From the NCBI GenBank assembly GCA_030608565.1, contig JAUWDY010000018.1:1-38595 (forward strand): 38,595 nucleotides of DNA, written 5' to 3'. The position numbers and the translations under genes were made by a program. The notes beneath the pieces were generated by a model. The model was given only the letters and a program-made list of their open reading frames with translations, made no database searches and was not told the origin of the DNA. Source of the DNA: Candidatus Bathyarchaeota archaeon (GTDB taxonomy: Archaea; Thermoproteota; Bathyarchaeia; Bathyarchaeales; Bathyarchaeaceae). This document shows positions 1 to 38,595 of the stretch, one piece after another (within the stretch, counting starts at the first letter, position 1; every line of letters starts with the position of its first letter).

Positions 1-285
1 GCCAATCCAGAGTTTAATACCTGTCTCAAAGAAGTTGGATAATCCTATTAAAGTGAAGAATAGTGTCGCGCTGGAAATCAGCCCTTCATGTGGTCTAATT
101 AAATGCTGTTCATCTGTCATTTGTTCGATCCATGAACTAAAATCGGAGATTAAATTTGGGTTGGCTATGAAGACTATACCTACTATCAAAATAAAAATCC
201 CGAAAGCCACTAAGCCTAAGTAATCTTTTTTGCGCCAGCCCGTACCAAAACAGGTCTCTCGTTCTTGAGTTGCCATAACCATCAT
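1..285 (-). CDS. Partial membrane protein, 3' end outside window
   Basis: An open frame runs off the left edge of the window. The readable N-terminal part is about 92-95 residues, starting at ATG 276, 282 or 285 (three in-frame ATGs, no clear ribosome-binding site). After a charged start (ATQERETCFGTGWRKKDY) comes a strongly hydrophobic segment (LGLVAFGIFILIVGIVFIA), a polar stretch, and a second hydrophobic segment (LISSATLFFTLIGLSNFF). This reads as a membrane protein with at least two transmembrane helices and a cytoplasmic N-terminus. I do not recognise the family. The next gene rightward is on the same strand and also membrane-associated, but about 140 bp separate them. Confidence 0.6.
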   Translation of the reverse strand, partial: MMVMATQERETCFGTGWRKKDYLGLVAFGIFILIVGIVFIANPNLISDFSSWIEQMTDEQHLIRPHEGLISSATLFFTLIGLSNFFETGIKLWIG

Positions 286-422
286 CTCGGTCTGGAGAAT
301 TTCGACTTTACTCCTCTTAAATTTTGCCTATTACTCGGGGTAGCATGCGGGCTACAGGTCTGTTGCTCATATTTGAAATTGACGTAATAGAGAGACTTAT
401 TTCTAGAAATGATTTGCTTCGC

Positions 423-1031
423 CTATTTCTCCACAGCTTTTCTTATTTTGCGCAGCTCTGAGAGAATTTGCTGGTTTGTATCCTTTGAAAGTTTGACTTC
501 CGCTTCTGCTTCTACTGCTTCTGGCTTCATTCCTTTTACAAATTTCATTACGACATCTTTTACTTCTTCGAAGTTCCTTATGCCTAGAATCACTGCTTCT
601 GCGACTTTTCCACCGCTGCTGGTTGCTCCAGAGAAACCTGCAGTTTGTATCGCGAGTTTGCCCAATCCAAAATGTCTGGAAATTGGACCTTGGTAAATGT
701 TAACGTTGGTTATGCGGTTATAGGGCACGAAGCTTTTTGTCTTCCACCATACTCCCCTTGTAACTGTGATTTTGTCGTCTTCAAGGACGTAGTGTATTGA
801 AGAATGAAATTTAGGAATCCAGTATAAGGTGAATCCTGCAACAATTATGAGTGGCACAAAAGATGATAGAGCGGCAGCCACAACTCTAATCTGCATCTCA
901 AATGAAAGCATGACAAATGCAACAACTGGAATCATCCACCAAAGAAAGCCGCCGGACAACACTATCACAAGATAAACCTGATAGAGTGCTTTAAGATCTG
1001 GATCTGCTCCAAATTCTCTTTCTACAGTCAT
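423..1031 (-). CDS. PH domain-containing (YdbS/bPH2-type) membrane protein
   Basis: About 202 residues from ATG 1031; an in-frame ATG at 1049 adds six residues. Two hydrophobic segments lie near the N-terminus (residues ~20-45 and ~50-75). They are followed by the typical bacterial/archaeal PH-2 (DUF304) domain, recognisable from HYVLEDDKITVTRGVWWKT, VPYNRITNVNIYQGPISRHFG and LAIQTAGFSG. In this family the sequence R-I-T-(D/N)-V-x-x-x-Q-x-P-x-x-R-x-F-G is the signature. The C-terminal tail is charged (EAEAEVKLSKDTNQQILSELRKIRKAVEK) and likely a short coiled coil. Function in the family is poorly known; it is thought to act at the membrane. No operon partner is evident. Confidence 0.85.
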   Translation of the reverse strand: MTVEREFGADPDLKALYQVYLVIVLSGGFLWWMIPVVAFVMLSFEMQIRVVAAALSSFVPLIIVAGFTLYWIPKFHSSIHYVLEDDKITVTRGVWWKTKSFVPYNRITNVNIYQGPISRHFGLGKLAIQTAGFSGATSSGGKVAEAVILGIRNFEEVKDVVMKFVKGMKPEAVEAEAEVKLSKDTNQQILSELRKIRKAVEK

Positions 1032-1200
1032 ATGAACACAACCCCGCAAACATATATTGATTTACGCTTTAAACATTTGGCAGGTACCATTCCCTATTTT
1101 AAATGAACAAAGCAAGTTGAAGCAGGAAAAAAATCTGCTGTTTCTGAGTTTTTATTTCTAATTTTGGCTAAAAAGTTAGAAACTTTCTAGGTTCTTCTAG

Positions 1201-1217
1201 GTGTACATACACATGTG
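1201..1217. repeat. Alternating purine-pyrimidine tract
   Basis: Seventeen strictly alternating bases (GTGTACATACACATGTG), ending two bases before the stop codon of the dimethylarginine-hydrolase-like gene. One of a set of such tracts in this window. Confidence 0.6.
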
Positions 1218-1218
1218 A

Positions 1219-1986
1219 TTACCATACTATTGATAGGCAAGTTAGAGCGCCATCTCCTTTACGGAATTCTGATGTGTCTAATTCCTTAACCGGAAAACCT
1301 TCCTTTTCTATGAGTTTCTTCGTCTTCGGGTAGCCCTTCGCCATCAAGATTGTTCCGTTTATGGCAAGACAGTCTGTAGCGTATTCTTCTCCTTTTGGAG
1401 CCACAATTTTGTTGTAGTTTCGCAGAATTTCCGTGTCAAAGTGTTCCTTTGAAAGTATGACATAGTTTTCTCCGAGATAAGTGCACGCAGACTTTAGATG
1501 AAGCACGTTGTGGATCTTTACTGGAACTATCTCTAAGTTGCTGTTTTCCAGAATCTTCTTGAGCTGCACTATAGCTTGCAAATTAGTTCGATTTGAGAGG
1601 CCTACGAAAATTCTATCTTCAATTTTAAGAACGTCTCCGCCATCAATGGTTGCTGGCGGTTTGGTATAATGCGTTTCTTTTAATTTTTCCAGAACTTTGG
1701 CGACTTCAACTACTTCGTTAGCTCGTGATTTTATGCTTATATTGCAGATTACTGCTTTTTCTCCAAATATTACGGCTGTGTCTTCTACAAAACAGCTATC
1801 AGGAAGATTATTGTCGCCTTCTATCCAGACAAGTTCTAGTCCAAACTTCTGTAAAGCCTTGCAATATTCTGCATGTTGTCTCTTTGCAGAATCAACATCT
1901 ATCTTCTCAATTTTCGTCCTTACACACTGATCATATGAATCAGGTGCAGGTCGAACAATAGCATATTTGACTGAAGCTGTATTCAT
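1219..1986 (-). CDS. Dimethylarginine dimethylaminohydrolase-like (amidinotransferase family) enzyme
   Basis: 255 residues, close to the 254 of the Pseudomonas DDAH. The guanidino-modifying fold is visible: LPDSCFVEDTAVIF (residues 61-74), the acidic IDGGDVL motif (114-120), catalytic His163 in HNVLHLKSACTYLG, and the nucleophile Cys250 in GALTCLSIVW at the extreme C-terminus. These align with Glu114, His162 and Cys249 of DDAH. The family hydrolyses N-omega-methylated arginine to citrulline and methylamines. Some archaeal members may instead act on arginine or a related guanidine, so the substrate is an inference. It stands alone, starting at ATG 1986. An alternating purine-pyrimidine tract (1201-1217) begins just after its stop and another (2003-2014) lies just upstream. 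Confidence 0.88.
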   Translation of the reverse strand: MNTASVKYAIVRPAPDSYDQCVRTKIEKIDVDSAKRQHAEYCKALQKFGLELVWIEGDNNLPDSCFVEDTAVIFGEKAVICNISIKSRANEVVEVAKVLEKLKETHYTKPPATIDGGDVLKIEDRIFVGLSNRTNLQAIVQLKKILENSNLEIVPVKIHNVLHLKSACTYLGENYVILSKEHFDTEILRNYNKIVAPKGEEYATDCLAINGTILMAKGYPKTKKLIEKEGFPVKELDTSEFRKGDGALTCLSIVW

Positions 1987-2098
1987 GATTTCATCACTTC
2001 AATTCTGTGCACATACAACAGATAACTCATTTTTTATCAATTTTTCTTTCGAAAAAATCTTATAATAATTCATTTATATGTTGAGCTTGGTGATTTGC

Positions 2099-2362
2099 TT
2101 GCCACATGTTATTGAAGTTACCGTAAAGAGTCAAAAGGGAAAATGTGCGCTTGGACACAAAGTAGGCGATAAAATTGTTTTCGATGGTAGATCGGTTAGA
2201 GGAGATATATGCTATAGTGCGCTTATGGTTCTGCTGCCAAAGATTTACGCTATGCGCTACGGAGTAGAGTTCCCATGGAGCGAAGATGGAGACACAATAT
2301 TCAATGCTTGCCCAGATCCAGAGAACCCTGTCGTATTCGAAATCCGACGTATTAGGAAATAG
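2099..2362 (+). CDS. TIGR04076 family protein
   Basis: About 87 residues (MPHVIEVTVKSQKGKC...). It matches the TIGR04076 pattern: an N-terminal strand, G-x-C-x-x-G-H-x-V-G-D, ICYSA, a proline-rich LPKIYAMRYGVEFPW, and the C-terminal ACPDPENPVVFEIRRI. I chose TTG 2099 because GGTGA at 2089-2093 sits five bases upstream, and because family members begin right at this strand; an ATG at 2078 would add seven poor residues. A TATA-like stretch (TTATAATAATT, ~2060-2070) precedes it. The role of this small family is unknown; the conserved Cys residues suggest metal or redox chemistry. Confidence 0.85.
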   Translation: MPHVIEVTVKSQKGKCALGHKVGDKIVFDGRSVRGDICYSALMVLLPKIYAMRYGVEFPWSEDGDTIFNACPDPENPVVFEIRRIRK

Positions 2363-2421
2363 TTGTCAGCAAAAGCCTACGTTTAATTCGTAACGTTTTT
2401 TCAAAGGCGCACGCGAGAGTT

Positions 2422-3192
2422 TTAAGGTTTTTTTCCGGTGATATAGAAACCACGTTTTTTAAATTGTTCAAGCAGATGCTTTGGATCTGGATCCCATTGA
2501 CCCAACTTCCTACAGATGTGTTCCGTCCAACTGTAATTGTCGTAGGTGAAAGTTTCTTTGCGATCACCTTCTAGGCGTATCTTCGCTTTTAGATTGTGAT
2601 AGTAGTCTTGTGCAAGGTATCCGTCATCCATTTGCTGCATGGCTTTTGATATTGTATCTTGATCTATCTTAGGATATTTGTCCTCAAAAAGAGTGAATTC
2701 TATTGGGTATCGAGGTCGTGTCGGTGGTTCTTCCGCTGGATAGCCCATCACTAATTGTACTAGTGGAAACACTCTCTTAGGCAGGTTATACTTTTTCGCG
2801 ATTTTTTCCGCTCGATATGGTGCACTTCCTAGCAAGCAGCTTCCAAGTCCCAGACTTCTTCCTGCAACAATCATATTCTCCGTCATCAAGGATGCATCTT
2901 GAATGCCAAGGACCAATAATGCCAAATCATTCATGACCAATTTCCAGTTTCTTCTAGTCATTATATGTTCGAATTTATGAGGATCAAGACAGATCGTAAA
3001 CAAAAGTGGTGCTTTGTAGGGGTTCTGCTCTCCGTTTCGTGACAGTAGCACGCTGTAGGATTGATAAGCGAAAGGTGCTTGTTGACCGGCTCTAACAATT
3101 GTTTCTATCACTTCATCAGAAGGCACTTCATCAGTATATTTTCGGATTGACTTGTGATCAAGCATGGTCTGGATAACAGGATTATTCTTCAT
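2422..3192 (-). CDS. Nitroreductase family FMN-dependent oxidoreductase
   Basis: 256 residues from ATG 3192 (MKNNPVIQTMLDHKSIRKYTDE), preceded by a GGGAGAT ribosome-binding site; an earlier in-frame start at 3243 lacks one. The N-terminal D-H-K-S-I-R-K-Y motif binds the FMN phosphate. Other nitroreductase marks are RAGQQAPFAYQSYSV, the substrate-channel region AGRSLGLGSCLLGS, and the LVQLVMGYPAEEPPTRPR strand-turn. The length and the C-terminal extension resemble the NfsA-like branch of two-electron NAD(P)H-dependent flavin reductases. The substrate cannot be told from sequence. It is convergent with the TIGR04076 gene, 60 bp apart, with a short alternating GCGCACGCG tract in between. Confidence 0.9.
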   Translation of the reverse strand: MKNNPVIQTMLDHKSIRKYTDEVPSDEVIETIVRAGQQAPFAYQSYSVLLSRNGEQNPYKAPLLFTICLDPHKFEHIMTRRNWKLVMNDLALLVLGIQDASLMTENMIVAGRSLGLGSCLLGSAPYRAEKIAKKYNLPKRVFPLVQLVMGYPAEEPPTRPRYPIEFTLFEDKYPKIDQDTISKAMQQMDDGYLAQDYYHNLKAKIRLEGDRKETFTYDNYSWTEHICRKLGQWDPDPKHLLEQFKKRGFYITGKKP

Positions 3193-3332
3193 GCCATCTC
3201 CCTCTTTCATATAGTAGGCTTCTAACTTTCTACTTTGCAACAAATATAGATTTTATGAACTTCTAATTTTTTCCGTTAGGTTAGAAAGTTATAGACTTGG
3301 AAGGTTTCATCTAACGCGTGTATACAGAAAGC

Positions 3333-3464
3333 CTATTTTCTCCCTTTGCGCCTTTTAGGAAGGGCAACTTTCTTCTTCTGTTTCATCTTCATCTTCTTAG
3401 CCCTTTGCAACTGTCTATGCTGTTCCCGACCTGCAGCTTTGTCTTTCTTGCTTCTTCTAGCCAT
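3333..3464 (-). CDS. Small highly basic protein (43 aa)
   Basis: A short gene from ATG 3464 to TAG 3333. A textbook GGAGGT ribosome-binding site lies six bases upstream of the ATG (complement of 3471-3476), which is the main reason to call it. The product begins MARRSKKDKAAGREQHRQLQ and ends ALPKRRKGRK. It is roughly 45 per cent Lys/Arg, has no acidic cluster and is predicted to be mostly helical. Such composition suggests nucleic-acid or ribosome binding, but I do not recognise a family. It is flanked on both sides by alternating purine-pyrimidine tracts (3314-3326, 3492-3508, 3523-3535). Confidence 0.72.
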   Translation of the reverse strand: MARRSKKDKAAGREQHRQLQRAKKMKMKQKKKVALPKRRKGRK

Positions 3465-3491
3465 ATTTTGACCTCCACTTTGCGGATAACC

Positions 3492-3535
3492 CATGCATGC
3501 ATACATACTGATTAAAAAACATTATGCGTACACGC
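3492..3535. repeat. Paired alternating purine-pyrimidine tracts
   Basis: CATGCATGCATACATAC (3492-3508) and TATGCGTACACGC (3523-3535) are both strictly alternating and separated by 14 bp of AT-rich sequence, upstream of the small basic protein gene. Confidence 0.6.
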
Positions 3536-3663
3536 TTTAGTTTAGGCAATACGATATACGAACAAAGCCCAAATACAGAGAGATTGGAGGGAACGGAGAG
3601 GCAAAGGAGAGACAGAAAGAAGACTTTTTTTATCTATTAGTTCACTAATAACAATACTTTCTA

Positions 3664-3909
3664 GTGGTCACATTGGGAAGCGATGATTGGTGTGTAGCAG
3701 TCTTTAAATGTAAGTCAGAAAATGTTGAAAAAGTCCTCGTTGGTTTCTTTGAATTCGTAAAAGATCTTCAAGGTGTGGAAGATCTGCATTTTCTTATTAG
3801 AGATCGTGCACGCATGCAGAAAGTTCAGTCACACAAGGTTGAAGCGAACTACATCAGTAGTCTTATGAAGCTCATTTCCATTACTGCAGCGATGAAGAAT
3901 ATACTGTAA
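3664..3909 (+). pseudogene. Probable truncated gene fragment (unknown family)
   Basis: 81 codons starting at GTG 3664. The first ~48 residues look like a genuine ordered protein (DDWCVAVFKCKSENVEKVLV then DLHFLIRDR). The remainder changes character and reads antisense into the end of the neighbouring membrane protein gene (overlap 3849-3909). The change falls at an alternating purine-pyrimidine tract (3805-3818). I interpret this as a gene whose 3' part was lost at that point. No ribosome-binding site is obvious and I cannot name the family. Confidence 0.4.
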
Positions 3910-4400
3910 ATGTAAGCCAAATCTTTCAGGGAAATTGTTCTACTCAGTGCCTTCTTGATTGTCAGGTATATACCGTATCCCTCGATTATCCCAATTGGTG
4001 CACTTACTACCAGAACTTTAGGAAGCGCTCCAATGTCTATCGCTCCAAAAATAAGAGTGCTTGCACGCAGAATGCTCAGAAAGACGATTAGAATTGTGAA
4101 TACTATGGCAAAGGTTCCAGGATGCTCAAGAACTACATGTTCATATTTCTGCCCTTTGAAGAAGTCTTGAACCACCAAATTAACGTAAAAGGTCATACCC
4201 AATAAAATCAGAGATACTACAGTAACGTTATGAATGAAAACCGTGAAAAAAGCTAGAAGCTGATTTGAAAATAAAGTATCTAGTGTTTGGAAGAAGATAA
4301 CGTTCTCAAAGTAGGAAAGGATCAAAAGAATTAGAAAAGCTAAACCTAGTAACACCAACCTTCTTCTTTCATCAAGCAATAGACAAGCCTCGAAGAACAA
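3849..4400 (-). CDS. Multi-pass membrane protein of unknown function
   Basis: Up to 183 residues from TTG 4400. A TTG at 4379 (MLDERRRLVLLG) is an alternative with GAGG eight bases upstream, and is perhaps better. Hydrophobic segments occur around residues 14-35, 48-72, 95-120, 122-145 and 160-180, giving about five helices. Between helices two and three lies a conserved-looking loop (DFFKGQKYEHVVLEHPGTF). The overall architecture recalls SpoIIM/DUF95-like proteins, but similarity is not strong enough to name it. The gene converges on the truncated fragment at 3664-3909. Confidence 0.65.
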   Translation of the reverse strand: MFFEACLLLDERRRLVLLGLAFLILLILSYFENVIFFQTLDTLFSNQLLAFFTVFIHNVTVVSLILLGMTFYVNLVVQDFFKGQKYEHVVLEHPGTFAIVFTILIVFLSILRASTLIFGAIDIGALPKVLVVSAPIGIIEGYGIYLTIKKALSRTISLKDLAYIYSIFFIAAVMEMSFIRLLM

Positions 4401-4465
4401 TCGGTAGGAAGTTAACGACTTAGAGATAATATGGATAAATTCATAGTCAACTTATATGATAAGAC

Positions 4466-4501
4466 CTATCGAAACTGTCCCTTCGACATTTTCTCAACCA
4501 T
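4466..4501 (-). pseudogene. Remnant of a tyrosine recombinase 3' end
   Basis: Read on the minus strand this encodes VEKMSKGQFR-stop, nearly matching the VEKMSRGKV terminus of the integrase that ends at 4798. Eighteen bases (TCGACATTTTCTCAACCA) are identical at 4484-4501 and 4811-4828. It is either the relic of an older recombinase copy or a duplicated attachment-type sequence. An alternating CATGCATGCAT tract abuts it. Confidence 0.5.
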
Positions 4502-4544
4502 GCATGCATTGAAGATATTTACGTTACGATACAAGAAGCGCGTT

Positions 4545-4687
4545 TTACTCATACCTTACCAAATAAATTGGCGCGTCTTTCAGATGCCATAAAAGCTCTC
4601 GGTACGTTTCCATGGCTTCTTCTCGCTTTTTCCTTTCATGTTAGGTATTTCTTCCTCCAATCTTCTGAGCTTAGTCACAGTCTTCAT
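4545..4687 (-). pseudogene. Frameshifted small charged gene
   Basis: From ATG 4687 the frame reads MKTVTKLRRLEEEIPNMKGK and then runs to an early stop. One frame over, the sequence continues as REEAMETYRELLWHLKDAP and IYLVRYE-stop (TAA at 4545-4547). Joining the frames with a one-base correction near 4625-4640 gives a coherent helical protein of about 47 residues. This is either a decayed gene or a base-call error. I do not recognise the family. Confidence 0.45.
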
Positions 4688-4797
4688 TTTGAACTCGCTT
4701 CATACTCTCTTTGAGTATTTCTTATATCGTAATATGTAATAAACTTTTCCGTTTCTCTGTTTAACAAATATACAATGCACGCACGCCGATCTCAAGT

Positions 4798-5382
4798 CTA
4801 AACTTTTCCTCTCGACATTTTCTCAACCAATTCTTTCACCGACATTTTCACATACCGCGTGGGCGTTTCCTCCTTGCTCCATCCAAAAAATTTCATTAAC
4901 TCTGGTACTGTCAAATCTTTTTCAATCGCTAACTGACTTGCTCTCTCCCCTCGGAACCTGTGAGGCCACCAGTCCTCATTAATCTCTGTTACCCTCCTAT
5001 ACAGCCAATCGTACTTATAGGGGAACAATAATCCTTCACCCGACTCTCGCACCCACTCCATCATCGGAGCCACCAGTGACTCTCCTTTAGGCATCGGAAC
5101 ATTCCTCTTCGCCCTCACAGGATTTCTCTGCTTCAAAACCACCATTCCTGTAATGAGGATATGATCCCCTTTATCATGGAATTGCCCACCTTTCAATGAC
5201 AAAACCTCATTAGCTCTGCCACCAGTCTCGAACAAAGTGGCAATCAATCCCTTCTCGATCATGGTGTCGCATCTATTCACCATACCCGATAAAACCTTCC
5301 ACCCGCAGAAATAGTTGATATTCAAGCAACTACGTCTATGGTACTCATGGTGAGTCCACCATCCTTCTCCCAATTTAATCAT
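4798..5382 (-). CDS. Tyrosine recombinase/integrase, catalytic domain only
   Basis: 194 residues. The catalytic residues of the lambda-type integrase family are visible: first Arg in LFETGGRANEVLSL, the His-x-x-Arg box as WWPHRFRGERASQLA, and a terminal Tyr in TPTRYVKMSVKELVEKM. There is no recognisable N-terminal SAM-like DNA-binding domain: an in-frame stop lies a few codons upstream of ATG 5382, so the gene is either a short archaeal type or 5'-truncated. It is the last gene of a same-strand block that resembles an integrated plasmid or virus. A perfect 10-bp inverted repeat (5401-5424) lies immediately upstream. Site-specific DNA integration/excision is the expected role. Confidence 0.8.
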   Translation of the reverse strand: MIKLGEGWWTHHEYHRRSCLNINYFCGWKVLSGMVNRCDTMIEKGLIATLFETGGRANEVLSLKGGQFHDKGDHILITGMVVLKQRNPVRAKRNVPMPKGESLVAPMMEWVRESGEGLLFPYKYDWLYRRVTEINEDWWPHRFRGERASQLAIEKDLTVPELMKFFGWSKEETPTRYVKMSVKELVEKMSRGKV

Positions 5383-5400
5383 TACTCCTACTGCTTTCCA

Positions 5401-5424
5401 TCAAGGAAATAATGATTTCCTTGA
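5401..5424. promoter_or_regulatory. Perfect inverted repeat upstream of integrase
   Basis: TCAAGGAAAT at 5401-5410 and its exact complement ATTTCCTTGA at 5415-5424 are separated by AATG. It sits 19 bp upstream of the integrase start codon. Plausible roles are an operator controlling the recombinase, a recombinase core site, or a terminator for the preceding gene of the block. The arms are too AT-balanced and lack the T-run expected of a terminator. Confidence 0.5.
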
Positions 5425-5656
5425 AAGAAGGTCTTTTTGGTCGTATCGTGTGATACATTTGGGGGTGTATAATATTATAGTATAGATACCCTAGACATAT
5501 ATCTCTCTCTGTCTTTTTTGGTGTTCCCTATGGTAATCCACCATAACATCCTACATACCGCTAATTTCTAGTGCTACACTATCTACTTTACCATTAGAAT
5601 CGTCAATGTAAGGTCTCTACTCTTCCATACCGAATAAAGAAAGGTCTATGGTGTTC

Positions 5657-5920
5657 TTATGGTGTTGGCGGGATACTATACACCACATACAGTTTCCTAG
5701 GACTCTCCCGTTCCCACTCTAAACAATCGTTGCTCTCAACTATCCCCTTTAGCTTCCTATACGCTGGCTCCCTTGAACACTGGTAAATTTCCTGTATCTT
5801 CGGCAACAAATCTTTCAGTCGAATCCTGTTGTTGTCCCTAAACAGTTGCGTCAGAAGTTTGCCTCTCTCACGCGCCTTTCTTATCTCTTCCGGGGTTGGC
5901 GGTTTTATGAATTGAGCCAT
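5657..5920 (-). CDS. Putative winged-helix DNA-binding protein of the integrated element
   Basis: 87 residues from ATG 5920, chosen because AGGTGA lies five to six bases upstream (complement of 5926-5931); an in-frame start nine bases further upstream would overlap that site. The sequence TPEEIRKARERGKLLTQLF, then RLKDLLPKIQEIYQCSREPA and KLYVVYSIP has the helix-helix-helix-wing outline of a winged helix, with SREPAYRKLKGIV as the likely recognition helix. No specific family is recognised. It may be a regulator of the element, given the palindromic site next to the downstream integrase. Confidence 0.6.
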   Translation of the reverse strand: MAQFIKPPTPEEIRKARERGKLLTQLFRDNNRIRLKDLLPKIQEIYQCSREPAYRKLKGIVESNDCLEWERESPRKLYVVYSIPPTP

Positions 5921-6042
5921 TTTTTTCACCTTTGGCGGCTACACGGGCTTGGAAACTCGCGACTCGTCGCTGACATAACCGCTCAAGATCAATTATTCCC
6001 TTTACAGAACTAGAATTTTTTGATTGAAACGTTATGCGTGCT

Positions 6043-7314
6043 TTACGGACGTGTAATTCTGTCCTTGTACTTCTTCTTGAAATCATAAACGTTTGCTTGA
6101 TAGCTTCTGGCAAAGAATTTAACAACTGTTTCCGCTAATCCTTCAATCTCAACATCGAGGAATTTTGCTCCCACGCTGAAACCTAGCCCTGCAAGGAATC
6201 CCTCTAAACCTCCAGTAAATGCTGATGCTGCACTTCCTATAGCAGCTATTGAAATAGGTACACCTGTTCTGATATCTTTTATCTGTTTTGGGATTGTCTT
6301 GTCGTTCCAGACGTTATCGAGAATTCCAGACAGATCTTCTGCATTTTTTTTCACTATGTCAGGATGATTTGTAACTATTGCGTCATTCATGGATTCTTGG
6401 ATCTTTTGCAAATCGTAGTCATCATAATGGTCAATTACATCATAACATGCTCTCATCCCTAGTGGGGCATAAGTCAGCTTTTTCAAAAGAAATTTGCCAA
6501 TCTCATACGGAAATCGAACTTCTTCTGGTCGGTAAAAAGCTGGGAGAACACTAGCAGACTTTGTCTCCGCAAACGTGAAGTTTACTAATTTGCTACGTTG
6601 GTCACGTAAAGGACCGACAATGAAGTCGTTGCAAACTGAAAGTACCCTCACTGCTTCATGAAAGTCATCTACCATGAGAGCTTCGACCTCCTCAACAATT
6701 GTGTAATGTCTAAGCTTGAGAGTTACGTACGCGCTTAGACAGAAACTCAAATAATATCTGAAGAGCCCAGACCCAAACTGTCGACTAACAGTCTCCTTCA
6801 GAGAATCAAAAAATCCAAGACTTCCCAGAGTGAAGAAGGTGGCTTTGGCTTCCTCAATCTCTTTTTCATTAAAGAAAATGGTGTGTGGAATTGTATGGTG
6901 GACTGGAGGTTTCAATTCTTCGAAAAACGGGTCAAGATAATCCAGTCCCTCATATTGAAGCGCAGTCGCCCCGAGAACTACCTGCAATCTTCCCGTATCT
7001 TTGATGAAATCGATTACTGAGGGTATTTCTGATTTTTTGAAAAACCACGCCTCAAATTCTGAATAAGAAATTGGAGGAAGTGAGAGAATTAAGGAACCAC
7101 AAAAGGGAACTTGAGCCCAAATTCTCTCCCATTTAGTGGAGTCACGTGATGCAACTGCGACGGGCTTCTGAAGTTTCACAAAACGGTCATCAGTAGGAAA
7201 CCTATCCTTCTCAAAATCGAATTTTCCTTCTCGTATCCTCATTTCGAGCTTTTCGACTTCACTTCGCTCTTTCTGCTCATAATCCTCCAGATATTCCCTA
7301 TCCAAAATACTCAA
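6043..7314 (-). CDS. Unknown 423-residue protein of the integrated element
   Basis: Starts at TTG 7314 (MSILDREYLEDYEQKERSEV) with no ribosome-binding site, so it may be leaderless. The N-terminal 35 residues are highly charged and likely helical. The middle is a mixed alpha/beta region with many aromatic residues. Near residues ~350-385 there is a glycine/alanine-rich hydrophobic hairpin (SIAAIGSAASAFTGGLEGF and following) that could insert into a membrane or form an oligomer interface. The C-terminus is basic (FKKKYKDRITRP). I do not recognise a family. Its position between the ATPase and the small DNA-binding protein suggests an element-borne role. Confidence 0.65.
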   Translation of the reverse strand: MSILDREYLEDYEQKERSEVEKLEMRIREGKFDFEKDRFPTDDRFVKLQKPVAVASRDSTKWERIWAQVPFCGSLILSLPPISYSEFEAWFFKKSEIPSVIDFIKDTGRLQVVLGATALQYEGLDYLDPFFEELKPPVHHTIPHTIFFNEKEIEEAKATFFTLGSLGFFDSLKETVSRQFGSGLFRYYLSFCLSAYVTLKLRHYTIVEEVEALMVDDFHEAVRVLSVCNDFIVGPLRDQRSKLVNFTFAETKSASVLPAFYRPEEVRFPYEIGKFLLKKLTYAPLGMRACYDVIDHYDDYDLQKIQESMNDAIVTNHPDIVKKNAEDLSGILDNVWNDKTIPKQIKDIRTGVPISIAAIGSAASAFTGGLEGFLAGLGFSVGAKFLDVEIEGLAETVVKFFARSYQANVYDFKKKYKDRITRP

Positions 7315-7320
7315 CCATAT

Positions 7321-7592
7321 TACTCAATGCAGATCAATCCTATTTGTATTACGCACGCGCTGCTCCGATGAGGGATACGATATTTTTTTCCCTTATCTTA
7401 CTCTTTAATATCTAAAACTCAAATCTCTACATCTACATAACATAAAAAACCCTCATATCCCTCATCGTTCACCATCAGCTACCGCTTCCCAGACGTCTTC
7501 GAACCCTGATCTCTGAATGCTGCAGATAATAACTTGTCTTGACCCATGTTACTTTAATATATTAATAAAATAACTTGTCTTAAGCCAAGATA
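7321..7592. other. AT-rich repeat region, candidate replication origin of the element
   Basis: 272 bp without a gene between the 423-residue protein and the ATPase. It contains a 12-bp inverted repeat (CGATGAGGGATA at 7366-7377; TATCCCTCATCG at 7456-7467), two copies of AATAACTTGTCTT (7528-7540 and 7569-7581), the palindrome-rich TTAATATATTAATAA at 7554-7568, and an alternating TACGCACGCGC tract (7350-7360). Iteron-like repeats plus an AT-rich segment beside a helicase-like gene are typical of plasmid origins. That role is inference; promoter/operator functions could also explain the repeats. Confidence 0.4.
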
Positions 7593-9314
7593 TTATCTAC
7601 GCCTCTGAATGTACTTGAACTTCCTGTCCCCAATCGTCTTTTCCGTGATTTCGTATTCATCGCTATGATTGCTAACAAACTTCTTTATTCTCTGCCGTGC
7701 AGCTTCTTTACTCAAACCAAATCCTTCGTTAATAGCCTTCACCAGATCGCCGTGATAAATCCCTGTTTCACCGATTTTCTCCCGCACAAATTTGTCGAAA
7801 CTTTCCCATGGAATCAAACACATCACCTCCTCGTCATCTTTTTCAAACGTCACATCTCTAACTTCAAATTCTACCTGAATCTCACGGGGGATCAAACCGA
7901 AAACGTAAATCCTCCTTTGACGTAGCGCAGGCCTCACGCGGTGTATAGCCTGATACATTTCATACTCCTCAACCATCCGTCGAAAATTTTCTAGGTCAGG
8001 ATCAGCATATCTGTATCCGCCGTCAAATTGTTTTACAGCTTCTGTTGCCCAAGATTTTCGATGGTAGAATTTCTCAAAGTTCTTGACCAAGCCTTCAATG
8101 TTCACTTTGTAGGTGCCGATAACAATGAGTACGTCACAGTGTTCAAGTTTATTGCTCCCACGTAGATTGCCAAAATCCAGAGATATTATGTGGGCATAAT
8201 GTCCCGCTGGGGTTGGGAGGAAATCGGCTAAGCCAGCATTTTTGGGCTTGATTATTCCAACTTTCAGTTCGGAAAGTGGCTTCTCCTGAGATAAGAGAAT
8301 TGTTTCAATCCGTTGTCTGATTATTTGTCTTTCACGTCTGTTCTTGGTTATTGACGTGGTCGTTGGAAACCAAGCATCTGAATATTTTGGGCTTCTAACG
8401 CGAAATACAATGGATTTTGCGATAGGCTGGTCGAGAGTCATTCTTTCGTAGTGAAGTTTGATCGGTTCGCCATGTTCTTTCTGGAAGCTCTTGGTTAGCA
8501 TCTCTAGAAAGGCGTTGTTAATCTGCGCTCCAACAATAATGACTTCTCTATTCTTTTCCATCGACAACTCGAAAATTGGCATTAGAATAGGAACGGAAAA
8601 CTCCTCTTGCCATCCATAAATTCTAGACAATCTGTACCAGTCGAGAAGTTGTACGGGGTCAATTTGAAGTAGTACGTTACGCGCAGCTTCTTTTGAGAGT
8701 TCGCTTCCTTCCTTGAGTAGTCTCTGCAAGCCTTTTTTTAGTCTAGGTTCTATCGTGTAAAGTACGTAGCGTTTGAGACTCTCGCTTTGTGCTTCAAAAA
8801 GCTCTTCTAAAGTGTTGTAGTCGGATGCGTTCAAGTTGCAGAGTTGATGTACATAGTTCCTCATGGTTGTAAGGTGAGGCAAGTCGCTTTTCATCAATAC
8901 GACGTCGTCAACTACTACTAGGTCAGGGTCATATTTCTTGACGTGCGCAGTGAATAGGTAAGTGGCAGGAGCAATCACGATATTTGCTGGGTTTTGAAAT
9001 TGTTCTTTGTGCTTGCATTCCTTAGGGGATATGAGTTTCAATGATTGACATAATTGACATATCCAACGAGTGGGAGCGTTGACTTCAAGCATTGTTCTTA
9101 TTGGCTCTTCATGTTTCAACGGGCAAATGAGCTTCATACCATACCAGTGAGTGACTTCCAATCCTCCAAGGAAATTCTCACGCTCGTCAAGCTGTTTGTG
9201 AGAAGTGATGAGGTAGATCTTCTTCTTGTCAGGATTGCTTCTGAGCAGCTCATCAATTGTCTTTGTTTTCCCGACGCCAGGAATTCCAGTGATAATCTTG
9301 ATTTCATTGGTCAT
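7593..9314 (-). CDS. P-loop ATPase, XPD/DinG-like with four-Cys insert and C-terminal winged helix
   Basis: 573 residues. Walker A is GIPGVGKT (residues 10-17); a Walker B-like DLVVVDDVV is at 131-139. Between them lie Cys64, Cys86, Cys89 and Cys100 (C-x21-C-x2-C-x10-C), followed by Q-x-x-N-P-A-N-I-V-I-A-P-A-T-Y-L. This is the order seen around the iron-sulphur cluster of XPD/DinG helicases. Near residue 455 is YQAIHRVRPALRQRRIYVF, resembling helicase motif VI (Q-x-x-x-R-x-x-R). The last ~75 residues (FDKFVREKIGETGIYHGDLV..., SKEAARQRIKKFVS) form a probable winged helix. I infer a replicative or recombination helicase of the integrated element. A zinc site instead of Fe-S is possible. Its ATG overlaps the stop of the upstream gene (ATGA). 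Confidence 0.7.
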   Translation of the reverse strand: MTNEIKIITGIPGVGKTKTIDELLRSNPDKKKIYLITSHKQLDERENFLGGLEVTHWYGMKLICPLKHEEPIRTMLEVNAPTRWICQLCQSLKLISPKECKHKEQFQNPANIVIAPATYLFTAHVKKYDPDLVVVDDVVLMKSDLPHLTTMRNYVHQLCNLNASDYNTLEELFEAQSESLKRYVLYTIEPRLKKGLQRLLKEGSELSKEAARNVLLQIDPVQLLDWYRLSRIYGWQEEFSVPILMPIFELSMEKNREVIIVGAQINNAFLEMLTKSFQKEHGEPIKLHYERMTLDQPIAKSIVFRVRSPKYSDAWFPTTTSITKNRRERQIIRQRIETILLSQEKPLSELKVGIIKPKNAGLADFLPTPAGHYAHIISLDFGNLRGSNKLEHCDVLIVIGTYKVNIEGLVKNFEKFYHRKSWATEAVKQFDGGYRYADPDLENFRRMVEEYEMYQAIHRVRPALRQRRIYVFGLIPREIQVEFEVRDVTFEKDDEEVMCLIPWESFDKFVREKIGETGIYHGDLVKAINEGFGLSKEAARQRIKKFVSNHSDEYEITEKTIGDRKFKYIQRRR

Positions 9315-9508
9315 TTCTCCTTCACCTGTGCCAACGGTGCAACTCCTTCTCTATCTCCGACCGAAAGCTCACGCTCTTCCATTAAATCCGCATAAAGATA
9401 TGTCCAGTTCAAGTCCTCTAACAGTTCCCTAAAAGTTTTCTTCCGCGTTGAGGAATGATCTATTGAGGTTACCCGCCTCCCTTTTTTTGTCAAATCATGT
9501 TTCAGCAC
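9311..9508 (-). CDS. Small unknown protein coupled to the ATPase
   Basis: 65 residues from GTG 9508 (MLKHDLTKKGRRVTSIDHSS), ending in an ATGA overlap with the ATPase start, which implies translational coupling. It has a basic N-terminus and an acidic central helix (TFRELLEDLNWTYLYADLMEER). No family is recognised. A start at TTG 9493 is an alternative, with AGGTG about ten bases upstream. Position alone suggests it assists or regulates the ATPase. Confidence 0.55.
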   Translation of the reverse strand: MLKHDLTKKGRRVTSIDHSSTRKKTFRELLEDLNWTYLYADLMEERELSVGDREGVAPLAQVKEK

Positions 9509-9518
9509 CTAGTGGCGA

Positions 9519-9812
9519 TTAGGATTTAGCTAGGTCTTGTAACAATCGCAGAAATTTTACTTCCCTGCTCTTTGGATTGTTCATATAGCCGTTTTTCACA
9601 GCGAAGTCATAAAATTCCAGAAGTTTCCTCGCTTCCTTTGGAGATAGGATTTTTCTTGATTGCGTTAGGTGATCTTGGTATTGCTCTACAAGGACTATCG
9701 CATAACCCCAGCAGTTTGGGCATTGTGTCTGACGAGGTATGTTGGCAGAGCTGAATTTTGTGAGCCACTTGTGTCCACAGCTAAAGCACATAGCCATATT
9801 TCTCTTGCTCAT
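9519..9812 (-). CDS. Zinc-ribbon protein of the integrated element
   Basis: 97 residues. A four-cysteine zinc ribbon is clear at the N-terminus: CFSCGHKW (Cys9, Cys12) and CPNCWG. The rest is helical (KEARKLLEFYDFAVKNGYM, VKFLRLLQDLAKS). Small ribbon proteins of this kind are common first genes of archaeal virus and plasmid operons and usually bind DNA. It is the promoter-proximal gene of the block running 9812 to 4798; ten bases separate it from the next gene. The upstream region 9830-9860 is AT-rich, as expected for a promoter. Confidence 0.7.
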   Translation of the reverse strand: MSKRNMAMCFSCGHKWLTKFSSANIPRQTQCPNCWGYAIVLVEQYQDHLTQSRKILSPKEARKLLEFYDFAVKNGYMNNPKSREVKFLRLLQDLAKS

Positions 9813-9945
9813 AATTAACCCTAGTCATAATTTAATGATGCTCATTAATAACTTTGATTTATGTTTTCCTCTAAAAACGAAACAAGCCTTAAACCTCAAA
9901 GAGCATGCATGCTAAAACACACAATTTGAATAGAGGTGAGAAAGG

Positions 9946-10344
9946 TTGACAGCAAAAGAATTTACGCTTACTCTGCACTTCGTGTCCTGTCGTCTCCCAA
10001 GTCTGTTATATCCCATATTCACTGAGCACCTGCATCCTGAAATGCAAGCCCTGTATCGCAAAAAGAAAATCGTTAAGGAAAAGGAAGTGGTAGGTATCAT
10101 GTTCAATGTGAAAAAGCCAGTGGAAATAGGGCGAAAACTAAAAGAAATGGCTCTTTATCAGGTAAAGGTGAGTTATCTACGGAAAAACCTATACCTCTAC
10201 TTACCTACAGGTGAAGCCCGCCATTTCCGATTGAAGAAAGGAGATGTCAAAATCAAGTGCGAGCTCAAGGGCAACTGGTTTAAACTCTACTATCCTAGAG
10301 CAAAAAGATTATGTACGATTGAGTCTTTCTTCACGAAGGCATAA
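9946..10344 (+). CDS. Unknown 132-residue basic protein
   Basis: Starts at TTG 9946, with AGGTGA at 9934-9939 placed six bases upstream, which fixes the start. The N-terminus (MTAKEFTLTLHFVSCRLPSL) looks like a beta strand followed by a hydrophobic turn. The C-terminal half is rich in Lys/Tyr and beta-prone (ARHFRLKKGDVKIKCELKGN, WFKLYYPRAKRLCTIESFF). No family is recognised. It is divergent from the element operon and convergent with the polymerase X gene, and may belong to the accessory region rather than to the core chromosome. Confidence 0.6.
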   Translation: MTAKEFTLTLHFVSCRLPSLLYPIFTEHLHPEMQALYRKKKIVKEKEVVGIMFNVKKPVEIGRKLKEMALYQVKVSYLRKNLYLYLPTGEARHFRLKKGDVKIKCELKGNWFKLYYPRAKRLCTIESFFTKA

Positions 10345-10366
10345 TAGGACTCAGAAATCATCGAAG

Positions 10367-10828
10367 CTAATCCCTTTCCTCTGGCGCAACATAGGGTAAG
10401 TCTAGAGCCTCAAAAATCTCCTTCTCTGTTGACGCAATCACTTCACCGTTCTTTGTCAATCCGCTATGGCTTAATTTCAAACCTTTCTTCTGCGCGATCA
10501 TTGAAAGCTTAATGTTATGTTCTGCCGAGCCTGTCCTAATCAAAACGAGCGTTCCCCATGTTTCAGGTGTGGCGAGATAGAGGTCGATCTGTTCACCTTT
10601 GTAAGCCACTCGTTTCACTTGTTTTCCGTCAATGCTGATTTTGGAGATTTTTCTGAGCTTAAGCGTGAAGTCCCACCAGCGTTCAGGTTTGATCAAGAGG
10701 ACAAGATCAATATCCTTCACTTCTGGTTTGCGTCTCCGAATAGAACCAACGATCTTGACTTTCTCACAGTACTCGGCTATTTCGTTTATGAACTGCTCAG
10801 CTAACCGTTGTGCTTCTTCTAATTGCAT
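10367..10828 (-). CDS. Minimal family X DNA polymerase/nucleotidyltransferase
   Basis: 153 residues. The nucleotidyltransferase motif is complete: VGSIRRRKPEVKDIDLVLLI (Gly28-Ser29, Asp39 and Asp41) and the third carboxylate Asp82 in QIDLYLA. It is followed by the family X thumb signature RTGSAEHNIKLSMIAQKKG and the ending TEKEIFEALDLPYVAPEERD. It lacks the N-terminal 8-kDa helix-hairpin-helix domain and the PHP domain common in larger prokaryotic PolX, so it resembles palm-plus-thumb minimal forms. Base-excision or end-joining gap filling is the usual role. Its promoter and first eight codons are duplicated 2,920 bp to the right. Confidence 0.85.
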   Translation of the reverse strand: MQLEEAQRLAEQFINEIAEYCEKVKIVGSIRRRKPEVKDIDLVLLIKPERWWDFTLKLRKISKISIDGKQVKRVAYKGEQIDLYLATPETWGTLVLIRTGSAEHNIKLSMIAQKKGLKLSHSGLTKNGEVIASTEKEIFEALDLPYVAPEERD

Positions 10829-10907
10829 ATCTAAATTTTACGGGGAATGATTTAAAGTTCCTTTTATCATGTACTAAATATACGTATTATCTCCGGATGC
10901 ATGCATG
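10804..10907. repeat. polX: Direct repeat copy 1 (polX promoter and first codons)
   Basis: This 104-bp stretch aligns without gaps to 13724-13827, exactly 2,920 bp away and in the same orientation, at roughly 80 per cent identity; the first 33 bases are identical. It contains the polX start and its upstream region (TTTATCATG, TATACGTATTAT). The two copies bracket the NUDIX, dUTPase-like and SIR2 genes. Confidence 0.8.
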
Positions 10908-10947
10908 GCTAGAAGAATGATCTATCGTAGGGACATACACATGCATA
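10897..10947. repeat. Paired alternating purine-pyrimidine tracts
   Basis: ATGCATGCATG (10897-10907) and ACATACACATGCATA (10933-10947), between the polX promoter and the end of the dUTPase-like gene. The second ends two bases before that stop codon. Confidence 0.6.
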
Positions 10948-10949
10948 AG

Positions 10950-11687
10950 CTAATCGCTTTTCAAAAGGGCATTAAGGATCCAAAACAATGATGAAGAGAA
11001 TGCTACAAACAGAGCGACTTCACCCTCATTCACGCCTACAGACAGGTAAAGATGCAGAAGATAGAGTAATGGAATTAATAAGCCTGATATCTTTAAAATG
11101 TTGAAAAGAAGTTTTTTGCCAATGCGTTTTGGTGGTAAACTCCATTCTTCCAAAAGGAATGTGATATGTTTATTTGGGTCTTTTTCACAAATCTGTGTAG
11201 CAGGCTTTTCGTTCTTGAAAAAAATCACCGTGCAAAACGGCTGTTCCCTTTTAAGCGTGACACTTCTCTTTGAATGATTAGTTAATGTAACTACCATCTT
11301 TCCTTTATAGTCAGGGTCCAGAGATGTAGAAATATGAGATAGCCCTTTTTCTGCAATCGAAACTTTTGACACCAATATGCCAGAATATTCCCGATTTTGG
11401 GGCATCCCAATAAATTCCTCTGTTTCGATTGCTACAATTTCATTATGTTTTATCGTAATCCTACTGTTCCTCTTTAGACGATTAGACTTCGCTTGTGGTC
11501 GCGTAAGTCTAGTAGACATCTTCAGATAGCGCTCACCAACCCTCAAATCATATCCGACTGGTGTGAGGCATGGCCTATGAAAGGGAGCTATCAACAATTT
11601 CTCTTGTTGGGTATCAGGATCCTGCATCCAATCTCTTTTGGCGTTTATTAGAATCTCATCTATTGATGTGTCCGTAAGTAGTGTCAT
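10950..11687 (-). CDS. dUTPase/dCTP deaminase-fold protein with C-terminal membrane anchor
   Basis: 245 residues from ATG 11687, which overlaps the upstream stop as ATGA. The dUTPase/DCD beta-fold is recognisable: PVGYDLRVGERYLKM (residues ~43-57), GILVSKVSIAEKGL, the substrate-loop equivalent STSLDPDYKGKMVVTLTNHS, and REQPFCTVIFF. The C-terminal 55 residues carry two hydrophobic helices (LLFNILKISGLLIPLLYLLH and VALFVAFSSSLFWILNALL), which would tether it to the membrane. Ordinary dUTPases and DCDs are soluble, so this is unusual. The catalytic identity (dUTP hydrolysis, dCTP deamination, or only nucleotide sensing) cannot be read with confidence. It is translationally coupled to a NUDIX gene, suggesting a joint role in nucleotide-based control or defence. 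Confidence 0.75.
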   Translation of the reverse strand: MTLLTDTSIDEILINAKRDWMQDPDTQQEKLLIAPFHRPCLTPVGYDLRVGERYLKMSTRLTRPQAKSNRLKRNSRITIKHNEIVAIETEEFIGMPQNREYSGILVSKVSIAEKGLSHISTSLDPDYKGKMVVTLTNHSKRSVTLKREQPFCTVIFFKNEKPATQICEKDPNKHITFLLEEWSLPPKRIGKKLLFNILKISGLLIPLLYLLHLYLSVGVNEGEVALFVAFSSSLFWILNALLKSD

Positions 11688-12373
11688 TTCACAAGCCCCC
11701 TTGTACGCTTGTGAAGAAAATCTATTAACAATTGTGACCACGCTTCAAAACTTGATCGTTTTCTTTTCAGATGCTCGAGATCCATAAATTCCATTTTGCT
11801 CAATCCTTTTCCCTTTCGGAAAACTTTCGGCTCTTCGACTTCCAGCATCCACACTAAGCCAAAATGTACAAGACCCACCACATTGGAGTCGTCATTAACG
11901 AAGCAAAGGAGTTCAGGTCCCCTTACTATTTTAGACTGGATATTCACTTCCTCCTTGATCTCACGCCAAACTCCGCGAATAATAAAATCCAAGCCTCTGC
12001 TTTTATTGTACTGCGAGTGTGTGTGTAGTTGGCGTTGATTCTTATCCCCGACATTTACATGACCTCCTACTCCCAACGAGTATTTGTTATGTAATCTCTC
12101 TTCTCGGCTTTTCTCGGTTCTTTTGTAGATCAGATATAACTGCTCCGCTTTGATGAGTATATATACTACTAATTGTTTGTAATCATAGTTCTTCTCAGCC
12201 TTTGACCGAGAGAGCAACTCTAGGTTATCCAAGATGTCTTCCCACAATTGCACATCGTAGAAAGTCCTCTGATTGGAGATAGGATATTTTGAGAGGATGC
12301 TTCTTCTAAAGCATAATAGTTCTTCTTCGTTACGTGCTATTTTCGCACTTTTGAACATTTTCTCTTCTGCCAT
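11684..12373 (-). CDS. NUDIX hydrolase (COG4112-like)
   Basis: 229 residues. The NUDIX box is present but interrupted: LGVGGHVNVGD, then about 19 extra residues (KNQRQLHTHSQYNKSRGLDF), then IIRGVWREIKEEVNI. The REIKEE core that binds Mg2+ is intact; Asp replaces the usual first Glu. A similar insertion occurs in COG4112-type phosphoesterases. The N-terminal half (residues 1-90) is a helical/beta extension. The family cleaves nucleoside diphosphates linked to another moiety. It is first in a two-gene operon with the membrane-anchored dUTPase-like protein (ATGA overlap) and divergent from a SIR2-like gene across ~140 bp. Confidence 0.82.
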   Translation of the reverse strand: MAEEKMFKSAKIARNEEELLCFRRSILSKYPISNQRTFYDVQLWEDILDNLELLSRSKAEKNYDYKQLVVYILIKAEQLYLIYKRTEKSREERLHNKYSLGVGGHVNVGDKNQRQLHTHSQYNKSRGLDFIIRGVWREIKEEVNIQSKIVRGPELLCFVNDDSNVVGLVHFGLVWMLEVEEPKVFRKGKGLSKMEFMDLEHLKRKRSSFEAWSQLLIDFLHKRTRGLVK

Positions 12374-12419
12374 AAGTTAAATGGTTTTAGTGAGAAATAT
12401 CTTTTACGGGACAAGTATT

Positions 12420-12441
12420 GCATGCAACTAACCGAACTTCA
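12420..12441. repeat. Short direct repeat, left copy, flanking the SIR2 gene
   Basis: GCATGCAACTAACCGAACTT plus two more bases; the right copy is at 13649-13671 with a single extra A. Both begin with GCATGC. Read on the minus strand each copy ends in Lys-Phe-Gly-stop, the C-terminus of a small zinc-ribbon fragment better preserved at the right copy. The repeats bracket the SIR2-like gene and imply insertion or recombination here. Confidence 0.6.
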
Positions 12442-12515
12442 AATGCAGGCGCGCTAAAGCAAATTCCTCTGTTTTAAAATAGCGAAAATTAAACATACAA
12501 CTAAGAGTACATATT

Positions 12516-13643
12516 TTGCAGGGTTTGAGATTGATTGTATTCCTTGGAGCAGGTGCCTCGAATGTTTTCGGGATTCCAACAATGCCAGGGTTCATCAATA
12601 CGTTTGACAGGGAAAAAAGTTGGGGCCAAGGATTTCAACACACACATATACGCGGATTTTACAATGGAATAAAGAGTAGGTTCAGCGAAGATGAATTTGA
12701 CCTTGAAGTTCTGATGACAATATTAGAAGACCTAGCTAAGAAGGGAAAAGACCTTTTCAAGACAGTTTCACCACAGACGACTGATTTCCTCTTTAGAACG
12801 TCACGCAAGGAAGCACTTCGCTATATAAACAACAAAGGGATTAAAGTGCTCGCGGAAGAACTGCTGACAAAACTCAAACAGATCATTCGCAAGGAATGCC
12901 GTAATGCTGTGGAAAGGAGCAAACAAGTTGACAACATTCTCTCTAAGTATGATCAATTGTTCAAGATTCTCTCAGACCCACGAATAGTAATGGAAATGGT
13001 CTCAGGAGATGGCGCGGTAAAATATCCCTCTGACTTGAAGATAATCACCACAAACTGGGATAACTGTGTGGAGACGTATTTCAACAGGCGCCAAATAGAA
13101 TTCTCGAACGGAATTGTTTTAAGGCGTGGGGAAAATGTCTTCGACATTAATTCATTTCAGGACAATGAAGCACTAGTCGGTATTTTCAAGCTACATGGTT
13201 CAGTAGACCTTTTTAGCAAAGCCGATAAGATCAGAAAGCTTTCAGCTTTTCCTGAGGGAAGAACTTCTTTTGGAGAGGAATTTGGAGACGAAGTAATGCG
13301 ATGGCCAATAGAGTTTGGGGGGTATAGAAGGATTATGGAAAGTCCCTATTTGGATCTGTTTCGACTGTTCCGCCAAAGAATAGAAAAAGACAGGATTTGG
13401 ATTCTGATCGGTTCCTCCTTTCGAGATATTTCAATTTGTTCCACAATGAATGATGTGGTAAGACTAAAAATACAGAGAAATTATCCCAAAGTTGTTTTCA
13501 TAAATCCCTCTGCACAAGCTGTAGTCAAAAGATTGAGAGAGTGGGATATGATCATTCTGGCTGATTTGATGGAGAAAAATATGATTGAAGAGCGATGGGG
13601 ATCAGATGCATGCAACACCAAATTGTCGAACTTCCTAAAATGA
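12516..13643 (+). CDS. SIR2-like domain protein, putative defence NADase
   Basis: 375 residues from TTG 12516. The SIR2_2-type fold is marked by IVFLGAGASNVFGIPTMPGF (GAGAS at 11-15), ITTNWDNCVE (residues 177-186) with the NAD-handling Asn, FKLHGSVD with the catalytic-type His227, and a late IGSSFRD. A helical insert occupies ~50-165. Proteins of this class are NAD-degrading effectors in many anti-phage systems rather than protein deacetylases; no zinc-binding Cys tetrad is present, in agreement. TATA-like TTTTAAAATA lies at 12472-12481. The gene stands between short direct repeats and is divergent from the NUDIX/dUTPase-like pair. NADase activity is inferred from the family. Confidence 0.8.
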   Translation: MQGLRLIVFLGAGASNVFGIPTMPGFINTFDREKSWGQGFQHTHIRGFYNGIKSRFSEDEFDLEVLMTILEDLAKKGKDLFKTVSPQTTDFLFRTSRKEALRYINNKGIKVLAEELLTKLKQIIRKECRNAVERSKQVDNILSKYDQLFKILSDPRIVMEMVSGDGAVKYPSDLKIITTNWDNCVETYFNRRQIEFSNGIVLRRGENVFDINSFQDNEALVGIFKLHGSVDLFSKADKIRKLSAFPEGRTSFGEEFGDEVMRWPIEFGGYRRIMESPYLDLFRLFRQRIEKDRIWILIGSSFRDISICSTMNDVVRLKIQRNYPKVVFINPSAQAVVKRLREWDMIILADLMEKNMIEERWGSDACNTKLSNFLK

Positions 13644-13648
13644 TGCAT

Positions 13649-13671
13649 GCATGCAAACTAACCGAACTTCA
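13649..13671. repeat. Short direct repeat, right copy, flanking the SIR2 gene
   Basis: Matches 12420-12441 apart from one inserted A. It begins six bases after the SIR2 stop codon, within an alternating GCATGCATGC tract (13643-13655). Confidence 0.6.
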
Positions 13672-13726
13672 TCTGTTTAAGCTCTTTCTCCTCGTAACCG
13701 CATATCCGACACCGCCACCGTTTACC
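13658..13726 (-). pseudogene. C-terminal fragment of a zinc-ribbon gene
   Basis: Minus-strand reading gives NGKRWRCRICGYEEKELKQM then KFG-stop (TAG at 13658-13660). The W-x-C-x-x-C-G-Y knuckle is typical of the second half of a zinc ribbon. Upstream the frame is closed, and the sequence fuses into the duplicated polX start, so this is a chimeric scar rather than a gene. Confidence 0.45.
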
Positions 13727-13827
13727 GTTGTGCTTCTTCTAATTGCATATCTAAATCTTGCTGTTGAGAGCATAAAGTTCCTTTTATCATGTGATAATTA
13801 TACGTATTGTCTCAATGTGCGCTGCAT
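13724..13827 (-). pseudogene. polX: Duplicated polX promoter and first codons (copy 2)
   Basis: Ungapped copy of 10804-10907. On the minus strand it encodes MQLEEAQR followed directly by a stop, then unrelated zinc-ribbon sequence. It shows that a recombination event carried the 5' end of polX to the far side of the NUDIX/SIR2 cassette. Confidence 0.7.
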
Positions 13828-13839
13828 GAGCTACAAGAA

Positions 13840-13885
13840 AGTATATAAATGAGTTTACAACACTCTACTCTTAGTAGAGAGATCT
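13840..13885 (+). promoter_or_regulatory. TATA-like box and hairpin upstream of the virus-like gene block
   Basis: GTATATAAATGAG at 13839-13851 is a good archaeal TATA box. It is followed by CTCTAC-TCTTA-GTAGAG, a perfect 6-bp stem at about 13863-13879, before the start codon at 13906. Spacing fits transcription starting near 13870-13875, so the hairpin would lie at the promoter or in the short leader. Confidence 0.45.
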
Positions 13886-13905
13886 AGACTAGAGCGTGAG
13901 CCGAG

Positions 13906-14949
13906 ATGACAGATTCAGTATTCGACGAAGAAAAGTCCTGGGGGTTCGTTCGTTTGAAGGACGCGACCCCATTCTCGCAGGAACGCGATAGGGATCATCT
14001 TGCCGTTCAATTCGAGATCTCAGGCCCCGAGGCTAGGGAAGCACTCGCCAGACAGCTATCTTGGTCTGCAGTTTGCAAAGCAGAGGAGAAAATGCGTCGC
14101 GAAGTCACAAAAATCCAAGAAGAGATAGACCAGCTGAAAAGGATACTCGCTCAGTCCTCTACCACGTCCTTCGCACGCCTCTCAGTGGAAGCTCGAATAA
14201 GGGAATTGGAAAATAAGCTGGAGCGAAAGAGCTTATACGTCCTAGCCACTTCACTGAAACGGACAAACAATAGTCGATCGCGTCGCCCTCATTTTCGTGA
14301 TCAAGAAGGTGAGCCAGATGATAGCAATTCAGCCTCTGACCAGACTGTGGACAGCCTTCTCAGTGACATCTTCTTCGCTCACTATGTGGAAGGACATACC
14401 TACTGGCGTGCCGTCCACGTTCGCATAACGCGCTCAAACCAGATAGAAAGTGAAAGGACTGAATCGAGTTCCACAAAGGTACAGGGTTCCTTCATCCACT
14501 TCAGCAAGGATGCATTATCACACTTTCAAAACTGCCCTCTACCGCCACTAGTACTAGTCAGCCCAATAAGCCGCACCCACGAGAGAAACATCAATCTGTT
14601 GGCGAAAGGGTGCTTCGCCTGCAGCTCTCCATATATTCACGAACCAAATCTATCTGGAGGTCACATAGCATGGAAAAAGCCAAAAGGATCATTGACAAGT
14701 GCATTGGGGCGTCACGAAGAGCCCACACCGCAGAAGCCAGTAGGCTCGCTAGACTGCTTCACAAGCTTTTCGAGTTCCTCCGGGAACATCCGGAATATGT
14801 GCCAAAAACCATGTCAGCACTCTTCAAGCTCTACAGAAGCATTCTCGCAGGAGACTATACCGCGGCAATTGACTTGGCATACCTCATCCTCACCCTTGTC
14901 AAACATCTTAGAAAGAAGTGAAGACCTTCATTGCGGGGAGATGAATTGA
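13906..14949 (+). CDS. Unknown protein with coiled coil; 3' part doubtful
   Basis: Starts at ATG 13906 (MTDSVFDEEKSWGFVRLKDA). Residues ~55-130 are a strong coiled coil (AEEKMRREVTKIQEEIDQL and later ARIRELENKLERK). A polar linker then leads to a more ordered region (HYVEGHTYWRAVHVRITRS, then VQGSFIHFSKDALSHFQNCP). The last ~90 residues are Ser/Pro-rich and overlap, in another frame, a better-looking gene at 14670-14921, so they may not be native. Either the genes overlap or a frameshift lies near 14600-14670. The base composition is more GC-rich than the neighbouring chromosome. No family is recognised; the context suggests a virus or plasmid. Confidence 0.5.
   Translation: MTDSVFDEEKSWGFVRLKDATPFSQERDRDHLAVQFEISGPEAREALARQLSWSAVCKAEEKMRREVTKIQEEIDQLKRILAQSSTTSFARLSVEARIRELENKLERKSLYVLATSLKRTNNSRSRRPHFRDQEGEPDDSNSASDQTVDSLLSDIFFAHYVEGHTYWRAVHVRITRSNQIESERTESSSTKVQGSFIHFSKDALSHFQNCPLPPLVLVSPISRTHERNINLLAKGCFACSSPYIHEPNLSGGHIAWKKPKGSLTSALGRHEEPTPQKPVGSLDCFTSFSSSSGNIRNMCQKPCQHSSSSTEAFSQETIPRQLTWHTSSSPLSNILERSEDLHCGEMN
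14670..14921 (+). CDS. Small helical protein of the virus-like block
   Basis: 83 residues from ATG 14670, supported by GGAGGT eight bases upstream (14656-14661). It is entirely helical: MEKAKRIIDKCIGASRRAHT, then RLARLLHKLFEFLREHPEYV, then a C-terminal hydrophobic helix (AAIDLAYLILTLVKHL) with a basic end. It lies inside the frame of the preceding coiled-coil gene but in another reading frame. The good ribosome-binding site and amphipathic pattern make this the more credible of the two here. Function unknown. Confidence 0.6.
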   Translation: MEKAKRIIDKCIGASRRAHTAEASRLARLLHKLFEFLREHPEYVPKTMSALFKLYRSILAGDYTAAIDLAYLILTLVKHLRKK

Positions 14950-15392
14950 CAACCTCCCGTACAGTAGATTTCATAATCGACGGCAAGAAGATCACGTCGA
15001 AAGCCCAAGATATTGAGCTCAAAATAGATGGCGTAAGAGTATACCCCACTAGTGATCGAAATCGGGGCGATCAGGTTGACACCAAAGACATGGAGTGGCG
15101 TAGCGTCAAGTCTCTCCTAAGAACTGCTGATTCAGCCTTTAGCCATAGCGACAGATTTCGCATAACAAAATCACTGGCCGAATCCCCCAAATCATTCACC
15201 GAAATCAAGAGTCTTTTAAGCAAGACATCCGCTACAACCGATTTCCACTTGAAAACCTTAATCAAGGGAATGATAACCTTCAAGGACGAGAACGGTAAAT
15301 ACGCCTTGACCATATTGGGAGAACTTGTGTTCAGCTACTTTTCAACTTTCCTGAAAGATGCCAGAGATCTGCAGAAAGAGTTACTGATGTAA
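14946..15392 (+). CDS. Winged-helix (ArsR-like) DNA-binding protein
   Basis: 148 residues from TTG 14946, chosen because GGGGAG (14935-14940) is five bases upstream; a TTG at 14931 would place that site inside the gene. The N-terminal ~50 residues are beta-prone (TVDFIIDGKKITSKAQDIEL). The C-terminal half is a winged helix: DRFRITKSLAESPKSFTEIK, then SATTDFHLKTLIKGMITFKD, the last being the recognition helix and wing. It is likely the transcriptional regulator of the small block starting at 13906. Confidence 0.7.
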   Translation: MTTSRTVDFIIDGKKITSKAQDIELKIDGVRVYPTSDRNRGDQVDTKDMEWRSVKSLLRTADSAFSHSDRFRITKSLAESPKSFTEIKSLLSKTSATTDFHLKTLIKGMITFKDENGKYALTILGELVFSYFSTFLKDARDLQKELLM

Positions 15393-15622
15393 CTCAAATA
15401 GCTTGAAAGAAAGTATACCTCTTCAGCTCTTCCTATTGGATGCGAACAGCAGAAACGTTGTGAACATAACATAGTCTAGGTCTTTCTTCCTCTCTAATCT
15501 CTATTATTTGCTGTAATCTTCCGTCTTACCAGAAAATAATGGTGTAAGCTAACAAAGGAACGGTGTTTTGCTCTTCCTTTGAATGGTTTTCAAGACCACA
15601 CAAAAAATGTGCGTACCTATTA

Positions 15623-15938
15623 ACCACAAAAGAGATTGTGAAGAAATGCAAAGTGGGACTTTATGTTTACAACAGAAACCTCGCTTATTGCGCTAACTGC
15701 CAAAAAACCTTTTATGGGGTACCGCTGAAATGTCCGTTATGCGGATCAGTTAATATGCTGATTTGCTTCAGCCGTGTCTCAGCAAAGCATTTACCAGCAC
15801 CTTTTTCGAATCCAACCCAGATTTCAGCTCTAAGCAACCGAGTATCATACGTGTTAATTTCAACCTAAGTTTCGTATAAAATTTTATACAACTTCTCTAA
15901 AAATTTAAAATAGAATTACCTTCCATTTAAACAAGTTT
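15623..15938 (+). pseudogene. Duplicated 3' end of the NrdD-like gene
   Basis: The last ~82 codons, the stop and about 70 bp of downstream sequence of the NrdD-like gene ending at 33297 are repeated here on the opposite strand (parent 33231-33543). The zinc ribbon (YCANCQKTFYG, CPLCGSVNM) and the tail ending VLIST are retained with only a few substitutions. The flanking palindrome GTATAAAATTTTATAC (15874-15889) is perfect here and imperfect in the parent. No start codon with a ribosome-binding site exists, so it is a non-functional copy lying just before tRNA-Leu. Confidence 0.85.
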
Positions 15939-15956
15939 AATTCAAACGTTTTGAAG

Positions 15957-16045
15957 GCCGGGGTGCCGGAGTATGGATAACGGGCCCGTCTTAAAAACGG
16001 GTACTCACTCCGAGTTCGTGGGCTCAAATCCCACCCCCGGCGCCA
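15957..16045 (+). tRNA. tRNA-Leu (anticodon TAA), CCA encoded
   Basis: Acceptor GCCGGGG (15957-15963) pairs with CCCCGGC (16035-16041). The D-stem is CCG/CGG, the anticodon stem CCCGT/ACGGG with loop CTTAAAA, giving anticodon TAA. The long variable arm (ACTC/GAGT) marks a class II tRNA, and the T-arm is GTGGG-CTCAAAT-CCCAC. CCA is encoded. No intron. Two oddities: the discriminator base is G, whereas archaeal tRNA-Leu usually has A (G is typical of tRNA-Ser), and T-loop position 54 is C. A tyrosine recombinase gene begins its 3' end 130 bp downstream, making this tRNA a candidate integration site. Confidence 0.9.
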
Positions 16046-16144
16046 AGAGTTTGACTGTTTGACTTTGTACTTGCAATGTAAATATGCTGGTATATATAAA
16101 AAAGTATATCAAGAGTTAAACATGATAGAGATGTGCTGATTAAT

Positions 16145-16164
16145 TGCATGCATGCACACGCACA
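16145..16164. repeat. Longest alternating purine-pyrimidine tract (20 bases)
   Basis: Strict alternation over 16145-16164, combining GCATGCATGC and CACACGCAC words, 14 bases beyond the stop codon of the second integrase. Confidence 0.65.
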
Positions 16165-16177
16165 ACAGTCAGAAGCT

Positions 16178-17392
16178 TCATTTCTCCTTCATTTTCTGCT
16201 CTCGCCATGCTTCACGTTCTTCCTCAGCGTACGCGTGCTTTCGTTGTCGTTCCTGCTCATCTCTATCCGCTTCTTTGATCTGCTTCCGCAACATCTCCTG
16301 TGCTAACTTAGCTAAAATCTGAAGCTCTTCTGGTGTCATCGAAGTCAAGTCAACAGTGAAATCTTTCAATTTCCTCCAGTTGTCCTTTAGATCAGCAACT
16401 TCTCTGTTCAACTCAAGGATTCTGTTCTCCAGTTTCGTCACGTCAGCTTTCATTAAAGCGTCCTCAACCTTACCGAAAACCGCGACTGCTGTTTCGCCTT
16501 TTTTGTAAAACTCTGCCAACTTGTCTTCATCGTAGCGACGATAGATGTCCGTGAGATAGCCCTTATGCCCCATCAGTGCCTCCGTTATGTCCACAGAGAT
16601 AACAGGCCCCATCCTTGTTCGGAAAAACTTCCTCAAAACGTGCGGGTGAAATTGGTGTCGTTTCGTGGACTTGTCAACACTGTTAAGTTTCGTTTTGTCC
16701 AAAGCATTCTTCCAGATGAAATGGGCGTTACTCATGCCGAAAGGGAAAAGTCTTGTATCCTCTGTTGACTTGCCATGCCTACTCCGTTTAGAAGCTGACT
16801 TCAAATACTCTGTCCGATACTTCAACCACTCTAGGATATGCTCCTTAGTTTCACCCGAGATGAAAGTGTAACGAGGATCACCCGACTTGGTGTACTCTCC
16901 TCTTATACTAATTTTAGGTGGGTCATTGTCAAGATCAATGTCGTCAAGCTCAAGCTGTAAGGCTTCGCCAATCCTCATGCCACTGCTGGCTAAGGTTAGA
17001 TACAGAGCTTTGCCGTGAACGGGCATGTGCATAATTATCCTTCGCAATTGAACATTGGAGGGTATCTTATCCATTGTTCGTGCCATGCTTCCTTTGATCT
17101 TGCGCGTTAAACTCCGCCAAAACTTCTCGGGTAGTTCAATATCGTTCTCCATTAGGAACGTTCTGACTGCTGAAATGTAAAGTCGTATCGTTTTTGGCGG
17201 TCTTCCATTGATCTTTGCTAAAAAGTTTTGTATGTCAGTTTTGTGATCTCTTGTTTCTTGGAAGTATCGTTTAGCTAAGTCTGTCAGTTCACCGTCACCG
17301 TATATGTTGCTCAGAAAAACTTTGAGAGCCTGTTTGTATGTCCTTACTGTATTCTCACTGCCATACGTTTCCAGATACTTTAACTCACTCAT
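16178..17392 (-). CDS. Full-length tyrosine recombinase/integrase
   Basis: 404 residues. The N-terminal SAM-like domain (TYGSENTVRTYKQALKVFLS) is followed by a complete catalytic domain. Arg I is in LASSGMRIGEALQLELDDID, the His-x-x-Arg box in FHPHVLRKFFRTRM, the GHKG motif in ALMGHKGYLTDIY, and the nucleophile Tyr in RRYDEDKL. A long charged coiled coil forms the C-terminus (residues ~310-404). It lies just 3' of tRNA-Leu, the usual arrangement for an element integrated into a tRNA, but no matching att repeat was found in the window. A 20-base alternating tract (16145-16164) lies just beyond the stop. Confidence 0.92.
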   Translation of the reverse strand: MSELKYLETYGSENTVRTYKQALKVFLSNIYGDGELTDLAKRYFQETRDHKTDIQNFLAKINGRPPKTIRLYISAVRTFLMENDIELPEKFWRSLTRKIKGSMARTMDKIPSNVQLRRIIMHMPVHGKALYLTLASSGMRIGEALQLELDDIDLDNDPPKISIRGEYTKSGDPRYTFISGETKEHILEWLKYRTEYLKSASKRSRHGKSTEDTRLFPFGMSNAHFIWKNALDKTKLNSVDKSTKRHQFHPHVLRKFFRTRMGPVISVDITEALMGHKGYLTDIYRRYDEDKLAEFYKKGETAVAVFGKVEDALMKADVTKLENRILELNREVADLKDNWRKLKDFTVDLTSMTPEELQILAKLAQEMLRKQIKEADRDEQERQRKHAYAEEEREAWREQKMKEK

Positions 17393-17671
17393 TTCTGATC
17401 AAGATTATATCCTCAACTTCCTACTTAAACCTTTAGTCAACTAATTTATTATATGGATTATGAACTTTGAAAATGGATTCAAAGATCAGCTTACAGCGTC
17501 CCGGCAAACTTGAAATACGACTAAAATGATAATATTTTCTGAAAAGGTCTGGTCTAAATCAAGGATGTGAATGAATGAGACTACACAAAGTCACAAGAAC
17601 CAAAATCTCAGCAAACACTCAAGCTTTCCAAGAAAGCTCTTTAAAAACTAACTCTTCACTACCTTTTGGGA

Positions 17672-17772
17672 TGGCGCGGGGTGCGGGATTTGAACCCGCG
17701 CGGCCCGTAAGGACCACAGGCTTAGCAGGCTTAGGCTCTATTCTGCCCCCTACCAGGCTAGGGCAACCCCGC
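17672..17772 (-). tRNA. tRNA-Ser (anticodon GCT) with a ~12-nt non-canonical intron
   Basis: Acceptor GCGGGGT pairs with ACCCCGC; the discriminator is G, as in tRNA-Ser, and CCA is encoded. A long variable arm (GGTCC/GGGCC) and a T-arm GCGGG-TTCAAAT-CCCGC are present. Removing AATAGAGCCTAA restores an anticodon stem CAGGC/GCCTG around loop CTGCTAA (anticodon GCT). The insertion then falls between positions 29 and 30 of the anticodon stem, not at the usual 37/38. Non-canonical introns of this kind are known in several archaeal phyla; 12 nt is near the lower size limit. Confidence 0.85.
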
Positions 17773-17879
17773 TCTTCAGCTATTTTGAGTTTGTTGTCCT
17801 AAAAAAGTTCCTATACATCTGGAAACGGTTCGGTGGTGCATTAACTTTTTTATCAACCGCCATTACATACTGAACTGGA

Positions 17880-17975
17880 GGGCCGGTCGTCTAGCATGGT
17901 TTGGACATCGCCCTTACGAACGCCGAGCATGAAGATAGGCGAAGGTCGCAGGTTCAAATCCTGCCCGGCCCACCA
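17880..17975 (+). tRNA. tRNA-Val (anticodon TAC) with ~18-nt intron
   Basis: Acceptor GGGCCGG pairs with CCGGCCC, discriminator A, CCA encoded. The D-stem is GTCT/GGAC, and the T-arm GCAGG-TTCAAAT-CCTGC. The anticodon stem TCGCC pairs with GGCGA only if about 18 nt (AACGCCGAGCATGAAGAT) are removed after position 37, leaving loop CTTACGA. This is the canonical 37/38 intron site. It is divergent from tRNA-Ser, about 107 bp apart. Confidence 0.9.
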
Positions 17976-18061
17976 TGTGCACGATTTAAATAAGGTTGGT
18001 TTTGACGCGATTTAGGTTGAACTTTTATATTTCACAAATGCTAACTGGAGATACGAGACAC

Positions 18062-18643
18062 ATGAACCTCAACAAAAACGGCTCCGTCATGCGGCTCATG
18101 AAAAAGCTTGCTAAATCAAAACTTAGTGGAATTACTATTGGAAAACTAGAACAACTTGCAGCAAAGATGGGAGTAGACGAGAAACAGTTGCTTCAACTCT
18201 ACGTAGATACAAAAAACAATGCTTCAAAAGGGAAATTCGCAACCGCGCCATACTCTGAAAGAATCTTAATACTCCCTCAGTGTCTACGTTCACGAAGCTG
18301 CCCTGCAGAACTGAAAGAACTTGGCTATGAATGCATGGAATGCGGAAAATGTGGCATACCGGAGATAACTCATCAAGCCAAGAAGCTAGGCTACAAGGAC
18401 GTATTCATCATACCGGGAGGAAGTGTGGTCACAAAAATTCTCAACAAAGAAAAACCGAAAGCTTGCCTAGGCGTATCTTGTCTAAAAGAACTTGTGCTCG
18501 GAAGCTTCGTCTGCGAAAAACTCGGAGTCGTGGCACAAGGCATCGCTCTGCTCCGAGACGGATGCGTTGAGACGGCAGTAAACTGGAAAAAAGTAGAGAA
18601 CATTCTACGCCTAAACTCGACATTACATAAACGAGCCAACTAA
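18062..18643 (+). CDS. DUF116 family protein
   Basis: 193 residues from ATG 18062 (MNLNKNGSVMRLMKKLAKSK), with GGAGAT nine bases upstream; ATG 18038 is an alternative. A cysteine-rich core is visible: LPQCLRSRSCPAELKELGYE, CMECGKCGIPEI, and CLGVSCLKEL. The many conserved Cys suggest an iron-sulphur or zinc protein. DUF116 proteins are widespread in archaea and some anaerobic bacteria, often near lipoate- or radical-SAM-related genes, but their function is not settled. A TATA-like TTTTATAT lies at 18023-18030. Confidence 0.88.
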   Translation: MNLNKNGSVMRLMKKLAKSKLSGITIGKLEQLAAKMGVDEKQLLQLYVDTKNNASKGKFATAPYSERILILPQCLRSRSCPAELKELGYECMECGKCGIPEITHQAKKLGYKDVFIIPGGSVVTKILNKEKPKACLGVSCLKELVLGSFVCEKLGVVAQGIALLRDGCVETAVNWKKVENILRLNSTLHKRAN

Positions 18644-19396
18644 TCCCCGTATTTTCCTTGAACTAAACGACTTAAGAGTAGCGTCAGGAAGAAAAGACCC
18701 CAACCTTGGCACAAGCCCCATAGCATCTGTCCCCAACTTGCACAAAACAGCATGTTCAAGCAGTCCTAATGGTTCGATTCTAATGATGTCACGAGCATGT
18801 TTCGACGCCGTTATTGCATGTTCAACCTTTGCCAAGGGCGCGCCTAAAACAATCAACCTATCAAGATTAGAACGTGCCCAACGTGTAATCTGGGAGCGGT
18901 GTGCCTCTGACAACTCAGCTTTGACACGTTTACCTTCAATGTCTATATCCCCAACAACTTTAACGCTCACGGGCATGTTGTCACGGAAACAAAAAAGTTC
19001 AGTTAGTTGCGGAAGCGAAAGCTTTTTCCCATCAGCAAGCTGAGCCTGCAAGCTTTCCAGTGGAATTACAGCATCACAAGTTTGAGGAGAAAAAACACCT
19101 ATATCCACATGAAGTTCGTCTTCGCTCTCGCCAGAAGAAAAAATCCTCCCTCTTACAAAAGAAATTTTTTTCAATTTATCAATGAAGGTCGGCGCCAACC
19201 CCATATCCCTCTCGAGCAAATTTAATGCCGCACTTTCATCTTCACCAGAGACCTCTATCTTAATCCACCCGCGATCTGTCTTACCAACGACCTCTAACCT
19301 AACTCTAAGTCCTCTGCACAGAGACCGAAACAAGGGTTCAAACACTTTAGGGGCGAAAGAACCGTACACCTTTTGAAGCAACGTGGCCATAAGCAT
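18623..19396 (-). CDS. DUF2110 family archaeal protein
   Basis: About 257 residues. The ATG at 19396 overlaps the upstream stop as TGATG; ATG 19390 (MATLLQKVYGSF) is also possible. Features include RVRLEVVGKTDRGWIKIEVS, an acidic GEDESAALNLLERDMG, and the conserved-looking C-terminal EPLGLLEHAVLCKLGTDAMG. DUF2110 is an archaeal family usually found beside tfe and tRNA-modification genes, as here; the role is unknown, though a link to transcription or RNA metabolism is suggested by context. It is the last gene of the mbf1-tfe region on this strand and overlaps the DUF116 gene 3' end convergently by ~20 bp. Confidence 0.85.
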   Translation of the reverse strand: MLMATLLQKVYGSFAPKVFEPLFRSLCRGLRVRLEVVGKTDRGWIKIEVSGEDESAALNLLERDMGLAPTFIDKLKKISFVRGRIFSSGESEDELHVDIGVFSPQTCDAVIPLESLQAQLADGKKLSLPQLTELFCFRDNMPVSVKVVGDIDIEGKRVKAELSEAHRSQITRWARSNLDRLIVLGAPLAKVEHAITASKHARDIIRIEPLGLLEHAVLCKLGTDAMGLVPRLGSFLPDATLKSFSSRKIRGLVGSFM

Positions 19397-19929
19397 CAAA
19401 GATCCCCAACCAAAGATGAAAACTCTTCATGTAGCTTCGCAATCCTTCCAAGCGAGGGATGCGTCTTGCCCAGTTCTTTTGACAACTTTCCAATAGTACG
19501 TTCAATTTTCACCCTCCGTTTTCCCTCAATCAACTTATCAGCGTAACACACAATCTTTTCCTCCATTGTCTGCGGGAGATAGCTCTTAATTGGCCAACCT
19601 AGTTGTTTGGCTTCATCGATGTCTATGCCGCCACCAGTATGACGTTCGATGATGGATACTATGGAGCTTGGCAAGCCCAGCGATTTAGCAATCTCTGCTC
19701 CTACAATCGCGTGATCAATGGTATGTGTTCTTGAACGCCCAATATCGTGCAGAAGAGCACCAATTTCAACAAGCTGGACATCAACATTCAGTCCTTTCTC
19801 TTTACAGACTTTCGCGATTTGGACGGCAAGAGATGCAACAGTTTTACAGTGTTCTATAACCCTGCGAGAACACCTACTTTTAAAAAGAAGTTTCAGCGCC
19901 ATTTGTCTTGTTGGCAGTCGATCATTCAC
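19396..19929 (-). CDS. HD domain phosphohydrolase (TIGR00295-like)
   Basis: 177 residues from GTG 19929, which overlaps the end of tfe by eight bases and has AAGGA five bases upstream. The HD metal site is complete: His27 in RRVIEHCKTV, HD in IGALLHDIGRSRTHTIDHA, His in IIERHTGG, and the distal Asp in IVCYADKLIEG. Archaeal members of this family cluster with tfe and tRNA-methyltransferase genes. The substrate is unknown; a nucleotide or cyclic nucleotide is typical of the superfamily. It lies between tfe and DUF2110 with overlapping ends, so it is cotranscribed. Confidence 0.88.
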   Translation of the reverse strand: MNDRLPTRQMALKLLFKSRCSRRVIEHCKTVASLAVQIAKVCKEKGLNVDVQLVEIGALLHDIGRSRTHTIDHAIVGAEIAKSLGLPSSIVSIIERHTGGGIDIDEAKQLGWPIKSYLPQTMEEKIVCYADKLIEGKRRVKIERTIGKLSKELGKTHPSLGRIAKLHEEFSSLVGDL

Positions 19930-20434
19930 TTAATTCCTTCCTCAACTGCTCAACCTTCTCAGCTAAAACCTCGATAATTTTGCCATTTTCATAATGCATC
20001 AACGGTTTGTTGCATGTGGGACATCGGAAAACAAGTTCCATTGCGTCTTCGAAGGGGATTTTCTTACATCCAGGCGTGGAACAGTAGTAGAAGTCATGAT
20101 CTTTTTCATAGCCGAGTCTAGTTTGTAGTTTTTCGAGAACATGCCGTTTCTGATTCAAAATGAAGCCTTCAAGCTGATCTGGTTGAAGTCTCCAGTGAAA
20201 AATGAACCAGCCTGTATTTTGGTCTCGGGACCTTCTTAAAGCTACGAGAGAACGGTCATAGAATCTGTAGAGAATTTTACGGACGATATTGAGCCGTATT
20301 TCTGTTTTGTTCGCGATTTCATCATCTGTAATTTCATTAACCCCTTTAAGGACATCGATGATCCTAATAGCCTCTTCGTTACCAAATACTTCCGCAACTT
20401 TTGTCAGTGTTTTTTCGTCCAGAAATGACAGCAT
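19922..20434 (-). CDS. tfe: Transcription factor E, alpha subunit
   Basis: 170 residues from ATG 20434 (MLSFLDEKTLTKVAEVFGNE). I chose it because AGAGG is six bases upstream and the family starts here; ATG 20458 is also open. The N-terminal winged helix (EITDDEIANKTEIRLNIVRK, ILYRFYDRSLVALRRSRDQN, GWFIFHWRL) stimulates promoter opening with TBP/TFB and RNA polymerase. The C-terminal zinc ribbon has Cys pairs in YYCSTPGCKKI and FRCPTCNKPL. A TATA-like TTTATACGTATATG lies just upstream (~20480-20500), so tfe may have its own promoter inside the larger cluster. Confidence 0.95.
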   Translation of the reverse strand: MLSFLDEKTLTKVAEVFGNEEAIRIIDVLKGVNEITDDEIANKTEIRLNIVRKILYRFYDRSLVALRRSRDQNTGWFIFHWRLQPDQLEGFILNQKRHVLEKLQTRLGYEKDHDFYYCSTPGCKKIPFEDAMELVFRCPTCNKPLMHYENGKIIEVLAEKVEQLRKELSE

Positions 20435-20503
20435 TGGAATCCTCTGCTCACAAGGCATAGACGTTGTAACATATAACATATACGTATAAAGCTTTAAATT
20501 TCT

Positions 20504-21064
20504 TTACCAAAAGGGCTCAGAATCGTCAAATTTAACCATTTTCTTTCCATGTCTCTGAGGAAATATTCTCATTTTCGAGCTCTCAAATTCTTTTGACAAC
20601 TCTTCACCTTCGAAAAAACGGTCAAGAAAAACGGCTAAGCTTGAACACTCAGAATGAGGCTGATTTCCAACAGCTACATTAAAGTCGGAAACTTTTTTGG
20701 AAAAAAATTCTGAAGGAACCTTTTGACTGCCAACTATAACTAACACGTCTTTTCCTGTAGCCTTAATACGCTGCAAGGCATCACTCGTCTGAATATTTTC
20801 TCCATAAGCGGTGAGATGAACCACGAGACCCTTTTTCTTTTTCCACTCCCTTACAGCCTGTTTCCATGGCACTCCCATTTCAAAGAGAAAACGTCCACCC
20901 CAATTTTTTGTCACGCTCTCAATTTTCTCTTTAATTTTTTCATCGCGAACGTCTGCAAGAATCAGCTTTGAAGCACCTAGAGCGCGGGCTGTTAAAGCAA
21001 CATGGGTGGTGAGTCTTTTGTCTCTGAGGCGATGCCCCCACCTCAAAACAATAACTTCCGGCAA
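20504..21064 (-). CDS. trm56: tRNA (cytidine(56)-2'-O)-methyltransferase
   Basis: 186 residues from TTG 21064, with GGGAG upstream. This archaeal SPOUT-class enzyme adds a 2'-O-methyl to C56 in the T-loop of tRNA. Visible marks: the N-terminal VIVLRWGHRLRDKRLTTHVA, ALTARALGA, the SAM-binding knot region VLVIVGSQKVPSEFF, and VAVGNQPHSECSSLAVFLDRFF, where the conserved GNQPHSE loop sits. The length agrees with the family. It lies between hflX and tfe, as commonly seen in archaea. Confidence 0.95.
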   Translation of the reverse strand: MPEVIVLRWGHRLRDKRLTTHVALTARALGASKLILADVRDEKIKEKIESVTKNWGGRFLFEMGVPWKQAVREWKKKKGLVVHLTAYGENIQTSDALQRIKATGKDVLVIVGSQKVPSEFFSKKVSDFNVAVGNQPHSECSSLAVFLDRFFEGEELSKEFESSKMRIFPQRHGKKMVKFDDSEPFW

Positions 21065-21114
21065 TTCTGTTTCTCCCTCTCTTCCTCTCTTCAGTTGCTC
21101 CTCGTCCCATATAG

Positions 21115-22383
21115 TTAACTTGAAATATCTGTCGAAAACGCTCCGCCAAGTTGCTCCACCTTTCCTTTAACTTTTTCTGCAAACCATGGACTAGACTCAA
21201 AAACAACGTTCATGCTGTCACCCTCATATTTGACGTGATGTACGTCGCTGTGGTTAAAAAGCCATGAAAGAAATGACATTGATTCATCGGTTACGGGAAG
21301 CGAAAAGGATGCTTGAACATAATTCTTAAGGTAGGGCAACATTTCTTGTTTGAGCAGTTGAGTGTTGGTCTTATAAAGTGCTGAGATAGGTATGGGATTA
21401 GGTGCAACATCCTTTACAGCTTCAGTTCGACATTGTATTTCGTCTGCTGACAGCAAATCAATTTTATTAAGCGCTGTTATGACAGGGACTCCTGTTGCAC
21501 CTATCTTTTGAATTGTGTCAAGACAGCAAGAAAGTTTTCTTTCAATCATTTCAAGAGATTCACCTACGTCAACAACTAAAAGAATCAAATCCGAGAACAT
21601 GGTTTCTTCAAGAGTCGACTGGAACGCTTCTATGAGCGTTAGAGGTAAACGATCGATGAATCCGACGGTGTCTGTTAACAAAATCTTCTTTTTTGAAATG
21701 TTTACCACCCGGGTTGTAGTAGAAACGGTGGTGAATAAGCCTGTGTCAACGGAAACCGTCTCCTCTGCGAGAGCATTAAAGAGTAAACTCTTGCCCGCGT
21801 TAGTGTATCCCGCTAAGGAAACTGAGGAGAACCCTAGTTCGAGCCTGCGCGCACGGTGCAAACGACGCTTCCTTCGCATCTTCTTCAGTTTTTCTTCTAC
21901 GTAATGGATTCCCCGCCTTGTGGTTTCATAGTAAAGGTCTACCTCATACTTCCCCAGCCCCATAAAACCCGGCTGCTCACTCATCCTACCTAATCTTACC
22001 TTTTCTTTTGCACGAGGCAACTCATATCGCAACTTTGCTAGTTGGATTTGAAGCTTAGCCTCTGAAGTTGAAGCTCTTTGGGCAAAAATTTCAAGGATGA
22101 GCTGAAAACGATCAATGGCTTCCACGCCGGTTTCCTTAGCTAGGTTATAGGCTTGAACTGGCTTCAGTTCATTATCAAATATCGTTTTTTCGATATTGTT
22201 TTGAGCAATCAACTCAGCAAGTTCTTCTACTTTGCCCCTACCAATCTGATAGCGAGGATTCGGTTTGGTGACTTGTTCAAGTGAGTCGACAACCGTGTAG
22301 CCTGCAGACTCAGCGAGGCTTTGAAGCTCGTCTAGGCTGGAGGGTTCGGATCGGAGTCTACGCTGGATTATGAGGGCTTTCAT
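21115..22383 (-). CDS. hflX: GTPase HflX
   Basis: 422 residues. The N-terminal HflX domain has the glycine-rich NPRYQIGRGKVEELAEL and DNELKPVQAYNLAKET motifs, then a coiled linker (KLKKMRRKRRLHRARR). The G domain has G1 AGYTNAGKSLLFNAL, G2/T-loop VSTTTRVV, G3 LTDTVGF, G4 ALNKIDLL and G5 ISALYK. HflX binds ribosomes and is associated with splitting or rescuing them under stress. The start ATG overlaps the mbf1 stop (22380-22383), indicating coupling. A C-terminal extension of about 80 residues follows G5. Confidence 0.95.
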   Translation of the reverse strand: MKALIIQRRLRSEPSSLDELQSLAESAGYTVVDSLEQVTKPNPRYQIGRGKVEELAELIAQNNIEKTIFDNELKPVQAYNLAKETGVEAIDRFQLILEIFAQRASTSEAKLQIQLAKLRYELPRAKEKVRLGRMSEQPGFMGLGKYEVDLYYETTRRGIHYVEEKLKKMRRKRRLHRARRLELGFSSVSLAGYTNAGKSLLFNALAEETVSVDTGLFTTVSTTTRVVNISKKKILLTDTVGFIDRLPLTLIEAFQSTLEETMFSDLILLVVDVGESLEMIERKLSCCLDTIQKIGATGVPVITALNKIDLLSADEIQCRTEAVKDVAPNPIPISALYKTNTQLLKQEMLPYLKNYVQASFSLPVTDESMSFLSWLFNHSDVHHVKYEGDSMNVVFESSPWFAEKVKGKVEQLGGAFSTDISS

Positions 22384-22925
22384 TCTTTTGTTGCCTCCGT
22401 TTTCTTTTTCTTTAGGTGAATTACTTCTCCCAGAGTGATCTCTCGACGTGAAGATAAAGCCGTTGATGGAGCCTTGGGTTCTGAAGGTGGAACAAGTAGT
22501 TTTATCTTGAGTGCGTGTCCCAGTTTCTCTGCAAGCACATGATCTGGAGTCATCTTTCCGCTCTCAATTTTCCGAAGAACTGAAACCTTTTCTCCGATTT
22601 TTCTTCCCAAATCTTCATGACTTAGTTCCAATTCTCGCCTTGCTCTTCTTATGCGTGGACCAAAATCCTCTACGACTTCTAGGGTTTCGACAAGTGAAGG
22701 CGTTGACGGTTTTTTGCTAGAAAGCTTGACCGGTTTGAGTGTCTTGCCAACTCTTTTTATGCGACGTGCAGGCTGTGCTTCCCAGTGGACTGATCCTAGT
22801 TTGGCGCAGCCTCCGCAGACAATCATCTTGGCTCCTTCAATCATCGCCTTGAATGTTTTGCCTCTTATTCTGCGACCGCAGACTTCACATCGGACTATGG
22901 CGGTTACCCCAACTGTTTCTACCAT
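22380..22925 (-). CDS. mbf1: Multiprotein bridging factor aMBF1
   Basis: 181 residues. An N-terminal zinc ribbon (CEVCGRRIRG, MIVCGGCAKLG), a basic flexible linker (RRIKRVGKTLKPVKLSSKKP), and the Cro/cI-type helix-turn-helix (ARRELELSHEDLGRKIGEKV, LRKIESGKMTPDHVLAEKLG) make this an archaeal MBF1. The protein is reported to associate with ribosomes and translation as well as transcription. The C-terminal tail is Lys-rich. It heads the cluster mbf1-hflX-trm56-tfe-HD-DUF2110. A TATA-like ATATAACTTATG lies at 22954-22965 on the minus strand. Confidence 0.93.
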   Translation of the reverse strand: MVETVGVTAIVRCEVCGRRIRGKTFKAMIEGAKMIVCGGCAKLGSVHWEAQPARRIKRVGKTLKPVKLSSKKPSTPSLVETLEVVEDFGPRIRRARRELELSHEDLGRKIGEKVSVLRKIESGKMTPDHVLAEKLGHALKIKLLVPPSEPKAPSTALSSRREITLGEVIHLKKKKTEATKE

Positions 22926-22951
22926 ATTCTATTCTTTATACTTTTGGAGAC

Positions 22952-22967
22952 ACCATAAGTTATATTT
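22952..22967 (-). promoter_or_regulatory. Putative mbf1 promoter (TATA element)
   Basis: On the minus strand AAATATAACTTATGG lies about 30-40 bp upstream of the mbf1 ATG at 22925. The core TATAACTTATG is shared with the palindromic element upstream of the PUA gene (24088-24099). Directly upstream is an alternating TGCGTGCGCG tract (22967-22976). Confidence 0.4.
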
Positions 22968-23187
22968 GCGTGCGCGGATTAGTTTTAGAGGTTGTAACAT
23001 TCGAACAACATTCACTATTTCTCTCAAACCTCTAAAATATTGAAAGTGTGTGCGAAAGAACGTTGAGACGTGGAAATCTATTGCCCAAATCTTTTAATCA
23101 GGAATCTTGTTTTTTGTCGTAAATGCACGCGCTGAGAAAACCTTTTATTTGAAAAGGGTAGAAACTCTTTCTGCGAGGTAGTATCGG

Positions 23188-23820
23188 ATGACTTTAGAAT
23201 CAAGCAAGATTTTGGGCGGTGTAGGAGCATTATTGATGGTAATTAACCCCTTCTTAGGTGGCTACACAGGCGTCTACGCAGGCGCGTTAGGGTTGGTTGG
23301 CCTGATACTTGTACTGATAGCCTTGAAAGGATTGTCCGACCATTACAATGAAGGAGGCATATTCAACAACGGGCTCTACGGGGTTATCCTGATGATAATA
23401 GGTGGAGTAGTTTTCGTGGCTACGATTGTGGTGACAGCCGTTAGTTTCTTATCTGCTATAGGTATCGAAATCTCTACGCTCTGGAGTGACCCGACAGCTC
23501 TCTCAGGCATTAACTGGCAAGAAGTGGTGAACTTTGATATCCTCTGGCCTCATATTGCAACTATTCTTGGAAGTTTGGTTGTGCTTTTCGTATTCGTTGT
23601 TGTCGCAGCTATTTTCTTGAGAAGATCATTAACCATCCTTTCTGAAAAGACGGGCGTTGGCCTTTTTGGCACGACAGGATTGATAATGCTGATAGGCGCT
23701 GTTTTGACAATAATCGGTGTCGGTCTCATACTTCTCTGGGTTGCTTTGATACTCCTTACTGTGGCCTTCTTCTCGATCAAGATACAACCCGCTCAACCAC
23801 CTGAATCAACACCTCCCTAA
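23188..23820 (+). CDS. DUF996 family membrane protein
   Basis: 210 residues with GAGGT about ten bases upstream of ATG 23188. The start TLESSKILGGVGALLMVINP matches DUF996. There are four to five transmembrane helices (about residues 8-45, 60-95, 120-147, 160-190) and a proline-rich C-terminal tail (QPAQPPESTPP). DUF996 proteins are found in archaea and some bacteria, with no assigned biochemical role. It has no operon partner here; over 300 bp of non-coding sequence follows. Confidence 0.88.
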   Translation: MTLESSKILGGVGALLMVINPFLGGYTGVYAGALGLVGLILVLIALKGLSDHYNEGGIFNNGLYGVILMIIGGVVFVATIVVTAVSFLSAIGIEISTLWSDPTALSGINWQEVVNFDILWPHIATILGSLVVLFVFVVVAAIFLRRSLTILSEKTGVGLFGTTGLIMLIGAVLTIIGVGLILLWVALILLTVAFFSIKIQPAQPPESTPP

Positions 23821-24148
23821 CAAACAAGTCATAGACCCACACCAGACACCCCTCCTTTTTCTACTGTCTCTCCATGAAATACTGCTTGTCCGACAGAAAA
23901 ACCGTATGCGCGCCAAATTCATACGGTCCATACTATTCTAGCCAGAAAATATTTCGTTTATGCGCATGCATACAGAGTTTAACATTCAAATTTTCAACAT
24001 ATTGATGTTAATCGTGTTTGACTGAAGAATGAAGGGAGAAATGGCTAAAAGTGAAAAGCGTGGAAAACGGTTCTTTCACAGAATAAGTTATAACTTATGA
24101 TTCTCTCACAACTATTCTTCATACTTGTCGAACTGTAACGGTGAAAAC
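23821..24148. other. Non-coding stretch with palindrome and alternating tracts
   Basis: 328 bp between the DUF996 and PUA genes. It contains alternating tracts near 23905-23915 (GTATGCGCGC) and at 23959-23974, and a 16-bp palindrome at 24083-24098. A 19-23 codon reading frame (MAKSEKRGKRFFHRISYNL, ATG 24042) is present but its ribosome-binding site would be too close, so I do not call it a gene. Confidence 0.5.
24083..24098. promoter_or_regulatory. Perfect palindrome ATAAGTTATAACTTAT upstream of the PUA gene
   Basis: The 16-bp sequence is its own reverse complement. It lies ~50 bp upstream of the PUA-protein ATG and includes a TATA-like TTATAA, so transcription would begin near 24115-24120. 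The right half (TATAACTTATG) resembles the mbf1 promoter. It may simply be a symmetric TATA box or an overlapping operator. Confidence 0.4.
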
Positions 24149-24628
24149 ATGCGAGATAAATCTGATGCTCTTCAAAAGATCAGGAGCATAGCGGATTATC
24201 AGTTTGGGAAGAGTGTTGGAGAGAAACTCTTTCCAGACAATGTAAAGATCATCTACTCAAAGAGGACAGGAAGAATACGCTATGTGTATTTGAGAAAGAA
24301 GCGGTTAGCCACTTTGCGACCCACCAATGGCCTTTTTTCTATAGCTATTGCAGGGGCTAAAAGGATAATGGATCGTATGGATTCTCCGCGGTTGTGGGTT
24401 CAAATTCAAGAAGAAGCCGTTCCGTTCGTTGCTAAAGGCAGGAGTGTCTTTGCCAAACATGTAGTTGACGCTGATGATGAGATTCGTCCTCAAGAGGAAG
24501 TTATTGTTATAAATGGTAAGGATGAAGTGTTAGCGGTTGGGAGAGCTTTGCTCACTGGAGAGGAGATGAAAGTGTTTAAGCGAGGCGTGGCCGTACGGGT
24601 GCGAAAGGGTGTTGAGGAAGAAAGTTAA
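24149..24628 (+). CDS. PUA domain RNA-binding protein
   Basis: 159 residues from ATG 24149 (MRDKSDALQKIRSIADYQFG), with GGTGA four bases upstream. The N-terminal half carries YQFGKSVGEKLFPDNVKIIY and SKRTGRIRYVYLRKKRLATL, as in archaeal proteins related to the C-terminal part of archaeosine tRNA-guanine transglycosylase. The C-terminal PUA domain runs from LWVQIQEEAVPFVAKGRSVF through DEIRPQEEVIVINGKDEVLA to GVAVRVRKGV. An RNA-binding role, probably on tRNA or rRNA, is inferred. It is convergent with the HEPN gene. Confidence 0.85.
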   Translation: MRDKSDALQKIRSIADYQFGKSVGEKLFPDNVKIIYSKRTGRIRYVYLRKKRLATLRPTNGLFSIAIAGAKRIMDRMDSPRLWVQIQEEAVPFVAKGRSVFAKHVVDADDEIRPQEEVIVINGKDEVLAVGRALLTGEEMKVFKRGVAVRVRKGVEEES

Positions 24629-24717
24629 TGAAGGTTATGTTAGAATAAAAAGGATGAAAATACACATGCTTGTTTGGCTTCAATCGTTGTTTGTTTTTGT
24701 ATGCATAGACTCTGATT

Positions 24718-25506
24718 TTAACTCTTACGAGCCATATTGCCGAACTTCTTGTGATGTTCAGCGTATTCTTCCTGTTTGAAGTATCTAGCCCTAGCAATTA
24801 ACAGGAAATCATAGACTTGATTGAAAAGATCTGTTGCGTGCTTACGGTCATATGTTTGCTTTACTATAGGACGGATTATTGGGGAGTCTGCGGGCATGAG
24901 TTGAGGTTTGAGTCTCCCAGATTTAATGTCCTTAAAACCCTTTTCTAGCTTCTCCAGAGTTGGTTTTCCCTTAAACTCTATTGGCCAAACTGGAACAAGT
25001 CCTATTCCTTGGACAATCTGAGATTCGTCTGCGTGTTGATATGGGTTCCTTACCTCGTCCTTAAATCTCCTAAGGAATTTAATGTCTTCAATTCTCATCA
25101 GCTTTTCATCTTTTATTTTTTTCAAACAAGCACCGTATGCCTGCCGAAGATTTATTCCGAGTTTTAGCCAAATTCTTTCTTTCATAAGCGCCTCAAGCAG
25201 TACGCCCATGAGAACTATTGAAGCGTTATATCTACCAACCAATAGAGTATGATAACAATCCTCGTAGAGAAAGAACAACCTAGGATTCGGTAAACCGTGG
25301 AGATGAAGGGGCGGTCTTAGTAATGGAAAAACCTCTTCGGCATTTCTTCTCCAATTCTCTTCGTACCTAGGTAATGGAGATTTCTCTGTCATAATTAGAG
25401 AAGTCTTACATCTGGGGCATATGAGCATATCATGTTTTTCTATCATAAACACTTCTTTGCCTTCTATCTTCTTACATCGAGAACACAGAAACTTTGGCTT
25501 TTTCAT
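24718..25506 (-). CDS. Zinc-ribbon + HEPN-like domain protein
   Basis: 262 residues. An N-terminal zinc ribbon (CSRCKKIEG and CPRCKTSL, about residues 8-35) is followed by a helical domain. That domain carries YNASIVLMGVLLEALMKERI, then DIKFLRRFKDEVRNPYQHAD, in which R-N-P-Y-Q-H fits the R-x4-6-H motif of HEPN ribonucleases. DUF4145-type HEPN domains have this outline. HEPN proteins often cut RNA in toxin, defence or RNA-processing roles; none is proven here. It stands alone, 89 bp from the divergent NAC gene, so it may be a chromosomal RNA-processing factor rather than a mobile defence gene. Confidence 0.7.
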   Translation of the reverse strand: MKKPKFLCSRCKKIEGKEVFMIEKHDMLICPRCKTSLIMTEKSPLPRYEENWRRNAEEVFPLLRPPLHLHGLPNPRLFFLYEDCYHTLLVGRYNASIVLMGVLLEALMKERIWLKLGINLRQAYGACLKKIKDEKLMRIEDIKFLRRFKDEVRNPYQHADESQIVQGIGLVPVWPIEFKGKPTLEKLEKGFKDIKSGRLKPQLMPADSPIIRPIVKQTYDRKHATDLFNQVYDFLLIARARYFKQEEYAEHHKKFGNMARKS

Positions 25507-25595
25507 AGAAACATCTCACATGACAACATTGAATAAATATAAACAAGATAAATCTTCTTTATATGTTAGAATAATGCTAAGTTGGAGGATTTGCG

Positions 25596-25964
25596 TTGCG
25601 TAGGAAGAGAGTGAATCCGAGAGAGGCGAAGCGGATGATGCAGCGTATGGGACTAAGTATGGGGGAGATGCCTGACGTTCAGGAGGTTATCTTACGAACG
25701 AGTACAAAGGAAATAGTAGTAGTGAATCCGGAGGTTGCTGTGCTTGAAATGCATGGGCAGAGAATCTTCCAAGTTACTGGCGGGAAGATCACTGAGAAAG
25801 AGATTGAGGTCGAGAAGGTAAAGAAGAAGGTGGCTATCCCAGAGGAGGATGTTAGGCTTGTTGCGGATCAAACTGGCAAAAGCATGGAGGAGGCGCGGAG
25901 AGTGCTAGAAGAGACCGCGGGCGATCTTGCAAGAGCTATTCTTCTGCTCCAAACAACAGGATAG
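25596..25964 (+). CDS. nac: Nascent polypeptide-associated complex protein (archaeal NAC)
   Basis: 122 residues from TTG 25596, with GGAGG seven bases upstream. The N-terminus MRRKRVNPREAKRMMQRMGL is the basic ribosome-binding helix. The NAC domain follows (TSTKEIVVVNPEVAVLEMHG, QRIFQVTGGKITEKEIEVEK), then a C-terminal UBA domain (PEEDVRLVADQTGKSMEEAR, LEETAGDLARAILLL). In archaea NAC forms a homodimer at the ribosomal exit tunnel. Confidence 0.95.
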   Translation: MRRKRVNPREAKRMMQRMGLSMGEMPDVQEVILRTSTKEIVVVNPEVAVLEMHGQRIFQVTGGKITEKEIEVEKVKKKVAIPEEDVRLVADQTGKSMEEARRVLEETAGDLARAILLLQTTG

Positions 25965-25995
25965 AACAACAACTCTTCATATAGTTGAATGCGTT

Positions 25996-26630
25996 ATGCA
26001 TAGAATGAATTCGGGTTCCAAAATCGGAATCATAGACATAACTGAAAACAGCGAGTATGAGCGGTACATCTACAAGTGCTTTGCACCAATCCTTTCAGAA
26101 AATACAGGAAGAGACGTGAATACTTAGAGGCTGCTATCCCTAAAGGTTTTCACAAAAAACTTTTGATTTTCAACGGGCAAGTTGTTGGTCAAATCGAATA
26201 TGCACCAGCAGAAGCGTGCGGTTACCCTATCACTGGCAATGGCGTCATTGTGATGAACTGTATTTGGGTGTTGAGAAAAGCGAAAGGACGCAACCTTGGA
26301 AAGCAACTACTGACTGATATGATGCAAAGCGAAAAGAAAGCGGTTGGCTTCGCCACAATAGCTTTAGAAAACCATTGGAGCCCATGGTTCAAAAAATGGC
26401 ATATGGAAAAACTTGGCTTCAAATCACTTGACTCAGTGAAAGTGGTGCATAAAACAAAACACAAGGGAGAACGCTTCAGAATACACCTTATGTGGTTACC
26501 GACAACCAAAAACGCAAACCCGTCTACGTGGGACAAGTCAAAACTCCTAGAAGGCGAAGACTTCTGCCTTGCCCATCCGCTCTATCACCAAGAAAAACCA
26601 AAACTAAAAGAAATCCTTGAAAAATGCTAA
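25996..26630 (+). pseudogene. GNAT-type acetyltransferase interrupted by a frameshift
   Basis: The N-terminal part reads MHRMNSGSKIGIIDITENSE, then YERYIYKCFAP from ATG 25996. Near 26088-26092 the sense switches frame and continues as PFRKYRKRREYLEAAIPKGF through IVMNCIWVLRKAKGRNLGKQ to the stop at 26630. The second part has the GNAT acetyl-CoA motif R-x-x-G-x-G-like (RKAKGRNLGKQLLTDMM). A single extra base between CCAAT and CCTTTC would restore one ~212-residue protein. It is either a genuine disabling mutation or an assembly/base-call error. Substrate unknown. Confidence 0.7.
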
Positions 26631-26739
26631 AATTCCCAAAGGACCAGATTATAGTTTCTGGATTCTAAGTTGAAGTTTTTCCCGAACACATTTAAGTGGA
26701 GCTCCCCTCATGTAAGCCAAGCAATCTAGAGGTCTCACC

Positions 26740-27048
26740 TTGGGAAAAAGGAAGGTCAAAAGCGCGGAAGAACAAATCAAGAAGATGATGTTGCCTGTAG
26801 CCAATGATGTTCTAGGCATAGCAGAGAAAATGCTAGGGCATGAAAGGATTATGGTGAAATGTCAAGACGGCCATGAACGTCTCTGCAGAATACGTGGAAA
26901 GATGAAGAGAAGAGCGTGGATAAGGGTCAGAGATATCGTTCTGGTCTCACCTTGGGACTTCCAGTCCGACAAGCGAGGCGACATCATATGGCGATACAAA
27001 AGAAACCAAGCCGAATGGCTAAGAAGAAACGGATACCTTAAGATTTAA
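26740..27048 (+). CDS. eif1A: Translation initiation factor aIF1A
   Basis: 102 residues from TTG 26740, with GAGGT six bases upstream. The OB fold is evident: ERIMVKCQDGHERLCRIRGK, MKRRAWIRVRDIVLVSPWDF, and a helical C-terminus (GDIIWRYKRNQAEWLRRNGY). The length matches archaeal aIF1A, which binds the A site of the small ribosomal subunit during initiation. It stands alone, with AT-rich sequence upstream as a likely promoter. Confidence 0.95.
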   Translation: MGKRKVKSAEEQIKKMMLPVANDVLGIAEKMLGHERIMVKCQDGHERLCRIRGKMKRRAWIRVRDIVLVSPWDFQSDKRGDIIWRYKRNQAEWLRRNGYLKI

Positions 27049-27264
27049 CCTACTAATGCGTGCTCGCAATCTATCTGGAATGTTAATCTTTTTACAGAAT
27101 GCGTGGGCATCAAAGACTACCAAGAATGAGTGAAAACTCCTTTATCTACGTGGCATGCACACGCAAGTTCTAAATTCTTCTCAGCTCAGAAAGTTAGAGT
27201 CAGAAACCAGCGCGTGCTGAAGATTTATTAAGAAAATTAAAAACTAATTTCACAGGGAAACATT

Positions 27265-27735
27265 ATGCCAAAAAGAAAAAGCTGGTCTGAAAAACTGAAA
27301 GACAACAAGGGTCTACCAAAAGTAGAAAAAATCACCGCAAAAATGAGCAAAAGATGGGGCACAGGCACCGTAGTTATCCCAGCGCCAATGGAAGTCAATG
27401 AACTGATGAGAAAAGTGCCTGAAGGAAAAGTCATTACCATCGGTGAAATTCGCGCCGCTCTTGCCAAAAAACACGGAGCAACTATTGGTTGCCCTCTAAC
27501 CACAGGCATTTTCGCATGGGTTGCAGCCAACGCCGCTGAAGAAGAAAGACAAAGAGGTGAAAAAGGCATTACTCCCTACTGGCGCACCTTAAAAACTGGA
27601 GGCGTGATAAACCCGAAATATCCTGGCGGAGTTGAAGCCCAAAAGAAACTTCTGGAAAAAGAAGAGCATAAAATAATTCAAAAAGGCAAAAAATACCTTG
27701 TTGCCGACTACGAAAAATCATTGGCAAAATTATAA
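27265..27735 (+). CDS. MGMT/Ada DNA-binding-domain-like protein without the catalytic Cys
   Basis: 156 residues with AGGGA seven bases upstream of the ATG. The C-terminal half is the alkylguanine-transferase DNA-binding fold: VPEGKVITIGEIRAALAKKH, ATIGCPLTTGIFAWVAANAA, then ITPYWRTLKTGGVINPKYPG and GVEAQKKLLEKEE. In true MGMT the segment would be P-C-H-R-V; here it is P-Y-W-R-T, so alkyl transfer by that Cys is impossible. It belongs to a broad family with the same TPYWR signature. Alkylated-DNA recognition is the likely role. Confidence 0.82.
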   Translation: MPKRKSWSEKLKDNKGLPKVEKITAKMSKRWGTGTVVIPAPMEVNELMRKVPEGKVITIGEIRAALAKKHGATIGCPLTTGIFAWVAANAAEEERQRGEKGITPYWRTLKTGGVINPKYPGGVEAQKKLLEKEEHKIIQKGKKYLVADYEKSLAKL

Positions 27736-27754
27736 AACAGAAGTGTAACTTTCA

Positions 27755-28585
27755 TTGCGTTTCAAAATAAAGAATAAACTGAAAAAGACAGACTACAAGA
27801 GACTCGTAGAATTTCTCAAAGACAACCCAAATGTTTCAATTGAACTTTTTCCTAGTATGGATTTGGAGTTTTTATCAGCCAGTCCTGTAATGGTTGCTGT
27901 TGAAAGTTTCGGCTACAAGATAAACACAGAAATATCGTTTGAACAGCCGATAGGCTTTGAAGTTCATGAGGATTTAAAGCTCGATGACGAGATGAGTAGT
28001 GGTTTAACAGCAAATCGTAGAAACTTCAAATTATCGAAGATAGTTACAGAACCAACCAACCTCAAAAAGGATTTTAACATAATCTTGAAGACCACAGAAC
28101 GAATTATCAATCACATCTGCAATAGACTTGGTGTACTGGTTGAACAAACTTTCATGCTTAACTCTGAACAGTTAGATAGACAATTGGACATCGTGCTTAA
28201 AAGTGGAGAATTAGAAAAAAGAGGGGAAACCCCGAAACCTTTTGGCACAATTCATGCAAATGGTTCAAAAGATGCTAAAGAACGCGCTGGCGACTTGATT
28301 CCGTTATACAAAGAACATGACAAGACATATCTATATGATGCCAAACGAGTGTATTTTCTTCTTCCCCACGATTTCGTGACTAAATTGCTTTGCTGTGATA
28401 ATGCTACGATGATAAGGGAAGAGGAATTCGACAAAAGAAGTAAAGGAGTTCTGAGAGATTTAGTGTACAAGAAATATTTGAAGAAACATGAGACACTAGA
28501 TGGAATCGTATGTTACTATGGTCTTAACGAAAAGACTCAACGATATCTAAAGAAACATCTTGAGCATAAAACTCCTCGTCACTAG
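27755..28585 (+). CDS. Unknown 276-residue protein
   Basis: Starts at TTG 27755 (MRFKIKNKLKKTDYKRLVEF), 19 bp after the MGMT-like gene, so probably cotranscribed. It is mixed alpha/beta, with a basic N-terminus, a central helical part (IILKTTERIINHICNRLGVL) and a C-terminal region that could be a winged helix (FDKRSKGVLRDLVYKKYLKK followed by GIVCYYGLNEKTQRYLKKHL). No catalytic motif or known family is evident. A DNA-binding role coupled to the MGMT-like protein is speculative. Confidence 0.7.
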   Translation: MRFKIKNKLKKTDYKRLVEFLKDNPNVSIELFPSMDLEFLSASPVMVAVESFGYKINTEISFEQPIGFEVHEDLKLDDEMSSGLTANRRNFKLSKIVTEPTNLKKDFNIILKTTERIINHICNRLGVLVEQTFMLNSEQLDRQLDIVLKSGELEKRGETPKPFGTIHANGSKDAKERAGDLIPLYKEHDKTYLYDAKRVYFLLPHDFVTKLLCCDNATMIREEEFDKRSKGVLRDLVYKKYLKKHETLDGIVCYYGLNEKTQRYLKKHLEHKTPRH

Positions 28586-28680
28586 ATAGATTGTTTCTGA
28601 GTTTCTATTTCTAAATTAGTTAAAAAAGTTATAAGCTTCTAAACTCTATGCGCACACGCAAGCATCTTGAAAACCTCTTG

Positions 28681-28917
28681 TTAACGCTTCATACGATTAA
28701 TTATTTCTCTGCATTTATCCGCGTACTCACACCATTCTAGGCACGACTGCTCCTTTTCAGGTCTACCCAATTCTTTCTTGCAAGTGTCGCATATCCCTAC
28801 GTCTTCGTCACTCCAAATCTCCACCGTTCCACCGCAGTTAGAGCATTCAAAATATTCAGGGGCAGGCCTGACAAACTTCCTTATGCCTGGACAAGTTCTG
28901 AAGTTTTTTCTAACCAA
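28681..28917 (-). CDS. Cysteine-rich zinc-ribbon protein
   Basis: 78 residues from TTG 28917; a stop lies in frame shortly upstream. Features: RTCPGIRKFVRPAPEYFECS, NCGGTVEIWSDEDVGICDTC (a zinc ribbon), and a C-terminal CLEWCEYADKCREII cysteine cluster. The same layout (TCPG...PxPEY...CPNCG-x-V-E-I-W-x-D-E...C-x-x-W-C-x-Y-A-x-x-C) is found in small proteins of anaerobic bacteria and archaea, possibly binding metal or Fe-S; their role is unknown. A second reading frame (28881-29024) overlaps its 5' end. Confidence 0.75.
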   Translation of the reverse strand: MVRKNFRTCPGIRKFVRPAPEYFECSNCGGTVEIWSDEDVGICDTCKKELGRPEKEQSCLEWCEYADKCREIINRMKR

Positions 28918-29024
28918 GATTTCTTCGCCGCTCTAATGGTAATACGGGGGACGCAACCATATTTATCTAATTTCTGTTTAGTAAGGATTTCTCTTGTAAT
29001 TTGTCTAATTGTTTGAACAGGCAT
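28881..29024 (-). CDS. Possible small basic protein overlapping the zinc-ribbon gene
   Basis: 47 residues from ATG 29024: MPVQTIRQITREILTKQKLD, then KYGCVPRITIRAAKKSWLEK, TSELVQA-stop. The sequence has the composition of a real protein (amphipathic helix then strand) and lies directly upstream of, and 37 bp into, the zinc-ribbon gene in another frame. It could be an independent gene, or the true N-terminus of the zinc-ribbon protein separated by a frameshift. No good ribosome-binding site is visible. An alternating CGCACGCGCA tract lies just upstream (29027-29036). Confidence 0.4.
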   Translation of the reverse strand: MPVQTIRQITREILTKQKLDKYGCVPRITIRAAKKSWLEKTSELVQA

Positions 29025-29051
29025 TTCGCACGCGCAAATCTTGTGCAAAAA

Positions 29052-29107
29052 TGGTGCCGGGGTGGGATTTGAATGTACGAGCCCTTACAAGACCGCCCGA
29101 CTCTACG
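29052..29107 (-). pseudogene. Degenerate tRNA 3' half (tRNA-Thr-like, TGT)
   Basis: On the minus strand GTAGAG...CTTGTAA...TTCAAATCCCACCCCGGCACCA-like sequence is present: a D-arm scrap, an intact-looking anticodon loop CTTGTAA (TGT, Thr), a T-loop and an acceptor 3' strand with CCA. The spacer between anticodon loop and T-loop is about 4-5 nt short and its stems do not pair; no GCCGGGG 5' strand is found. It is a tRNA pseudogene or the att remnant of a past integration. Confidence 0.5.
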
Positions 29108-29254
29108 CAAAAACTAACAACATTTCTTTCTGACATACACCTTGACGCAACCCATCAACATTCAAACAAACCTTAACCATGTGTTACGCCACTTGAAAAC
29201 ACAATCTCCAACAGCATCAAGGCAAAACCTAAGAACAAATCTGACAGGAACCGT

Positions 29255-29278
29255 GACCCCCCCTAGGTAGGGGGGGTC
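29255..29278. terminator. Perfect G/C-tract inverted repeat with nearby G-runs
   Basis: GACCCCCCCTA (29255-29265) and TAGGGGGGGTC (29268-29278) form an 11-bp stem with a two-base loop. Further runs G7 (29317-29323) and G5 (29329-29333) follow, each linked to a purine-rich repeat (GGGTCTATAAAGAGAGAGA and GGGTCTAATAAGAGAGAGA). On the minus strand, downstream of pyrI, C-tracts and then T8 (29306-29313) resemble an archaeal terminator. On the plus strand the four G-runs could form a quadruplex. Confidence 0.4.
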
Positions 29279-29370
29279 TATAAAGAGAGAGAATAAGAAG
29301 CTATTAAAAAAAATTAGGGGGGGCTATAGGGGGTCTAATAAGAGAGAGACATACCCAGACAACGTAACAA

Positions 29371-29389
29371 ACACATGCGCACACATACA
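29371..29389. repeat. Alternating purine-pyrimidine tract (19 bases)
   Basis: ACACATGCGCACACATACA, strictly alternating, ending just before the pyrI stop codon (29393). Confidence 0.6.
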
Positions 29390-29392
29390 ATC

Positions 29393-29857
29393 CTAAAACT
29401 GTTTAAGAGCATCCGCCTTCTCCATAACACAACCACAATAATGGCACCTCAAACGCAAAGGCTCCTCACAATCCACATAAAACTTCGCCTCCACAGGTTC
29501 ATCACTATTAGAAATACACGAAGGATTCGCACACCGCACAATCCCACGAATAACAGAAGGCAACTTAACAAGCTGCTTCTCCACAACCTTATAATCCCGA
29601 ATAATATTAATCGACGCATGCGGAGCCAACAACGCAATCTTATCAACCTCCTTAGAATTCAACTCCCTACCCTCAACCTTAACAATATCCTTCACACCAA
29701 GATTCTTACTCGGAACATTCATCGCCACCGTAACAACACCCTTCGAACGACCAGTAATCCCCAAAATTCTAATAACATCCAACGCATGACCACTCGTAAT
29801 ATGATCAATCACCGTACCATCCTTAATCTTCGATACCCACAAAGTCTTTCTAGCCAT
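29393..29857 (-). CDS. pyrI: Aspartate carbamoyltransferase regulatory chain
   Basis: 154 residues from ATG 29857, with GGTGG five bases upstream. The N-terminal allosteric domain binds nucleotides (GTVIDHITSGHALDVIRILG, MNVPSKNLGVKDIVKVEGRE). The C-terminal zinc domain that contacts the catalytic trimer has Cys in IVRCANPSCISN and RLRCHYCGCVM. In most archaea and enteric bacteria pyrI follows pyrB in one operon; here it is divergent from pyrB across 86 bp. It regulates the first committed step of pyrimidine synthesis in response to CTP/ATP. Confidence 0.95.
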   Translation of the reverse strand: MARKTLWVSKIKDGTVIDHITSGHALDVIRILGITGRSKGVVTVAMNVPSKNLGVKDIVKVEGRELNSKEVDKIALLAPHASINIIRDYKVVEKQLVKLPSVIRGIVRCANPSCISNSDEPVEAKFYVDCEEPLRLRCHYCGCVMEKADALKQF

Positions 29858-30864
<1,007 letters not shown>

Positions 30865-30946
30865 TTTAGCAAATCGTTTCCAAACGCCTTCCAAAGAAAC
30901 TGTTAGAGAAATTTACAGAGCGATTTTGTATCGGTTTTGATGGCTA

Positions 30947-33055
30947 TTACCCTTTGACCAATAGTTCTTTGGCATCAAACGTTTTCCTAATCTTGTACTC
31001 GCTTTGTTTTCCATCATTCCATTGGCTAACTGGTCTTAAGTATCCGACAACCCTTGAATATACTTCACATTTTTCACCGCAACGAGGACAAGTAAAGTGT
31101 TCACCAGAGATATAACCGTGAATTGGACAAACGCTGAATGTAGGAGTAATTGTATAATAAGGCAGTTGACTTTTTTCAGCGACTCTCCTTGTTAAAACGG
31201 AAATGCTTTCCCAAGATGAATTAGATTCTCCAAGATAAATATGGAAAACGGTTCCTCCTGTGTAACGGGTTTGAAGTTTATTTTGGTGCTTTAACGCTTC
31301 AAAAAGGTTAAGTGTATTGTCGACTGGTAATTGCGATGAATTTGTATAGAAAGGTTCAATCCCGTCATTTTTTATATAATCTTCATTAGCAACAATTATG
31401 TCTGGATACTTTCTCTTATCTATCCTCGCAAGTCTGTAAGTTGCACCCTCTGCTGGAGTTGCTTCGAGATTGTAGATATTTCCAGTCTCCTCTTGATATT
31501 CGGAAAGTTCATTTTTCATAAACTCTAAAATTTTAGTTGCAAACTTTAATCCTTCTTCTGAAACAATGTTATAACCAAAGAGGTTCAAAAGTGCTTCATT
31601 TATTCCAATTAGTCCGATTGTGGAAAAGTGGTTTTTCCAATAGTTACCAAACCTTTGTTTTATAGAACGCAAATAAAACTTTGAATAGGGGTACAGTCCA
31701 TGTTCTGTAAAATTCTCAACAAGTTCTCTTTTGATTTCTAAACTCTCTTTAGCAATATTCATTAAAGTACTCAACTCTTCAAAAAATTCGTCTTCATCTT
31801 TTTTAAGGTGCCCTATTCTAGGAAGGTTTATCGTGACAACTCCAATTGAGCCTGTCAGAGGGTTGGCACCGAAGAATCCTCCGCCTCTCTTTCGCAATTC
31901 TCTGTTATCTATTCTTAATCGACAACACATGCTTCTTACATCTTCAGGCTTCATATCACTGTTTATAAAATTAGAAAAGTATGGAGTACCATATTTTGCT
32001 ACTAATTCAAACAGTTCTTGAAATTCCCAATTGAAGTTTTCAGTTACGTTATACGTGACTATTGGAAAAGTGAAAACTCCGCCTTTCTTGTCACCATGAA
32101 ACATTACTTCAATATAAGCTCTATTCAACATGTCCATTTCTGTAACAAAATCACCATAAGGCTTATCTAACATATGCCCATCGACAATAACACCGTCATC
32201 TTCCATAAATTTTGGCACTGACAAATCCATTGTGATATTTGTAAAAGGTGTTTGAAAACCTACACGGGTCGGTACATTCATATTAAATAAAAATTCTTGT
32301 AGTGCTTGTACAACTTCCTTATAGTTCAACTTGTCATAATAGATAAACGGCGCCAGATAAGTATCAAAATTGCTGAACGCTTGAGCACCAGCTGCTTCAC
32401 CTTGTAATGTAAAGAAGAAGTTGACAATTTGCCCCAATATTGTCCTAAAATGCTTCGCAGGTTTGCTCTCAATCTTTTGGGACACACCACAAAAGCCAGA
32501 AACTAGTAGGTCTCTTAGATCCCATCCTACGCAATATGGTCCCAAGACAGCAAGATCGTGTATGTGAAAAGCTCCAGACAGATGTTTTTCCCTAATGATG
32601 GGTGAATACATTCTGGTTAACCAATAGTGAGATACAAGTCGTGAAGAAAGATGATTATTCAATCCTTGAAGAGAAAAATTCATATTAGCGTTTTCACGGA
32701 TTCGCCAATCTGTACCGTTTAGATAACTATCTACCATATCATCAGAGTTTAAAAGAAATGCTAGTTCTCTCATCACTGCATGCTGTTGTCTGTATAGAAT
32801 GTAAGCCTTAGAAACTTCTACAAATTTGTTTTTAATCAAAGTCTCTTCTACAGTATCCTGTATCTCTTCTACTGTTGGAACACCTTCTTTGCCAAATTTC
32901 TTTTCTATGACCGCAACGACTTGATTACTCAATTCTTTAGATTGATTTACACTTCTTCTATCGACCGCTTGAAATGCCTTTTTAACAGCGTTAGTTATTC
33001 TATCCTGGTCAAATTCTGCTAATCTCCCATCTCTTTTCCTAACAAATGATGTCAT
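30947..33055 (-). CDS. nrdD: Anaerobic (class III) ribonucleoside-triphosphate reductase
   Basis: 702 residues. An N-terminal ATP-cone (FVRKRDGRLAEFDQDRITNA, residues 1-95) gives allosteric activity control. The catalytic barrel includes LAVLGPYCVGWDLRDLL with the first active-site Cys, and MCCRLRIDN with the thiyl-radical Cys region. The C-terminal zinc site CPIHGYISGEHFTCPRCGEK precedes the glycyl-radical loop SRVVGYLRPVSQWN with Gly671. The enzyme makes dNTPs under anoxia and needs a radical-SAM activase (NrdG), which is not in this window. A glutaredoxin-like remnant lies directly upstream. Confidence 0.97.
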   Translation of the reverse strand: MTSFVRKRDGRLAEFDQDRITNAVKKAFQAVDRRSVNQSKELSNQVVAVIEKKFGKEGVPTVEEIQDTVEETLIKNKFVEVSKAYILYRQQHAVMRELAFLLNSDDMVDSYLNGTDWRIRENANMNFSLQGLNNHLSSRLVSHYWLTRMYSPIIREKHLSGAFHIHDLAVLGPYCVGWDLRDLLVSGFCGVSQKIESKPAKHFRTILGQIVNFFFTLQGEAAGAQAFSNFDTYLAPFIYYDKLNYKEVVQALQEFLFNMNVPTRVGFQTPFTNITMDLSVPKFMEDDGVIVDGHMLDKPYGDFVTEMDMLNRAYIEVMFHGDKKGGVFTFPIVTYNVTENFNWEFQELFELVAKYGTPYFSNFINSDMKPEDVRSMCCRLRIDNRELRKRGGGFFGANPLTGSIGVVTINLPRIGHLKKDEDEFFEELSTLMNIAKESLEIKRELVENFTEHGLYPYSKFYLRSIKQRFGNYWKNHFSTIGLIGINEALLNLFGYNIVSEEGLKFATKILEFMKNELSEYQEETGNIYNLEATPAEGATYRLARIDKRKYPDIIVANEDYIKNDGIEPFYTNSSQLPVDNTLNLFEALKHQNKLQTRYTGGTVFHIYLGESNSSWESISVLTRRVAEKSQLPYYTITPTFSVCPIHGYISGEHFTCPRCGEKCEVYSRVVGYLRPVSQWNDGKQSEYKIRKTFDAKELLVKG

Positions 33056-33056
33056 T

Positions 33057-33207
33057 TCAGGTCACGTTCCCAGCTTTTCTCAACTCATGTTCATTACCAT
33101 TCTTTAAGCATAGCACATCTGGGGCACCCACTAGATGTGTAGACCACGATTCTATCATCTTGTGGCACGTGCCCGAGAGAGCCAACGGAATATTTTAAAG
33201 AACCCAT
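33057..33207 (-). pseudogene. Glutaredoxin/NrdH-like remnant upstream of nrdD
   Basis: From ATG 33207, with GAGGGA five to six bases upstream, the frame reads MGSLKYSVGSLGHVPQDDRI, then VVYTSSGCPRCAMLKEW and a stop at 33094. One frame over it continues NEHELRKAGNVT-stop, ending at the nrdD start. A two-base correction near 33093 would give ...LKEWLNEHELRKAGNVT, about 50 residues. The C-P-R-C site after V-V-Y-T-S-S-G is the glutaredoxin/NrdH active site. It is shorter than an intact NrdH (~75-80), so I call it a broken or minimal redox partner for the reductase. Confidence 0.6.
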
Positions 33208-33296
33208 GAGAATCCCTCGTAACGCAAGGATGACATAAATGGAAGATAATTCTATTTTAAATTTTTAGAGAAGTTGTATAAAATTTTGTACGAAAT

Positions 33297-35606
33297 TCAA
33301 GTTGAAATTAACACATACGATACTCGGTTGCTTAGAGCTGAAATCTGGGCTTGATTCGAAAAAGGTGCCGGTAAATGCTTTGCTGAGACACGGCTGAAGC
33401 AAATAAGCATATTAACTGATCCGCATGACGGACATTTCAGCGGTATCCCATAAAAGGTTTTTTGGCAGTTAGCACAATAAGCGAGGTTTCTGTTGTAAGC
33501 ATAAAGTCCAACTTTATATTTCTTCACAATTTCTTTTGTGGTCGCCAAGAGTTCATCTGGGTCTTGCTTGGAATCAGCAAGTTGTATGATTGCGAGGTGG
33601 CTTCCCGGAGTTAGTTCGTGAAACTCTTCTTCAATGTGTAATCGACCCCTCCAAGAGACTTTGTTTGTTAAAGGCACAGCAACCATGTCTGTGTAAAAAG
33701 GTTGTTCTCTGGCGCCTTGAACGTGAACCTTTGCCCAGCCACAATGTTCCACATCCAGTTCCGCCAGCCTCTTCGCCGTGTTAATGCTGGGCACCATAGA
33801 GAGAGCCACACGAGTTTCAGGTTTCTTCGCGTAACTTTGAACAGTTTTAGAAAGGTGTTCTACTGTTTCTTTGGCAAAATCTATGGCTTCGTTATCCTCG
33901 TTTATAGCTTTCCCGAGGAATGACTCTACTGTTTCGTTCAGCCCGACAAAACTGACGAGGCGAGTAGCGTTTTCAAGCCTGAAATAGTGGTTGCCGTCGG
34001 CTTTCTGTGTAAGGAATGGAAGTAGTCCTTCTCTTGCGCGTTGCTTGAGCGTTCGATACTTTATTTCTAACGCACGGCACACCATCTCTAGTCGTTCATC
34101 TAAAAGCTTAAAGAACATGGGTTGACTTCCTTCGGCATCGTATGAAGCTCTTGGCAAATTTAGTGTGACGCTGTCGATGCATCCTGTTTGCAGTGTGTCG
34201 AGTTCCCAGTCTCCTTTCCAGTCGGTGGCAAATCTGCATCCTGTCGCGGTGTAAGAGGTGTACTTTTGTTTTTTGGAGCATAAGTTTGCGAAGTATGGAA
34301 TACCTCTCTTGGCTGCAAGTTGATGGGATTGAAAGAGAATATCCTCGCATTCTTTGTTTCTCAGCACTTCTGGGCGTATTTTTACGATTAAACTTGGGTT
34401 GAAGACTGGTTTGTGCTTGTTGTCTTCAAGCATCACTTCAAGGAGAAGAGAGGCAATGAGGTGACTTTCTTCAACGAAATCCCCGTAGCGGGCAACCTTC
34501 TTACCGCTAGGTCCGATGGCCTTCTTTTTTTCTAGGAAGTCGGGAACAACAAGTTCTAAACCTAGCGATGCTCCGATAGGAAAACCTTCGTTTGACAAGG
34601 ATTGATTAAGGTTGAAGACAAAGGTGCGTAGGGATTTCCGAATTCTTTCTTCTGATAGACCTTGGGCGAATGGTGCCAAGAAAATGTTGAAGTAATCGAA
34701 TGCTTGTTCTCCTGAAGTTTCTGTTGAGGCGATTTTGAGGATGTTGGATACTGTTGAAAGCGCGGATTCGAGGCTTTTCGGGGGAAGGGATGACAGCCCT
34801 ATGAGACTCGTTCTTCCAAGATTTAGTCCGTGTTGAAGGAAGAAACGGAGGTCATGCATGAACTCGTTTGGTTTTAGAATCCAGTAGCCGAGGTTGTTGA
34901 GGTGGAGTCTTCCGGAGAGGTGGGCGTCGGCGATATCTCTGGGAAGCACATTGAGCAGAGTGTACTCTTCAAGTACTGCGTCGCCTGCTGCCTTGTGAAC
35001 AGCTTCAACGCCCAGAGATGTGGTGCCTTTTGACTGTATTAGTTGGGTGACATCGTAGACTGGAAGCCCTAAACGTGTGAGTTTGTGTCGATATTCTTCA
35101 AGTCCTTTTTCCACTAGGACCGCGTTGACGAACTCTCGGATAAGCGGGGCTGTGAGGTATTTTGTCTTGAATTCTGATAGGCGCCCTTCGGTTTCTCGTG
35201 CAATCTTTTGTGCCAAGTCTATAGGAACGTTTGCTTCCCGGGCGAGAGAGTCAATGATTTTGTTTCTGTCGAATTCTTCCATCGCCAAACGTGAGGTGCG
35301 GACAAGCATTTTCTTTCTTTTGAAGAAGTGTTTCTCGATGTGTTCGGTCATGTCAATGATTGTGCGTCCGAGGTCGGTTAGGCGGTATTTCTTGGCTTCC
35401 GCGTCGGGTTCGATGAGGTCTGCTTTCAGAAGGTATTTGAGGTGGTATGCGAATCGGCCTGCGTCTCTTGTGGGGTTGAGGCGTAGGATTTTCATGATTT
35501 CGGTGTAGGAGAGTGGGCCTCTGTTTAAGAGAAGGTTTAGTACTTTTAGTCTCATTGATGACGAGACTGCTTTGAGTACTCTTAGTCCTGATCGTCTGCG
35601 GGGCAA
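33297..35606 (-). CDS. wHTH-ATP cone-NrdD-like protein lacking the glycyl radical
   Basis: 769 residues from TTG 35606, with GGAGG eight bases upstream; TTG 35621 is also open. Order: ArsR-like winged helix (MRLKVLNLLLNRGPLSYTEI, FAYHLKYLLKADLIEPDAEA), an ATP-cone (VRTSRLAMEEFDRNKIIDSL), then a barrel homologous to anaerobic NrdD, and a C-terminal zinc ribbon (YCANCQKTFYGIPLKCPSCG). Where nrdD has SRVVGYLRPVSQWN, this has SRVSAKHLPAPFSN: the radical Gly is Ala. The first active-site Cys (GPYCVGWD in nrdD) is also absent (LGYWILKPNEF), while one Cys in TATGCRFATDW remains. Catalysis by the class III mechanism is excluded. I infer a DNA-binding, nucleotide-sensing regulator, perhaps of the adjacent nrdD. 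Confidence 0.85.
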   Translation of the reverse strand: MPRRRSGLRVLKAVSSSMRLKVLNLLLNRGPLSYTEIMKILRLNPTRDAGRFAYHLKYLLKADLIEPDAEAKKYRLTDLGRTIIDMTEHIEKHFFKRKKMLVRTSRLAMEEFDRNKIIDSLAREANVPIDLAQKIARETEGRLSEFKTKYLTAPLIREFVNAVLVEKGLEEYRHKLTRLGLPVYDVTQLIQSKGTTSLGVEAVHKAAGDAVLEEYTLLNVLPRDIADAHLSGRLHLNNLGYWILKPNEFMHDLRFFLQHGLNLGRTSLIGLSSLPPKSLESALSTVSNILKIASTETSGEQAFDYFNIFLAPFAQGLSEERIRKSLRTFVFNLNQSLSNEGFPIGASLGLELVVPDFLEKKKAIGPSGKKVARYGDFVEESHLIASLLLEVMLEDNKHKPVFNPSLIVKIRPEVLRNKECEDILFQSHQLAAKRGIPYFANLCSKKQKYTSYTATGCRFATDWKGDWELDTLQTGCIDSVTLNLPRASYDAEGSQPMFFKLLDERLEMVCRALEIKYRTLKQRAREGLLPFLTQKADGNHYFRLENATRLVSFVGLNETVESFLGKAINEDNEAIDFAKETVEHLSKTVQSYAKKPETRVALSMVPSINTAKRLAELDVEHCGWAKVHVQGAREQPFYTDMVAVPLTNKVSWRGRLHIEEEFHELTPGSHLAIIQLADSKQDPDELLATTKEIVKKYKVGLYAYNRNLAYCANCQKTFYGIPLKCPSCGSVNMLICFSRVSAKHLPAPFSNQAQISALSNRVSYVLIST

Positions 35607-35874
35607 AACACTGTCCTCCAATGGGATTACTAGTGTTGTCTTAGTTTAAAAAATTGTAGTAGGCTTGGTTTTGTGTGTGCGTGTGATGGGTCTAGGTATA
35701 GAAGAGATTGACTTCGTTTTCACAAAGTGTTGTGAAATGTGGTGCTTTCAGACAATTTAATTGATTTGTTTTTTGAAACTGATTATGTAAACGTGTTTAG
35801 CTTTTTTATGAAGGAGTGGTAAATGGGTTGATAAAGCCAAAAGAAATCTTCTTGGAGATACGTGACTTTCGTTC

Positions 35875-38283
35875 TCATTCTGGAGCCAGATAGATGATTT
35901 TTAGTTTAATCATTATGAGTACTACGGCGAACACTATTATTGAAGCTACAATTAGGAGTATGGTTGTTAGAGGCAAACCGCCCACGCTACCATCTCCTGG
36001 AGCGGCTTCAGGTGTTATTGTTAGTTCTCTTTGGCTTTCTCCGTCGTTGTATCCGATTTTTGTTGCGGTCGCTTTGATGTTGACATTAAGTTGGGTAGTT
36101 GTTTGTGGTGCTGTGAAAGTGAATGCGGCGTTGCCGTTTGAATCGGTGACTTGGCTGGTTACAGAGAAGTCTCCACCACCATCAGGCCATACTGTGACCT
36201 CTGTGTCTACAACAGGGTTTGCATTATATGTTACGTGAACAGTTATGGTTGATGAAGCTCTTGAATCAACTGTAGCCGGATTAGCAGTAATTTGGACATC
36301 GAGTGTTCCGGGGTTTACGGTTATTTTTGTTTGGTCTTCACCATCAGCATAACCCGTCTTTGTGGCTGTTGCAGTGATCGTTGCATTGAGTTGTGTGAAG
36401 GTTTGCGGAGCTGTGAAAACGACTGAGACGTTGCCGTTCAAATCGGTGATTCCGGTTTCTGCAGAGAAGTTTCCGTTACTATCAGACGATATGGTAACGA
36501 GAGCATTTGCAACAGGTTGCCCATTATACGTGACGTGGGTTGTAACCTGTGATGTTGTTTCGGACTCGATTAAAGAGGGGTCTGCAGTGACTTGGACTAG
36601 GAGAGGTGGTAGGACTGCTAAATACTCGTGGTCGGAACCATCTGCGTAACCGTTTTTTGAAGCGGTTGCAGTTATTCTGATGTTAGTTGTTTGAGTTACA
36701 TTTGGTGAACTAAGCATTGTAACGAAATATCCAGTGGAGTTTGTGAAGCCTGATGAAGGCACGAAATTTCCATGCATGCTCAATGCACAGTCTAACCTGC
36801 ACGCACGTACTGAAAATAGGGTGACTTGTGCGTTTTCTACTGGGTTTGTTCCGTTTGTGATGTGGATTGTGATTGGGACTTGTTGAATATGGCCAACTGT
36901 GTAAGTGCTTGGGGTGATAGTGACATCTAGAGGTGTAAGGTTTTGAACATGTATCGTTACCACAGCAGCATTGTCACTTATAACACTGAAATCATCCATT
37001 ACGGTGACGGTTGTGTTATAGGTTCCAAGTGAAGAATATTTGTGAACAAAGATTGACAGTGTCGTCCAATCGCTGTTGCTTCCGTCTCCGAAATCGAAGA
37101 GGTATTTGTCAATGCGTCTGTCGTCGCTTGAGTTTGTAGCGATAAGTGTGACGATTTGATCTGGTGGAACCAATGTTTTATCTGTTAGAAGATTTGCTGT
37201 GGGGCGTGTGTTGATGTAGCCTATTGGAGCAGTTAAGAAGAATATGAAGTCCAGATTAACTCCGTTGCCACCTACGGGGTTGCCTTTTCCGTCTGGGTTT
37301 AACGATGTGTGGTGGGGTCCGCTTTCGTGGCCCCAGTAGTTGTATTCTGCATTAATGATAGCGTTAAATGAGATGCCTACATTCATACCGTATTCATTGC
37401 CGTAGATGTCGTTGTAATAAGCCGTGTGATCTGTACTTTCTTCGTAGTGAATTCCGATGGTGTTGTATGAGATGGAGTTCCTTGTGATGTATGTGTTTGC
37501 TGGGCCTGTGATGTAGAATCCTATGTTGTTTGCGGAAAGAATGTTGTTGACAATAACAAGATCGCTATAAGCATTTACGTTGAGTTGTATTCCGCTTTGT
37601 GTGTTAGACATTACGATGTTTTCTGTTATGCTTACTCCTGTTGTTGAGCTTCCGGTTAAGAGTATACCGTTCTTATTTGCGCTTATTGTGTTATTTTGTA
37701 TGTTAGCTTGATTGTTACCTGTTATGCAGATACCGCTCTCAAGGTTGTTGGCTATTTCATTGTATTTTATTTCTACTATGCTGTTTTCTATGGCGATTCC
37801 ATTTTGAGAGTTGTTGGCTATTTCGCAGTTTTCGATTTTTACATTGCTGCTTTCTATGGTTGTCGCGTTTTTTGCGTATTGTATACTACAGTATGTTAAT
37901 GTGGAAGGCTCAGTTCCGCTAAACTTGATTGTGTACCAATCTCCTGTTCCGGGTTGGTCCTTGTTTGAAGTAAATGTTATCGTGTTATTTTCTTCACCAA
38001 TTGCAGAAAGACTTCCCTCCACATTTAGCGAAAAATATCCTCCAAACCTTACTTCGACTCCAGGCTCTATTGTCAACGTGACAGTTGGATAAACTATTAT
38101 GTTTTTAGACACCACGAATGGGCTGTCTGTCAGCGTCCAAACAGTGTCTTGGGTGATGGCCCCCTCTATGTATGTTGCATTTGCAGTGAAAAGGAATAGT
38201 GTGTTTGCAAATGTTAATGCACTTACGGTTATGACTGTTAAAAGACAGAGTAGTTTTAACTTGTTTTTCAAATGTTTACACAT
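35875..38283 (-). CDS. Secreted/membrane-anchored surface protein: beta-helix, PKD and Ig-like domains
   Basis: 802 residues. A signal peptide (LKLLCLLTVITVSALTFANT, about residues 9-36) is followed by a right-handed beta-helix of Asn-rich repeats (IENCEIANNSQNGIAIENS and similar, ~110-330) as in NosD/PbH1 proteins. A PKD domain follows (FDFGDGSNSDW, ~395-445), then three Ig-like (Big_1-type) repeats (about 450-550, 555-650, 655-750), and a C-terminal transmembrane helix (TTILLIVASIIVFAVVLIMI) with a short basic tail. It is an extracellular adhesin or envelope protein tethered by its C-terminus. The first Ig repeat carries an extra ~11 residues (VRACRLDCALSM) bounded by alternating GCATGC/GCACGC DNA (36771-36810). 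Confidence 0.9.
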   Translation of the reverse strand: MCKHLKNKLKLLCLLTVITVSALTFANTLFLFTANATYIEGAITQDTVWTLTDSPFVVSKNIIVYPTVTLTIEPGVEVRFGGYFSLNVEGSLSAIGEENNTITFTSNKDQPGTGDWYTIKFSGTEPSTLTYCSIQYAKNATTIESSNVKIENCEIANNSQNGIAIENSIVEIKYNEIANNLESGICITGNNQANIQNNTISANKNGILLTGSSTTGVSITENIVMSNTQSGIQLNVNAYSDLVIVNNILSANNIGFYITGPANTYITRNSISYNTIGIHYEESTDHTAYYNDIYGNEYGMNVGISFNAIINAEYNYWGHESGPHHTSLNPDGKGNPVGGNGVNLDFIFFLTAPIGYINTRPTANLLTDKTLVPPDQIVTLIATNSSDDRRIDKYLFDFGDGSNSDWTTLSIFVHKYSSLGTYNTTVTVMDDFSVISDNAAVVTIHVQNLTPLDVTITPSTYTVGHIQQVPITIHITNGTNPVENAQVTLFSVRACRLDCALSMHGNFVPSSGFTNSTGYFVTMLSSPNVTQTTNIRITATASKNGYADGSDHEYLAVLPPLLVQVTADPSLIESETTSQVTTHVTYNGQPVANALVTISSDSNGNFSAETGITDLNGNVSVVFTAPQTFTQLNATITATATKTGYADGEDQTKITVNPGTLDVQITANPATVDSRASSTITVHVTYNANPVVDTEVTVWPDGGGDFSVTSQVTDSNGNAAFTFTAPQTTTQLNVNIKATATKIGYNDGESQRELTITPEAAPGDGSVGGLPLTTILLIVASIIVFAVVLIMIKLKIIYLAPE

Positions 38284-38595
38284 CCGGAGTCTGAGGTCAA
38301 CTTATCTTCTCGGGGATAACGAGTTTAAACGTTATGAATTTGAAATAGAGTTTCACGATTAACTTGTTACATAACTAGTTATGCTTGAGAAAGAACTAAG
38401 TGATTCCGTCATACCGTTGCTTCACGCTTTCAAAAAGGAATCATGGGTCTTCGAAAAAGATTCAGTTAGTTTCTTCTTTCTGTTTTGCTTTTGTGTTTGG
38501 GTTTTTCTCTCTCTCTTTTATAGGGCGCCGTCGGGGGGCCCCCGGCGGGGTGTGTTTCTTGGTGTGTGTGGGTGGGTGGGGGGGGGAGCGGTGGT
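38284..38595. other. Right-edge region, possible gene start and low-complexity end
   Basis: 312 bp. The palindrome ATAACTAGTTAT (38371-38382) precedes an ATG at 38381 whose frame (MLEKELSDSVIPLLHAFKKE, SWVFEKDSVS...) stays open to the window end. From ~38500 the sequence turns into CT-, GC- and then GT/G-rich low complexity (GGGGGGCCCCC around 38533-38543, then a long G/T run), so the apparent protein is not credible beyond about residue 35. The end may be a contig terminus with unreliable bases. Confidence 0.35.

What the first reader, a model, noticed from the sequence alone, without database searches (positions are those of the whole stretch)
4466..9812. Integrated element with an XPD/DinG-like four-Cys ATPase
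Seen: six same-strand genes from a zinc-ribbon protein to an integrase, with coupled starts. The ATPase has C-x21-C-x2-C-x10-C between Walker A and B, followed by the Q...N-P-A-N-I-V-I-A-P pattern of iron-sulphur helicases, and a C-terminal winged helix. No capsid gene is recognised. It may be a new plasmid or virus family of this lineage.
Basis: partly seen in the sequence, partly recalled or inferred. Interest (0 to 1): 0.65.

Follow-up and report, generated by a model that had tools for sequence, protein, structure and literature searches.

The report
Cryptic integrated element with XPD-like helicase
A stretch of a sediment archaeon's chromosome looks like a small mobile DNA element that carries its own compact integrase and a very unusual relative of iron-sulphur DNA helicases, but it has no recognisable virus genes and its right-hand end could not be found.

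Summary
The six minus-strand genes and the four-cysteine ATPase are really there. They lie in a Bathyarchaeia genome, inside a region (about window 3614-17500) missing from the closest held relative. The 573-aa ATPase occurs in none of 255 other genomes of the class. Its only close relative among 398 phylum genomes is a 458-aa XPD/Rad3/DinG-type protein. That homology is solid for the first RecA-like half, cysteines included. The second half is not shown, motif II reads VDDV instead of DExH, and the structure model failed. The integrase is a natural ~200-aa catalytic-domain-only form, not a fragment. Its 3' end carries an 18-bp core that recurs 329 bp further on; a third exact copy sits on another contig, at a junction where relatives lose synteny. 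The 423-aa protein belongs to a family carried by unrelated mobile elements: a 14-kb tRNA-Ser element and a casposon-like element. Best reading: a small cryptic integrated element, or its remnant, with an XPD-like helicase and a travelling cargo gene. 'Plasmid or virus family' is not shown: no structural gene, no relative with the same block, no right-hand att site.

The parts
9519..9812 (-). 97-aa CxxC...CxxC (zinc-ribbon-like) protein, first gene of the block
   Evidence: weak sub-threshold zinc-finger hits only
9311..9508 (-). 65-aa protein, stop overlaps the ATPase start by 4 nt
   Evidence: no family hit
7593..9314 (-). 573-aa ATPase: Walker A, four-Cys insertion (C64, C86, C89, C100), VVVDDV motif II, motif-VI-like QAIHRVRP at 455, C-terminal winged-helix-like end
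7315..7592 (.). 278-bp intergenic stretch with a perfect 12-bp inverted repeat (7366-7377 / 7456-7467) and a 24-nt direct repeat (7528-7551 / 7569-7592); candidate operator or origin (inference)
   Evidence: 1 of 500 dinucleotide shuffles reaches the inverted-repeat score
6043..7314 (-). 423-aa protein of a family carried by unrelated archaeal mobile elements (candidate cargo)
5657..5929 (-). 90-aa wHTH-like protein, weakly similar to the C-terminus of the ATPase
   Evidence: 17 of 5000 shuffles reach the score
4798..5382 (-). 194-aa short tyrosine integrase, catalytic domain only
4812..4829 (.). 18-bp att-like core inside the integrase 3' end (candidate attP)
4435..4505 (.). 71-bp repeat holding the second core copy (4483-4500); also present on contig C17 of the same genome at a synteny break
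3614..17500 (.). variable region with no counterpart at the syntenic place in G003; holds the block and a second integrase

Best explanation
The block is a small cryptic integrated mobile element, or what is left of one, in a Bathyarchaeia chromosome. Shown: it lies in a region absent from the closest relative; its helicase-like gene is not in other genomes of the class; it carries a compact tyrosine integrase of a natural short family whose 3' end holds a sequence repeated at two other places of this genome. Inferred: the integrase recombines that 18-bp core (attP in its own 3' end) with chromosomal copies. The operon zinc-ribbon protein / 65-aa protein / XPD-like ATPase then serves replication or maintenance: the winged helix of the ATPase binds the intergenic repeats at 7315-7592 and the ATPase unwinds or remodels DNA there. 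The 90-aa wHTH protein binds similar DNA as a regulator. The 423-aa protein is a passenger that travels on several unrelated elements, most likely for defence or inter-element competition.
For: ATPase in 1 of 256 class genomes, own only, and 1 of 61 relatives. Window 5-3302 and 17501-22943 are syntenic with G003, 3614-17500 is not there. Integrase Pfam hit. 13 of 255 other class genomes carry relatives at E <= 1e-10; the best-covered ones are ORFs of 198-248 aa that match the window protein nearly end to end, so it is not an IntC fragment. Core TCGACATTTTCTCAACCA: exact copies at 4483 and 4812 and on contig C17, no other exact copy in G000; the reversed control pattern has 0 hits in G000. On C17, synteny with G003 and G001 stops at the first base of the repeat. 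ATPase first half against L054: E 7.3e-6 in one genome; the profile of L061+L062 hits it at 1.2e-5, best of 200 shuffles 0.57. The 423-aa family lies inside a 14-kb tRNA-Ser element bounded by a 21/22-nt repeat and inside a 5.6-kb segment with 173-bp inverted repeats, a Cas1 in two ORFs, next to EF-2. Cryptic integrated elements with a superfamily 2 helicase are described for Thaumarchaeota (PMC6563490, section 13 read).
Against: Both core copies in the contig lie on the left side (329 bp apart), so no pair of att sites brackets the block, and no right end was found (up to 3 mismatches). The core repeat sits 35-38 nt upstream of a gene start at both outer places, so it may be a shared promoter or operator region. 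Nearly the same short integrase occurs among chromosomal genes of the same kinds in several genomes of family f9, so it need not be an element's integrase. In none of the loci read do the ATPase, the 423-aa gene and the short integrase occur together outside the window, and no other class genome has the ATPase at all. The helicase role is not shown: motif II is VDDV, the second RecA-like half is not clearly above shuffles, and the fold failed.
Confidence: 0.58

Rival explanations
1. Composite plasticity zone: several elements (two integrases, defence-like genes, copied gene ends) landed in the same 14 kb and decayed; the six genes are neighbours by accident, not one element.
For: Second full-length integrase at 16178-17392 next to tRNA-Leu; an inverted copy of the nrdD-like 3' end at 15623-15929; a direct repeat 10804/13724; no att pair brackets the block; no locus read has the same combination.
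Against: Six consecutive genes on one strand, intact frames, the first three tightly packed; the 3' end of the integrase shares its core with the repeat just beyond it.
Confidence: 0.3
2. Mobile defence module: the XPD/DinG-like ATPase and the 423-aa protein act against invading DNA, as CasDinG does in type IV CRISPR immunity.
For: The nearest relatives of the ATPase match the PADLOC model PDLC01439 typeIV_DinG (8.6e-26 and 2.6e-35) and stand next to HerA-like ATPases that match mad8. In G137 the 423-aa family stands near DUF4062, TIR-like and OLD-like genes. SIR2-like gene nearby in the window.
Against: The window ATPase itself reaches only mad8 at 0.025, and the three 423-family proteins scanned hit no PADLOC family. 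The 423-aa family does not stand next to the ATPase in the other loci.
Confidence: 0.2
3. Provirus: the block is the replication end of a virus whose structural genes were lost or lie elsewhere.
For: Zinc-ribbon and wHTH genes, helicase and integrase are common in archaeal viruses (general knowledge); Bathyarchaeia viruses with integrases are described (PMC10848311, passages).
Against: No capsid, portal, terminase or other structural family above chance among the proteins scanned; no relative of the ATPase or 423-aa protein in 50,697 phage records or by pattern scan in IMG/VR.
Confidence: 0.06

Closest known systems
Cryptic integrated elements of Thaumarchaeota (PMC6563490, section 13 read)
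   Same: small, integrase plus wHTH plus diverse replication-type ATPases, some with a superfamily 2 helicase, no structural or conjugation genes
   Different: here the class is Bathyarchaeia, the integrase lacks the N-terminal domain, the helicase is XPD-like and divergent, and no bracketing att pair was found
XPD/Rad3/DinG iron-sulphur helicases, through the 458- and 486-aa proteins of L054 and L081
   Same: Walker A, a motif-Ia-like stretch, four-Cys insertion, the NPANIVIAP-like strand before motif II, motif-VI-like QAIHRVRP
   Different: motif II VDDV instead of DExH, shorter cysteine spacing than the cellular XPD-like proteins read here, own C-terminal winged helix, second half unproven, below Pfam thresholds
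CasDinG of type IV-A CRISPR (PMC10450177, start of abstract seen in search listing)
   Same: mobile-element-borne DinG-type helicase; the abstract calls its FeS domain vestigial
   Different: here all four cysteines are present and no Cas effector gene was found among the window proteins scanned
Short tyrosine recombinases of ~200 aa in Bathyarchaeia family f9 and in G227
   Same: catalytic domain only, 32-38% identical
   Different: in f9 genomes the gene sits among similar chromosomal genes; in G227 it overlaps a HerA-like gene

Membership tests
XPD/Rad3/DinG Fe-S helicase | Walker A P-loop | tested here: met
   GIPGVGKT at residue 10; AAA_22 1.8e-5, just under its cut-off
XPD/Rad3/DinG Fe-S helicase | four cysteines between Walker A and motif II | tested here: met
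   C64, C86, C89, C100; C64, C89 and C100 align with cysteines of both L061 and L062
XPD/Rad3/DinG Fe-S helicase | motif II DExH | tested here: not met
   VVVDDVVLM; relatives have DECH and DEAH
XPD/Rad3/DinG Fe-S helicase | homology of the first RecA-like domain | tested here: met
   0 of 1000 shuffles reach the scores against L061 and L062; profile hit 1.2e-5; but a cellular-XPD-only profile does not hit
XPD/Rad3/DinG Fe-S helicase | second RecA-like domain with motifs IV-VI | tested here: inconclusive
   25 to 821 of 1000 shuffles reach the scores against six relatives; QAIHRVRP by eye; model pLDDT 36.8
XPD/Rad3/DinG Fe-S helicase | bound Fe-S cluster and 5'-3' unwinding | not testable with these tools
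   needs purified protein
Cryptic integrated element | integrase gene | tested here: met
   PF00589 34.6 bits, cut-off 27.1
Cryptic integrated element | absent from the syntenic place in relatives | tested here: met
   G003 lacks window 3614-17500; it has about 2 kb of other genes there, so not a clean empty site
Cryptic integrated element | att repeats on both sides | tested here: inconclusive
   two copies on the left only, a third on another contig
SSV-type (suicide) integrase | gene split into N- and C-parts on integration | tested here: not met
   194 aa matches nearly the whole length of relatives of ~200-235 aa
Provirus | structural genes | tested here: not met
   none above chance among proteins scanned

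The most novel reading that the evidence does not exclude
A new kind of small archaeal element that replicates with a divergent XPD-type iron-sulphur helicase carrying its own origin-binding winged helix, moved by a minimal integrase without core-binding domain, and loaded with a cargo gene (the 423-aa family) that hops between tyrosine-recombinase elements and casposons of different archaeal classes.
Probability: 0.25. Interest if true: 0.62.

Novelty: new variant of a known kind. Interest (0 to 1): 0.42.

Why it matters
Few mobile elements are described for Bathyarchaeia. If right, an iron-sulphur helicase normally used for DNA repair has been taken over by a small element. The 423-aa family would also be a testable cargo gene, shared by a casposon-like element and by integrase elements of two archaeal groups. 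Both point to traffic between element types that are usually treated apart.

Tried and rejected
Relatives of the ATPase: tblastn in phages and plasmids, pattern scans of IMG/VR and GTDB 220 genomes found none; PDB by sequence none worth keeping. SSV-type split integrase was considered because the gene seemed short; rejected since relatives are equally short. A provirus was considered; rejected for want of structural genes. Fold of the ATPase: single sequence, mean pLDDT 36.8, useless. Fold of the 423-aa family with five sequences: mean 53.8, residues 1-232 mostly better; Foldseek against the PDB found nothing with E <= 0.001. The three-row profile A4 hit 141 of 256 class genomes, but two of its rows are XPD-like themselves, so it is no independent evidence for the window protein and I do not count it. 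Weak hits to the ATPase at E 0.005-1 in 28 phylum genomes were dropped; in the one place looked at (L055), where only residues 503-572 matched, the ORF looks like a ribosomal-type protein (recalled label).
Full report
Where it is. The window is the whole of contig C9 of an archaeal genome of 1.76 Mb, 98.5% complete. The class is taken to be Bathyarchaeia: three of four named records that matched the 423-aa protein are Bathyarchaeota MAGs, and their contig lengths equal those of the contigs of the class genomes G137, G165 and G012.

The genes. The first three (97, 65, 573 aa) are packed like an operon; the 423-, 90- and 194-aa genes stand apart by 278, 113 and 274 bp. Pfam, PHROGs, PADLOC and NCBIfam name only the integrase with confidence. 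The 97-aa protein has CxxC pairs and only sub-threshold zinc-finger hits.

Mobile setting. In the closest held relative G003 the left flank (window 5-3302, 91%) and the right flank (17501-17978 and 17901-22943, 86-92%) lie about 2 kb apart, with other genes between. Window 3302-3613 is found in G003 at another nearby place, and 3614-17500 has no counterpart there except a 307-bp stretch that is a copy of the nrdD-like 3' end. The ATPase is in 1 of 61 relatives and 1 of 256 class genomes, in both cases only the own genome; the three other same-genus genomes, 77-99% complete, lack it.

The ATPase. Among 398 phylum genomes only the own genome and G538 match at E <= 0.001 (7.3e-6, residues 7-141). 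The G538 protein (458 aa, L054) and its relative in G550 (486 aa, L081) carry DExH motif II, and hit DEAD, DEAD_2 and Helicase_C_2. For L054, DEAD_2 and Helicase_C_2 are just under their cut-offs; for L081 both are above. They also hit the rad3 (5.8e-18 for L081) and type IV DinG models. L054 in turn matches, at E <= 0.001, places in 66 of 81 genomes of its class, itself included, mostly in ORFs of about 600-700 aa, which I take for cellular XPD. A profile of the two relatives finds the window protein at 1.2e-5 (Z = 1000; residues 33-139), against 0.57 for the best of 200 shuffles; a profile of five cellular XPD-like proteins alone does not. Local alignment of the first 225 residues gives 111 and 80 against the two relatives, with 0 of 1000 shuffles as high; against four cellular proteins it is much weaker (13 to 629 of 1000 shuffles as high). 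For the second half 25 to 821 of 1000 shuffles are as high for six proteins. So the XPD link is firm for the cysteine-bearing first domain, through the two short relatives, and open for the rest. Motif II reads VDDV; a glutamate is expected there (recalled), so activity is uncertain. The fold attempt failed.

The integrase and its site. The 194-aa protein has relatives in 13 of 255 other class genomes (E <= 1e-10), the closest being whole proteins of about 200 aa, so it is not truncated. In several family-f9 genomes the gene sits among the same kinds of chromosomal genes (for two loci scanned: MFS-kinase fusion, DUF4147/MOFRL, amino-acid kinase), which suggests that such integrases can be fixed genes; this counts against reading it as an element's own enzyme. 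In G227 it overlaps a HerA-like gene that follows, after a 134-aa ORF, a 999-aa protein with a sliding-clamp-like end. The last codons hold TCGACATTTTCTCAACCA; an exact copy lies 329 bp further on, and a third on contig C17. The outer copy and the C17 copy share 62-71 nt at 79%. On C17 synteny with G003 and G001 ends at the first bases of that repeat (L126 8501/8502; in G007 already at 8475), and the sequence after 8653 lies at another place in G003 and G001. This fits a recombination site used by the integrase, or a rearrangement point, but the repeat also sits 35-38 nt upstream of a gene start at both places, so a shared promoter region is not excluded. No third copy exists in the contig within 3 mismatches, so the right end of the element is unknown.

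The 423-aa family. Relatives: 4 of 255 other class genomes (one only a fragment) and one Nitrososphaera MAG. In G012 the gene follows a full-length integrase beside tRNA-Ser. A 22-nt repeat of the tRNA end (21 of 22) lies at C100:34457-34478, which bounds a 14-kb element that also holds a 1002-aa protein with a weak MCM hit. In the Nitrososphaera MAG it lies with a Cas1 in two overlapping ORFs between inverted repeats of 173 bp (94%), directly after EF-2. Thaumarchaeal casposons are reported to favour EF-2 (PMC6563490, passage). In G137 it stands near defence-like genes. In G165 its last third is replaced by an acetyltransferase domain. In four of five members the C-terminal part has a hydrophobic stretch (best 19-residue mean hydropathy there 1.44 to 2.18), too weak to call a membrane segment with confidence. 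No phage or plasmid record has it. A travelling cargo gene is the natural reading; defence is a guess.

How it may work. The intergenic stretch 7315-7592 has a perfect 12-bp inverted repeat (1 of 500 shuffles as good) and a 24-nt direct repeat. The C-terminus of the ATPase resembles the 90-aa protein (17 of 5000 shuffles as good). I infer that both bind there, the ATPase to open or remodel DNA and the small protein to regulate. None of this is shown.

Literature. Five searches were made. They listed Bathyarchaeia viruses (PMC10848311; passages seen, no DinG or XPD in its main text) and Thaumarchaeota elements (PMC6563490; passages and section 13 read). In the listings shown none was about an XPD-type helicase on a Bathyarchaeia element; that is the extent of my claim of novelty. 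PMC4158269 and PMC8371274 were seen in passages.

Noticed in passing
window 15957-17392: tRNA-Leu followed by a second, full-length XerA-like tyrosine integrase (404 aa); both lie in the region absent from G003.
   Followed up: partly
window 15623-15929 and 33236-33542: A 307-bp, 94% identical inverted copy of the 3' end of an nrdD-like gene (33297-35621) sits just before tRNA-Leu; in G003 only the copy at the gene was seen.
   Followed up: partly
window 10804-10917 and 13724-13839: Direct repeat of about 115 bp at 80%, one copy at the start of the PolX-like gene and one between genes of the SIR2 cluster.
   Followed up: no
window 12516-15392: SIR2-like protein (best PADLOC hit 4.6e-18) with neighbours that include a protein with weak CARF/Csa3 hits: defence-like cluster.
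   Followed up: no
window 10367-12373: PolX-thumb nucleotidyltransferase, dCTP-deaminase-like protein with a long C-terminal extension, and a 229-aa protein of phrog_8902 whose relatives are in 61 phage records (40 of Staphylococcus), some labelled nudix.
   Followed up: partly
L059 6877-12457: Small casposon-like segment (173-bp inverted repeats, Cas1 in two overlapping ORFs, 423-family gene, no polymerase seen) after EF-2 in Nitrososphaera sp. L.E.AR.1.
   Followed up: partly
L017 7617-9204 (G003): The tRNA next to the variable region has its 3' part repeated about 1.4 kb further on, around a 434-aa gene: another insertion at the same spot.
   Followed up: no
L054 392-2871 and L081 549-3514: HerA-like ATPase followed by a short XPD/DinG-like helicase, twice in different genomes; the HerA-like proteins match mad8 and the helicases a type IV DinG model.
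   Followed up: partly
window 3490, 4500, 9903, 10908, 16150 and L126: Runs such as ATGCATGCATG recur in intergenic stretches of this genome.
   Followed up: no
window 17672-17772 (minus): ARAGORN run with introns allowed reports a tRNA with a CTA anticodon (called Pyl) in both this genome and G003; possibly a mis-called intron-containing tRNA.
   Followed up: no

Follow-up and report, generated by a model that had tools for sequence, protein, structure and literature searches.

The window analysed here, a 38,595-nucleotide stretch of DNA from a Candidatus Bathyarchaeota archaeon, carries two genes related to nrdD one after the other. One encodes an ordinary class III ribonucleotide reductase (RNR), and the other, immediately upstream, encodes a protein that has the same barrel but also an N-terminal winged helix (wHTH) and an altered active site. 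This locus therefore raises the question of what a reductase-like protein of this kind does beside a working reductase. A first-pass annotation of the sequence had proposed that it senses nucleotides and controls the transcription of nrdD or other dNTP genes.

That annotation had read an ArsR-like winged helix, an ATP-cone, an NrdD-like barrel and a zinc ribbon into a single chain, and profile searches, a structural model and fold comparison all bear this out (Table 1). Pfam searches with the open reading frame returned the NRDD family at residues 206-745 (E 4.6e-94), the ATP-cone at residues 106-177 (27.2 bits, cut-off 25.8) and the DUF7347 wHTH at residues 15-90 (30.8 bits, cut-off 27.6), with a borderline score for HTH_5 (21.7, cut-off 22). 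A family member from an ammonia oxidiser matches the DUF7347 wHTH with 40.8 bits. An AlphaFold2 model of the window protein, with 61 orthologues as input, has a mean pLDDT of 88 and a pTM of 0.78. The top solved structures retrieved for this model by Foldseek are all class III RNRs (9dca_A, E 5.7e-30; 8p2s_B), and the viral proteins matched are mainly RNRs. A contig scan for relatives of the window protein recovered close relatives only. The score of the protein against the NrdD model TIGR02487 falls just over the cut-off (326.4 versus 326.35), so annotation pipelines will call it a reductase.

The span originally assigned to the gene, 33297-35621, stands as an open reading frame, but its start needs to be revised. 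Translation most likely begins at the in-frame TTG at 35606 rather than at 35621, because the orthologues start with M/L-P-R-R-R and a GGAGG at 35615-35619 is positioned 8 nt ahead of the later codon. Residue numbers of the window protein are nevertheless counted from the earlier start, TTG 35621, throughout.

Table 1. Features of the regulator-nrdD locus, with positions in the window
Feature	Position	Strand	Remarks
pyrB-like aspartate carbamoyltransferase	29944-30864	+	Syntenic convergent neighbour; named from sequence
Replaced segment	30876-33087	-	Flanks 94.3% and 92.6% identical to L040 (G066), inside non-homologous
Active class III RNR nrdD, PRK08270 type	30947-33055	-	Next gene downstream; Gly and both Cys intact
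Truncated glutaredoxin (NrdH/YruB-like) remnant	33088-33207	-	Intact in G066 (L040); cut by nrdD replacement
Candidate operator ('RNR box') TACAAAATTTTATACA	33275-33290	-	Pseudo-palindromic; upstream of nrdD
wHTH, ATP-cone, dead NrdD barrel and zinc ribbon protein	33297-35606	-	769 aa counted from TTG 35606
C-terminal tail replacing glycyl radical loop	33300-33407	-	Ala747 at 33381-33383
Zinc ribbon CxxC...CxxC	33423-33476	-	C716, C719, C730, C733; conserved 64/64
NrdD barrel	33492-35009	-	Residues 205-710; E253 = T4 C79 column, C462 kept (T4 C290)
ATP-cone-like domain	35052-35306	-	Residues 106-190; VRTSR in place of VxKRDG
Winged helix	35328-35600	-	Residues 8-98; recognition helix RDAGRFAYHLK; Pfam match and orthologue conservation
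TATA-like core promoter AATTTTTTAAAC of regulator gene	35644-35655	-	Conserved in most f1 members examined

We next consider the active site, in which the radical glycine had been reported to be an alanine and the first active-site cysteine to be missing. Both observations hold for the window protein, in which Ala747, followed by Lys748, occupies the radical-Gly column and Glu253 the column of the first cysteine (T4 C79), and the losses extend across the orthologues. Among 64 Bathyarchaeial orthologues, Gly is found in the radical column of 4 and is absent from 60, the first cysteine is retained by none, and the thiyl cysteine (T4 C290 column; Cys462 in the window protein) is kept by 13 and lost from 51. 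The four cysteines of the zinc ribbon are intact in every one of these proteins. The family has also lost the NxN flap and the loop-2 Gln. For comparison, the Gly, the Tyr and both Cys are present in all 26 ordinary NrdD proteins compared from the same genomes. Most of the 22 orthologues from outside the class likewise lack the catalytic residues, and a G-Y motif together with the active-site Cys pair, which would have spoken against the proposal, occurs in none of 102 orthologues. Only in L080 and L140 does the tail contain a G-Y string close to the expected position, and L080 is without both Cys. Fewer than 12 residues follow the zinc ribbon in 17 of the 102, and the chain ends at or before the radical position in many. 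We conclude that window-type proteins are almost certainly catalytically dead reductases.

The pattern of conservation points to the N-terminal part of the chain. Overall pairwise dN/dS values lie between 0.06 and 0.23, and the wHTH and cone usually have the lowest; mean column identity is 70% over the wHTH and cone (36 orthologues) versus 54% over the whole chain (61 orthologues). Within the recognition helix, D, A, G, F, Y, H and L are invariant in 36 diverse orthologues. The first-pass reading depended on a winged helix that retains DNA-binding residues, and the helix DAG[RK]FxYHL is indeed near-invariant in Bathyarchaeia. Judged from its sequence, the window-type protein is very probably a DNA-binding regulator. 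The case made for the ATP-cone is weaker than claimed: the profile match stands, but almost all members have VRTSR at the usual VxKRDG nucleotide-binding site and the usual K-R is missing, so binding of ATP or dATP by the cone cannot be assumed. VRTSR is also found in the cone of an NrdD clade with an intact active site (L062-L064, L092 and L095), which in cone sequence may be the nearest working relative.

Of 257 genomes in the class, 199 encode the wHTH-cone part. The family as a whole is spread over many families of the phylum, several of which carry archaeal amoA and are therefore ammonia oxidisers, a group living in oceans and soils. The ammonia-oxidiser version is shorter, ends just past the zinc ribbon and has drifted most in its central barrel. 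Ordinary NrdD was not found in the ammonia-oxidiser genomes searched, in which matches to the family profile are pieces of the dead protein only, and no NrdG2-type activase scored above the cut-off in the three such genomes tested.

Could the protein nonetheless still be catalytic, with an alanyl (aminoacyl) radical taking over from the glycyl radical? Radicals on Ala, Ser or Thr are known from other enzymes (PMC11528403), some of which have Ala at the Gly position, and so do 23 of the 64 Bathyarchaeial orthologues. However, the enzymes with such radicals in that survey lie on the PFL side and keep their catalytic Cys, whereas the whole radical loop is eroded in the dead family, and the class III RNRs surveyed have only Gly (PMC11528403). 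The loss of the first cysteine from all 64 orthologues, the frequent loss of the second, the missing flap, the chains that stop short of the radical position or carry other kinds of residue there and the activase result in ammonia oxidisers all count against this reading, which we strongly disfavour as highly improbable. Loss of catalytic residues would also be seen in a decaying pseudogene, and a partial copy of the 3' end of the gene is present at 15623-15929. Reading frames are, however, intact in orthologues across the phylum and dN/dS is in the range given above, and these selection and distribution data leave the pseudogene explanation with a negligible probability and rule it out.

The survey of wHTH-cone-NrdD fusions and their neighbours that had been suggested was carried out within the phylum and revealed a strong linkage to RNR genes. 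An RNR gene is the next gene in 32 of 92 loci, representing 12 families, and is downstream and on the same strand every time. These genes divide into 16 nrdD and 16 class II nrdJ. The target would not be nrdD alone, since nrdJ adjoins the gene in 13 of 13 ammonia-oxidiser loci and the f18 neighbour is also a class II NrdJ. The search found no directly adjacent RNR gene in the other 60 loci, although contig ends may cut some of these, and the protein would therefore act in trans at unlinked loci. A dCTP deaminase/dUTPase-like gene (10950-11741) encodes a further dNTP enzyme in the window.

In a tree of the barrel, 49 dead and 21 ordinary proteins are split by one fully supported branch. The regulator-adjacent nrdDs are scattered over several clades of this tree, indicating that the RNR partner has been replaced while the regulator was kept. 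The window species provides an example, because its nrdD belongs to a different clade from that of the close relative G066. As read from the alignment of the two loci, the replacement in the window species is recent, with its edges still visible, and it spared the regulator, the DNA just behind it and the promoter box.

This box is a candidate operator located between the regulator and nrdD. The pattern TACA[AG][AC]ATTTTATACA recurs at this site in families f1 and f6, at a variable distance from the regulator stop. We scored matches to the full 16-mer with at most one mismatch, genome-wide by pattern search; TTTATACA half-sites alone are TATA-box-like and were dropped as a signal. In 2.07 Mb of loci, overlapping ones included, all 29 matches are at regulator-nrdD sites or at a local copy (15875-15890), and in 27 whole genomes the box is usually a single match ahead of nrdD. 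The RNR box precedes nrdD in most genomes of f1 and f6 and is found almost nowhere else. Off-locus matches in G182 and G120 lie within coding sequence or at its margin, two of the extra G182 matches being inside it. A further off-locus match is present in G198. A second G182 box ahead of an unlinked nrdD was rejected as independent support and not counted: 100-N scaffold gaps abut both boxes and 162 nt are 91% alike, so this probably represents a single locus that the assembly has split. The core of the box is identical on both strands except for one pair and thus fits a dimeric wHTH, and we infer that the window-type protein would bind it. The box was not seen ahead of the regulator gene itself or found in ammonia oxidisers, and comparison of upstream inverted repeats identified no shared motif ahead of unlinked Bathyarchaeia nrdJ genes. 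A perfect or near-perfect palindrome, TATGAANTTCATA, precedes nrdJ in most representatives of a single Nitrosopumilaceae genus (L110-L112, L150-L169), and its conservation is mainly confined to that genus. The partial copy at 15623-15929 is inverted (94%), comprises the regulator 3' end together with the RNR box, lies 17.3 kb from the gene and adjoins a XerA-like tyrosine recombinase gene (16178-17392).

The association with RNR genes could also reflect control of the enzyme rather than of its gene, with the dead NrdD subunit joining active NrdD in mixed dimers or larger assemblies and the wHTH serving only for protein contacts or autoregulation. The protein shares its fold and dimer family with the neighbouring NrdD and is co-oriented with the RNR gene. 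However, the two proteins are only 26-34% identical, the recognition helix is better conserved than the barrel, and the gene next door in f18 and in ammonia oxidisers encodes NrdJ, an enzyme of another class, with ordinary NrdD not found in the ammonia-oxidiser genomes searched; we consider this reading unlikely. A pyrimidine-synthesis target (pyrB/pyrI), or a broader regulon, instead of RNR is raised by the pyrB-like gene, which is a convergent neighbour in many Bathyarchaeial families and in many loci lies within ~35 nt. The two genes meet tail-to-tail and so have no shared promoter, while the box is ahead of nrdD and the conserved neighbour in ammonia oxidisers is nrdJ, and a pyrimidine target is accordingly rather improbable. 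The reading that we prefer, on the basis of the dead catalytic sites, selection, phylum-wide conservation, linkage to RNRs of two classes and the conserved box, is that the window-type protein acts as a one-component regulator of transcription specifically for RNR genes. We regard this as probable, and it is likewise probable that RNR genes are what the regulator is directed to.

Each part of this protein has counterparts in known systems. Class III NrdD proteins (Prevotella copri 8p23/8p2s, S. thermophilus 9d3x, T4 1h78, T. maritima 4coi) share with it the barrel fold, the cone position, the NLPR and GLxE motifs and the C-terminal zinc ribbon, whereas it lacks their radical Gly, active-site Cys pair, NxN flap and loop-2 Gln and adds the N-terminal wHTH. 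Its N-terminal 90 residues resemble ArsR-like/DUF7347 winged-helix regulators, to which it adds the cone and reductase barrel. The MocR/GabR and ROK regulators are fusions of a wHTH to a borrowed metabolic-enzyme fold, that of an aminotransferase or a sugar kinase, which serves as the sensor. The fusion logic of the window protein is the same but the presumed sensor fold is different, and we know of no regulator of the MocR/GabR/ROK type with an RNR-derived sensor. The bacterial RNR repressor NrdR (TIGR00244; PMC9110341) likewise combines an ATP-cone with a zinc ribbon and offers the same idea of an RNR-linked regulator. However, NrdR is ~150 aa long and its Zn-ribbon comes first and binds DNA, whereas the window protein would bind DNA through its wHTH and has a C-terminal ribbon, a degenerate cone and a full barrel. 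TIGR00244 matches neither the window protein nor anything in the window genome, and among the 43 genomes screened only 7 have an NrdR match over the cut-off. Few archaea have NrdR (PMC9110341). At L099 (G185:C20) a bacterial-type nrdD has an nrdR close by (G185:C20:115208-115633), which suggests that this NrdR came with its own nrdD. In the open-access literature searched, we found no description of a wHTH-NrdD regulator or of any other RNR-dedicated regulator for the phylum.

In the mechanism that we propose, the protein would derive from a class III RNR that gave up its radical and reductant chemistry and came to follow a dimeric wHTH in one chain. The ligand sensor would be the barrel, a (d)NTP-binding dimer in working NrdD, and/or the degenerate cone, although the chances that either of them senses nucleotides seem evenly balanced. 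The wHTH pair would then bind the pseudo-palindromic box in the RNR promoter, here that of nrdD, and expression of the RNR gene would change with (d)NTP state, by either repression or activation. More tentatively, the family may constitute a phylum-wide RNR regulator that functionally replaces NrdR, has a whole dead RNR as its dNTP sensor, stays with RNR promoters as the RNR is swapped (nrdD clades, nrdJ) and has a box such as TACAAAATTTTATACA as its recognition site.

The family thus offers a concrete candidate RNR regulator in organisms that include the abundant ammonia oxidisers, with a reductase reused as the likely sensor, and it is probably the regulator of DNA-precursor synthesis that had been missing for archaea. 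It also means that 'anaerobic ribonucleoside-triphosphate reductase' labels in aerobic archaea may mark proteins that are not enzymes, leading to misleading metabolic reconstructions.
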